DNA of 39,728 bases from Pelagibius sp. (GTDB taxonomy: Bacteria > Pseudomonadota > Alphaproteobacteria > Kiloniellales > Kiloniellaceae). Below, one piece after another: positions 1-39,728 of the stretch (position 1 is its first letter; each line of letters opens with the position of its first letter). The notes below the pieces were generated by a model, which saw only the letters and a program-made list of their open reading frames with translations, ran no database searches and was not told where the DNA came from. The DNA lies in the NCBI RefSeq assembly GCF_028289705.1, contig NZ_JANQOI010000047.1, positions 1 through 39,728 on the forward strand, read 5' to 3'. The translations under genes and the position numbers were made by a program.

Positions 1-553
1 GGCCCAGCAGCATGCCGCCGCCACCGGGCTTGGCGCCTTGGCCCACCACCACCTCGATGGCATCGGCCTTGCGCAGGTCGTCCGGATTCATGCCATAGCG
101 CGACGGCAGGTATTGATAGACAAGGTATTTCGAAGAAAGCCGTTCCTCCGGCGTCATGCCGCCGTCGCCGGTGGTGGTGGAGGTATTCATGGCGCTGGCG
201 CCGCGGCCGAGCGCTTCCTTGGCGTTGGCCGAGAGGGCGCCGAAGCTCATGCCGGCGATGGTCACCGGCGTATCGAGGTGCAGCGGCGTCTTGGCATGGC
301 GGGTGCCCAGCCAGACGTCTGTGCCGCAGCGTTCGCGGTAGCCCTCCAGGGGATAGCGGGAGACGGAGGCGCCGAGAAATAGCAGGTCGTCGAAATGCGG
401 CACCGGGCGCTTGGCCCCGAAGCCGCGGATTGCGTAGATCCCGGTGGCCGCGGCTTTCTGAATGTCGTGGATGACCGCCCGGTCGAACAGAGCCGACTCG
501 CGTAAGTGGGCGGGCGCCGCCACCCCGGTCTCGCTCTCAGTAGGCGCCGGCAT
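1..553 (-). CDS. glxD: FMN-binding glutamate-synthase-like subunit (GlxD / MgsC), N-terminal part, cut by window edge
   Basis: About 184 N-terminal residues are visible; the gene runs off the left edge. The translation is typical of the large subunit of the split glutamate synthase family (GlxD, or MgsC of N-methylglutamate synthase): an FDRA..IQKAA.TGIY.IRG start, then IAGMSFGALSANAKEALGRG, TSTTTGDGGMTPEER, LPSRYGMNPDDLRKADAIE and GQGAKPGGGGMLLG. These are the FMN/2-oxoglutarate-side motifs of the GltS FMN domain. In the family this subunit takes ammonia from the amidotransferase subunit, or methylamine, and adds it to 2-oxoglutarate or glutamate. I chose the ATG at 551-553: it starts MPAPTESETG, has a GAGGTGG ribosome site 5 nt upstream, and overlaps the end of glxC by 17 nt, so translation is probably coupled. 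Sequence alone does not separate GlxD (glutamate-synthase-like) from MgsC. The Fe-S and C-terminal parts lie outside the window. Confidence 0.9.
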   Translation of the reverse strand, partial: MPAPTESETGVAAPAHLRESALFDRAVIHDIQKAAATGIYAIRGFGAKRPVPHFDDLLFLGASVSRYPLEGYRERCGTDVWLGTRHAKTPLHLDTPVTIAGMSFGALSANAKEALGRGASAMNTSTTTGDGGMTPEERLSSKYLVYQYLPSRYGMNPDDLRKADAIEVVVGQGAKPGGGGMLLG

Positions 554-1274
554 TGTCCACCTCGAAGTGATAGAGCCGCCGGGCCGAGCCGTAGCGGCGG
601 AAGGACACCGGGTCGACATCGCCGAAGCCGGCGCGCGCAAGCAGCACCGCCACCTCGGCCAGGTGTTCGTCCCGCATCTCCTTTTCGACGCAGTCGGCCC
701 CCAGGCTTTTCACGGTGCCGGCGACGTAGAGCCGGGCCTCGTAGATCGAATCCCCAAGGGCATCGCCGGCATCGCCGCAAACCAGCAGACGGCCGCTCTG
801 GGCCATGAAGGCGCTCATGTGGCCGACGCTGCCGCCAACCACAATGTCGGCGCCCTTCAACGAGATCGCGCAGCGCGCCGCGGCGTTACCGTCGATCACC
901 AGGGTGCCGCCATGGGCCGAGGCACCGGCCGACTGGCTGGCATTGCCGTGGACGGTGACCTGGCCCGACATCATGTTCTCGGCGACCCCGGTGCCGGCAT
1001 TGCCCATCACGGCAATCTGCGCGGCCTTGTTCATGCCGGCGCAGTAGTAGCCGACGTGTCCTTCCACCGTGACCGCCAAGGGCGCATTCAGGCCCACGGC
1101 GACGGCATGGGCGCCGTTCGGATTGACCACCCGGAAGGCGCCGTCGTCGGTTCCGTGCAGCAGACTGTTGAGCGCACGGACCCCGCCCTCGGCAAGGTCG
1201 ACCAAGGTCGCATCGGCCTGTTCGGTTGTGTTTTGACCGGGTATAGCCCGATTGGGCGTAGGCGCGACCGTCAT
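537..1274 (-). CDS. glxC: GXGXG-domain glutamate-synthase-like subunit (GlxC / MgsB)
   Basis: 245 residues, equivalent to the C-terminal GXGXG domain of glutamate synthase (GltB) as a separate protein. From about residue 60 to 200 it shows the repeating right-handed beta-helix pattern: VEGHVGYYCAGMNKA, VMGNAGTGVAENMMSG, VHGNASQSAGASAHGG, VIDGNAAARCAISLKGADIVVGGSVGHMSAF. In the three-subunit enzymes this part is structural and helps form the ammonia channel between the amidotransferase and the FMN subunit. The gene starts inside the stop codon of glxB (4-bp overlap) and overlaps glxD by 17 nt, so the three subunits are translationally coupled. GlxC and MgsB are homologous and I cannot separate them by reading. 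Confidence 0.9.
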   Translation of the reverse strand: MTVAPTPNRAIPGQNTTEQADATLVDLAEGGVRALNSLLHGTDDGAFRVVNPNGAHAVAVGLNAPLAVTVEGHVGYYCAGMNKAAQIAVMGNAGTGVAENMMSGQVTVHGNASQSAGASAHGGTLVIDGNAAARCAISLKGADIVVGGSVGHMSAFMAQSGRLLVCGDAGDALGDSIYEARLYVAGTVKSLGADCVEKEMRDEHLAEVAVLLARAGFGDVDPVSFRRYGSARRLYHFEVDNAGAY

Positions 1275-2191
1275 GCGGCCTGCCGTCTGCCGTCATGCGG
1301 GCTGTGGCTCCAGGCATGGACCACCCCGGGTTCCGGCTCCCAGATCCTGGCGCTCTCCACGCCCGGCAGCGCGGCGATGGCCCGGAATTCGGAGGCCATG
1401 GCGACCCATTGATCGGTTTCCGCCAGCACCGCCGGTTTACAGGCGATGGGATCGCGCAGGATCGCCAGACCGTCCGCCGTCGCCACCGCGAAGGTGTAGA
1501 AGCCGTCGAGCTCCTTCAGCCCGGCCTCCAGCGCCTCCGCCAGCGAGGCCCCTTCGGACAGTCGCGCGCTGACGAAGGCAGCGGCGACCTCGCTGTCGTT
1601 TGCCGTCTCGAAGCGGATCCCGTTGACGATCAGGCCGCGCCGCAGGCGGTTGTGGTTGGAGAGGGAGCCGTTGTGCACCAGGCACTGATCGGGGGCCGTC
1701 GCGAAGGGATGGGAGCCCTCGGTGACCACCGCCGATTCGGTGGCCATGCGGGTATGGGCCAGCGCATGACTGCCGGTCATTTCCGCAAGGCCGAAGCGGG
1801 CCGCCACCGCGTCGGGATCGCCCCTGCCCTTGAAGATCTGCATCCGCTTGCCGTAGCTGAGGACCACCAGACCCGGATGATGGAGGGCCAGCCAGTCGCG
1901 CGCCGGACCGGCCGCGCCGTCGATCTGGAAAACACCGTGATCGCCGACCGGCCGGCAGCCTACCGCCGTGCCGATCGCCGCGCCCATCTGCGCGGCGATC
2001 TCCGGCCAGGCCGCCTCGCCGGAACGGTCCAGCACCACGAGGGTCTCGCCATTGCGCGCCGGCCCATAGACCGCAAAGCCGGCGCTGTCCGGCCCGCGCT
2101 CGCGCATCTCGTGCAGCATCGCCGCGGTCAGACGCCCCAGCCGGCTCTCAAGGGCCGGGTCTTTCAGAAACAAGCCGACGATACCGCACAT
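1271..2191 (-). CDS. glxB: Class II glutamine amidotransferase subunit (GlxB / MgsA)
   Basis: 306 residues from the ATG at 2191. This start puts Cys at position 2 (MCGIVGLF), the N-terminal nucleophile of class II (Ntn) glutamine amidotransferases, so in-frame codons upstream can be ignored. Other family motifs are MRERGPDSAGFA, AHTRMATES, SHPFATAPDQCLVHNGSLSNHN and ETANDSEVAAAF (glutamine-binding and oxyanion-hole regions). The protein should release ammonia from glutamine for the GlxC/GlxD (MgsB/MgsC) subunits. It is the first gene of the glxBCD (mgsABC) set. It lies about 330 bp beyond the XRE-cupin regulator gene on the same strand, with a perfect inverted repeat and a long interspersed repeat in the gap. 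In methylamine users the same three subunits form N-methylglutamate synthase; in rhizobia they are called GlxBCD and lie near sox genes. Confidence 0.92.
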   Translation of the reverse strand: MCGIVGLFLKDPALESRLGRLTAAMLHEMRERGPDSAGFAVYGPARNGETLVVLDRSGEAAWPEIAAQMGAAIGTAVGCRPVGDHGVFQIDGAAGPARDWLALHHPGLVVLSYGKRMQIFKGRGDPDAVAARFGLAEMTGSHALAHTRMATESAVVTEGSHPFATAPDQCLVHNGSLSNHNRLRRGLIVNGIRFETANDSEVAAAFVSARLSEGASLAEALEAGLKELDGFYTFAVATADGLAILRDPIACKPAVLAETDQWVAMASEFRAIAALPGVESARIWEPEPGVVHAWSHSPHDGRRQAA

Positions 2192-2276
2192 GCCGCCCAA
2201 GGCCCTTTCGCGCAACGTAATTCAGCAGACCGAGAGTCTAGGGCAGGCGGTCCAGTGGATCAATAGCAAGAATATT

Positions 2277-2295
2277 TGTTTCCTAGCAGGAAACA
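2277..2295. promoter_or_regulatory. Perfect 8-bp inverted repeat, candidate operator for glxBCD
   Basis: TGTTTCCTAGCAGGAAACA has two perfect 8-bp arms around a 3-nt centre, in an A/T-rich patch 86 bp upstream of the glxB start. Its size and symmetry fit a dimeric repressor site. The nearest candidate protein is the XRE-cupin regulator encoded just upstream. A related TTTCC-CGGC-GGAAA symmetry occurs at 9877-9890, upstream of soxB. Binding is inferred. Confidence 0.5.
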
Positions 2296-2365
2296 CAAAG
2301 ATCTCAGAGCTTGACCCGAAACGAGGCGCTGTCCGTCAAGGGGCTCCCGCGCTTCGGCCTCGTAG

Positions 2366-2515
2366 ACCGTCATTGCCGGACTTGTTCCGGCAATCCATCG
2401 AGGTTCGGGTCTCGCTCTTTCCATGGACCCTCGGGACAAGCCCGAGGGTGACCATATGGGGAGGGATGGCGCTGGCAAATCATTGAAATCAAATCACTCA
2501 TTTCCGATCATACTC
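2366..2515 (+). repeat. Long interspersed repeat, copy A (two hairpins)
   Basis: The core has two 9-bp-stem hairpins: ATTGCCGGA-CTTGT-TCCGGCAAT at 2372-2394 and ACCCTCGGG-ACAAG-CCCGAGGGT at 2427-2449. Copies occur at 11889-11977 (reverse orientation) and 37736-37890 (same orientation), always with 55 bp between the starts of the two hairpins. Similarity to the 37.7 kb copy continues about 70 bp past the second hairpin. Together with the palindrome at 2277 this accounts for the 324-bp gap between glxB and the XRE-cupin gene; no gene is seen in it. The hairpins lack clear T-runs, so they are not obvious intrinsic terminators. Confidence 0.85.
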
Positions 2516-3226
2516 TCAGGTCTTCGGATAGATGATCACCGAGAGAAACTGGATCGGAAAGCGGATCAGGTCTTCCGGGCCGTGGGGGGCGGCGGGATCG
2601 AACAGCAGGGAATCGCCGGGCCGCAGCTCCCAGACCTTGTCGCCATGGCGGTAGCCGACGCGGCCCTTCAGCATGTAGATGAACTCCAGGCCGTCGTGCT
2701 GGAAGGTCGGAAAGGTGTCCGAGCTGTCGGTCAGGGTGATCAGATAGGGCTCGACGCTCACCGGCGCCGAAGGTGCATGGCCGAGAAGCTGATACTGGTG
2801 CCCGGCCCGGGTGCCGCGGCGCTCGATCTTCAAGCCTCGGCCGGAGCGCACGAAGGAAACGTCGCGCTTCTCTTCGAAGCCGGCGAAGAGCGCGGTCACC
2901 GGCACGCTCAAGGCGCCGGCCAGCGCCTGCAGGGTGGACAGCGACGGCGATGTCCCACCGTTCTCGATCTTCGAGAGCATGCCCGCCGAGAGCCCGGCTT
3001 GGCGGGCCAGTTCGTGAATGGTCATGCCGAGCTTCTTGCGCAGGTCGTTCACCTGGCGGCCGATGGCCCCTTCCAGGGAGTTGGCCTGCGACTGGCTGAC
3101 GCGATGGGGGTCTTGCGACAGCGGCGCGGCAGGGCCCGCCGCTTTTCTCGCTCCTTGCTTCTCCACCCTGGTCTTCCCCGCACTGCGTCTGATTCGGTCG
3201 GCATTGTCACACCTTCCCCCGGCCAT
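2516..3226 (-). CDS. XRE-family regulator with C-terminal cupin domain
   Basis: Up to 236 residues. Residues about 55-110 form a Cro/C1-type helix-turn-helix (LGMTIHELARQAGLSAGMLSKIENG, then TSPSLSTLQALAGAL). Residues about 150-235 form a cupin sensor domain (HDGLEFIYMLKGRVGYRHGDKVWELRPGDSLLFDPAAPHGPE). This is the layout of PuuR-like regulators, which sense small amine or acid ligands through the cupin. It sits between glxBCD (same strand) and the divergent Rieske gene, so it could control both. The start is uncertain: ATG at 3226 is reported, but GTG at 3166 (216 aa, VEKQG...) is equally possible because the first ~50 residues are low-complexity and outside the conserved domain. The ligand is unknown; an N-methylated amine or the Rieske substrate is an inference from context. 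Confidence 0.88.
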   Translation of the reverse strand: MAGGRCDNADRIRRSAGKTRVEKQGARKAAGPAAPLSQDPHRVSQSQANSLEGAIGRQVNDLRKKLGMTIHELARQAGLSAGMLSKIENGGTSPSLSTLQALAGALSVPVTALFAGFEEKRDVSFVRSGRGLKIERRGTRAGHQYQLLGHAPSAPVSVEPYLITLTDSSDTFPTFQHDGLEFIYMLKGRVGYRHGDKVWELRPGDSLLFDPAAPHGPEDLIRFPIQFLSVIIYPKT

Positions 3227-3396
3227 CGCCAGAGATCCCGCCGAACACCCGGTCGACTCATTAGTTATATTTATAATTCTAATTATCGCTTTGGAATTGA
3301 TTGTCCGGGCCGATGAAGGCAGGGTTCGCCGAGGTTGGGCAGGCGGCGCCTGGCGGCTTCAGGCATCTTCACAGAGAACAAAAACAGGCGGGATCG
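3227..3396. promoter_or_regulatory. Divergent promoter region between the XRE-cupin and Rieske genes
   Basis: The 170-bp gap contains a sharply A/T-rich block (about 3258-3300) in otherwise G/C-rich DNA. A TATAAT hexamer at 3272-3277 could be a -10 box for the Rieske gene. AATTC (3275-3279) and GAATT (3294-3298) form a weak inverted repeat. No clear -35 box was found. Confidence 0.4.
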
Positions 3397-4446
3397 ATGG
3401 AGGGATTCTTACGCAACGCGTGGTACGTGGCGGGATGGAGCCACGAGGTCGGCCACGCCTTGAAAGCGGTCAGAATCCTCGGCGACGAGATCGTCCTCTA
3501 CCGGACGGAGGACGGCCGGCCCGTCGCGCTGGAGGACGCCTGTCCCCACCGCAAGCTGCCGCTCTCCGCCGGACGGCTGATCGGCGACACCGTGGAATGC
3601 GGCTATCACGGCCTCACCTTCGACTGCAGCGGCGCCTGCGTGCGCGCGCCGACCCAGGAGGCCATGATCCCGCCGCGCGCCCTGGTGCACAGCTACCCCG
3701 TCGCCGACCGCTGGGACCTGCTGTGGATCTGGATGGGCGATCCGGCGCTGGCGGACGAAAACGAGATCTACGAGATCGAGAACTTCGACAATCCCGCCTG
3801 GGGCAAGACCGACGGCGGGGCCATGGACATCGCCTGCAACTATCTCTACATCGTCGACAACCTCCTGGACCCCTCCCACGTCGCCTGGGTCCACATGACC
3901 TCCTTCGCCGGCGCCGGCACCGAAGGGACGCCGCTGCAGATCGACGCCTTCGACGACGGCGTGCTGGTCTGGCGCTGGATCGAGGACCGCCCGGTCCCGC
4001 CCTACTATGCCGACCTGACGAAGTTCGAGGGGAACTGCGACCGCAAGCAGCACTACGAGTGCCGCTTTCCGGCCATCGCCATCAACAGGTCGATCTTCGC
4101 GCCGGCGGGCACCGGCGGGCCCGACAGGCCGCTGCACGAGAAGACCTTCGTCAACATCTCCTACAACTTCATGACGCCCATCGACGCGGAGAACACCCGC
4201 TACTACTGGTTCCAGCACCGCAACAGCGACCCGGACGACAAGGCGATCTCCGCCTACATGCTGGCCGGCGCGGAGATGGCCTTCAAGGAAGACCGCGACG
4301 TGCTGGAGAAGGTGCAAAGGGGCATGGCCAATCCCAGGACCCCGGCCATCAACCTGGGCCTCGACGCCGGCGCCATGCGCTTCCGGCGGATGCTCGACCG
4401 GCGCATCGAAGCCGAGCAGCAGAAAACCGAAACGGCGGCGGAGTAG
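3397..4446 (+). CDS. VanA-like Rieske non-heme iron oxygenase (alpha subunit)
   Basis: 349 residues from the ATG at 3397 (start MEGFLRNAWYVAGW, typical of VanA-type oxygenases; GGCGGG upstream). The Rieske [2Fe-2S] ligands are C49-x-H51 and C68-x2-H71. The mononuclear iron site has D154-x3-D158-x2-H161-x4-H166. Length and layout match the vanillate O-demethylase / N-demethylase (NdmA-like) group, which removes methyl groups as formaldehyde, rather than the larger ring dioxygenases or glycine betaine oxygenases. No VanB/NdmD-type reductase gene is adjacent, so electrons must come from elsewhere, perhaps the ferredoxin system at 30.4-32.0 kb. It is tail-to-tail with ridA (3-bp gap) and divergent from the XRE-cupin regulator. 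Between N-methylglutamate/sarcosine-type genes, an N-demethylating or ring-opening role is plausible, but the substrate is not known. Confidence 0.88.
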   Translation: MEGFLRNAWYVAGWSHEVGHALKAVRILGDEIVLYRTEDGRPVALEDACPHRKLPLSAGRLIGDTVECGYHGLTFDCSGACVRAPTQEAMIPPRALVHSYPVADRWDLLWIWMGDPALADENEIYEIENFDNPAWGKTDGGAMDIACNYLYIVDNLLDPSHVAWVHMTSFAGAGTEGTPLQIDAFDDGVLVWRWIEDRPVPPYYADLTKFEGNCDRKQHYECRFPAIAINRSIFAPAGTGGPDRPLHEKTFVNISYNFMTPIDAENTRYYWFQHRNSDPDDKAISAYMLAGAEMAFKEDRDVLEKVQRGMANPRTPAINLGLDAGAMRFRRMLDRRIEAEQQKTETAAE

Positions 4447-4449
4447 GGT

Positions 4450-4842
4450 TTAGTCGATGACGCCCATGGCGTCGATCTCCACCAGGAAGGCGGGATCGGC
4501 GAGGCCCTGGACGACGACGCCGGTGCTGCAGTGGTGCACGCCTTCGAACCACTCGTTGATCGCCGCATAGACGGCGGGGCGGTAGGCGATGTCGGTCACA
4601 TAGACCGTCAGCTTGCAGATGTCCTTCAGGGTGCCGCCGGCCTCCTCCACAAACTGCTTGATGTTGCGGCAGGCCTGGTGGGCCTGCTGGCCGGGATCGC
4701 CAGGGCCGATGAGTTGGCCGTCGAGATCGACGCCGACCTGCCCCTGCAGGAAGAGGAAATCCCCGCTGGCCCGGATCGCCTTGGAGTAGGTCGCCCTGGC
4801 GTGATAGCGGGTCTCGTACGTGTGGATGTGCTGCTTGGGCAT
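4450..4842 (-). CDS. RidA-family imine/enamine deaminase
   Basis: 130 residues of the RidA/YjgF/UK114 family, which hydrolyses reactive imines and enamines released by PLP or flavin enzymes. Seen: YSKAIRASGDFLFLQGQVGVDLDGQLIGPGDPGQQAHQACRNIKQFVEEAGGTLKDICKLTVYVTD near the N-terminus, and a final HHCSTGVVVQGLADPAFLVEIDAMGVI that matches the conserved end strand. The conserved Arg before the end (as in P.R..V) is replaced here by HHCST, so it may belong to a RidA subfamily without standard deaminase residues. It follows soxG by 35 bp on the same strand and is the last gene of the sox operon. Flavin amine oxidation makes imines, so the pairing makes sense. Confidence 0.85.
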   Translation of the reverse strand: MPKQHIHTYETRYHARATYSKAIRASGDFLFLQGQVGVDLDGQLIGPGDPGQQAHQACRNIKQFVEEAGGTLKDICKLTVYVTDIAYRPAVYAAINEWFEGVHHCSTGVVVQGLADPAFLVEIDAMGVID

Positions 4843-4877
4843 GGCCGTGCTCCCTGCTCCCCCGTTGATGCGACGCC

Positions 4878-5378
4878 TCAGAATGCCACGACGCGGTTCA
4901 GATAGTCCTCGGTCATATCGCCGAGACTGCGGTCCACGGCAAGCTCGAAGCCGTCGCCGCGCCGGACAACTAGTGCCTTCAGCCCGAAGGCCTCGGTGAA
5001 GGCCGAACCCTTGGCCGGAAAGACCGAGGCGTGCAGATCCAGAGGCGAGGCCACGGCCATCACCTCCGCCGCCTCGGCGCCCGAGATCTCGAAGAAGGCA
5101 TATGCGTCGGAGACCAGGACGAGGCTGATCTCCGGCGGCAGCGGATCTTTGTGCAATCCGGCCAGGAGGGCGTCTTCCTCGGCGATGGGCGCGCGCAGCA
5201 GCCAGTGCTCCGGGCCCAGCCAGTAGACCGCGCGATCGCCCGCCTCGGCAGCGGTGTTGGGCGCATCGGGCAGCGCAAGGTCAAGGCCGGCGAGCAAGGC
5301 CGCGATCTGCCTTGCCTCCCCCCTCATGTCGACCAGGGCCGAAAGGTCCTGGCGACGGATGGTCACCGCGTAGCTCAT
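4878..5378 (-). CDS. soxG: Sarcosine oxidase gamma subunit / N-methylglutamate dehydrogenase subunit D-like
   Basis: 166 residues. SoxG/MgdD proteins are short, GcvT-related and poorly conserved. Recognisable here are YWLGPEHWLLRAP, LVLVSDAYAFFEISGAEAAEVMAVASPLDLH and a final DRSLGDMTEDYLNRVVAF. The start follows the soxA stop after a single base (TGA-G-ATG), the usual coupling in soxBDAG operons. It is needed structurally in the hetero-tetrameric oxidase. Identification rests partly on position after soxA. Confidence 0.88.
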   Translation of the reverse strand: MSYAVTIRRQDLSALVDMRGEARQIAALLAGLDLALPDAPNTAAEAGDRAVYWLGPEHWLLRAPIAEEDALLAGLHKDPLPPEISLVLVSDAYAFFEISGAEAAEVMAVASPLDLHASVFPAKGSAFTEAFGLKALVVRRGDGFELAVDRSLGDMTEDYLNRVVAF

Positions 5379-5379
5379 C

Positions 5380-8325
5380 TCAGCTTCTCAACAGCTTGCC
5401 ATCGGGGTCGTGGAAGCAGGGCGCAACGACCTTGGCCGGCACCACCTCGTCCTTCAGGCGGACGTGCACCCGCTCCCCCATGCGCTGCCGCCCATCGGCC
5501 AGCAGGCCCAGGGCGACGGAGCGGTTCTGCACGACGCTCCAGACGCTGGCGCTGACGAAGCCCTCGGAGGCTTCGCGCCGGCCGCCGGGGGTGAGCGGCG
5601 CGCCCTCGGTCACCAGCCGTCCGGGGTCTTCGGTGAGCAGGCCCACCAGCTCGCGCCGCGCGGCCTCACGGGAGCGCCGGATGGCGACGGCTCGCTTGCC
5701 GATGTAGTCGTCCTTCTTCTTCGACATGATCCAGCCCATGCCGAGGTCGTAGGGGTCGGCGGTGCCGTCCACCTCGTGGCCCAGGGACAAGAAACCCTTT
5801 TCGACCCGCAGCACGTGGTTGGCCTCGGAGCCGATTGGGATCAGGCCGAAGGGCTCCCCCACCGCCATGATCCGCTGCCAGAGCGCGGCCAGATGGCGGC
5901 TCTTCACATTGATCTCGAAACTCAGCTCGCCGGTGAAGCTGACCCGGCAGACCCGTGCGGCGAAGTCCGCGACCCGGCCGTCGCGCAGGGCCATGAAGGG
6001 AAAGGCCTCCGGCGCCAAGTCGATGTCGGTCCCCAGGGCCTCCATGACCTCGCGCGCCCGGGGCCCGCAGACCGTGGCGTTGGCCCACTGGGAGGTCACC
6101 GGCGTGATCCGCACCTGCCAGTCCGGCCGCTCCACCCGCAGCAGGTGTTCCATGTGTCGGTAGACCTCCTCGGCATGGGCGGTGGAGGTCGACATCAGAT
6201 AGTGGTGCTCGCCGAGCTTGAAGGTCACGCCGTCGTCCAGGATCAGGCCGTCGTCGCTCAGCATCAGCCCGTAGCGGCCGTTGCCGGCCTTCAGGCTGGC
6301 GAAGAGGTTGGTGTAAAGCAGGTCGAGGAGCTTCGGAGCATCGCGCCCCTTGATCTCGAACTTGCCCAGAGGCGAGCCGTCGTAGACTGCCACGCCACGG
6401 CGCACCGCCAGGGCCTCCCGGTTCACGCTCTCCTGGAAGCCCTCGTCGGGCAGCGGGTAGTAGCCGGGGCGCCGCCAGCGCGCGCCGGCCTCGTACATCA
6501 CCGCGCCCTGGCGCTTGTTCCACTCGGTGACCGGGGTGTGGCGGTAAGGCAGCACCACCGTTTCCTCCCGCGCCCCGGCCAGGGCACCGAAGTCGACAGG
6601 CACGTAGGGCGAGCGGAAGGTGGTGGTGCCGACCGCCTGGAGCGGCAGTCCCTGCTGTGCGGCGATGGTGCCGATGACGTTGATGTTGCCGGTCTTGCCC
6701 TGGTCGATCCCCATGCCCGCGGTGGTGTAGCGTTTGGCATGCTCGACGGCGCCGAAGCCCTCGCGGATGGCGAGTTGGATGTCGCTCACCGTCACGTCGT
6801 GCTGGATGTCGAGAAAGGCCTTGGCGGAGGGGCTGTCCTGGGGCACGTGCCACAGCGCTTCGATGGCGTAGCCGGGACCGCTATCGGCCGCCGGCAGGTC
6901 GAGAGGCCTCGCCTCGAAGCCCAGATCCTGCGCGGCCCGCAGCCCTTTCTCCGCGCCGTCGGCGAGCGCCCCGGACAGATCGAAACTTCCCGCCGCCGCC
7001 CCGGCACAGACCGCCGGCTGCGCGGCTTCGCCCGGGACGAAGGCGGCGATGGTCTCATCGAACCGCAGGCGCCCGCGCGACTGGGAGAAGAGGTGTACCG
7101 TGGGGCTCCAGCCCCCGGACATGCAGATCAGGTCGCAGGCGATGGTCCGGGGGAGACCGCCGGCACGCGGGCGGACATCGGCACCGGCGACGCTACGCGC
7201 GCCGCGGGCCCGCTCAATCACATGGCCTTCCAGCACCTCGACACCGGGCAGCAGCGCCTTGGCCTCCTCCGGCACGGTCTCGCGGGAATCGACCACGGCC
7301 GCGATCTCGACGCCGCCGGCCCGCAGATCAGCCGCCGCCGCGTAGGCCGAGCTGTTGTTGGTGAAGAGGACGGCGCTGTGCCCCGGGCGCACCGCGTAGC
7401 GGTTCACGTAGGTCTGCGCCGCCGAAGCCAGCATGACGCCGGGCCGGTCGTTGTCGGCGAACACCAGACTGCGCTCGATGGCGCCGGTGGCGATCACCAC
7501 CCGTCCGGCCCGTACCCGCCAGGTGCGCTGGACGACATGGGCCGCCGCCGGCGCGCGCTCGGTGATCAACAGCAGATTGGCTTCGCGGTAGGCCCAGACG
7601 ACGGCATCGCTGAGGCGGGTGACGTTGGCCATGCTGTCCAACTCGGCCGTCGCCCTGGCCACCCAGTCGAGGGCCGGCACGCCGTCGAGCGTAGAGCTGC
7701 GTCCCAGCAGGGAGCCGCCGGGCTCCGGGCCGTCGTCGGCCAGCAGCACCCGGGCTCCGCTGCGCCCGGCGGCCAGCGCCGCCGCCAGTCCCGCCGGTCC
7801 CGCTCCCACCACCAGCACGTCGCAGTGGCTGTGCCGGGTCTCGTAGCGCCCCTTGCGGGGATCGGATTGGGGGGCCGCCGCCAGACCCGCCGCGCGGCGG
7901 ATGTGCGGCTCGAAGAGGTGCCAGTCCGGCCACATGAAGGTCTTGTAGTAGAAGCCCGCCGGCAGCATCCGCGCGACGAACTGGTTCACCGACAGCAGGT
8001 CGAAGCCCGGTGAGGGCCAGCAATTGACCGAGCGGGCGTCGAGCCCTTCGCGCAGACGCACCGTTGTGATCGGCTGATTGCCCGCCGCCTCCGCGCCCAT
8101 CAGCTCGACGAAGCAGGACGGTTCCTCCACCCCGGCGCCGACGATGCCGCGCGGCCGGTGGTACTTGAAGCTGCGGGCGGTGAGGCGCGCGCCATGCGCC
8201 AACAAAGCCGAGGCCAGGGTATCCCCCTCGAAGCCCTGGTAGGCGCGCCCGTTGAAGCGGAAGCGAAGCGGGCGCCCACGGTCGACGCGTCCGCCGGCGG
8301 CGTTGCGGAACTTACCGCCGGTCAT
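5380..8325 (-). CDS. soxA: Sarcosine oxidase alpha subunit / N-methylglutamate dehydrogenase subunit C-like
   Basis: 981 residues, the usual size of SoxA. Domains in order: an N-terminal Fer2_4-like domain (about 15-100: GFEGDTLASALLAHG, SFKYHRPRGI) without cluster cysteines; a nucleotide-binding domain with a GxGxxG motif near residue 170 (VLVVGAGPAGLAAALAAGRSG) and an FAD-family region with VIATGAIERSLVF and MSGGWSPTVHLF; then a C-terminal aminomethyltransferase (GcvT) domain from about residue 600 to the end. The GcvT domain receives the methyl carbon as 5,10-methylene-tetrahydrofolate. The enzyme oxidises an N-methyl group (sarcosine or N-methylglutamate). It overlaps the soxD stop by 14 nt and is followed directly by soxG. 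SoxA and MgdC are homologous and the sequence does not decide between them. Confidence 0.93.
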   Translation of the reverse strand: MTGGKFRNAAGGRVDRGRPLRFRFNGRAYQGFEGDTLASALLAHGARLTARSFKYHRPRGIVGAGVEEPSCFVELMGAEAAGNQPITTVRLREGLDARSVNCWPSPGFDLLSVNQFVARMLPAGFYYKTFMWPDWHLFEPHIRRAAGLAAAPQSDPRKGRYETRHSHCDVLVVGAGPAGLAAALAAGRSGARVLLADDGPEPGGSLLGRSSTLDGVPALDWVARATAELDSMANVTRLSDAVVWAYREANLLLITERAPAAAHVVQRTWRVRAGRVVIATGAIERSLVFADNDRPGVMLASAAQTYVNRYAVRPGHSAVLFTNNSSAYAAAADLRAGGVEIAAVVDSRETVPEEAKALLPGVEVLEGHVIERARGARSVAGADVRPRAGGLPRTIACDLICMSGGWSPTVHLFSQSRGRLRFDETIAAFVPGEAAQPAVCAGAAAGSFDLSGALADGAEKGLRAAQDLGFEARPLDLPAADSGPGYAIEALWHVPQDSPSAKAFLDIQHDVTVSDIQLAIREGFGAVEHAKRYTTAGMGIDQGKTGNINVIGTIAAQQGLPLQAVGTTTFRSPYVPVDFGALAGAREETVVLPYRHTPVTEWNKRQGAVMYEAGARWRRPGYYPLPDEGFQESVNREALAVRRGVAVYDGSPLGKFEIKGRDAPKLLDLLYTNLFASLKAGNGRYGLMLSDDGLILDDGVTFKLGEHHYLMSTSTAHAEEVYRHMEHLLRVERPDWQVRITPVTSQWANATVCGPRAREVMEALGTDIDLAPEAFPFMALRDGRVADFAARVCRVSFTGELSFEINVKSRHLAALWQRIMAVGEPFGLIPIGSEANHVLRVEKGFLSLGHEVDGTADPYDLGMGWIMSKKKDDYIGKRAVAIRRSREAARRELVGLLTEDPGRLVTEGAPLTPGGRREASEGFVSASVWSVVQNRSVALGLLADGRQRMGERVHVRLKDEVVPAKVVAPCFHDPDGKLLRS

Positions 8326-8575
8326 GGCCGTCCTCGTCCAGGATGTCGTGGCTCACCGTGTCGCGGGTGATGGTCACCCACTGGCCGCAGCCGCGCAGAT
8401 GCCACCACTTCTCGCGCACCGGCCCCATGGGATTGTCCGGCACCGTCAGATGGTCGATCCAGTCCGTGTCGCTGAGGGCCGCCGGGTCCTCCGGGCGGCG
8501 TGGCTTTTCCGGGCCGCCGTGGACGAACTCGCTCTCGTTGCGCGGACCGCAGAAGGGGCAGGTGATTTTCAGCAT
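8312..8575 (-). CDS. soxD: Sarcosine oxidase delta subunit / N-methylglutamate dehydrogenase subunit B-like
   Basis: 87 residues from the ATG at 8575. It has the small zinc-binding SoxD layout: CPFCG at residues 6-10, E-F-V-H-G near 15-19, then W-x-H-x3-C-G (WWHLRGCGQW) and a final TRDTVSHDI. The CxxC and later His/Cys residues bind zinc in characterised SoxD. It lies between soxB (14-bp gap) and soxA (14-bp overlap). The DPAALSDTDWIDHLTVPDNPMGPVREKW middle region is the family's DxxWxxYL(Y/F)xRxNPxGxxxExW pattern, with HLTVPDNP in place of the usual YLYMRDNP. Confidence 0.92.
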   Translation of the reverse strand: MLKITCPFCGPRNESEFVHGGPEKPRRPEDPAALSDTDWIDHLTVPDNPMGPVREKWWHLRGCGQWVTITRDTVSHDILDEDGHDRR

Positions 8576-8589
8576 CTCGGGGGCCCTTC

Positions 8590-9861
8590 CTAGCGCGCGG
8601 TGGTGGTGCCGGATTCCAGCACGAAGTCCAGGTGCCGAAAGCGCTCGAGGGAGAAGGGCTCGGTCAGCGGATGCGCTTCGTCCTTGGCCACCAGGTGGGC
8701 CAGGGTGAAGCCGCCGGCGGGAATCGCCTTGAAGCCGCCCCACCAGCCGGCGGTGATGTAGAGCCCGGGCACTGCCGTGCGGCTGACGATGGGCGTGGCG
8801 TCGTGGGCGATCTCCAGGGAGCCGCCCCATTGGCGCATCAGCTTCAGGCGCTTGAAAGCGGGAAACAGCTCCAGCATCGCCGCCACCGCGTCCTCGAAGA
8901 CGTTCTGCTTGATGTCGCGGCGGAACGACTGGCCGGGGTCCGGCGCGCCGCCGATCACCAGCTCGCCGCGGTCCGACTGGCTGAGATAGACGCCGATGTC
9001 CGGGCAGTTCACCACCACGTCGATCAGCGGCTTCACTGGCTCCGAGACGAAGGCCGTCAGGTTGAAGGTCTTCAGCGGCAGGCGCAGGCCCAGGGTTTCG
9101 GTCAGGCTGGTGGTGTGGCCGGAGACCGCCAAGGCCACCTTGCGCGCCTTGACCGTGCCACGGTTGGTCTCCACCCCGGCGATCCGCCCGTCGCTGCCCC
9201 GAAGCAGGCTCTTGACCGCGGTGTTCTGATGCATCTCCACGCCATAGGCATCGGCTCCGCGGGCGTAGCCCCAGGCCACGGCGTCGTGACGGCAGACCGC
9301 AGCATCGGTGTGGACCATGCCGGCGATGATGGGCAGGCGCGAGTCCGTCCCGCCGCCGGTGAGCGCCGGGATGCGCTGGCGCAACTCCGAGACCGTGATG
9401 GGCTCGTAGGTGGAGCCGTAGAGGTCCATGTGCAGCATGCGGCGCTTGATCTCCCGCAGCTTGGGATAGGTCTGCACCACATCGATCATGCTGCGCTTGG
9501 AGTACATCAGGTTGTAGTTGAGATCCTTGGTGAGCCCGTCGAAGAGGGCGACCGTCTTCACGTAAAAGGGAATGCTCTCGTCGCGCATATAGTTGGAGCG
9601 GATGGTGACCGTGTTGCGCGCCACGTTGCCGCCGCCCAGCCAGCCCTTCTCCAGCACCGCCACGTCGGTGATGCCGTGGTTCTTGGCGAGGTAGTAGGCC
9701 GCTGCCAGGCCGTGGCCCCCGGCGCCGACGATGACCACGTCATAGGCGTCCTTCAGGGGCGGGCTGCGCCAGGCCGGCTGCCAGTCCCGGTGATGGGTCA
9801 GCGCGTTGCGCGCCAGGCTGAAGACTGAGTAACGCTGCATGCGGTCCGCCGTTGGTTTCAT
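8590..9861 (-). CDS. soxB: Sarcosine oxidase beta subunit / N-methylglutamate dehydrogenase subunit A-like
   Basis: 423 residues from ATG 9861, or 416 from ATG 9840 (MQRYSVFSL, closer to the family's usual start). It is a DAO-fold flavoprotein with an N-terminal FAD motif (DVVIVGAGGHGLAAAYYLAKNHG) and the RHDAVAWGYARGA segment, whose His carries the covalent FMN in SoxB. The C-terminal flavin-site segment reads AGWWGGFKAIPAGGF, where classical SoxB has a CGW-type segment, and the centre (SMIDVVQTYPKLREIKRR) also differs from SoxB as I remember it. So the true substrate may be another N-alkyl amino acid. First gene of the soxBDAG-ridA operon and divergent from a NocR/OccR-type LysR gene that probably controls it. 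Confidence 0.9.
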   Translation of the reverse strand: MKPTADRMQRYSVFSLARNALTHHRDWQPAWRSPPLKDAYDVVIVGAGGHGLAAAYYLAKNHGITDVAVLEKGWLGGGNVARNTVTIRSNYMRDESIPFYVKTVALFDGLTKDLNYNLMYSKRSMIDVVQTYPKLREIKRRMLHMDLYGSTYEPITVSELRQRIPALTGGGTDSRLPIIAGMVHTDAAVCRHDAVAWGYARGADAYGVEMHQNTAVKSLLRGSDGRIAGVETNRGTVKARKVALAVSGHTTSLTETLGLRLPLKTFNLTAFVSEPVKPLIDVVVNCPDIGVYLSQSDRGELVIGGAPDPGQSFRRDIKQNVFEDAVAAMLELFPAFKRLKLMRQWGGSLEIAHDATPIVSRTAVPGLYITAGWWGGFKAIPAGGFTLAHLVAKDEAHPLTEPFSLERFRHLDFVLESGTTTAR

Positions 9862-9980
9862 ATAGTATGAAGTAAATTTCCCGGCGGAAAATATATGAGT
9901 TTCTTATATAGTATGTGCTCCCCGGATCGACCCCCGGATCGACCAGCGAACGGCAGGCGAAGGACAGCGCAGCAACGGCC
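9860..9980. promoter_or_regulatory. Divergent soxB / lysR promoter region with direct repeat
   Basis: A/T-rich gap between the divergent soxB and LysR genes. ATATAGTATG occurs twice in the same direction, at 9860-9869 and 9906-9915, 46 bp apart. Between them is the symmetric TTTCC-CGGC-GGAAA at 9877-9890. LysR-type regulators usually bind such divergent regions; the repeats are candidate recognition and activation sites. Confidence 0.45.
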
Positions 9981-10889
9981 ATGGCGATTACCTTCAGGCA
10001 GATCGACGCGTTTCGGGCGGTGATGCTGGCGGGCACCGCCGTCGGCGCGGCCAAGATGCTGGGGGTTTCGCAGCCGGCCATCAGCCGCCTGATCTCCGAC
10101 CTTGAGCTGGACATCGGCTACGAGCTCTTCGAGCGCGACGGCCGCCGCATCAGCCCGACGCCGGAAGCCCAGCTTCTGATGGAGGAGGTGCGCCGCGCGC
10201 TCATCGGCCTGGACCAGATCCGCGGCGCCGCCCTGGAGATCGGCAAAAGCCGCTTCGCGCGCCTGCGCCTGGTCTCCATCCCCTCCGTCGCCTCGACCAT
10301 CGCCGTCGATCTGATCGATCTCTTCGCCAAGCAGCACCCGGAGACCGCCGTCTCGCTGGAGGTGCAGTCCTCGGACTCGGCGCTGGAGTGGGTGATCTCC
10401 CAGCAGTGCGACCTGGGGATCGCTTCGGTGAACCTGGAGAGCCCGGCCATCGCGGCCCGCTCCATCGAGGTCGGCGCCTCGGTCTGCATCCTCCCCAAGG
10501 GCCACCGGCTGGCCGGGGCCGGGCAGATCTCGCCGGAGATGCTCGAAGGCGAAAGCTTCATCTCCTTCCGGCCGGACTCCATCTACCGACGGGAAATCGA
10601 CGCGATCTTTCAGGAGGCCGGCGTGACCCGCAGGCTGACCTACGAGGCGCGTACCACCGACGCGGTCTGCGGCTTGGTGGCCGGCGGCCTGGGGCTTGCC
10701 ATCGTCGGCCCCCTGGCCATCGCCGGCCCCGCCCAGGCCGAGGCCGGCCGCAACCTGATCGTCCGCCCCTTCGCCCCGGCGCCCTCCGTCGAGCTCTCGG
10801 TCATGTGGTCCACCCACCGCTCTTTGTCGGCGCCGGCCAAGGCCTTCCTGGAGATCGTCGAGACCGAGTTCAAGCTGCCGGTCGGGTAA
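9981..10889 (+). CDS. LysR-family regulator, NocR/OccR (opine-type) group
   Basis: 302 residues from ATG 9981. Residues 1-60 are the LysR winged helix-turn-helix (FRQIDAFRAVMLAGTAVGAAKMLGVSQPAISRLISDLE); the rest is the periplasmic-binding-like effector domain. The RQ-x-EAFRAVM start and the ISPTPEAQLLMEEVRRALIGLDQI segment resemble OccR/NocR, which sense octopine and nopaline, i.e. N-carboxyalkyl amino acids. It is a clear paralogue of the LysR protein encoded at 25927-26904: the two share EAFRAVM-like starts, WVISQQCD, ASTI..DLI..F and the EARTT..(V/I)CGLV segment. Divergent position suggests that it activates soxBDAG in response to an N-substituted amino acid (inference). Confidence 0.92.
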   Translation: MAITFRQIDAFRAVMLAGTAVGAAKMLGVSQPAISRLISDLELDIGYELFERDGRRISPTPEAQLLMEEVRRALIGLDQIRGAALEIGKSRFARLRLVSIPSVASTIAVDLIDLFAKQHPETAVSLEVQSSDSALEWVISQQCDLGIASVNLESPAIAARSIEVGASVCILPKGHRLAGAGQISPEMLEGESFISFRPDSIYRREIDAIFQEAGVTRRLTYEARTTDAVCGLVAGGLGLAIVGPLAIAGPAQAEAGRNLIVRPFAPAPSVELSVMWSTHRSLSAPAKAFLEIVETEFKLPVG

Positions 10890-10982
10890 AGCCGGCCCCG
10901 GCCGGGCGCGCTTTGCCACTCGCCGAAATTGCATGAGAGCGCAACGCACAAGTGTGGCACACTTCCGCGAGGAGGTGTCGCC

Positions 10983-11837
10983 ATGGATCTCACATCGGCC
11001 GTCCGCGCGGCGGCCCCGGATGCACCCAACAAGGTCATCGAAGGACTGGACGCGATCAGGGATCAGATTGCGGCTCAGGGCGCCTTGGACACAGACCTTC
11101 GCGCCGCCCACATGATCGGCCAATGCGCACATGAGTCGTTGCGGTTCACGCTTGTAACCGAGTCCCTCTTCTACACCTCGGTCGACAGAGTCATGGCGGT
11201 CTTCGGCAGGCACTTCCGCGACCGCGCGCATGCACGACAGTTCCTGCGCAACTCGGCGAAACTGGCCAACCATGTCTATGCCAATCGCATGGGCAACGGC
11301 GGACCGCGCTCCGGTGACGGCTTTCGCTTTCGCGGCCGTGGCTATCTGCAACTCACCGGACGGGACAACTACCGCACCTTCGGCAGACGCATCGGCATCG
11401 ATCTTGAAGCCGATCCGGACAAAGCGGCCGAGCCGACGGCCGCCTGGTTGATCGCGGCCAGCTATCTCGCCAACCGAAAGCGGGGCGGCAAGACGGCCTT
11501 TCAGTGGGCGGATGAGAACAACGTCGAGGCGGTGACCAAGATCGTGAACGGCGGCCTGCACGGCCTGGCCGACCGCCGGAACCGCACGGCGCGCGCGCTG
11601 GCCGCCCTGCGGGGAGAAAGAACCCTCCCGCAACTCCGGAAGGGGGACGACGGCGACATGGTCGTGCTGCTGCAGCGCGCCCTGGCCGCCAAGGGCTTCC
11701 CGCCGGGTGCCCTCGACGGCGATTTCGGCGCGAAGACCGAACGTGCGCTCAAGTCGCTCCAGGCCGCCGCCGGCCTGGGCGCCGACGGTATCGTGGGCAA
11801 AAACACCTGGAAGGCGCTCTCGCCCCTGCCGTCCTAG
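10983..11837 (+). CDS. GH19 endolysin-like muramidase/chitinase with C-terminal peptidoglycan-binding domain
   Basis: 284 residues. Start at ATG 10983, fixed by an AGGAGG ribosome site at 10970-10975. Residues about 1-205 form a glycoside hydrolase family 19 domain: AHMIGQCAHESLRF carries the catalytic Glu region, and FRGRGYLQLTGRDNYRTFG is the GH19 signature. Residues about 215-284 form a PG_binding_1 domain (LRKGDDGDMVVLLQRALAAKGF..GALDGDFGAKTERALKSLQAAAGLGADGIVGKNTWKAL). There is no signal peptide, as in phage endolysins that rely on a holin, but no holin or other phage gene is adjacent. Likely a domesticated phage lysin, or a lysin used with a secretion or contact system encoded elsewhere. 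It is the only cell-wall gene in a catabolic neighbourhood. Confidence 0.9.
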   Translation: MDLTSAVRAAAPDAPNKVIEGLDAIRDQIAAQGALDTDLRAAHMIGQCAHESLRFTLVTESLFYTSVDRVMAVFGRHFRDRAHARQFLRNSAKLANHVYANRMGNGGPRSGDGFRFRGRGYLQLTGRDNYRTFGRRIGIDLEADPDKAAEPTAAWLIAASYLANRKRGGKTAFQWADENNVEAVTKIVNGGLHGLADRRNRTARALAALRGERTLPQLRKGDDGDMVVLLQRALAAKGFPPGALDGDFGAKTERALKSLQAAAGLGADGIVGKNTWKALSPLPS

Positions 11838-11888
11838 GGCACAAACCAAGATTGCGGCGGGAGGCGGGCGCCAAAGCTTCCCTCCCCC

Positions 11889-11977
11889 CACCGTCACCCT
11901 CGGGCTTGTCCCGAGGGTCCATGGAAAGACCGAGACTCGTTCCCCGATGGATTGCCGGAACAAGTCCGACAATGACG
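11889..11977 (-). repeat. Long interspersed repeat, copy B (reverse orientation)
   Basis: Hairpin ACCCTCGGG-CTTGT-CCCGAGGGT at 11896-11918, and ATTGCCGGA-ACAAG-TCCGACAAT at 11951-11973, where one arm base differs from the other copies. The 55-bp spacing is the same as in copies A and C but the element is inverted. It lies just after the GH19 gene. The rest of the 339-bp gap to the next gene (11978-12176) holds the palindrome at 12111 and otherwise nothing recognised. Confidence 0.85.
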
Positions 11978-12110
11978 ATCGGGGGTGTCGATAGGTGCGG
12001 ACTTTGGACGGACAAGGCTTCAACTCTAGGCAGGGCCCCGAGCCTCACTGCCGGATTCTGTCCCTTCCCTCAGAGTGGACAGCGACCCTTGAAAACCGCA
12101 TGTCTCAGTC

Positions 12111-12126
12111 TGACTCAATTGAGTCA
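12111..12126. promoter_or_regulatory. Perfect 16-bp palindrome upstream of the S24-like gene
   Basis: TGACTCAATTGAGTCA is a perfect palindrome about 50 bp before the start of the S24/S26-like gene. A further half site, TGAGTCAATTG, occurs at 12503-12513 just after that gene. This arrangement fits a dimeric DNA-binding protein; which one is not known, because the adjacent protein has no helix-turn-helix. Confidence 0.5.
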
Positions 12127-12176
12127 TTCAACATTTGGACTTGGATTGACCTTCGATCGTTGATACTTCCCAATTG

Positions 12177-12479
12177 ATGGGTTGGGCCAGTTACCACATT
12201 GAGCGCCTCAAGGCTGGCGATACAGTCCAGGTAAGACCGCGCGGCGGATCGATGTCCGGGCGCATCGAATCCGGTCAGCTCTGCACAATTGCACCTGTCG
12301 AGCACAGCAGATTAAGAGCCGGAGATATCGTTCTGTGCAAGGTGAAGGGAAGAGAGTACCTCCACATCGTTAAGGCCATTCAAGGCTCAAGATTCCAGAT
12401 TGGAAACAACCGCGGATTTATCAACGGTTGGGTGGGCAAGAACGCGATATTCGGGATTTGCACGAACATCGATGACTGA
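12177..12479 (+). CDS. Stand-alone S24/S26-like peptidase-fold protein
   Basis: 100 residues from ATG 12177 (a TTG lies just before it in frame; no ribosome site is evident). The sequence resembles the C-terminal self-cleavage domain of LexA/CI proteins or the signal peptidase fold. RPRGGSMSGRIESGQLCTI has a Ser at 25 followed by Met, as in the G-x-SM-x-P motif, but without the usual Pro. RAGDIVLCKVKGREYLHIVKAI places a Lys at 66 where the catalytic Lys is expected. There is no DNA-binding domain and no membrane segment. The gene is clearly richer in A/T than its neighbours and has a perfect palindrome upstream, which suggests horizontal transfer. Role unknown: it could be a free protease-like switch or a non-catalytic relative. 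Confidence 0.75.
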   Translation: MGWASYHIERLKAGDTVQVRPRGGSMSGRIESGQLCTIAPVEHSRLRAGDIVLCKVKGREYLHIVKAIQGSRFQIGNNRGFINGWVGKNAIFGICTNIDD

Positions 12480-12602
12480 CACCAGCGTTGGTTGGCTTGG
12501 CATGAGTCAATTGTCGCGGCAATGATCTTTAACTCCTGAAGCAGGCACCTCCGCACCGTGGCTGGCCCTCACATCGGGTCCAGCCGCGGGTCGACTGACG
12601 AA

Positions 12603-14045
12603 TCAGAAGCCCTGCGTTTCACGGGGCAGAAGCGTCGCGAGCGCAGCGGCGTCCTCAAGCTCGGCCGCACGCCAGGCGGTTTCGATGAGACGGTTCTGCT
12701 CCGCCTGCTGGAGGACGCCGTCACAGCAGGAGCGCGCTTTCTGCTCGAGCTCCGCGTCGGTCAGCGGGTTCTCCGGCCCGCCGCGATAGCGCTCATCCGC
12801 CCAGCCCGCGACCTCGGCCCCGTCCTTGAGGCGGATGGTGATCCGCGAGCGCATCTTGTCGAAGCCCTGGGCCTCGATCTCGGGATCGAGCCGGGTGCGG
12901 ATCCGGCGCTGCATGGCCTGCATGGGCTCCGAGGCGACGAAGGGGTCGGAGAACTCGCGCTTCCCGGCCCGGCGCGCCAGCGCGATCATGGCAAGCGCCG
13001 CGGGCAGGGAGAATTTGGCTTGCAGGTGGTTTGCCGCCACGGGATAGCGGATCGGTTTGAGGATGTTGCTGCCGGCATGGACCTCCACGCTCTCGATCGC
13101 CTCCGGGGCAAGGTTCGCTTCCGTGACCAGACGCAGCATCAGGTCGATGGTCGGATGGGTGAGCACCCCGCATGGATAGGGCTTGATCGAAACGCCAGGC
13201 TCCACGATCGACCAGGTCTTGCCGAAGCCCTGTTCCAGTTTCTCGGGGCTCAGGCCGCCCCCGTGAACGGCAAAGAATCCCCAGGGACCGTCCAGGGCCT
13301 GGGGATCGGCGGTGTAGCCCCGCGCCGCGAGGAGGGCCGCCGTGACCCCGTTCTCGCAAGCCCGGCCGACATGCAGCGGCTTGGTCATGGTCCCGAAGTT
13401 GCAGCGAATGCCGGCAGCGAAGCTCGCCGCGATGCCGAAGCCCCAACGCAGTTTCTCGCCCTCAAGACCCAACAGCTTCGCAGCGGCGACGAAGGCACCG
13501 AAGGTCCCAACGGTGCCGCTGGAGTGCATGCCTCTGCCGTAGTGCTGCGGCAGCATCCATTCCGAGATCTTGCATTCGACCTCGAAACCGGTGAGGAAGG
13601 CGAGCATGAAGCGCTTGCCGTCGATGCCGCCCAGACGCTGCGCCATCACGAGCGCGGCGGTCAGCGGCGGAATGGTCGGGTGGGTCAGGAGCCCATAGAC
13701 ATGGGCCGGGTCGACGCTGACCTGGCTGTCGTCCCAGTCGTGGGCATGACCGGCTGTCCCCAGCACACGGGCCGCCATGGCGGCGGGCAGTTTGACGTCG
13801 TGACCGAGAAGCAGGGCATCGGTACGGCCAGCACTCTCAAGCGCCTCCGCAGCGAGGATCTCAACGGTATGCTCATTGGACCCGGCCACATAGAGGCCGA
13901 GACCGTCCAGCAGACAGCGCGAGGCGATGCGAAGCGCCTCGGCAGGGATGTCGCCGAACTCGACGGTCTCGACGAACTCCGCGGCCGCCGCTGTCACAGC
14001 GGGCTCCGCAGGCATGGTGGCTTGGGTGTTCTGTGTCACGGACAT
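12603..14045 (-). CDS. MmgE/PrpD-family protein
   Basis: 480 residues from ATG 14045 (AAGGA 10 nt upstream). MmgE/PrpD members include 2-methylcitrate dehydratase, cis-aconitate decarboxylase and iminodisuccinate epimerase. Family signatures seen: CLLDGLGLYVAGS near residue 45, AAMAARVLGTAGHAHDWDD, HPTIPPLTAALVMAQRLGG, LTGFEVECKISE, the MHSSGTVGTFGAFVAAAKLLGL segment, and IKPYPCGVLTHPTIDLM. It is the last gene of the tctC-tctB-tctA set (74 bp after tctA), so it probably acts on the carboxylate imported by that transporter: a dehydratase, decarboxylase or epimerase of a dicarboxylic, tricarboxylic or imino acid. No citrate synthase or prpB gene is nearby, which argues against the methylcitrate cycle. 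Confidence 0.88.
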   Translation of the reverse strand: MSVTQNTQATMPAEPAVTAAAAEFVETVEFGDIPAEALRIASRCLLDGLGLYVAGSNEHTVEILAAEALESAGRTDALLLGHDVKLPAAMAARVLGTAGHAHDWDDSQVSVDPAHVYGLLTHPTIPPLTAALVMAQRLGGIDGKRFMLAFLTGFEVECKISEWMLPQHYGRGMHSSGTVGTFGAFVAAAKLLGLEGEKLRWGFGIAASFAAGIRCNFGTMTKPLHVGRACENGVTAALLAARGYTADPQALDGPWGFFAVHGGGLSPEKLEQGFGKTWSIVEPGVSIKPYPCGVLTHPTIDLMLRLVTEANLAPEAIESVEVHAGSNILKPIRYPVAANHLQAKFSLPAALAMIALARRAGKREFSDPFVASEPMQAMQRRIRTRLDPEIEAQGFDKMRSRITIRLKDGAEVAGWADERYRGGPENPLTDAELEQKARSCCDGVLQQAEQNRLIETAWRAAELEDAAALATLLPRETQGF

Positions 14046-14119
14046 CGATGACGTTCCTTCTTGCTGGTGTCTTGGGCGCTGTGGTCGGCGCCGCTCCATG
14101 AGATGGCTGGCCGCAGGCG

Positions 14120-15631
14120 CTACTCGTTGCCGTGGGCGAGGCGGTCCGCTGCCACGCGCCGGCGGATCTTGATCAGCCGGCCGAGCGGCGTCGAGGCGAT
14201 GCTCAACGCAGCGAGGGCGAAGAACGCCAAGGCGATCGGACGGTTAAAGAAGAGCCAGGCGTTCTGATCGAACAGGATCATCGACTGGGCGAGCGAGTTC
14301 TCCACCAGATGCCCCAGCACCAGGCCCATGATGATCGGTGCCGGCGAGAATCCGGCCCGGTTCAGGAAATACCCGACGAAGCCGGCGATCAGCATGATGT
14401 AGACGTCGGTGAGCGTCTGCCCCGCGCCATAGGCGCCGACGACACAGAGGCAGAACACGGTCGGCCAGAGGTACTGTCGGGGAATCAGCGAGATGCGCGA
14501 AAAGTGCTTGGCGCCGAGGAGCCCGAAGCCGAGGAAAACGAGATTGGCGATCAGCATGGCGAAGAAGATCGCATAGAGCAGGTTGGGTTGATTCTCGAAG
14601 AGGTAGGGTCCCGGGCGCAGTCCGTGGATCTGCAGGCCGCCAAGGATGACCGCGGCGGTGGCCGAGCCCGGAATGCCGAGCGCCAGGGTCGGCACCATGG
14701 AGCCGCCGGTGGCGGCGTTGTTGGCCGCCTCGGGGCCGGCGACGCCCTCGATCTCGCCCTTGCCGAAGTTGGCCTTGTTCTTCGACCAGCGCTTGGCCTC
14801 GTTGTAGCCGATCATGGCCGCGACGGTGCTGCCTTCGGCCGGCAGGATGCCGACGAAGGTGCCGATGCCCGACGAACGCAGGATCGTTTTCCACACGCGG
14901 CGAAAGTCCTCGACGGTCGGCAGCTTCAGTGCCGACATCCCGAAACGCTCCAGGGGTCGGTCCTTCTGTCCGGCCTGGTCCAGGAGTTCGGCCATGGCGA
15001 AGAGGCCGATGAGGACAGGGATGAAACCGATGCCTTCGTAGAGTTCGGGCACGCCGAAGGTGAAGCGCTCCACCCCCGTCGTCAGATCCACACCGACCGT
15101 GGCGAGCAGGACTCCGAAGGCGCCGCCGATCAGGTTCTTGACCGCCGATTGGCCACTGATCGAGGCCAACATGGACAAGCCGAACACCGTCAGGGCGAAA
15201 TACTCCGGCGGGCCGAACTTGTAGGCAATGTTGGCCAGCAGCGGGGCCGCCAAAATCAGCACGAAGAGGCTGAAGATGCCGCCAACGACGCTCGAAGCCG
15301 CGGCCATACCGAGCGCCCGCCCCGCCTCGCCGTTCTTCGCGAGCGGATAGCCGTCGAAGGCCGTCGCCGCGGCGGGTGGCGCGCCCGGCGCATTGATCAG
15401 GATGGCCGTGATCGATCCGCCGAAAGTACCGGCGCAGTAAAGGGCCGCCAACATGGCGATTGCCGGAATGGGATCGAGATAGATGGTGAAGGGCAGCAGC
15501 AAGGCCACGGCCATGGAACTGGAGAGACCGGGCAGTGCACCGACGAGGACGCCGACCAGAGTGCCGGCGCAGATGAGAAGCAGGGTCTGGGGCTGGAGAA
15601 TCTCCATCAGCCCCCCGATTACGATTTCCAT
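14120..15631 (-). CDS. Tripartite tricarboxylate transporter, large membrane subunit TctA
   Basis: 503 residues with about 11-12 hydrophobic segments. TctA hallmarks: an N-terminal GALPGLSSSMAVALLLPFTIYLDP, then AALYCAGTFGGSITAILINAPGAPPAAATAFDGYPLAKNGEAGRALGMAAASSVVGG, and GFIPVLIGLFAMAELL in the middle. Strong AGGGAGGG ribosome site before the ATG at 15631. It forms the solute-bound transport channel with TctB and takes substrate from TctC. Typical substrates are citrate, other carboxylates or aromatic acids; the specificity cannot be read here. Confidence 0.93.
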   Translation of the reverse strand: MEIVIGGLMEILQPQTLLLICAGTLVGVLVGALPGLSSSMAVALLLPFTIYLDPIPAIAMLAALYCAGTFGGSITAILINAPGAPPAAATAFDGYPLAKNGEAGRALGMAAASSVVGGIFSLFVLILAAPLLANIAYKFGPPEYFALTVFGLSMLASISGQSAVKNLIGGAFGVLLATVGVDLTTGVERFTFGVPELYEGIGFIPVLIGLFAMAELLDQAGQKDRPLERFGMSALKLPTVEDFRRVWKTILRSSGIGTFVGILPAEGSTVAAMIGYNEAKRWSKNKANFGKGEIEGVAGPEAANNAATGGSMVPTLALGIPGSATAAVILGGLQIHGLRPGPYLFENQPNLLYAIFFAMLIANLVFLGFGLLGAKHFSRISLIPRQYLWPTVFCLCVVGAYGAGQTLTDVYIMLIAGFVGYFLNRAGFSPAPIIMGLVLGHLVENSLAQSMILFDQNAWLFFNRPIALAFFALAALSIASTPLGRLIKIRRRVAADRLAHGNE

Positions 15632-15641
15632 CGATCCCTCC

Positions 15642-16103
15642 CTAGGTGCCCAGGATGCTCAAGGGGCCAAGCGGCAGGCGCAGGCCGAGCAGTAGCTGGA
15701 AAACGACGTAGATGGCGGCCGGCACCGCGACCGCGAAGGCCGTGACGAACGGGTAGTTGCGCGCACCCCAGAGGATGGGCAACACCAGGCACACGGCGAA
15801 GAAGGCAAGCGGCACACCGACGATGGGGAACAGCACCGCGCAGAGCGCCAGGATGGCTGCGGTCGCCCACATGCGCCACGGCGGTCCCGATTCGGAACTG
15901 TCCCGACCGGCGCGCAGTCCCTGAACGATCATCAGGACCGCGAGGCCGGCAATCAGTCCCAGTACCAGACGCGGCATATGGGTTGCAGGCATGCCTTGGG
16001 CCATGCCAAGGGGATCGGAGTCAAACGTCGTGGTGACAAAATAGAGCGCGGCGCAGATTGCCAGGATCACTACGCCGGGCGCCAAATCTTTGGGCCAGCC
16101 CAT
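15642..16103 (-). CDS. Tripartite tricarboxylate transporter, small membrane subunit TctB
   Basis: 153 residues, four predicted membrane helices (near 10-28, 47-66, 83-113 with a break, and 125-147), as expected for TctB. The MAQGMPATHMPRLVLGLIAGLAVLMIVQG segment fits the family (short periplasmic loop, then helix 2). GGGAGGCG ribosome site ahead of ATG 16103. It is 10 bp ahead of tctA and 90 bp after tctC, with a compound hairpin between tctC and tctB. Confidence 0.88.
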   Translation of the reverse strand: MGWPKDLAPGVVILAICAALYFVTTTFDSDPLGMAQGMPATHMPRLVLGLIAGLAVLMIVQGLRAGRDSSESGPPWRMWATAAILALCAVLFPIVGVPLAFFAVCLVLPILWGARNYPFVTAFAVAVPAAIYVVFQLLLGLRLPLGPLSILGT

Positions 16104-16145
16104 TGGAACGCCTCCCTATTTTTTTGTTGTTGTGTGAAAGTTTTT

Positions 16146-16189
16146 GCGAGGGGTGGCGGGCGCGGCGGCACCCGCCTTTGGTCCCTCGC
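16146..16189 (-). promoter_or_regulatory. Compound hairpin between tctC and tctB
   Basis: Outer arms GCGAGGG (16146-16152) and CCCTCGC (16183-16189) enclose inner arms GGCGGG (16155-16160) and CCCGCC (16171-16176). It follows the tctC stop within 5 bp in the direction of transcription. It is followed by A residues rather than a U-run on the mRNA, so it is more likely an mRNA 3'-end stabiliser or partial attenuator than a full terminator. That would let the binding protein be made in excess of the membrane subunits. Confidence 0.5.
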
Positions 16190-16193
16190 GCGG

Positions 16194-17150
16194 CTACTTC
16201 CTCAGCCCGAGTTCTCCGAGCGCCACATAGATGTTGTCGTACATCTCGCGGATCTGCGCATTCCAGGCCTCGGCGCCGCCGACGCTGGAGGCATCGAGGC
16301 CGATGCCGGTCAGATAGGCCTGAAAGGTGCCGTGCTTCATGGCACTGAGCAGCTTCTTCTCGAGCACCGCAACGCGTTCGTCGGGTGTCTCGGTCATGAC
16401 GATGATGCCGCGCACGGTGGAGAAGTTGGCACCTTGGATCCCCACTTCCTCGAGCGTCGGGGTGTCCGGAAGGGCTGCAAGGCGGGTCGAGGACATGACT
16501 GCCAGGGGCACGAAGTCGCCGGACTCGATTCCGTCGACTGCCTCGCCGTAATTGAGGCCCGCGGCCTGAATGTTGCCGCCCATGAGGTTGGTGATGATGG
16601 CGCCGCCACCGTCGAAGGGCACATAGGCGACCTTCGCGCCGGATTTCTTGGCAAAGGTCATGGCGGCGATGTGATCGATGCCGCCGGCCTGGGTGCCGCC
16701 CCACTTGATCGGCGACGCGGCCGAAGCAGACACGAGTTCCTCGATCGAGGTGATGCCCGTGGTCTTCTGGGCGACGACGATGATGGGATCGTCGGTCGAG
16801 CGGACCACGCCCTTGACATCGTCGATGCCAATCGGTGCGCGCCCACGCGCCATGGTGATCAGATGAGTCGGGGTGATCGCCATCAGCGTATGGCCGTCGG
16901 CAGGCTTGCCGGAGGCGTAGCTCATGGCGACGGCTCCGCCTCCGCCCTTCTTGATCTGGACGAAAGCGTCGACGCCCAGTTCCTTGCGCGCCCGGATCAG
17001 CAGGGTGCGCGCTGTGGTGTCCGTCCCGCCGCCCGCGGAAGCGTGGGTCACGACCTCGACGGGTTGCGAGGGAAAGTCGCCGGCCGCGGCGATGCCGACC
17101 GGCAGCAACAGGGTGGCCGCAGCCGCGGCCAGGGTGCGCAGGGTGTTCAT
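16194..17150 (-). CDS. Tripartite tricarboxylate transporter substrate-binding protein TctC
   Basis: 318 residues from ATG 17150 (GGAGG 5 nt upstream). The N-terminus MNTLRTLAAAAATLLLPVGIAAAG is a Sec signal peptide. The mature part is Bug/TctC: PSQPVEVVTHASAGGGTDTTARTL near the start, then KPADGHTLMAITPTHLITMARG, the KWGGTQAGGIDHIAAMTFAK ligand-loop region, and FDGGGAIITNLMGGNIQAAGLNYGEA. It binds the substrate in the periplasm and passes it to TctA/B. First gene of the operon downstream of the GntR gene. Bug proteins usually bind carboxylates through two conserved loops; the ligand is not predictable here. Confidence 0.93.
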   Translation of the reverse strand: MNTLRTLAAAAATLLLPVGIAAAGDFPSQPVEVVTHASAGGGTDTTARTLLIRARKELGVDAFVQIKKGGGGAVAMSYASGKPADGHTLMAITPTHLITMARGRAPIGIDDVKGVVRSTDDPIIVVAQKTTGITSIEELVSASAASPIKWGGTQAGGIDHIAAMTFAKKSGAKVAYVPFDGGGAIITNLMGGNIQAAGLNYGEAVDGIESGDFVPLAVMSSTRLAALPDTPTLEEVGIQGANFSTVRGIIVMTETPDERVAVLEKKLLSAMKHGTFQAYLTGIGLDASSVGGAEAWNAQIREMYDNIYVALGELGLRK

Positions 17151-17219
17151 TCGGTCCTCCCAAAGTTCGTTCGGCGCCTGGCGCCAGCACATCAACAGGA
17201 GGCGCTTATATATTGCCGT

Positions 17220-17250
17220 CAGTTAACTGTCAACAGTTTTCAGAAAACAG
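17220..17250. promoter_or_regulatory. Candidate GntR operator cluster upstream of tctC
   Basis: CAGTTAACTG at 17220-17229 is a perfect 10-bp palindrome, and GTTTTCAGAAAAC at 17236-17248 has 5-bp arms around 3 nt. AACTGTCAAC at 17225-17234 recurs exactly at 18147-18156, just before the gntR gene. The block lies about 70-100 bp upstream of the tctC ATG, next to an A/T-rich TATATA patch (17207-17213). The rest of the 285-bp gap holds nothing else I recognise. Confidence 0.55.
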
Positions 17251-17435
17251 AAGTTACCGTGTGTGCTGCCCGTCCAATTCCAAGGCTGATGGTTTTCGCT
17301 CGAGCGTTTCGTGTTCTGACGGAACCTGCCCGCTCCGTCTTCCGACCACACCCCGATTGATTCCAGGGGCTAGTATCCTATGGGTGGTGGGGAGAGGAGT
17401 GGGCCGGAACCGATTCGACGTAAGTCGGAAACGGC

Positions 17436-18119
17436 CTAGACTGAGGCCGAAATTCGGGCCCAGCCGCCCGCCACATGCTGGCGCATGGCCTGCTCCGCCG
17501 CCGCGCCGTCCCGCGCCGCAAGCGCGTCCACGATGGCCCGGTGTTCCTGGTTCGAGACCGACAGGCTGCCCTTCTGGACGAGGCCGCGGCGCCGATAGAG
17601 ATGAAGCTGGCTGACGATCGAGTTGTAGCTTCGTTTGAGGGCCGGGTTGCCGGCCGCCTCGACCAGCGCTTCGTGAAAGGCGAGATTGAGCCGAAAATAG
17701 GCTGAAACGTCTAGCTGTCCGGCCGCGACGTCCATCCGGTTCACGAGTTCGGTCAAATCCGCGATTTTTCCGTCGCCCGCCCGCTCGGCGATGAGGCGCC
17801 CGATCAAGCCGGACAACGCGCCGCGGACTTCATAGAGGTCGCGGGCTTCGTCCAAGGTCATCTCGCGGACAAAGAAGCCCTGATTGACGGCGCTCACCAG
17901 CAGGCCCGCCTGCTCCAGACTGCGGCAGGCTTCGCGGATCGGGCCCCGGCTAACGCTGAGGCGTGCGGCCAGCAGGCTTTCGTTCACGCGATCGCCGGCG
18001 GCAAGTTCTCCAGACATGATCATGTCCTCAATCGCCTCACGAACGATCGAGGTCAGGGTCTTCGCACGCCTTTGGCTGATTTGTTCCAGGGCGGCGGAGG
18101 TCGGTTCCTGCTTGGGCAC
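17436..18119 (-). CDS. GntR-family regulator, FadR/VanR (FCD) subfamily
   Basis: 227 residues if started at GTG 18119. An in-frame opening extends to 18338, but its upstream residues are low-complexity and overlap the neighbouring gene. Residues about 15-85 form the winged helix-turn-helix (SIVREAIEDMIMSGELAAGDRVNESLLAARLSVSRGPIREACRSLEQAGLL). The rest is an all-helical FCD ligand domain with candidate metal/ligand His residues in AFHEAL, QEHRAI and RQHV. FCD regulators usually sense small carboxylic acids. Same strand as tctC-tctB-tctA-mmgE and directly upstream, so it probably represses that operon and itself; the shared AACTGTCAAC sites support this. Confidence 0.9.
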   Translation of the reverse strand: MPKQEPTSAALEQISQRRAKTLTSIVREAIEDMIMSGELAAGDRVNESLLAARLSVSRGPIREACRSLEQAGLLVSAVNQGFFVREMTLDEARDLYEVRGALSGLIGRLIAERAGDGKIADLTELVNRMDVAAGQLDVSAYFRLNLAFHEALVEAAGNPALKRSYNSIVSQLHLYRRRGLVQKGSLSVSNQEHRAIVDALAARDGAAAEQAMRQHVAGGWARISASV

Positions 18120-18146
18120 AAGCCGGATCGTGGCCGCTTCGGTGCA

Positions 18147-18156
18147 AACTGTCAAC
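18147..18156. promoter_or_regulatory. Candidate GntR autoregulatory site
   Basis: AACTGTCAAC lies 28 bp upstream of the GTG proposed as the gntR start, identical to 17225-17234 in front of tctC. A nearby TACAGTTCAG extends the symmetry partly. The match supports the downstream GTG as the true start, since the site then lies in a 100-bp intergenic region. Confidence 0.5.
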
Positions 18157-18219
18157 GAAATACAGTTCAGACCTACCCATCGATCCCAATGCGCGGTGCA
18201 CGCTTCCGGAATCGCGCCC

Positions 18220-19341
18220 TCAGGGCGAGTCCGGCAGACCAATCTCGTTGCGGGGGCGGGCGAAGACGGCGCGGACGTCGGGCCAGAGGTCGAGGACTTC
18301 GGCGCCGCCGGCCAGGTGCTCCGGGTGGAGGACGCCATCCTCCCAGACCGCGCGGCCGTCCAGTTCGATGGTGGGGTCGACGACGTTCCAGCTTATCTCC
18401 CCCGGCGCGTAGTCGCCGCAGGTGTGGAAGTGCAGGATGCGCGGGTTGGCGAAGGCGCAGTTGCCCCAGCGCGCCAGGTTGTCCAGGGCATCGGGCAGAT
18501 AGGCGCAGCCCGGATGCATGCCGGCGTGCCAGGAGTGCACCACCGCCGGGTCGATCCCGAAGCGCTCCCCCACCTCGGCGGTATGCCGCAGAACCTTGTC
18601 GACTTCTTCCTGGCTGCCCTCGTAACGCGCGACGCGGCCCGCCTCCACGTGGGAGGTCACCGGGCTGTCCAGCAGCAAGTCGTAGGGTGTGTAGTAGCGG
18701 TTGCCCGTGCCGGTCAGGAAACGGTTGATCACCACCTTGCCGCTGAAGCTCTGGGCCGGTACCGGCTTAAAGACCGCCATGGGAAAGCGCCGGATGGTGA
18801 CGTCCTCCTCCTCGCCGGCTCCGTTGGGCTTGGGGCTGCGCCCGCGGATGTCGGTGCCCAGGGGGCAGGTCATGCGGATCTCATCGGCGCTGCTCACCGC
18901 CGCGTCGATCAGAGATTTCAGCTTCAGGAAGCCCGCGTGGGAGGCGATGCCATAGCCCGAGCCCAGCATCCCCGCGTCCATGGCATAGACCATGGCCGTG
19001 CGCTGGCAGGCGCCCAGCCGGTCGAAGCGGATCTGGTCGCCGAGGCGGGCGAAGAACACGCTGCAGTCGGCGCGGCCGATCCGCTCCCAGATGTCCGGGC
19101 TGGCATCCCTGGCATCGGCGACGAAGGGAACCTTGTAGCGCTCAACAGTGAGCCCCATGGCTTCCGCCGCCTCAGCCACCGCCTCCGGCGCGCGCTGGTC
19201 GTAGAAGCCGTCAGCCGGGTCCTCCGAGAGCAGCAGCAGCCGCTCGCCCGGCTTGGCCTCCAGGCAGTGCAGCAGCAGGTTGCGCGCACCCGCCGCCGGA
19301 TCGGTCCGGGGATCACCGTACATCGACAAAGCTCCAACCAT
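18220..19341 (-). CDS. M29 aminopeptidase / 2,5-dihydroxypyridine dioxygenase-like metalloprotein
   Basis: 373 residues from ATG 19341 (GAGAGG site upstream; an earlier ATG at 19401 is also open). The protein resembles the family holding M29 leucyl aminopeptidases and NicX: an N-terminal Rossmann-like half (LLLHCLEAKPGERLLLLSED, then EAAEAMGLTVERYKVPFVAD) and a C-terminal half with VVHSWHAGMHPGCAY, HFHTCGDYAPGEISW and VVDPTIELDG. NicX, an Fe(II) ring-opening dioxygenase, uses two His and one Asp late in the chain. A His in the first motif may correspond, but I could not confirm the other two, so peptidase, dioxygenase or another hydrolase activity all stay open. Divergent from a GcvA-type LysR gene, its likely regulator. 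Confidence 0.7.
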   Translation of the reverse strand: MVGALSMYGDPRTDPAAGARNLLLHCLEAKPGERLLLLSEDPADGFYDQRAPEAVAEAAEAMGLTVERYKVPFVADARDASPDIWERIGRADCSVFFARLGDQIRFDRLGACQRTAMVYAMDAGMLGSGYGIASHAGFLKLKSLIDAAVSSADEIRMTCPLGTDIRGRSPKPNGAGEEEDVTIRRFPMAVFKPVPAQSFSGKVVINRFLTGTGNRYYTPYDLLLDSPVTSHVEAGRVARYEGSQEEVDKVLRHTAEVGERFGIDPAVVHSWHAGMHPGCAYLPDALDNLARWGNCAFANPRILHFHTCGDYAPGEISWNVVDPTIELDGRAVWEDGVLHPEHLAGGAEVLDLWPDVRAVFARPRNEIGLPDSP

Positions 19342-19457
19342 CGCGCCCACCCTCTCAGCGGCGGCGCCCGGCGAATTCCAACAAGGGGGAAAACCCACCA
19401 TGGCCCCTGGACGGAATCAATCGAAATTTCATAACATGGGCTATTAGAGAAATTTAT

Positions 19458-20387
19458 ATGAAACCGATCCCGCCCATATCGGCGCTGCGCGCCCTGGAGG
19501 CGGTGGCCCGGCTGAAGGGCTTCAGCCGCGCCGCCGACGAGCTGCAGGTGACACAGTCCTCCATCAGCCAGCACATCCGCCTGCTGGAGGACTGGACCGG
19601 GCGCAAGCTGCTGGTCCGTGGCGCGCGGGTCAGCGAGCCCACCGCCGAGGGGCTGAAGCTGGCCCAGGCGGTGGAAGCGGGCCTGGGGACCATCGGCGCG
19701 GTCTGCGCCGAGTTGCGCAGCCGGCCCCGGGGGGAGCGGCCGCTCACCGTCTCCACCCTACCGGGCTTCGCCCACAACTGGCTGTTTCCCCGGCTAATCC
19801 GCTTCGACGAGCTCTATCCGGACATCCAGGTTTCCATCGCCACCAACCCGGCCCCCGTCGATTTCCGCACCGGCAATGAGGACATCGCCGTGCGCTACGG
19901 CCTCGGCGGTTACAAGCGGGTGCACTGCGAGAAGCTGATGGACGAGCGGCTGTTTCCGGTCTGCGCCCCCGGCCTGACGAAGAAGAAACCGCCGCTGCGC
20001 CGCATCGCCGATCTCGCCCGCCACACGGTGCTGGTGGACGACGTGGTGCCGCTGCGCGGCAAGGCGCCAAACTGGCGGGCCTGGCTGGAGCACTGCGGAG
20101 AGGGCGCGCTGGACCTGCCCCGCACCCGGCGCTTCGGCCAGTCCAACATGGTGGTGCAGGCCGCCGTCGAGGGCCTCGGCATCGCGCTGGGCCGCGAACC
20201 GCTGGTGATCGACGCCTTGACCGCCGGCCGCCTGGTCCGGCCGTTCAAGGAAACCGCTGTCTCGGATTTCTCCTACTGGATCGTCTGTCCCGAGGACTCG
20301 CTGAAAGACCCGCGGATCGCCGCCTTCCGCGGCTGGCTCCTGGACGAGGCCGCGGCGATACCGGCGCTTCCCGACCCGCTGACCTGA
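19458..20387 (+). CDS. LysR-family regulator, GcvA-like
   Basis: 309 residues from ATG 19458. Typical GcvA-group start (IPPISALRALEAVARLKGFSRAADELQVTQSSISQHIRLLEDWTGRKLLVR), then an effector domain with LTVSTLPGFAHNWLFPRLIRFDELYPDIQV and FRTGNEDIAVRYGLGGY, characteristic of GcvA-like regulators. It is divergent from the M29/NicX-like gene with a 116-bp A/T-rich gap (TTTCATAACATGGGCTATTA near 19426-19445), so it is likely its activator. It is not close in sequence to the two NocR/OccR-type LysR proteins of this window. Confidence 0.92.
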   Translation: MKPIPPISALRALEAVARLKGFSRAADELQVTQSSISQHIRLLEDWTGRKLLVRGARVSEPTAEGLKLAQAVEAGLGTIGAVCAELRSRPRGERPLTVSTLPGFAHNWLFPRLIRFDELYPDIQVSIATNPAPVDFRTGNEDIAVRYGLGGYKRVHCEKLMDERLFPVCAPGLTKKKPPLRRIADLARHTVLVDDVVPLRGKAPNWRAWLEHCGEGALDLPRTRRFGQSNMVVQAAVEGLGIALGREPLVIDALTAGRLVRPFKETAVSDFSYWIVCPEDSLKDPRIAAFRGWLLDEAAAIPALPDPLT

Positions 20388-20535
20388 GCGCGCCAAGTTG
20401 CGGCAGTGTCATTCCGCTTTGGCTTACTGCTATCGGCAAAAGCGGAGGAAGTGTTGCGGCGCGTTGGAGCCAAATTGGTCGGCTCCGAACAGGAGAGCGA
20501 AGGGTCCATCGCAGACGGCCTGCGGCTGAGGGGTT

Positions 20536-20642
20536 GTCACCCCCACCCCATCCCTCCCCCATCGAAGGGGGAGGGGGAAGTTATTGAAGCGGCTGAGAAA
20601 ATCTCCTCCACCCTTGACGGGGGGAGGTTGGGTGGGGGGTGA
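20536..20642. repeat. G/C-rich hairpin repeat with inverted ends
   Basis: Ends of about 22 bp form an imperfect inverted repeat (TCACCCCCACCCCATCCCT at the left; GGTTGGGTGGGGGGTGA at the right). Inside are hairpins: CCCTCCCCC-ATCGAA-GGGGGAGGG at 20552-20575, and CCTCCACCC-TTGAC-GGGGGGAGG near 20605-20627. This is a common kind of alphaproteobacterial intergenic repeat. It occupies the gap 20388-20729 between two convergent genes, where it may also act as a bidirectional transcription block. No gene is seen in that gap. Confidence 0.7.
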
Positions 20643-20729
20643 GCTACACACCCGATGTCGGCCTGTCTGCCGTGCGACTGGGGAGCGGACCGGATCTGAT
20701 TCGAGGGTCTTCGAAACGAAGCAAGGCCC

Positions 20730-21479
20730 TCAGTGGTGGGAGAGGATCTGGCTGAGGAACAGCTTGGCGCGGTCGCTCTTGGGGTTGCCGAAGAACTCGT
20801 CCGGCGGGCCCACCTCGACGATCTCGCCCTCGTCCATGAAGACCATGGTGTCCGCCACCTCCTTGGCGAAGCCCATCTCGTGGGTCACGCACATCATGGT
20901 CATGCCTTCGCTGGCGAGCTCCACCATCACGTCCAGCACGCCGGAGATCATTTCCGGGTCGAGGGCCGAGGTGGGCTCGTCGAAGAGCATCAGCTTCGGC
21001 TTCATGCAGAGGGCGCGGGCGATGGCGACACGCTGCTGCTGGCCGCCGGAGAGCTCGCTGGGATACTTCGAGGCCTGCTCGGCAATGCGCACCCGCTCCA
21101 GGTAGTGCAGCGCCGTCTCCCGCGCCTCCTTCTCCGGGACCTTGAAATTGCGCATGGGCCCGAGGGTGAGGTTGCGCAAAACGGTCAGGTGCGGGAAGAG
21201 GTTGAAGTGCTGGAAGACCATGCCGACCTTGCGGCGGATCTGCTCGATGTTCTTGGTGTCCTCGGTCAGCTCGACGCCGTCCAGCACGATCTGGCCGGCC
21301 TGATGCTCCTCCAGCCGGTTGATGCAGCGGATCATGGTGGACTTGCCCGAGCCGGAGGGCCCGCAGACCACCATGCGCTCGCCGGGACGGACATCCAGGT
21401 TGATGTCGTAGAGCGCACAGAAGTTGCCGAACCACTTCCCGACGCCGCGCATCTCCAGCATGGGGTTGGCCTGGGTCAT
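20730..21479 (-). CDS. Polar amino acid ABC transporter ATP-binding protein
   Basis: 249 residues, GlnQ/HisP type. Walker [10 protein letters not shown] near residue 40, Q-loop [17 protein letters not shown], signature LSGGQQQR, Walker [15 protein letters not shown], and switch His in [13 protein letters not shown]. These match the polar amino acid transporters closely. It powers the two permeases encoded just upstream and is the last gene of the ALDH-permease-binding protein-permease-ATPase operon (40 bp after the second permease). Confidence 0.94.
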
Positions 21480-21519
21480 TGCCTGGGAGTCCTTTCTGGG
21501 AACGGGCGGCGGCCTGCGG

Positions 21520-22431
21520 TCATCGCCGGCCCCTCTGGCCGCGCTTCTCGAGGCGGGCGAAGACCACCGCGAAGAAATAGCAGACGACGAAGTACATCAC
21601 GCCGACGACGATCCAGGTCTCGAAGACCCGGGTGGTCGAGGCGGCGACCTCGATGGCGACGAAGGTCAGCTCCTGGATGGAAATCAGGGAGACGATCGCC
21701 GAGTCCTTCACCAGGGTGATGAACTGGCCGGCCAGGGGCGGCAGGATCTTGCGGATCGCCTGGGGCAGGATGACGTCGCGCAGCACGTTGAAGCGCGACA
21801 GGCCGACGGCGCGCGCCGCCTCCCACTGCCCTTTCTCGATGGACTGGATGCCGGCGCGCACGATCTCGGTGATGTAGGCGCCCTCGAACATGGCGAGACA
21901 GATCATGCCGGCCAGGAAGTTGGAGAACAGACCGATGGGGCCGAACAGGAACTCGATGACCCTGGCGGTCTCCGGCGAGGCGTTGCGCGCGAACTCGTCC
22001 ACGCCGAGCAGCGGCATGATCTGGCCGGAGATGAAAAAGTAGAAAACGAATATGAAGACGACCGGCGGGATATTGCGGATCAGTTCCACATAGAGCCGCG
22101 CGACCATGCGCAGGAATAGGTTGGAACTGGTCCTGCAGAGGCCCATCACCAGGCCGATGATCGCGGCGGCAATGGTGCCCCAGAAGGCGAGCCGCAACGT
22201 CGTCAGCAGCCCGGTGACCAGCAGGTTGGGAACCAGGTCGCCGGCCTCGTCACGCCTTACGACGAACTGCAGGACGGTGTCCCAGCTCCACTTGTAGACC
22301 AGGACACTTTCGACCCGATAGGCGATATAGACCACCCCCGCGGCCACGAGCGCAAAGATCAGCAGATCGATCAGCGTCAGCTTGACACGTTTCTTGACCG
22401 GCGGCGGCAGGCGCTCGGTGGTGGTGGCCAT
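21520..22431 (-). CDS. Polar amino acid ABC transporter permease (second)
   Basis: 303 residues from ATG 22431 (an in-frame extension to 22485 is unlikely). HisM/GlnP-type permease with a long N-terminal extension and an extra first helix ([22 protein letters not shown]), then the core: [42 protein letters not shown], and the EAA loop region [49 protein letters not shown], which docks on the ATPase. The N-terminal extension resembles that of the AapQ-type permeases of general amino acid transporters. It pairs with the permease encoded at 23378-24226. Confidence 0.92.
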
Positions 22432-22490
22432 GGCGGTTTCCGGCGGTCGGGGGCCTCCGGACAAACCGGAGGCCCCCTCCCCCACTTACG

Positions 22491-23327
22491 CTACTGACTC
22501 AGTTCCACGTCGCCCGCCCACTCCTGGGTCTTGAACCAGAAGTCATGGGTTTCCTTCAACCAGCCGTTGGAGGTGTGGACCAGGATCCAGTTGGAGAAGA
22601 AGTTCACCGCGTCCGGATCGCCCTTGCGCAGCGCAAAGGCCTCGTCGCCCGTGGTCAGGTTCTCCTCGGTGGGCATGAACAGCTTGCCGGGATACTGCAG
22701 GCTCCAGAAGCGCGGCTTCGGCGCCGAGCTGATGGTCGCGTGGGCATTGCCGTTCGCCACTTCCTGGAAGGCCTGGGCATCGTCGTCGAAGCGGCGCAGG
22801 CTCGCCTTGGGGAACAGCTTCTGCGCAGCCTGGCAGGGCGTCGCGCCGCGGCGGCAGGCGATGGTCACGGAGGAAGCGTTGAAGTCCTCAACCGAGAAGC
22901 CCTCGGCAAGGGCCTTGTTCGCCACCATCTGCTGACCCGAATGGGCGTAGGGAATGGTGAAGTTGACCGTCAGGTTCCGCTGCGGGGTGATGGACATGCC
23001 GCCGATGATGACGTCGAACTTGCCGGCGATCAGCGCCGGAATGATCCCGGACCAGGCCGTGGGCACGAACTCGACATCGACCTCCATGTCGGAGGCCAGC
23101 TTCTTGGCCACGTCGATTTCGAAACCGACCAGATCGCCGGCCTTGTTGCGCATGGCCCAGGGCACGAAGGTGGACATGCCGACCCGCATCACCCCGCGCT
23201 TCTTGATGTCCTCGAGCACGCTCGAGGAGCTGAGGTCCTGCTTGACGTCGGCCTGGGCCCCGGTTGCGGCCATCAGCGAGATCGCGGCAGCGCCGACAAC
23301 TGACTTTACGATACGACTGAACTTCAT
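22491..23327 (-). CDS. Amino acid ABC transporter periplasmic binding protein
   Basis: 278 residues. Signal peptide MKFSRIVKSVVGAAAISLMAATGAQA, then an SBP_bac_3 fold: MRVGMSTFVPWAMRNKAGDLVGFEIDVAKKLASDM, SGIIPALIAGKFDVIIGGMSITPQRNLTVNFTIPY, and ACRRGATPC. The Phe/Trp in FVPWA and Arg in the TPQR motif sit where amino acid ligands are held in this family; the Arg pairs with a carboxylate. A CRRGATPC insertion with two Cys could form a disulfide near the ligand site. Together with the downstream genes this points to an amino-acid-like ligand, possibly acidic. Between the two permease genes. Confidence 0.92.
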   Translation of the reverse strand: MKFSRIVKSVVGAAAISLMAATGAQADVKQDLSSSSVLEDIKKRGVMRVGMSTFVPWAMRNKAGDLVGFEIDVAKKLASDMEVDVEFVPTAWSGIIPALIAGKFDVIIGGMSITPQRNLTVNFTIPYAHSGQQMVANKALAEGFSVEDFNASSVTIACRRGATPCQAAQKLFPKASLRRFDDDAQAFQEVANGNAHATISSAPKPRFWSLQYPGKLFMPTEENLTTGDEAFALRKGDPDAVNFFSNWILVHTSNGWLKETHDFWFKTQEWAGDVELSQ

Positions 23328-23377
23328 AACTTACCTCCCGTCTTTCGATACGATCTTCCGAACTGTTTTGGCATTTC

Positions 23378-24226
23378 CTAGCGTCCCCACTTCGCCCCGC
23401 GCTCCAGCCAGGAGACGAAGAAGGAGAGAGAGACCGTGATCGCCAGATAGATGGCGGCCACGGTGAACCAGATCTCGAAGGCCATGAAGGTCTCCGAAAT
23501 GATGTTCAGGCCCTGGGTCGTCAGCTCCGCCACGGCGATCACGCTGACGATGGCGGAATGCTTGATCAGGGAAATGATGAGCCCGGTCATCGGCGGCAGG
23601 ATCAGCGGCACCGCCTGGGGCAGAATGATGTAGCGCAGCCGGTCGAGGCGGTTCAGCCCGATGGCGTCCCCCGCCTCGTACTGGCCGCGCGGCACCGACT
23701 GCAGGCCGGCGCGGATGATCTCGGCGCCGAAGGACCCCTCAAAGAAGGCCAGGCAGAGCACCCCCGCCCAGAAGCGGTCGATCCCCAGGATCGGCGCCAG
23801 CACGAAGTAGAAGAGAAAGAGCTGCACCAGCAGCGGCGTGTTGCGAATGGCCTCCAGATAGACGGTGGCGATCAGCCGCCCGGAGACCGATCCGGAGAGG
23901 CGCAGCAGCGCCGTCACAAGGCTGATGGTCAGGGTCAGGATCATGCTGAACAGCGTGATCTCCAAGGTCACCACCAGGCCCTGCAGCAGCGGGCCGAGAA
24001 TGAACTCGCCGTCGATGACCCGGTAGAGGTAGCGGTCGACCCGGTACCATTGCCAGTTATAGTCCATGGACTGGGCACCGGCGAGGGTCAGCCAGATCAC
24101 CGCGACGACGAAAACAGCGAACTGCGCGATGTCGATGAGCGGCGACTTGCGCGTCAGCAGCGTCGACTTGCGGGCCGGCGGGGTCCGCTCGGCCTGCGCC
24201 GCCTCAGACTGCGCTGCGTAATCCAA
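23378..24226 (-). CDS. Polar amino acid ABC transporter permease (first)
   Basis: 282 residues. The only good start is a TTG at 24226 (AAGGGACGG upstream); ATG starts further in would remove conserved sequence. The permease core is clear: LLQGLVVTLEITLFSMILTLTISLVTALLRL, AIRNTPLLVQLFLFYFVLAPILG, and the EAA loop EIIRAGLQSVPRGQYEAGDAIGLNRLDRLRYIILPQAVPLILPPMTGL. An N-terminal cytoplasmic stretch (DYAAQSEAAQAERTPPARK) precedes helix 1. It forms the membrane pair with the permease at 21520-22431. Second gene of the operon, 57 bp after the aldehyde dehydrogenase gene. Confidence 0.9.
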   Translation of the reverse strand: MDYAAQSEAAQAERTPPARKSTLLTRKSPLIDIAQFAVFVVAVIWLTLAGAQSMDYNWQWYRVDRYLYRVIDGEFILGPLLQGLVVTLEITLFSMILTLTISLVTALLRLSGSVSGRLIATVYLEAIRNTPLLVQLFLFYFVLAPILGIDRFWAGVLCLAFFEGSFGAEIIRAGLQSVPRGQYEAGDAIGLNRLDRLRYIILPQAVPLILPPMTGLIISLIKHSAIVSVIAVAELTTQGLNIISETFMAFEIWFTVAAIYLAITVSLSFFVSWLERGAKWGR

Positions 24227-24283
24227 AGTCCGTCCCTTCCAGCACCGTCTCCTCCCGGGACACGGCGCTCTCCCCGATCAGCC

Positions 24284-25759
24284 TCAGAGCGTGAGCGGAT
24301 TGGCGGTGATCCTGTCCAATCCGACCCAGACACTCTTAGTTTGCGTGTAGGCGGCCATGACCTCCAGGCCGTTCTCCCGCCCGAACCCGCTTTTCTTATA
24401 TCCCCCCACCGGAGACGCGATGCTGACATGCCGGTAGGTGTTCACGTAGACCGTTCCGCTTTTCAGCAGCTTCGCCATCCGGTGCCCGCGGCGGATGTCG
24501 GTGGTCCAGACGCCGGCCGCCAGCCCATAGGGGCTGTCGTTGGCGGCCCGGACCGCCTCTTCCTCGCTGTCGAAGCGGGTGATGGCCAGCACCGGCCCGA
24601 AGACCTCATCGCGCCAGATCTCCATATCGTCGGAGACCGCGTCGAAGATCGTCGGCTCCACGAACATGCCGGCCCCGATGTCCTTCGCCGCACCGGGCGA
24701 TCCCCCGCAAAGACAGCGCGCACCGGCCGCCTTCGCCCGCTCGATGAAGCCCAGGACCTTTTCGAATTGCATGCGGTTGGCGATGGGTCCGATCTGGGTC
24801 TGTGGGTCCATGGGATCGCCGAAGCGCAGGCCCCGCACCGCCTCGATCAGCCGCGCGGTGAAGTCCTCGGCGATCGCGCTCTGCAGCAGCAGGCGGGAAC
24901 CGGCCACGCAACTCTGCCCGTTGGACTGAAAGATGCCGGAGATGACGCCGTTGACAGCGCTGTCCAGGTCCGCGTCCTCGAAGACGATCTGCGGCGACTT
25001 GCCGCCCAGTTCCATGGTCACATGCTTGAAGCTGTCCGCCGCCGCGCGGTTGATCTTGCCGCCGCCGACGTCGGAGCCGGTGAAGGAGACCTTGGCGACC
25101 TGCGGGTGGCTGACCAGCGGCGCCCCGGCTTCCTCGGGCATGCCGGTGACCACGTTGACCACGCCGGGCGGGAAGCCGGCCTCGTCAAAGACCTCCATCA
25201 GGGCAAGGGTCGAGGCCGAGGCGTGCTCCGAGGGCTTGACGACCACGGTGTTGCCGGCGGCCAGGGCCGGCGCGATCTTCCAGACCGCGATCATGATCGG
25301 CGAGTTCCAGGGCGTCACCGCCGCCAGCACCCCCAGCGGCTCGCGCAGGGTGTAGTTCAGGGTGTCGGCGCGGTCGATGGCGGTGACCCGCCCCTCGATC
25401 TTGTCGGCGATCCCCCCGTAGTAGCGGAACCACTCCGCGACGTAGCGGATCTGTGGTACGGTCTCGGCGATCCGCTTGCCGGTGTCGCGGGTTTCCAGCT
25501 CACCCAGGTCGCGGGCGCGCGCTTCCAGGCCGTCGGCCGCCTTCATCAGCAGCCGGCCGCGCGCCGCCGGCAGGGATTGGGCCCAGGCGCCGTCCTCGAA
25601 GGCGGCGGCGGCGGCGGCCACCGCGCGCTCCACATCGGCGGCATTGCAGCGGGGGATGCGCGCCCAGGGCTTGCCGTCGAAGGGATTCGACGTCTCAAAC
25701 CATTCGCCTGAAGCCGGATCTTCCCAACGCCCTGCGATGTAGAGCTGATAAGACTTCAC
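24284..25759 (-). CDS. NAD(P)+-dependent aldehyde dehydrogenase
   Basis: 491 residues, GTG start at 25759. Full set of ALDH residues: N152 in the PWNSP motif, K175 in VKPSEHAS, FTGSDVGG, E250 in ELGGKSP, catalytic C284 in GQSCVAGSRL, and EVFGPVLAI later. It resembles the betaine/aminobutyraldehyde dehydrogenase group. First gene of the transporter operon, so the aldehyde probably comes from the imported compound. The nearby aminotransferase and TPP decarboxylase would yield an aldehyde (e.g. sulfo- or phosphonoacetaldehyde), which this enzyme could oxidise to the acid (inference). Divergent from the LysR gene at 25927, its likely regulator. Confidence 0.93.
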   Translation of the reverse strand: MKSYQLYIAGRWEDPASGEWFETSNPFDGKPWARIPRCNAADVERAVAAAAAAFEDGAWAQSLPAARGRLLMKAADGLEARARDLGELETRDTGKRIAETVPQIRYVAEWFRYYGGIADKIEGRVTAIDRADTLNYTLREPLGVLAAVTPWNSPIMIAVWKIAPALAAGNTVVVKPSEHASASTLALMEVFDEAGFPPGVVNVVTGMPEEAGAPLVSHPQVAKVSFTGSDVGGGKINRAAADSFKHVTMELGGKSPQIVFEDADLDSAVNGVISGIFQSNGQSCVAGSRLLLQSAIAEDFTARLIEAVRGLRFGDPMDPQTQIGPIANRMQFEKVLGFIERAKAAGARCLCGGSPGAAKDIGAGMFVEPTIFDAVSDDMEIWRDEVFGPVLAITRFDSEEEAVRAANDSPYGLAAGVWTTDIRRGHRMAKLLKSGTVYVNTYRHVSIASPVGGYKKSGFGRENGLEVMAAYTQTKSVWVGLDRITANPLTL

Positions 25760-25926
25760 GAGCGCATGTCCCTCTTCTCGAAGCCGGCGAAAGGATCAGC
25801 CGGCAGACCAGCGGCCGGGTCCCCGGATGCCATATTGCAGTATCGACGAATGGAAAGCTTAACAATAATGCTTTATTTTGGCATACAGATTACTAAATAT
25901 TATACTTCGCTTGGGAACGGAACCGA
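25760..25926. promoter_or_regulatory. Divergent ALDH / LysR promoter region
   Basis: 167-bp gap with a strongly A/T-rich core (about 25855-25912) containing ACTAAATATTATACTTC. By position it holds both promoters and the LysR binding site. I see no unambiguous perfect repeat. No clear motif copy from the 9860 region was found beyond a loose ATA-TAT similarity. Confidence 0.35.
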
Positions 25927-26904
25927 ATGATCACCCTTCGCCAGATCGAGGCCTTTCGCGCCGTCATGATATCGGGGACTGTGACCCAGGCCGCGAGCAT
26001 GCTCTTCGTGTCCCAGCCGGCCGTCAGCCGGATTCTCGGCGACCTGGAGCGCGAGGTCGGCTTTAAGCTGTTCACCCGCGCCAACCGCCAGCTCATCCCG
26101 ACCGACGAGGCCCGGGCGCTCTACGACGAGGTGGAGCGCGCCTTCATCGGCCTTCAGCAGATCGATCAGTCCGCCGCATCGATCCGTCAGTACCGCGGCG
26201 GGCTGTTCCGCCTGATCACCATTCCCAGCCTGGCCTCGACCATCATGGCGGACCTGATCGCCCGCTTCGTCGAGCGCTATCCCGATATCATGGTCTCCCT
26301 GGAGATCCGGCCCTCGCAGCGGGTCTTCGAATGGATCGTCTCGCAGCAGTGCGACATGGGCCTGGCCTCTACCCCCACCGACAGCACCAGCGTGGTCACG
26401 CGGCCCATCGCCATCGCCAACGCGGTCTGCGTCCTGCCGGAGGGCCATTCCCTGACCCGCAAGAAGACCATCCGCCCCAAGGATCTGGCCGGGTTGCCCT
26501 TCATCTCCTACAAGAGCGACGCCGCCTTCCGCCACAAGGTCGACGAGATTTTCGCCCAGTCCGCGGTGGTGCGCGATATGAAGCTGGAAGCCCGCACAAC
26601 CGAAGGCATCTGCGGGCTGGTGTCGGCCGGTCTCGGCGTTTCGGTGGTGGCCCCGGTGGTCTCCACCGAACCCTTCCCCGGCGGCCTCGCCTTCCGCGCC
26701 TTCCAGCCGGCGATCCCCCAGGAACTGACGCTGATCTATTCGGCCGCCAAGTCGCTGTCGCGCCTTTCGGTCCAGTTCATCGACGTAGTGGAGGAGTACA
26801 TGGCCGAAATCCGCCCGGCCCCCGTGGCCAAGGGCGGTGTCGGGCTGATCCCCTACGGTGCCCCAGGCACAGAGGCCGGCAGGCGGCGCCCCGGCTCAAA
26901 GTAA
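25927..26904 (+). CDS. LysR-family regulator, NocR/OccR (opine-type) group
   Basis: 325 residues from ATG 25927. Helix-turn-helix at residues 1-60 (LRQIEAFRAVMISGTVTQAASMLFVSQPAVSRILGDLE), then an effector domain with SLASTIMADLIARFVERYPDIMVSLEI, FEWIVSQQCDMGLAS, and LEARTTEGICGLVSAGLGVSVV. It is a paralogue of the LysR protein at 9981-10889; a rough reading suggests 40-45% identity over much of the length. It has an unusual basic tail (GTEAGRRRPGSK). It probably activates the ALDH-ABC transporter operon and perhaps the convergent aminotransferase-decarboxylase genes that end 15 bp away. Confidence 0.92.
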   Translation: MITLRQIEAFRAVMISGTVTQAASMLFVSQPAVSRILGDLEREVGFKLFTRANRQLIPTDEARALYDEVERAFIGLQQIDQSAASIRQYRGGLFRLITIPSLASTIMADLIARFVERYPDIMVSLEIRPSQRVFEWIVSQQCDMGLASTPTDSTSVVTRPIAIANAVCVLPEGHSLTRKKTIRPKDLAGLPFISYKSDAAFRHKVDEIFAQSAVVRDMKLEARTTEGICGLVSAGLGVSVVAPVVSTEPFPGGLAFRAFQPAIPQELTLIYSAAKSLSRLSVQFIDVVEEYMAEIRPAPVAKGGVGLIPYGAPGTEAGRRRPGSK

Positions 26905-26919
26905 GTCCGGCAACCGCGC

Positions 26920-27501
26920 TCAAGCAGAGGACGATATGCGCTCTCTCAAGGCCTGGCGGAAAGTCTCGCGCGACGCCGCGCTGTGAATGGCGGGATAGTC
27001 CTGCGGATAGGCCGTCCCCTGCGCGACCGCCAGCACCACGAACACCGGGCCCTCGAGGCGCAGGATCTCGCCCACCCGGTCCTCGAAGTCTTCGAGCTCC
27101 GAGAAACTGAAGACGTTTGGAATGCCGGCGGCCTGTGCGATGCCGGCAAAGTCGACGCCGCGGCCGCCGGGCACGGGAAAACGGCCATTCACCTCGTATT
27201 CGCCGTTGTAGCAGAGGAAGTGCACGAGGTTCTTGGGCGCCGCGTTGGCGATGGTCACCAGGGCGCCCAGGTTCATCAGGAGGCTGCCGTCGCCGTCAAG
27301 GACGACGACCTTTTCCCCCGGGCAGCCCAGCGCCAGGCCCAGCGCGTGGGAGGAGGCCTGGCCCATGGCGCCGGTGCAGAGATAGTTCAGCGGATGGGGC
27401 CGGATCGCCATCCAGTCGAACGCCGACTGATAGACCGGAACGACGATGCCGTCGGGGTAGTGGTCGGCCAGGACCGAGAGAGCCGCGTCGCGTTGCATCA
27501 T
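26920..27501 (-). CDS. TPP-binding decarboxylase subunit (ComE / phosphonopyruvate decarboxylase-like, beta)
   Basis: 193 residues. It is the C-terminal (TPP pyrophosphate-binding) half of a split 2-oxo-acid decarboxylase. The TPP motif is GDGSLLMNLGAL at 70-81 with the conserved Asn at 99 (YNGEYEVNG), and CTGAMGQASSHALGLALG near 42-60 is the preceding conserved loop. It pairs with the alpha half encoded 3 bp upstream. Split enzymes of this kind include sulfopyruvate decarboxylase (ComDE) and phosphonopyruvate decarboxylases, which act on 3-carbon oxo-acids with a strong acid at C3. The aminotransferase upstream would make the oxo-acid. Acetolactate synthase is ruled out because the FAD-domain part is missing. 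Exact substrate unknown. Confidence 0.87.
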   Translation of the reverse strand: MMQRDAALSVLADHYPDGIVVPVYQSAFDWMAIRPHPLNYLCTGAMGQASSHALGLALGCPGEKVVVLDGDGSLLMNLGALVTIANAAPKNLVHFLCYNGEYEVNGRFPVPGGRGVDFAGIAQAAGIPNVFSFSELEDFEDRVGEILRLEGPVFVVLAVAQGTAYPQDYPAIHSAASRETFRQALRERISSSA

Positions 27502-27504
27502 GGG

Positions 27505-28041
27505 TCAGGCCGGGCTCCGTGGAACGAGGAAGACGTGCGGTTTCGATGCCGCATAGCAGTCGTCGATGGTGGTGGCCATGGCGGCGGCGTCATCGTTCTG
27601 ATCGAGGACGCTGTGGCTCAACTGCATGGCGTCCATGATCGGGCCCATGATGCGAACGCCCAGCTTGTCGGACTCCGCCGGGGCGCGATCCGCTTCCATG
27701 CCCTGCAGGCCGACGATCATGACCACGGGAAGCGCGTACTCCACCGCGATGGCGCGAATGGCGTTGATCGAGTCCAGAAAGCCGGTGTGCTGGATCAGCA
27801 GGACCGCGCGCTCGTCGCAGTAGGACAGGCCGGCGCAGATCGAGATGCCTTCGTCTTCCTTGCAGACCTGCACCAGCCGCAGCCCGGGGTCGCGCGTCAC
27901 GGGCCACAGCAGCGTCTCGCAGGTGACGATGTCCGGCAGCGCGACCACGGTGCCGATTCCCGCCTGCTTGATGGATGCGATGATCGCGGCGCCGCTGACC
28001 GGCGCCGCCCTATCCGCGGTCTCTATGGCAGCCTCCCGCAT
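27505..28041 (-). CDS. TPP-binding decarboxylase subunit (ComD / phosphonopyruvate decarboxylase-like, alpha)
   Basis: 178 residues from ATG 28041; a GTG one codon earlier (28044) is also usable. It is the N-terminal (pyrimidine-binding) half of a TPP decarboxylase: SGAAIIASIKQAGIGTVVALPD near the start, CKEDEGISICAGLSYCDERAVLLIQHTGFLDSINAI, where the Glu in CKEDEG is the activating Glu, and a closing VFLVPRSPA. The ATG overlaps the aminotransferase stop by one base (TGATG). The three genes therefore make one tightly coupled unit in which the aminotransferase makes the oxo-acid and this two-subunit enzyme decarboxylates it. Confidence 0.87.
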   Translation of the reverse strand: MREAAIETADRAAPVSGAAIIASIKQAGIGTVVALPDIVTCETLLWPVTRDPGLRLVQVCKEDEGISICAGLSYCDERAVLLIQHTGFLDSINAIRAIAVEYALPVVMIVGLQGMEADRAPAESDKLGVRIMGPIMDAMQLSHSVLDQNDDAAAMATTIDDCYAASKPHVFLVPRSPA

Positions 28042-29138
28042 CACGCGGCACCCTCCATCTTGAAGAACCCTTCCATCGCGTCGGCCACCGCATCCATCTC
28101 GCTTTCCAGCCCGATGGTGAAGCGAATGCAGTCGGCAAAGCGCGGCGACGCCAGGCGGCGGGCCTGAATGCCCTGAGACAGCAGGTAGGCGTCGGCCGCC
28201 ACCGCCGTCCGTGTCGGGTCCGGAAAGCGCACCAGGACGAAGTTCGTCTCGCTGGGATAGACCTTGAGGCCGAGGGCCGCCAGCCGCTCACCGAAGGCCG
28301 TCCTCAAGCGCTTGGTCTCGGAGAAGACAAACTGCCGATGGGCTTCGTCTTCCAGCGCCGCCAGGGCCGCCGCCAGGGAGAGGCTGGAGAGCGGGAAGGT
28401 GCTGCCGATCCGCTTGACCGCGTCGACCACCGCCGGGGCCCCGTAAAGCCAGCCGACCCGCGCCCCCGCAAGGCCATAGATCTTGGAGAAGGTGCGCGTC
28501 ATCACGATGTTGTCAAAGGCCTCGACCAGGCGGTCGGGCCGTTCGTAGTCGGGCCTGTCGACATATTCCGCATAGGCGGAGTCCAGCACCAGCAGCACAC
28601 CGCCGGGAAGGCCGGCCCGCAGCCGCCGTATCTCGTCGGCAGTGACCAGCGAACCGGTCGGATTGTCCGGGTTTGCCAGCATCACCATGCGTGTGCGCGG
28701 CGTCACCGCCGCCAGAAGAGCGTCCACATCCGCGGTGAAATCCCGGTCGGGCGCGGACACGGGCACTGCGTCGTTGGCGTGGGCGTAGTTGGGAATCTTC
28801 TGATAGCCGTTGACGCTGTAGATCAACTCGTCGCCGGCCCGCAAAAAGGCCCGCGCCAGCCGCGACAGCAGATCGTCCGAACCGGGACCGCAGGCGATGC
28901 GGTCGATGTCCAGCGACTGGCTCTCGGCGATGGCCGCCGCCAGCCGGTCGGGACCTTCCTCCGGATAGCGCTCCAGATCGCGCACCGCAGCCTCGGCGGC
29001 ACGATAAGCCTTGGGGCTCGCGCCGAAGGCACTCTCGTTGGAAGCGATACAGATCCTCGGCCGCAGCGCACCGCCTTGCGGCGTGATCATGTGGGGGCGG
29101 ATGTTCAGGAGTCCGGGGCGCGGATTGAGAGCGGACAT
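28041..29138 (-). CDS. Class I/II (HisC-like) aminotransferase
   Basis: 365 residues from ATG 29138. PLP aminotransferase of the histidinol-phosphate aminotransferase type: ICIASNESAFGASPKAY and YPEEGPDRLAAAIAE near the start, GPGSDDLLSRLARAFL, NPDNPTGSLVTADEI with the PLP-binding Asn, and the PLP Lys in TRTFSKIYGLAGARVGWLYG. It is not in a his operon. It is first in a unit with the split TPP decarboxylase, so it is more likely catabolic, acting on an amino acid whose C3 acid group resembles phosphate (cysteate or phosphonoalanine; HisC enzymes bind a phosphate-containing substrate). This is a hypothesis. Confidence 0.9.
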   Translation of the reverse strand: MSALNPRPGLLNIRPHMITPQGGALRPRICIASNESAFGASPKAYRAAEAAVRDLERYPEEGPDRLAAAIAESQSLDIDRIACGPGSDDLLSRLARAFLRAGDELIYSVNGYQKIPNYAHANDAVPVSAPDRDFTADVDALLAAVTPRTRMVMLANPDNPTGSLVTADEIRRLRAGLPGGVLLVLDSAYAEYVDRPDYERPDRLVEAFDNIVMTRTFSKIYGLAGARVGWLYGAPAVVDAVKRIGSTFPLSSLSLAAALAALEDEAHRQFVFSETKRLRTAFGERLAALGLKVYPSETNFVLVRFPDPTRTAVAADAYLLSQGIQARRLASPRFADCIRFTIGLESEMDAVADAMEGFFKMEGAA

Positions 29139-29370
29139 CTCTGTTTCCCTTTGCTTCTCTTTCGAAGCCGTCGGGTGACGCTCCGACGTAGGCCCCTGCG
29201 CGGGGGCTGCACGATTGGGGCAGCTGCAAGCGCCTGGCGCGCCTGTCGTTTGCACACGTCGGGTATGATCTGCAGATCGATCTATAAAATCAAATGAGTA
29301 TTATTACCCTTAATATTCGCAGACATTATATTGCAGGTCCTGCCAGAGAGACACCGGCGTGCGCCCATCT

Positions 29371-30336
29371 TCAGGATTCTTTGGCCTTCAACCGCTCGCG
29401 CCGGCTGATGTAGGCGGCACTGCCGACGATGATGGCCCCGCCCAGCAGCGACCAGGTATCTGGGAACTCGGCAAAGGCGAAATAGCCGATGGCACCGGCC
29501 CAGATCAGGCGCAGGAAATCGAGCGGCAGCACCAGCGTGGCGTCGGCGAGTTGCAGCGCGCGGGTCATGGCCAGGTGCCCGGCGGAGCCCAGACAACCGA
29601 TCAGGAACAGAAAGAAAAGCTGTTCCCAGGTCGGCGTGGACCAGACCCAGAGCGCCGGCAGGAACGTCAGAGCGGTCATCAGCACTGCATTCCAGGAAAC
29701 GATGCACAGCGGCGATTCGGTGGTCGAGAGGGACTTAACGACGATCATGGCAAGACCCCAGCAGGCCGAGGAGATCAGTACCATCCAGACATAGATATCG
29801 ATCTCCTGAAAGCCGGGCCGCAGCATGATGAGGGCACCGAGGAAACTGACGGCGATGGCGATGCTGCGCCGCAGCCTGATCACTTCGCCGAGAAAGATCA
29901 CCGCGCAGAGCGATGCGAAGACGATGCCGGTGAAGCTGAGCGCCGTCGCATCGGCGATGGGCACGAAGGCGAGCCCGGTGAACCAGAGGGTCATCGACAC
30001 AGCGCCGATGATGCCGCGGACGAGATGGGTGCCCGGCCGGCTGGTTTTCATCACCTCCCGGCCGCTGCGGAGGATCAGCGGCAGCAGAAAGAGCAGGCCG
30101 AAGAGGTTGCGGAAAAATGCCACCTCCAGAGTGTTCATGTCCTGCCCGACATGGCGCACCAGGGCATGCATGACCGAAAGGATCAGGGTCGACAGCGCCA
30201 TGAAGAGGATGCCGCTGACCTGCCGGCGCGCCGCCCGGCGCTCAGGCGTAGGTTCCTTCCCCTCTCCCGGCGGGCCGGGAAAATAGGCCTGCAGGCTGCC
30301 ACTGCGCATGGCGGGTAAGAAACGGGGGCGCCTCAT
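29371..30336 (-). CDS. EamA/DMT-family transporter
   Basis: 321 residues with ten predicted membrane helices in two EamA repeats. The first runs about residues 40-165 (ILFMALSTLILSVMHALVRHVG, VAFFRNLFGLLFLLPLIL, LWFTGLAFVPIADATALSFTGIVFASLCAVIFLGE); the second about 180-312 (WMVLISSACWGLAMIVVKSL, IGYFAFAEFPDTWSLLGGAIIVGSAAYIS). A cytoplasmic N-terminus of about 40 residues precedes it. Such proteins export or import amino acids and metabolites. It is 42 bp after the ferredoxin gene and is the last gene of the Rieske operon; a role in moving the substrate or a by-product is likely. Confidence 0.9.
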   Translation of the reverse strand: MRRPRFLPAMRSGSLQAYFPGPPGEGKEPTPERRAARRQVSGILFMALSTLILSVMHALVRHVGQDMNTLEVAFFRNLFGLLFLLPLILRSGREVMKTSRPGTHLVRGIIGAVSMTLWFTGLAFVPIADATALSFTGIVFASLCAVIFLGEVIRLRRSIAIAVSFLGALIMLRPGFQEIDIYVWMVLISSACWGLAMIVVKSLSTTESPLCIVSWNAVLMTALTFLPALWVWSTPTWEQLFFLFLIGCLGSAGHLAMTRALQLADATLVLPLDFLRLIWAGAIGYFAFAEFPDTWSLLGGAIIVGSAAYISRRERLKAKES

Positions 30337-30378
30337 GGGGTCGATAGGGATGAGGCGCGGGTCACGGGTCTCGGCGCG

Positions 30379-30702
30379 TTAGTCTTGGGTCTCAGGCGTG
30401 CGCACGAGCAGCCCGTCGAGGCTGTCGGCGATCTCGATCTGGCAGGACAGGCGGGAAGTCTCGGTCCGCGGCGCGGCGGCGAAATCCAGCATGTCGTCCT
30501 CGCCGGCTTCCCGCGCCGGCAGCTTGTCGATCCACGCGGGGTCGACATAGACGTGACAGGTCGCGCAGGCACAGGCACCGCCGCAGTCGGCCAGGATACC
30601 GGGAATGTTGTTGTTGCGCGCGCCTTCCATGACGCTGAGGCCGTTTGCCACATCGACGGTGCGCTCGGTGCCGTCGTGCTCGACATAGGTAATCTTGGTC
30701 AT
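30379..30702 (-). CDS. [2Fe-2S] ferredoxin, adrenodoxin/putidaredoxin type
   Basis: 107 residues from the ATG at 30702. Cluster ligands C40, C46, C49 and C87 in the C-x5-C-x2-C...C spacing of vertebrate-type ferredoxins ([17 protein letters not shown] and RLSCQIEI). This kind of ferredoxin shuttles single electrons from a CamA-like FAD reductase to a P450 or, in class IIA Rieske systems, to the oxygenase. No P450 gene is present. The reductase gene is 76 bp upstream and the Rieske oxygenase gene starts the same operon, so these three form one electron chain. Confidence 0.93.
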
Positions 30703-30778
30703 ACTCGTCCCGTATCTCCAGCCCGCTGCGTGGATTCGCGCGCGCTGCCCCCCGGCCTCGCCGCGCCCCGCTACGCTC

Positions 30779-32002
30779 TCACTTTGCCAGGGCCGCGCCA
30801 AGCGCCTTGAGGTCACTCTGCGGATCGGCAAGTGCTTCCGCGGGGGGCGACTCGCCTGCCTCGATCCAGCGCTTGCCCATCATATAGCTGCGCGGGTCGT
30901 TCATCGCATCCACCGCCAGCAGTTCGTCGCCCCGATAGTACCAGACAGACTGGGCCCGGGCCCCGCCGCCGGCGCGCACCACGGTCTTGTCGTAGCCGGC
31001 GGACAGCCCGGCAATCTGCAGCTTGACGTCGTACTGGTCCGACCAGAACCAGGGCCTCGCGCGATAGCCGGCCGTGCCGCCCATCATCGAGGCCGCGGTA
31101 GCCTCAGCCTGGTCGATGGCGTTGCCGACGCTTTCCAGACGCACCCGCCCGCCGCGATAGGGAAAGGAGGTGCAGTCGCCCGCCGCGAAGATGGCGGGGT
31201 CGGAGGTGCGGCCGTCACCGTCGACGCGGATACCGTTCTCCACCGCCAGCCCCGCCGCCTCGGCCAGGCCGGTCGACGGCCGGATGCCGATGCCGACCAC
31301 CGCGAAATCGATGTCCAGGCTGGTCCCGTCGGCAAAGCTTGCGGCAGAAACCCGCCCCTCGCCCGTCAGGCCGGTCACCGCCGTGCCCTCGCGCAGGTCC
31401 ACGCCGTGGGCGCGGTGCAGATCGGCGAAGAAGCCCGAGGTCGCCGGCGCCGCCACGCGTTGCAGAATGCGTTCAGCCATTTCGACCAGGGTCACCGCCA
31501 GGCCGCGCGCCGCCGCCACGGCGGCGATTTCCAGGCCGATGTAGCCGCCGCCGATCACCAGCACCCGTCTGCCCTCGACGAACTCCGCTGCCATGGCGTC
31601 CGCATCCGCCAGGGAGCGCAGGGTGTAGACCCCGGCCAGCGTCCCGCCGATCTCCCCGGGCAGGCGGATCGGATCGGAGCCGGTGGTGAGCGCGAGCTGG
31701 TCGTAGGCAAGGTTCTCGCCGTTGTCGAGGGCCACGGCCTTCGCGGAGCGGTCGATGGCGGTGACCGTCACGCCGCCGCGCAGCTCGATCCCCTGCTCGC
31801 CGTAGAAGGTTTCCGGGCGCAGATAAAGCCGCTCCGCGTCCAGTTCGCCCATCAGGTATTTCTTGGAGAGCGGCGGGCGCTGGTAGGGCGGCGCGTGCTC
31901 GCTGCCGATCAGCGTGATCGATCCGTCGTGGCCCAGCGCACGCAGCTTGGCCGCCAGGGACGCGCCCGCCTGTCCTGCTCCAACGATCACGATCCGCGAC
32001 AT
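30779..32002 (-). CDS. FAD/NAD-dependent ferredoxin reductase (CamA/ThcD-like)
   Basis: 407 residues. Pyridine nucleotide-disulfide oxidoreductase fold: FAD GxGxxG at 6-12 ([14 protein letters not shown]), an [16 protein letters not shown] segment typical of putidaredoxin/rhodocoxin reductases, a second NAD-binding [17 protein letters not shown] motif near 155, [13 protein letters not shown], and a reductase C-domain ([17 protein letters not shown]). It would take electrons from NAD(P)H to the adjacent ferredoxin, and so to the Rieske oxygenase at 34.5-35.9 kb. Whether it also serves the VanA-like oxygenase at 3.4 kb is open. Confidence 0.92.
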
Positions 32003-32015
32003 GGCGGACTCCTCT

Positions 32016-33299
32016 CTAGGCCAGCCGCTGCTGGACCCAGAGCGCGGCGGCCAGCAGCCTGCGGTCGGCGCCGCGGCGGCCGACCAGTTGCACCGAGAGC
32101 GGCAACCCCTGCGGGCCGCTGCCGAAAGGAATGGAGATACACGGCATCCCCAGCAAGGTCCATGCGCGGCTGAACAGCGGATCGCCGGTGGCGCCCAGGC
32201 CTGCGGGTGCTTCGCCCGGCGCGGCGGGCGCGAGGATCACGTCGATGTCGGTGAAGAGCACATCCATGGCACGCACGGCCTGCGCCGTGATCCGCCGGGC
32301 TTCGTCATAGGCCTCGCGTGAGATGGCCAGACCGCCTTCCACCAGATCCGCGAAAGCCTCGCTGATCCCATCGCGGTGCCGGTGAAACTCGAAGGCCCGG
32401 GCCCGCGCCGTCTCGAAGGCCATAATGACCTTCTGGCACTCGGTGAGTTCGGCAAAGACCTCCGGATGCGCCTGCTCACCGGTCTCCGCGCCCTGGCCCG
32501 CCAGGGCCTCCAGGGCACGCTGGCAGACGTCACGCATCTCCAGCGAGCCTTCCCACCAATGGGGCCCGCGCATCAGCGCGATCCGTGGCGCGTCTTCGGC
32601 GAAGTCGTCGCCCAGCGCCGCCGGCTCGCGCGTCAGCACCGCGCCGGCCAGGGCCAGATCCTCCACCGTGCGGGCCAGCAGCCCCAGGGTGTCGAGGCTG
32701 GGCGACAGACCCATGACGCCCTGCAGGTCATAGGCGCCGAGGCTCGGCTTGTAGCCCAGGATCCCACAATAGGCGGCGGGCCGGATCAGCGAGCCCGCGG
32801 TCTGGGAGCCGAAGCCGAGCGGCGCCATATCGTCGGCCACGGCGGCGGCCGAGCCGCTGGAGGAGCCCCCGGGGGTATGGCCCGGGTTGCGCGGGTTCGC
32901 GGTCTTGCCGGGGTTGAAGTAGGCGAATTCGGTGGTGACGGTCTTGCCCAACGGCACCGCGCCGGCCTGGAGGAACAGCTCGACGCAACTGGCGTTGCGC
33001 GGCGGCTGAAACCCCTCGTAGATCGGCGAGCCCCAGCCGGTGGGGAAGTCGGCGGTGTCGATGATGTCCTTGATCGCAAAGGGAACGCCGTGGAGGGGGC
33101 CGGCGGCCGGACCGGCATCGGCAGCCCGTGCCGCTGCCAGCGCCTTCTCCGCGTCGAGATGGATGAAGGCGCCGACCTCCGGCTCGCGGGCCTCGATCCG
33201 CGCCAGGCAGGCGCGCATCACCGCTTCCGCGGAGAAATCGCCCCGCGCGATCCCGGCGGCGATTTCCGTGGCGCTCAGACTATTCAGGGGCTGCTCCAT
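32016..33299 (-). CDS. Amidase (amidase signature family)
   Basis: 427 residues. Amidase signature Ser-cisSer-Lys hydrolase: K77 in FAIKDIIDT, the G144-GSSSGSAA loop supplying the cis-Ser near 146-147, and the nucleophile S170 in GSQTAGSLIRPAAYCG. The tail PCISIPFGSGPQGLPLSVQLVG is also typical. Its ATG directly follows the stop of the DUF1116 gene (no bases between) and the reductase gene is 13 bp downstream. In this operon it probably cleaves a C-N bond of the substrate or of the oxygenase product, or an N-carbamoyl intermediate. Substrate not known. Confidence 0.92.
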   Translation of the reverse strand: MEQPLNSLSATEIAAGIARGDFSAEAVMRACLARIEAREPEVGAFIHLDAEKALAAARAADAGPAAGPLHGVPFAIKDIIDTADFPTGWGSPIYEGFQPPRNASCVELFLQAGAVPLGKTVTTEFAYFNPGKTANPRNPGHTPGGSSSGSAAAVADDMAPLGFGSQTAGSLIRPAAYCGILGYKPSLGAYDLQGVMGLSPSLDTLGLLARTVEDLALAGAVLTREPAALGDDFAEDAPRIALMRGPHWWEGSLEMRDVCQRALEALAGQGAETGEQAHPEVFAELTECQKVIMAFETARARAFEFHRHRDGISEAFADLVEGGLAISREAYDEARRITAQAVRAMDVLFTDIDVILAPAAPGEAPAGLGATGDPLFSRAWTLLGMPCISIPFGSGPQGLPLSVQLVGRRGADRRLLAAALWVQQRLA

Positions 33300-34502
33300 C
33301 TAACCCCCGAGCGCCGCCACCGCATCGCGGAAGGGGGCCGCCGGCATGTCGTAGATCCCGCCGCCGATGCGCCCCGCGTGACCTTCGCGGTCCAGCATTC
33401 CCAGGCCGACGACCGGACCGGCCCCGAGACCGGCGGCGGCCCGGGCGGTGATGCCGAGGCGGATGCCGAGAGCCTGAAAGCCCGGATGCTCAGCGGCCAG
33501 CAGACTTGCAACCCGCGCATCGCTGTCGGGCGGTAGATAGGGGCCGAGGCGCTGCATCTGTTCGGGCGACAGGTGGAAGGCCATGGCGCCGAGACCGAAG
33601 GCTTCCACCACCGCGCTGTCGCCGATGGCGCCCAGGGCGCGCTCCGCCGGAAGATCGACGTCCAGGGGACCCTTGGGCGGTCTCGCCGCCGCGGTGAACC
33701 AGCGCCCCGGCAGGCCGGAGACCTGAATGCCCACCGCCGCGCCGTTGCCGGCGGCCGCCGTGACAAAGCTCGACCCATCGATGCCCGAGGCCGCGGTCAT
33801 CATGCATTTCGTGGCGGCCATCCAGAGATTGAGGAACAGGCTGGGCGAGGAGGCCATGAACTCCAGAGTCCCGGCATCCTGAATACCGCCCGGCGTGTGC
33901 GCCTGAAGCTCGCCGACCAGCGCCTCGGTGGCGGCGATGGTGCGGCCATGGCAGTCGTCCCCGGCCTGCAAGCCGGCAACGGCCAGCGGAATCAGGGCTA
34001 TGCCCTCGCCGATGCCCTGCTGCAGGGTTTCGCAGAAGGGGCCGTTCAGCCAGCGAATGTGGTCCAGCACCGCCTGCTCGCGCAGGCCCAGACGCATCGA
34101 CGGGCGCGACCCGCCGTTGATGGGCGTATAGACCCGCGGCCCGTCACCCCCGGCGCTGCGGACCCCATGCAGCGGCATCGACGCGCTGACCACCGCCGCC
34201 AGGGGCGTCACCACGCCATGGTCCTGTGCCGGAGCCAGAACGATGTCGCCGGCGGCGATCATGGCCTCGGCGGCATCGAAGTCTTCGGCCAGGCCCTCGA
34301 AGACCGCCGCCACGCAGGCGGAGTTCAGGATCGGCCGGGTGATCTCCGCGGCCGAAGCGAAGGGCGGGCCGGCATGAAGCAGCACCTGCTTTTCCAGGCC
34401 CACCGCCGAGGCCGCTGGTTCCAAGCAATCCCACAGCGGCTGGCTTGCCGCCATCCGCTCGCAGGCCAGCCGGTCCGCCGGATGCAGAGCCTCCCCCGCC
34501 AT
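33300..34502 (-). CDS. DUF1116 protein, distant AllG (YlbE)-like
   Basis: 400 residues from ATG 34502 (GGGGGAG before it; an in-frame opening to 34700 is low-complexity). It aligns by eye along its length with AllG/YlbE, a subunit of oxamate carbamoyltransferase (AllFGH): VLLHAGPPF, ACVAAVFEGLAEDFDAAEAMIAAGDI, VVSASMPLHGV, FMASSPSLFLNLWMAATKCMM, AAAGNGAAVGIQVSGLPGRWFTAAARPPKG, and AIGDSAVVEAFGLGAMAF. Two blocks differ from AllG: PCHHVNAVGPMGG is PAQDHGVVTPLAA here, and NEGIGKVMRFGA is NGGSRPSMRLGL. The partner genes allF (fdrA) and allH (DUF2877) are absent, so it may have a different function. Flanked by a Rieske oxygenase (25 bp) and an amidase gene. Confidence 0.85.
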   Translation of the reverse strand: MAGEALHPADRLACERMAASQPLWDCLEPAASAVGLEKQVLLHAGPPFASAAEITRPILNSACVAAVFEGLAEDFDAAEAMIAAGDIVLAPAQDHGVVTPLAAVVSASMPLHGVRSAGGDGPRVYTPINGGSRPSMRLGLREQAVLDHIRWLNGPFCETLQQGIGEGIALIPLAVAGLQAGDDCHGRTIAATEALVGELQAHTPGGIQDAGTLEFMASSPSLFLNLWMAATKCMMTAASGIDGSSFVTAAAGNGAAVGIQVSGLPGRWFTAAARPPKGPLDVDLPAERALGAIGDSAVVEAFGLGAMAFHLSPEQMQRLGPYLPPDSDARVASLLAAEHPGFQALGIRLGITARAAAGLGAGPVVGLGMLDREGHAGRIGGGIYDMPAAPFRDAVAALGG

Positions 34503-34527
34503 GACGATCTCCCCCGTTTGTCGGCGT

Positions 34528-35946
34528 CTACAGAGCGCCGGATTGCCTTTGTTGGTCGTGCTCCTGCGGCGCGGCGCCCATCTGCGGCCCGCCTTGCCAG
34601 CTCGCCTCGTAATCCTCGAGCCCGCGCCGGATGAAGGCGGCACGCTCCTTGCCCTGAAGATGGTCCGCCGACATGTAGATCTCAGCAACCTTGTGGGCAA
34701 CCTCCTTCAGCAGGGCCGCATCGTCATGCCCCTCCTGCGCGGGGATGCGCAGCATGGTGTCGCCGCCATAGGTCGGGATCGTGCCGTTGAAGATCAGCGC
34801 CGGCTGGGCGGCGTCCTCGCCGGCCTGAACCGCCCGGATCGCGGCGCGCAGCGTGCGCCGCACCTTGGCCACGCCGCGGTCGGTGAAGCCCAGGTTCTCC
34901 CGGGCGTGGACGTTCTTGGGTCCCTGCGAGGCCCAGGCGTCGTAGTCGCCGGGGTCGCGCTGGCGCTGCTCGTAGGGGCGGTCACCGCCCTGTCCATAGA
35001 AGTCGGTCTTGCCGTAGCCCACCTCGTTCCGGTCAGTCAGGCCCTGCGGATCGTCGCCCTCGCGGAAGTGGCGCCAGGCGATGACCATGGTGTTGGTGTC
35101 GTCGATGGGCGTCACCCAGCGGCTCAGCCCGCAACGGCCGAAGTAGCGCGGCCCGTCGGGCACCGGAAAGTGGCCGCCGTTCTGCGTGAAGCTCGGCAGC
35201 ATTTTGTCGTGGATGCGCAGCCAGATGATGTCGCCCACCCGCCGCGTGTTGGTATAGAAGCTGCCGTAGGGCCGCTCGAAGAACTCGATGGCCGGCAACT
35301 CCGCGAAGGCATCGATGAACTGGGTGCGCACCGCCTTGGTGTGGAGATAGACCACGTGGAAGGGATCCCAGGCGTTCTCCATCACCTGCAGCCAGTTGCA
35401 GGGCGAGTTGATGAGGTAGGGGATCATCTCGTCGCCCTCCTCGTCGAAGGTATCGAAGACCGGGAAAGGCGGCATGCTTTCCTGCGGGCCCATGTAGGTG
35501 AAGGCCAAGCCCTTGAACTCGATCACCGGATAGGCGCCGAGACAGGCCTTGGTCTTGATCTGGCTGGCCGGGGGTTCGCAGGGCGTCTCCAGGATCGTGC
35601 CGTCGGGCGCATACTTCCAGCCGTGATAGCTGCAGCGGATGCCGCCCTCCTCGATGATACCGAACTCCAGCGACATGTTGCGGTGGGCGCAGTGAAGATG
35701 CACCAGCCCCAGGGTGCCGCCCTTCTCGCGGAACAGCACCAGATCTTCGCCCAGGACCCGCACCCGGAGGGGCAGATCGCCCACCTGATCGGTCATCGCA
35801 AAGGGCATCCAGTAGCGCCGCAGATACTCGCCGCAGGGCGTGCCCGGCCCCACGTCGGTCAGCTCGGGATCGGGCTCGGCGGTCCACACCTGCTGGCGCT
35901 CGTGTCCCCGGAAGCGGCCGCTGGGAATTGCGAACTCGGTTGTCAT
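34528..35946 (-). CDS. Rieske non-heme iron oxygenase, large (aromatic ring-hydroxylating type) alpha subunit
   Basis: 472 residues from ATG 35946 (GGAGAG 7 nt upstream). Rieske ligands C86-x-H88 and C105-x2-H108 (HCAHRN...CSYHGW). Mononuclear iron site E190-x3-D194-x2-H197-x4-H202 (MENAWDPFHVVYLH). Layout resembles the phthalate 4,5-dioxygenase/LigX group. Tail region is hydrophilic (GGPQMGAAPQEHDQQRQSGAL). No beta subunit gene is present, as in that homotrimeric group. First gene of a six-gene operon that also encodes the matching reductase and ferredoxin, so a complete class IIA oxygenase system. The substrate is not predictable; amidase and DUF1116 genes in the operon suggest a nitrogen-containing compound. 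Confidence 0.92.
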   Translation of the reverse strand: MTTEFAIPSGRFRGHERQQVWTAEPDPELTDVGPGTPCGEYLRRYWMPFAMTDQVGDLPLRVRVLGEDLVLFREKGGTLGLVHLHCAHRNMSLEFGIIEEGGIRCSYHGWKYAPDGTILETPCEPPASQIKTKACLGAYPVIEFKGLAFTYMGPQESMPPFPVFDTFDEEGDEMIPYLINSPCNWLQVMENAWDPFHVVYLHTKAVRTQFIDAFAELPAIEFFERPYGSFYTNTRRVGDIIWLRIHDKMLPSFTQNGGHFPVPDGPRYFGRCGLSRWVTPIDDTNTMVIAWRHFREGDDPQGLTDRNEVGYGKTDFYGQGGDRPYEQRQRDPGDYDAWASQGPKNVHARENLGFTDRGVAKVRRTLRAAIRAVQAGEDAAQPALIFNGTIPTYGGDTMLRIPAQEGHDDAALLKEVAHKVAEIYMSADHLQGKERAAFIRRGLEDYEASWQGGPQMGAAPQEHDQQRQSGAL

Positions 35947-36375
35947 CTTTAGACTCTCCACTCCTCAGATCTCGGACGGGCCGGGCGCTCCATCGGATGC
36001 AGCCTACCGCCTGCGACGGCGGTCGCGCATCGGGTCAGCCGGTGCAGCGGGGCGCGATGGCCACGACGGTCCCGTCTTGCGCCCTCCGGGCGCCACAAAG
36101 GCGCGCAAGGACACAGAATAAGGACGTCCAGCGGACCAATCTAAGGAAGGGTTCATATGATGAAAAGTGATATTTATTCCGAGCCAAATAACCAGAAATT
36201 ATAAACACCACAGCCTTGCCAGAGCGCTGCAACCGAACCACAAACCATAACCCTGGTGAATGTGGGATGTATGATAAATCAATTGACCACATGCATTGAT
36301 GGCCGAAGAATATTTGCCTGAGAATGGGTTGGCGTGTGGATCGGGCCTGCGCGTCGCCGGAAAAGTGAGGCGAGC
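35947..36375. promoter_or_regulatory. Divergent promoter region between the Rieske operon and the paralogue pair
   Basis: 429 bp without a supported gene. The half next to the Rieske gene is G/C-rich and includes a GGCGCCACAAAGGCGCGC segment at 36090-36107 that resembles decayed intergenic repeat sequence. About 36140-36320 is markedly A/T-rich, with GATATTTATTCC and AAATTATAAAC stretches, likely containing both promoters. No certain operator or -10/-35 pair is called. Confidence 0.4.
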
Positions 36376-37005
36376 ATGGGGGAACGCGCGCGCACAGCGG
36401 TCAACCGCGGACGCGTCGAGTGGACGGGCGACAATCCGGGGATCTATCTGAAAACAGAAGCGGGCGGCGACTGGACGGCGCTCGCCGTCTCGTTTCAGAT
36501 CACCCTGTCGCCCCACGGCCGCGGCCGGGCCATGGTGGTGCTGGGGTCGCCGGATGAGGCCGCGAGCTACCCCGACGCACCCAACCTCTGCATCACCGAC
36601 AACCCGCCACTGATGCACTATCTGATCGACGGTTTCCTGTCCAAGTTCCCAACCTTCCGGGGGCGTGCCGGCCTTGGCGCCATGCGCTTCCTGCCGCTCA
36701 CCGAGATCCTGCGGGAGGGCTCCTACGAGACCCGCTATGTCGAGACCATGAAGAGCAACGACACAAGCCTTGCGCTGACCTGGGGCGACCTGGGGGCGCC
36801 CTTTGCCGTCGAAGTCGCGCCGGAGCAGTCCGCCACCGGCGAACACGACATGTACTCCCTGTTCATGGAAGCCCGCTCCGGCGGGATTGCCGTCGACGGC
36901 CAGGTCCTCCCGGGCGAGATCGTCGAGCGGCCGTTCTTCGGAACGATGATGAGTTCGGCCTTTCTCGCCTTGTCCGAAACCTGGGTCACGCCCAACGCAA
37001 CTTAG
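36376..37005 (+). CDS. Conserved protein of unknown family, paralogue 1
   Basis: 209 residues from ATG 36376 (GAGG 5 nt upstream). No known domain, signal peptide or membrane helix seen. It is a clear paralogue of the next gene: both have VN-x-G-x3-W-x-G-x-NPGI-x-LK near residue 10-25, a SP-x-G-x-G-x-A segment, an N-x3-I....H-x-L-x-D-x-F block, W-x2-LG-x-P-x-A-x-E, EARS-x2-I-x-(V/I)DG-x2-LPG and a final SETW-(V/I)-x-P. Length is equal. Mixed alpha/beta, cytoplasmic by appearance. Position divergent from the Rieske operon and before a third repeat copy suggests it takes part in the same pathway, perhaps as an enzyme or ligand-binding pair. I do not recognise the function. Confidence 0.85.
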   Translation: MGERARTAVNRGRVEWTGDNPGIYLKTEAGGDWTALAVSFQITLSPHGRGRAMVVLGSPDEAASYPDAPNLCITDNPPLMHYLIDGFLSKFPTFRGRAGLGAMRFLPLTEILREGSYETRYVETMKSNDTSLALTWGDLGAPFAVEVAPEQSATGEHDMYSLFMEARSGGIAVDGQVLPGEIVERPFFGTMMSSAFLALSETWVTPNAT

Positions 37006-37047
37006 GGCCCAACGTAGTTTAGGGCCCTACACAATTTAAGGACCGCC

Positions 37048-37677
37048 ATGCCAATCCAGCCTGCCGTCAATCCCGGCGCGATCGACTGGTCCGGGGAGAA
37101 TCCGGGGATCCTGCTGAAGGAGGACCCCGACGGGCCCTTCAGTGCCATGGCGCTGTTCTTCCGCATCGCCTATTCGCCGGTGGGCCAGGGCGAGGCGCTG
37201 CTGCTGTTCGAAAAGCCGACAGTGGCCGAGAGCCTTCCGGCCGTGCGCAACGTGATGATCAGCACCAGCGAGGCCTTGGGTCATTTCCTTGCCGACAAGT
37301 TCATCGCAAAGCTCGCCGCTTTCGCCGAGGCGCCCGCTTTCGCCGCGATGCAGCACGTGCCGGCCCGCAATGTCCGCAGCGAGGGCGATCCCCTCGACCG
37401 CTACGCGGAGATCGTCGAGACCGAGGATTTCACGGTGGAACTGCGCTGGAGCGAGCTGGGCCCGCCCATCGCCCTCGAACTGCCGCCGAGCCTGACCGGT
37501 CCCAAGGACCGTGAACTCTTCACGGTGCTGGTGGAGGCCCGCTCGGCCACCATCCTGATCGACGGCGTAGCGCTGCCCGGCGTGCCCGTGCCGCGGGTCC
37601 AAGCCGGCATCGAGACCACCACGGCGTTCCTCTATTTCTCGGAGACCTGGATCGTCCCGGAAGCGCCGGCAGCCTGA
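37048..37677 (+). CDS. Conserved protein of unknown family, paralogue 2
   Basis: 209 residues from ATG 37048 (AAGGA 5-6 nt upstream), 42 bp after paralogue 1 and on the same strand, so in one operon. The same motifs as paralogue 1 are kept (INPGI-type start WSGENPGILLK, SPVGQGEA, GHFLADKF, ELRWSELGPPIALELPPS, LVEARSATILIDGVALPG, FLYFSETWIVP). By eye about one residue in three is identical. Strongest shared blocks are the ends, with a more variable middle. The equal size and tandem position suggest a gene duplication giving a heterodimer, or two enzymes with different substrates. No function assigned. Confidence 0.85.
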   Translation: MPIQPAVNPGAIDWSGENPGILLKEDPDGPFSAMALFFRIAYSPVGQGEALLLFEKPTVAESLPAVRNVMISTSEALGHFLADKFIAKLAAFAEAPAFAAMQHVPARNVRSEGDPLDRYAEIVETEDFTVELRWSELGPPIALELPPSLTGPKDRELFTVLVEARSATILIDGVALPGVPVPRVQAGIETTTAFLYFSETWIVPEAPAA

Positions 37678-37735
37678 CAGCCCAACCCAAAATGAAACCT
37701 TGTGCTTCAAAGGCTCCTACCCTCCACCCACACAA

Positions 37736-37890
37736 ACCGTCATTGCCGGACTTGTTCCGGCAATCCATGGAAGTCCGGAACTCGGTCCTTCCATGGACCC
37801 TCGGGACAAGCCCGAGGGTGACGACCTGGGGAGGGGCGACGTTAGCAAGCCATTGACATCAAGCCATTCATTTCGGGTCAGACTCTAACG
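37736..37890 (+). repeat. Long interspersed repeat, copy C
   Basis: Hairpins ATTGCCGGA...TCCGGCAAT at 37742-37764 and ACCCTCGGG...CCCGAGGGT at 37797-37819, with the same 55-bp spacing as copies A and B. The part up to about 37890 matches the sequence after copy A (CATT-GA-ATCAA and CATTCATTTC segments). It fills most of the 297-bp gap between paralogue 2 and the deacylase gene; the remaining part shows nothing. Confidence 0.85.
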
Positions 37891-37974
37891 GACATGGCAT
37901 GATGGCTGTGTCTGCGGAAGGGCGGCAAACCGCTCCTCAGCTAGTCTCTGCGTGACGAGAACGGAAAGACCGAC

Positions 37975-38991
37975 GTGAGTTTTGACTGGTCCCTCAGCCG
38001 TATCCACTGCCCGGTCGATCTGGCGGCGCGCGGCAAACGCGCCGGGCATCTCGAACTGCCGCACTCGGACAACGCCAATCCCCTGGGGTACTATCCGATC
38101 CCCATCATGACCATCGTCGGCGGGCCCGGACCGACCACGCTGCTCACCGGCGGCGTCCACGGCGACGAGTTCGAGGGGCCCGTCGCCCTGCTCGACCTCT
38201 TCCACGACCTGGAGCCGGACGACATCAAGGGGCGGCTGATCCTTCTTCCCGCCCTCAATGCCCCGGCGGTGCGGGCCTCCGCGCGGGTCTCACCGCTCGA
38301 CGGCGGCAATCTGAACCGCGCCTTTCCCGGCGCGCGCGACGGCGGACCCACGGCCATGCTGGCCCATCTGGTCGAGTCGGTTCTGATGCCCCACTGCGAT
38401 GCCGCCATTGACCTGCATGCCGGCGGCCAGGCCTCGGTCTTCGCACCCTGCGCGCTGGCCGCGCGGACCGCCGAGGGTGAACTCAGCCCGGAGAACATGG
38501 CCCTCGCAGAGGCCTTCGCCGCCCCGGTGATCTGGGTGCTGGGCCGGCACAACGACAACCGCTCGGTCAACGCGGCGGCAACCCGGCACGGCCTGCCGAT
38601 GATCGCCGCCGAACTCGGCGGCAACGGCGCCGTCACCCCGGCGATCCTGGAGATTGCCAAGCGCGGCCTGCGCAACTGCCTGGGGCATCTCGGCCACCTC
38701 GAGCGCAGCGCCCCGCCCGCCGAGCCGGTAGTGAAGGTCGAGGTGCGGGCCGCGGATCACAAGGTCTGCCTGCCCTCCGAAGGGCTTTTCGAGCCCCTGG
38801 TGGAGGCCGGCGAGCGCGTCGCCGAAGGCGCGCCGATCGCCCGCTTGCATTCGCTGGAAGACCCCGCCAGGGAAGCGCTTACCCTTCACGCCCCCACGGC
38901 GGGCCTGGTCCTCTCCCTCGGCACCCGCGGCTATGTGCGCCACGGCGACTTCGCCGCGCTCATCGCCACGGTGATCGACGAAGCGGCCTGA
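37975..38991 (+). CDS. AstE/AspA-family deacylase, DoeB-like
   Basis: 338 residues, start GTG 37975 (MSFDWSLSR). Zinc carboxypeptidase-like fold of the succinylglutamate desuccinylase/aspartoacylase family: zinc ligands H62 and E65 (GGVHGDEFEGP) and H148 (IDLHAGG), NLNRAFPG for substrate binding, and a C-terminal beta-rich domain with KVCLPSEGLFEPLVEAGERVAEGAPIARLHSLEDP. Length and C-terminal domain match DoeB, which deacetylates N-acetyl-2,4-diaminobutyrate in ectoine breakdown, and similar N-acyl amino acid deacylases. No ectoine genes (doeA, ectABC) are near, so the substrate may be another N-acyl amino acid or diamine. Convergent with the FGGY kinase gene. Confidence 0.9.
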   Translation: MSFDWSLSRIHCPVDLAARGKRAGHLELPHSDNANPLGYYPIPIMTIVGGPGPTTLLTGGVHGDEFEGPVALLDLFHDLEPDDIKGRLILLPALNAPAVRASARVSPLDGGNLNRAFPGARDGGPTAMLAHLVESVLMPHCDAAIDLHAGGQASVFAPCALAARTAEGELSPENMALAEAFAAPVIWVLGRHNDNRSVNAAATRHGLPMIAAELGGNGAVTPAILEIAKRGLRNCLGHLGHLERSAPPAEPVVKVEVRAADHKVCLPSEGLFEPLVEAGERVAEGAPIARLHSLEDPAREALTLHAPTAGLVLSLGTRGYVRHGDFAALIATVIDEAA

Positions 38992-39006
38992 TCGAGCCGG
39001 ATCGCC

Positions 39007-39728
39007 CTACTCGTCAAGCTGATCGAGCCTGTCGTAGAGCGGCGCCGCGCGTTCGTAGAGTTCCTCGAAGACCGGTGCCATGCGGTCGTAGCGGTCGCGC
39101 CAGGCGGGGTTCGGCGCGACCTCCCGCTCGTAGCGCACCATGGCGGAGACGGCGGCCTGGAGGTCCGGTGCGTCGCCTACGGCGACCGCCATCATGCAGG
39201 CGGCCCCCACGACCCCGCATTCGAGCTCGGCAGGGATCAAATAGGGTACGTCGAACATCGAGGCCTTGATGGCGACCCAAAGCGCCGACTTGGCGCCGCC
39301 ACTGGCGGCCACGAAACGCTCCGGCCGTCCACTCGCCCCCTGCAGGGCATCGAGCTTGCGGCGCACCGAAAAGGCGACCCCTTCCAGCACCGCGCGGTGC
39401 AGTTCCGGCAGGCCGTGGGCGGCGGTCAGCCCGAAGAACTGGGCGCGGGAATTGGCGCTGGCGCCGAAACGCTCACCCGAGAGGTAGGGCAGGAAGAAAA
39501 GGGATCTCGCACCACAGTCCGCCCGCTCCGCCGCCTCCGAGAGGTCGGCGTAGCTCACCTGATTTTCGTGAAAGGCCCGCCGCGCCCAGCGCACCGCATC
39601 GCCGCCGGCGTCGAGCAGCGTGAAGCTCGCCCAGTTGCCCTCCACCGTCGCGACATTGGAGATCTCCGCATCGATGATCGGCGCGGCATGCAGGACCGAG
39701 ATGATGGTCGAGGTGCCGGTGACGTCGG
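39007..39728 (-). CDS. FGGY-family carbohydrate kinase, C-terminal part, cut by window edge
   Basis: The open frame continues to the right edge, giving 239 C-terminal residues; the N-terminal catalytic half is missing. Seen: DVTGTSTIISV (start of the C-terminal ATPase subdomain), FFLPYLSGERFGASANSRAQFFGLTAAHGLPELHRAVLEGVAFSVRRKLDAL and AASGGAKSALWVAIKASMFDVPYLIPAELECGVVGAACMMAVAVG, which are the FGGY family's SGE-R, GGA-S and GAA motifs. This resembles xylulokinase-like members. It phosphorylates a sugar or sugar alcohol; the sugar cannot be told. Neighbours give no clue inside the window. Confidence 0.92.
   Translation of the reverse strand, partial: DVTGTSTIISVLHAAPIIDAEISNVATVEGNWASFTLLDAGGDAVRWARRAFHENQVSYADLSEAAERADCGARSLFFLPYLSGERFGASANSRAQFFGLTAAHGLPELHRAVLEGVAFSVRRKLDALQGASGRPERFVAASGGAKSALWVAIKASMFDVPYLIPAELECGVVGAACMMAVAVGDAPDLQAAVSAMVRYEREVAPNPAWRDRYDRMAPVFEELYERAAPLYDRLDQLDE

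Follow-up and report, generated by a model that had tools for sequence, protein, structure and literature searches.

Between positions 29371 and 35946 of a 39,728-nucleotide stretch of Pelagibius sp. DNA (hereafter the window), the minus strand carries six closely spaced genes that a sequence-only reading had described as a single operon joining a Rieske oxygenase chain to a DUF1116 protein and an amidase. This raises the question as to whether the six genes constitute a unit and, if so, what such a unit might do. The genes lie exactly where they had been placed and contain no internal stops: a Rieske oxygenase (ROX, 34528–35946), an AllG-like DUF1116 protein (33300–34502), an amidase (32016–33299), a ferredoxin reductase (30779–32002), a ferredoxin (30379–30702) and an EamA-family transporter (29371–30336; PF00892, 110 bits). 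From ROX to EamA the gaps are 25, 0, 13, 76 and 42 bp, within the 0–76 bp range claimed before; ATG 30702 was taken as the ferredoxin start (the open reading frame list has 30379–30831 with an early TTG), and ATG 34502 as the AllG start instead of TTG 34700 of that list. The same-strand run continues past 29371 through a HisC-like aminotransferase and the two subunits of a ThDP-dependent decarboxylase down to 26920, with 115 bp separating EamA from the first GTG of the HisC-like gene, whose true start is probably later. One promoter-like and five terminator-like signals were found in 26500–37100 (1.0 and 5.2 expected), which is chance level, so that these signals neither back nor break a single operon. 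GC content is 0.688 in the six-gene block, 0.656 in the left flank and 0.667 across the window, which offers no strong hint of a recent import. At a site where a relative carries ROX alone, the block may have entered by a swap.

For conservation we used 12 records, the window counted, in which AllG is at least 50% identical; seven came from AllG peptides alone, three from whole-genome AllG searches, one is a Ruegeria plasmid (best AllG match) and the twelfth is the window itself. All 12 have ROX no more than 1.6 kb from AllG, and a malonamidase-like amidase adjoins AllG in 10. Of the two misses, L046 has a contig that breaks off within AllG, and in L017 the 2.6 kb that follow AllG hold no such gene. 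The order of the three genes varies between records. HisC-like and both ThDP genes are found in 10 of the 12 records, as are an aldehyde dehydrogenase (ALDH) and, as two open reading frames, the conserved genes hypA and hypB; a LysR homologue is present within the stretch in eight and a deacylase in six. The reductase, ferredoxin and EamA of the window, on the other hand, have no BLAST homologue in the compared stretches of the 11 other records. The co-occurrence check thus bears out the linkage of ROX, AllG and amidase and not that of the remaining three, and the six genes as a conserved unit are ruled out. The conserved unit is the ROX–AllG–amidase core plus a wider set of hypA, hypB, the HisC-like gene, the ThDP pair, ALDH and, in half of the records, the deacylase; the bounds drawn earlier leave out the aminotransferase, decarboxylase, ALDH, importer, hypA/hypB and deacylase. 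A Betaproteobacterial (Variovorax) plasmid (AllG 43%) has ROX 4.1 kb and an amidase 3.0 kb away, and is counted apart from the 12 because it was chosen for carrying both genes on its plasmid.

The periphery of the cluster varies. HisC and ThDP genes are missing in the stretches examined of L075 and L076, where FmdA/AmdA-family genes adjoin the amidase (Pfam; the L075 protein scores 46 bits against a formamidase cut-off of 500), and ALDH is missing in those of L043, L044 and L049. At L049 a single open reading frame stands for hypA/hypB, and the amidase is not adjacent to AllG. The importer type also differs, being BMP in L043 (Pfam; L044 alike by eye) and branched-chain in L049 (BLAST). Contig C17 of genome G181 (loci L106 and L151) carries an amine-type variant with a class-III aminotransferase, an ALDH 59% identical, two ROX, a VanB-type reductase, a PotD-like binding protein, hypA and the amidase, and has no AllG in the part examined.

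ROX (472 aa) is a single-subunit, phthalate-dioxygenase/LigX-like alpha chain with Rieske (PF00355, 57.9 bits) and LigXa_C (PF19301, 36.9 bits) domains. It has a Rieske motif CxH-x16-CxxH at residues 86–108 and an iron-site motif E-x3-D-x2-H-x4-H at 190–202, and C86, H88, C105, H108, D194, H197 and H202 are invariant in nine aligned sequences. Its nearest solved structure is 7fhr (154 bits), named putative phthalate 4,5-dioxygenase. In a tree of 38 sequences, where the label 'no AllG' means none in the compared stretch (about 4 kb for many), ROX falls in a clade of 11, all AllG-linked (SH-aLRT 100), and shares 71–84% identity with the other 10. This tree and that of AllG below are quick searches with SH-aLRT as the sole support and a midpoint root; sequences with fewer than 330 (ROX) or 300 (AllG) aligned residues were left out, including the truncated AllG of L046. 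The 107-residue adrenodoxin-type [2Fe-2S] ferredoxin (Fer2 PF00111, 44.5 bits) has a C-x5-C-x2-C motif at residues 40–49, plus C87. The reductase is of the glutathione-reductase type and HcaD/AndAa-like (PF07992 Pyr_redox_2, 216 bits; PF14759 Reductase_C, 112 bits; NF042949, 319 bits, below its cut-off of 450). A class IIA-like (three-component) system is defined by an adrenodoxin-type [2Fe-2S] ferredoxin and a FAD reductase beside the oxygenase; both lie near ROX, in agreement with the class IIA chain read earlier, and are its predicted partners.

What might the DUF1116 protein do here? In the literature examined, the one function described for this family is as one of the three subunits of E. 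coli oxamic transcarbamylase AllFGH, for which each of the three genes is required (PMC11326118). The AllG-like protein of the window (400 aa) matches PF06545 (202 bits) over model positions 1–215 of 215 and the solved structure 3clq at 150 bits. However, AllH (PF11392) has no match in the window's genome, with a positive E. coli control, nor in any of 11 ROX-linked genomes, and profiling of the cluster genes recognised no AllF. The AllG tree (45 sequences, of which seven are unlabelled and the others carry context labels assigned manually from annotation and the neighbouring BLAST matches) splits into two branches at SH-aLRT 100. That of the window, which has no AllH alongside, is mostly next to ring-oxidising enzymes (27 of 29 sequences, with one lacking them and one, G194/L073, unchecked); L077 (G263) is a contrary member, with Rieske and xanthine-dehydrogenase (XDH) homologues absent within 14 kb. 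Of the 11 sequences labelled AllH, nine have AllH on the same contig at 5 kb or less; for L063 and L067 it is on a different contig. Five sequences of the AllFGH-type branch are unlabelled: G087, G049 (69% complete) and G227 without an AllH match, and G138 and G355 outside the search. The labels are not cleanly nested, since three XDH sequences (L078–L080) sit on the ROX side (support 93, an open fork), and L049, L053 and L081 form long branches. The two branches share E69, R137, D182, H185, N253 and D295, each conserved to at least 90%.

The amidase is an amidase-signature enzyme (262 bits) whose nearest solved relative is malonamidase E2 (1ock, 277 bits, full length). Alignment to 1ock places the Lys-cisSer-Ser residues at K77, S146 and S170, and R173, the putative counterpart of Arg158 in malonamidase E2, three positions past the nucleophile. 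Arg is at Ser+3 in all 13 Rieske-linked amidases aligned (window included) and at Ser+2 in all four XDH-linked ones. Together, the nearest structure and the Arg at Ser+3 point to a carboxylated amide as the substrate.

Next to the core on the minus strand lie the HisC-like aminotransferase (28041–29255; PF00155; TIGR01141, 240 bits, cut-off 277), with 4r2n, named putative phenylalanine aminotransferase, as its nearest solved structure; a sulfopyruvate decarboxylase-like ThDP alpha subunit (27505–28044; TIGR03845, 84 bits, cut-off 148); a phosphonopyruvate/sulfopyruvate decarboxylase-like beta subunit (26920–27501; PF02775; TIGR03297, 107 bits, cut-off 313); an ALDH (24284–25759; PF00171, 584 bits); and a polar-amino-acid ABC importer (20730–24226; PF00005, PF00528, PF00497) with its ATPase at 20730–21479, permeases at 21520–22485 and 23378–24226, and a binding protein at 22491–23327 that is closest to 9e2b (329 bits). 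On the plus strand are a LysR-type regulator (25927–26904; PF00126, PF03466), the paralogues hypA (36334–37005) and hypB (37048–37677), both without a Pfam match, and a DoeB/aspartoacylase-like deacylase (37975–38991; TIGR02994, 222 bits, cut-off 403; 216 bits to 3cdx and 197 bits to DoeB 6twm). A profile search of hypA/hypB against solved structures gave a single match with E 0.65. Their homologues occur in 41 of 385 genomes of the class, and a role as a Rieske accessory subunit is not supported, given a ROX homologue in just two (L106 and L124) of the 20 regions examined around them.

As ROX, AllG and the amidase form a conserved core, oxidation followed by C–N cleavage, as first suggested, is a reasonable reading, and the three probably act within one pathway. 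From the gene content we infer the reactions, their order and a substrate as follows. The importer would take up an amino acid, which the HisC-like enzyme would transaminate; the ThDP enzyme would decarboxylate the 2-oxo acid to an aldehyde and ALDH would oxidise this to a heteroaryl-acetate. ROX, with electrons from ferredoxin and reductase, would then oxidise the ring, after which AllG and amidase would break C–N bonds and the deacylase could release an amino acid such as aspartate. The chances are about even that the cluster serves the catabolism of an N-heteroaromatic alpha-amino acid via a heteroaryl-acetate, in parallel to the histamine (Hin) pathway. An aromatic substrate is supported by the aminotransferase, whose nearest solved relative is a putative aromatic one. 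Among the matches listed, no enzyme of the cluster reaches an NCBIfam equivalog cut-off, which leaves the substrate unfixed. What we tentatively prefer, at somewhat lower probability than this general scheme, is an N-methylated or acylated derivative of histidine, ROX then acting on imidazole-acetate. The G181 variant suggests that an aldehyde could be the point where an amine route joins the amino-acid route, as in histamine catabolism. Also in favour are a RidA-type gene in the window (left of the importer), in L040 (90%) and in L048 (78%), the FmdA/AmdA-family genes of L075 and L076, and the fact that neither a ring-cleavage dioxygenase nor a CoA ligase was recognised in profiling the cluster genes of the window. 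Counting against, urocanase is present in eight of 11 ROX-linked genomes, the window's included (in one of the eight as a fragment of 28 positions where the contig ends), so that most of them already have a way to use unmodified histidine. The varied periphery of the cluster weighs on the same side, as does the distance in the window between the demethylation-type genes and the importer, about 11 kb in which a PrpD-type gene and a transporter for tricarboxylates are found. More speculatively, and a little less probably still, the DUF1116 branch without AllH could be a separate enzyme, independent of AllF and AllH, that opens or cleaves the N–C–N of a ring just oxidised by its partner (Rieske here, xanthine-dehydrogenase type elsewhere), forming with ROX and the malonamidase-like amidase a pathway for imidazole amino acids that begins with a Rieske enzyme and has hypA and hypB as new parts.

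Could the ring be an indole instead? Tryptophan or its betaine might pass via indole-pyruvate and indole-acetaldehyde to indole-acetate, to be attacked by ROX; the aromatic-type aminotransferase would fit, as would the best NCBIfam model of the amidase among the matches listed, indoleacetamide hydrolase (250 bits, cut-off 532). Yet anthranilate, catechol and CoA-ligase genes were not recognised among the cluster genes profiled, the full-length similarity of the amidase is to malonamidase E2, and AllG and the aspartoacylase-like enzyme would be left unexplained, making this unlikely. We regard it as equally unlikely that ROX is an O- or N-demethylase preparing a methylated substrate for the other enzymes. 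Its LigXa_C match is compatible with such a role, and both the window and L048 contain, besides the RidA gene, sarcosine-oxidase-like genes and a Rieske gene of the VanA type. However, the VanA-type gene would already cover demethylation, the structure nearest to ROX is named a dioxygenase, and the tight link of ROX with AllG and the amidase would have no explanation.

Carbamoyl transfer, the other option raised by the sequence-only reading, would have AllG act as in AllFGH, a ureido intermediate being phosphorolysed to carbamoyl phosphate with the help of unlinked partner subunits. Common family membership and the polar residues shared by both branches speak for it, but we consider it quite improbable: it is not supported because AllH has no match in the genomes searched while E. 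coli requires all three genes (PMC11326118). The missing AllH and the separate branch likewise make a plain oxamic transcarbamylase less likely. That the six genes are unrelated neighbours sharing a strand by chance is least credible of all. For ROX, AllG and the amidase it is largely refuted by their joint presence in 10 of 12 records in varied order and on the Betaproteobacterial plasmid, whereas for EamA and the redox pair, with homologues in the window alone, it is possible.

A literature search for Rieske enzymes with imidazole acetate, hercynine or methylhistidine did not find a description of the cluster; one may still exist. The recurrence of an AllH-less DUF1116 branch beside ring-oxidising enzymes offers a way to approach the function of this fold on its own. 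If the imidazole reading is true, a step performed by a flavoprotein in Pseudomonas would have a second solution here, built on a Rieske enzyme, and the cluster would be a route for modified histidines. The locus also illustrates that six adjacent genes read alone can hide a conserved unit.

How does the cluster compare with known systems? ROX resembles phthalate dioxygenase/LigX-type oxygenases in its Rieske and LigXa_C domains, its motifs and the lack of a recognised beta-subunit gene, but differs in partner genes and context, and the nearest solved chain scores only 154 bits. The amidase resembles malonamidase E2 along its full length, in Lys-cisSer-Ser and in the Arg at Ser+3; it belongs, however, to an oxidative cluster, and malonamate hydrolysis is only putative for it. 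With E. coli AllFGH the window shares AllG homology across the whole family model and polar residues, whereas its genome lacks AllH, AllF is not among the profiled cluster genes, and its AllG belongs to a separate branch, linked to a Rieske oxygenase and an amidase. In XDH-linked clusters (Azospirillum, Caballeronia and others), too, an AllG of this branch stands alone next to a ring-oxidising enzyme, in some with an amidase and HpxZ; that enzyme is a molybdenum hydroxylase and not a Rieske enzyme, and the amidase has Arg at Ser+2 (four copies aligned). The Hin pathway of Pseudomonas putida comprises an aminotransferase, an ALDH, a FAD ring monooxygenase, an enamine deaminase and two amidases, one being EC 3.5.1.8 (PMC6467879). 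Compared by gene roles, the two are alike in logic, with an aminotransferase, ALDH, ring oxygenase, RidA-type deaminase, amidases and a LysR regulator (PMC6467879, PMC8231116). The ring oxygenase, however, is of the Rieske type here and of the FAD type there, the route here would start from an amino acid and involve a ThDP decarboxylase, and AllG, hypA and hypB are added.

Gap and ORF checks together with domain profiles bear out the coordinates and spacing that the sequence-only reading gave for six genes on the reverse strand at 29371-35946, encoding a Rieske oxygenase (ROX), an AllG-like DUF1116 protein (AllG), an amidase, a reductase, a ferredoxin and an EamA transporter. The oxygenase is single-subunit, with both the Rieske cluster motif and the iron-site motif intact, and the ferredoxin and reductase belong to the expected families. 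Beyond the block, the same-strand run goes on to 26920 through genes for an aminotransferase and both subunits of a ThDP decarboxylase; an aldehyde dehydrogenase (ALDH) and an ABC importer of the polar-amino-acid type are encoded further left. The opposite strand, right of the block, carries a DoeB-like deacylase and hypA and hypB (36334-37677), paralogues without a Pfam match, whose family occurs in 41 of 385 genomes of the class and includes a P. aminovorans homologue annotated as an NAD-dependent dehydratase. At the window start (537-3226) are GXGXG and glutamine-amidotransferase genes and an HTH-cupin regulator. Tripartite tricarboxylate transporter genes and an MmgE/PrpD gene (12603-17195) are apparently unrelated, and a 393-aa protein without a Pfam match (18220-19401) shares 47% identity with one in the Ruegeria plasmid region.

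Two AllG peptide patterns scanned against GTDB contigs returned eight loci, one of which (L045) lies entirely inside L017 of G008. With genomes G008, G271 and G360, the Ruegeria conchae plasmid and the window, these make 12 records with AllG at at least 50% identity. Presence was scored by BLAST (1e-5, at least 40% of the query covered) within each retrieved stretch. ROX lies near AllG in 12/12 records, with a gap of at most 1.6 kb, at 50% identity to the window copy in L017 and 71-84% in the other ten. The amidase is adjacent in ten records; hypA with hypB, HisC with both ThDP subunits, and ALDH are each likewise found in ten, LysR in eight and the deacylase in six. L017 has no amidase within 2.6 kb after AllG, and the L046 stretch stops inside AllG. 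The proposed six-gene association recurs for oxygenase, AllG and amidase, but homologues of the reductase, ferredoxin and EamA transporter were found by BLAST in the window only (1/12 each). Pfam identifies an EamA-family gene in both L075 and L076, without a BLAST match to that of the window. No homologue of the reductase/ferredoxin pair was found by BLAST in the retrieved stretches of L040-L048 and L017, and a VanB-type reductase is present in L075, L076 and L049 (BLAST, with Pfam domains for L075 and L049); thus the electron-transfer partner differs between records. A thirteenth record, Variovorax, chosen because plasmid lists showed both AllG and ROX, has these at 43% and 47% identity with 4.1 kb between them, an amidase 3.0 kb further and one hyp ORF. 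Near the L076 cluster is a type III glutamine synthetase (TIGR03105; L076:1814-3121), and the L043 cluster has next to it an S/N-oxide reductase of the BisC family and a binding protein of the BMP type (L043:1410-4984), with a similar neighbourhood, judged by eye, in L044.

Close homologues are rare: AllG at at least 50% identity occurs in 3/385 class genomes, the same three that carry ROX at at least 70%, and in 1/398 phylum genomes, the window's own. L017, from the window's own family, has a lone ROX between HisC and hypA, at the site that the six-gene block occupies in the window. This ROX groups, with support of 100, not with the window ROX but with a second ROX of the window genome (contig C152, L038:9062-12219; 52% identity), which is accompanied by a reductase and by a ferredoxin-like ORF of Rieske type, with no AllG seen nearby. 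Several genes in the window flanks have their highest identity with L017 (one permease 76%, ALDH 64%, ThDP-beta 74%, hypA 61%, hypB 65%), whereas the ROX (84% to L040) and AllG (66-69%) of the block resemble the other records more. HisC breaks this pattern (54% to L017, 58% to L040), as does the binding protein (76% to L017, 80% to L047 over a 177-residue piece). These similarities suggest that the block may have been swapped in at the place of the lone ROX.

For the window amidase, the closest solved relative is malonamidase E2, which matches it over its full length and has an Arg at nucleophile +3, as do 13/13 aligned Rieske-linked copies (window, L040-L044, L047, L048, L075, L076, L106, L049 and L053); in the XDH-linked amidases the Arg is at +2 (4/4 aligned). 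We take this Arg to be the binder of the substrate carboxylate. An FmdA/AmdA-family gene adjoins the amidase in L075 (2941-4266) and L076 (6493-7830), and the L075 protein scores far under the formamidase equivalog cut-off.

A tree of 45 AllG proteins has two sides split at an SH-aLRT of 100, one with 16 rows (11 labelled AllH, five unlabelled) and the other with 29 (13 with XDH-type neighbours, 12 with ROX, two with another Rieske protein and a VanB-type reductase, and two unlabelled, one of which, L077, has neither oxidase type within 14 kb). Of the 43 genomes or records searched, 14 gave an AllH match; none of the 11 ROX-linked genomes did. Among the 28 of 29 hosts searched on the larger side (six as plasmids only), none has AllH adjoining that AllG; G357, G434 and G268 do carry AllH, but next to a second AllG copy. 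The neighbourhood of the XDH-linked AllG in G357 is purine/ureide-like: within 20 kb are members of the HIUase/transthyretin, polysaccharide-deacetylase, UbiD and class V aminotransferase families. According to PMC11326118, E. coli requires each of AllF, AllG and AllH, whereas no AllH was found in the ROX-linked genomes; the window AllG is thus a DUF1116 protein, yet by this feature is not part of the known three-part enzyme. Since several polar residues are common to both branches in the alignment, chemistry related to that of AllFGH is possible for the window branch.

As to substrate, urocanase is present in 8/11 ROX-linked genomes, which counts against plain histidine. The region 3301-9861 encodes a VanA-type Rieske protein, RidA and sarcosine-oxidase-like proteins; about 11 kb, containing transporter and other genes, separate it from the importer on its right. 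Relatives of these genes are found in the stretches of L047 (VanA type, SoxA, SoxB) and L048 (the same plus RidA), with partial sets in L040 (RidA), L041 (SoxB) and L044 (SoxA, SoxB), and this proximity favours a methylated substrate. Contig C17 of genome G181, with a class III aminotransferase, ALDH, ROX, hypA and amidase, shows an amine-type variant of the cluster; AllG was not found in its retrieved part, and a distant AllG is on a different contig. The closest functional parallel of the cluster is the histamine pathway, which, as described in PMC6467879 and PMC8231116, leads through an aminotransferase, an ALDH, a ring oxygenase, a RidA-type deaminase and amidases to aspartate.
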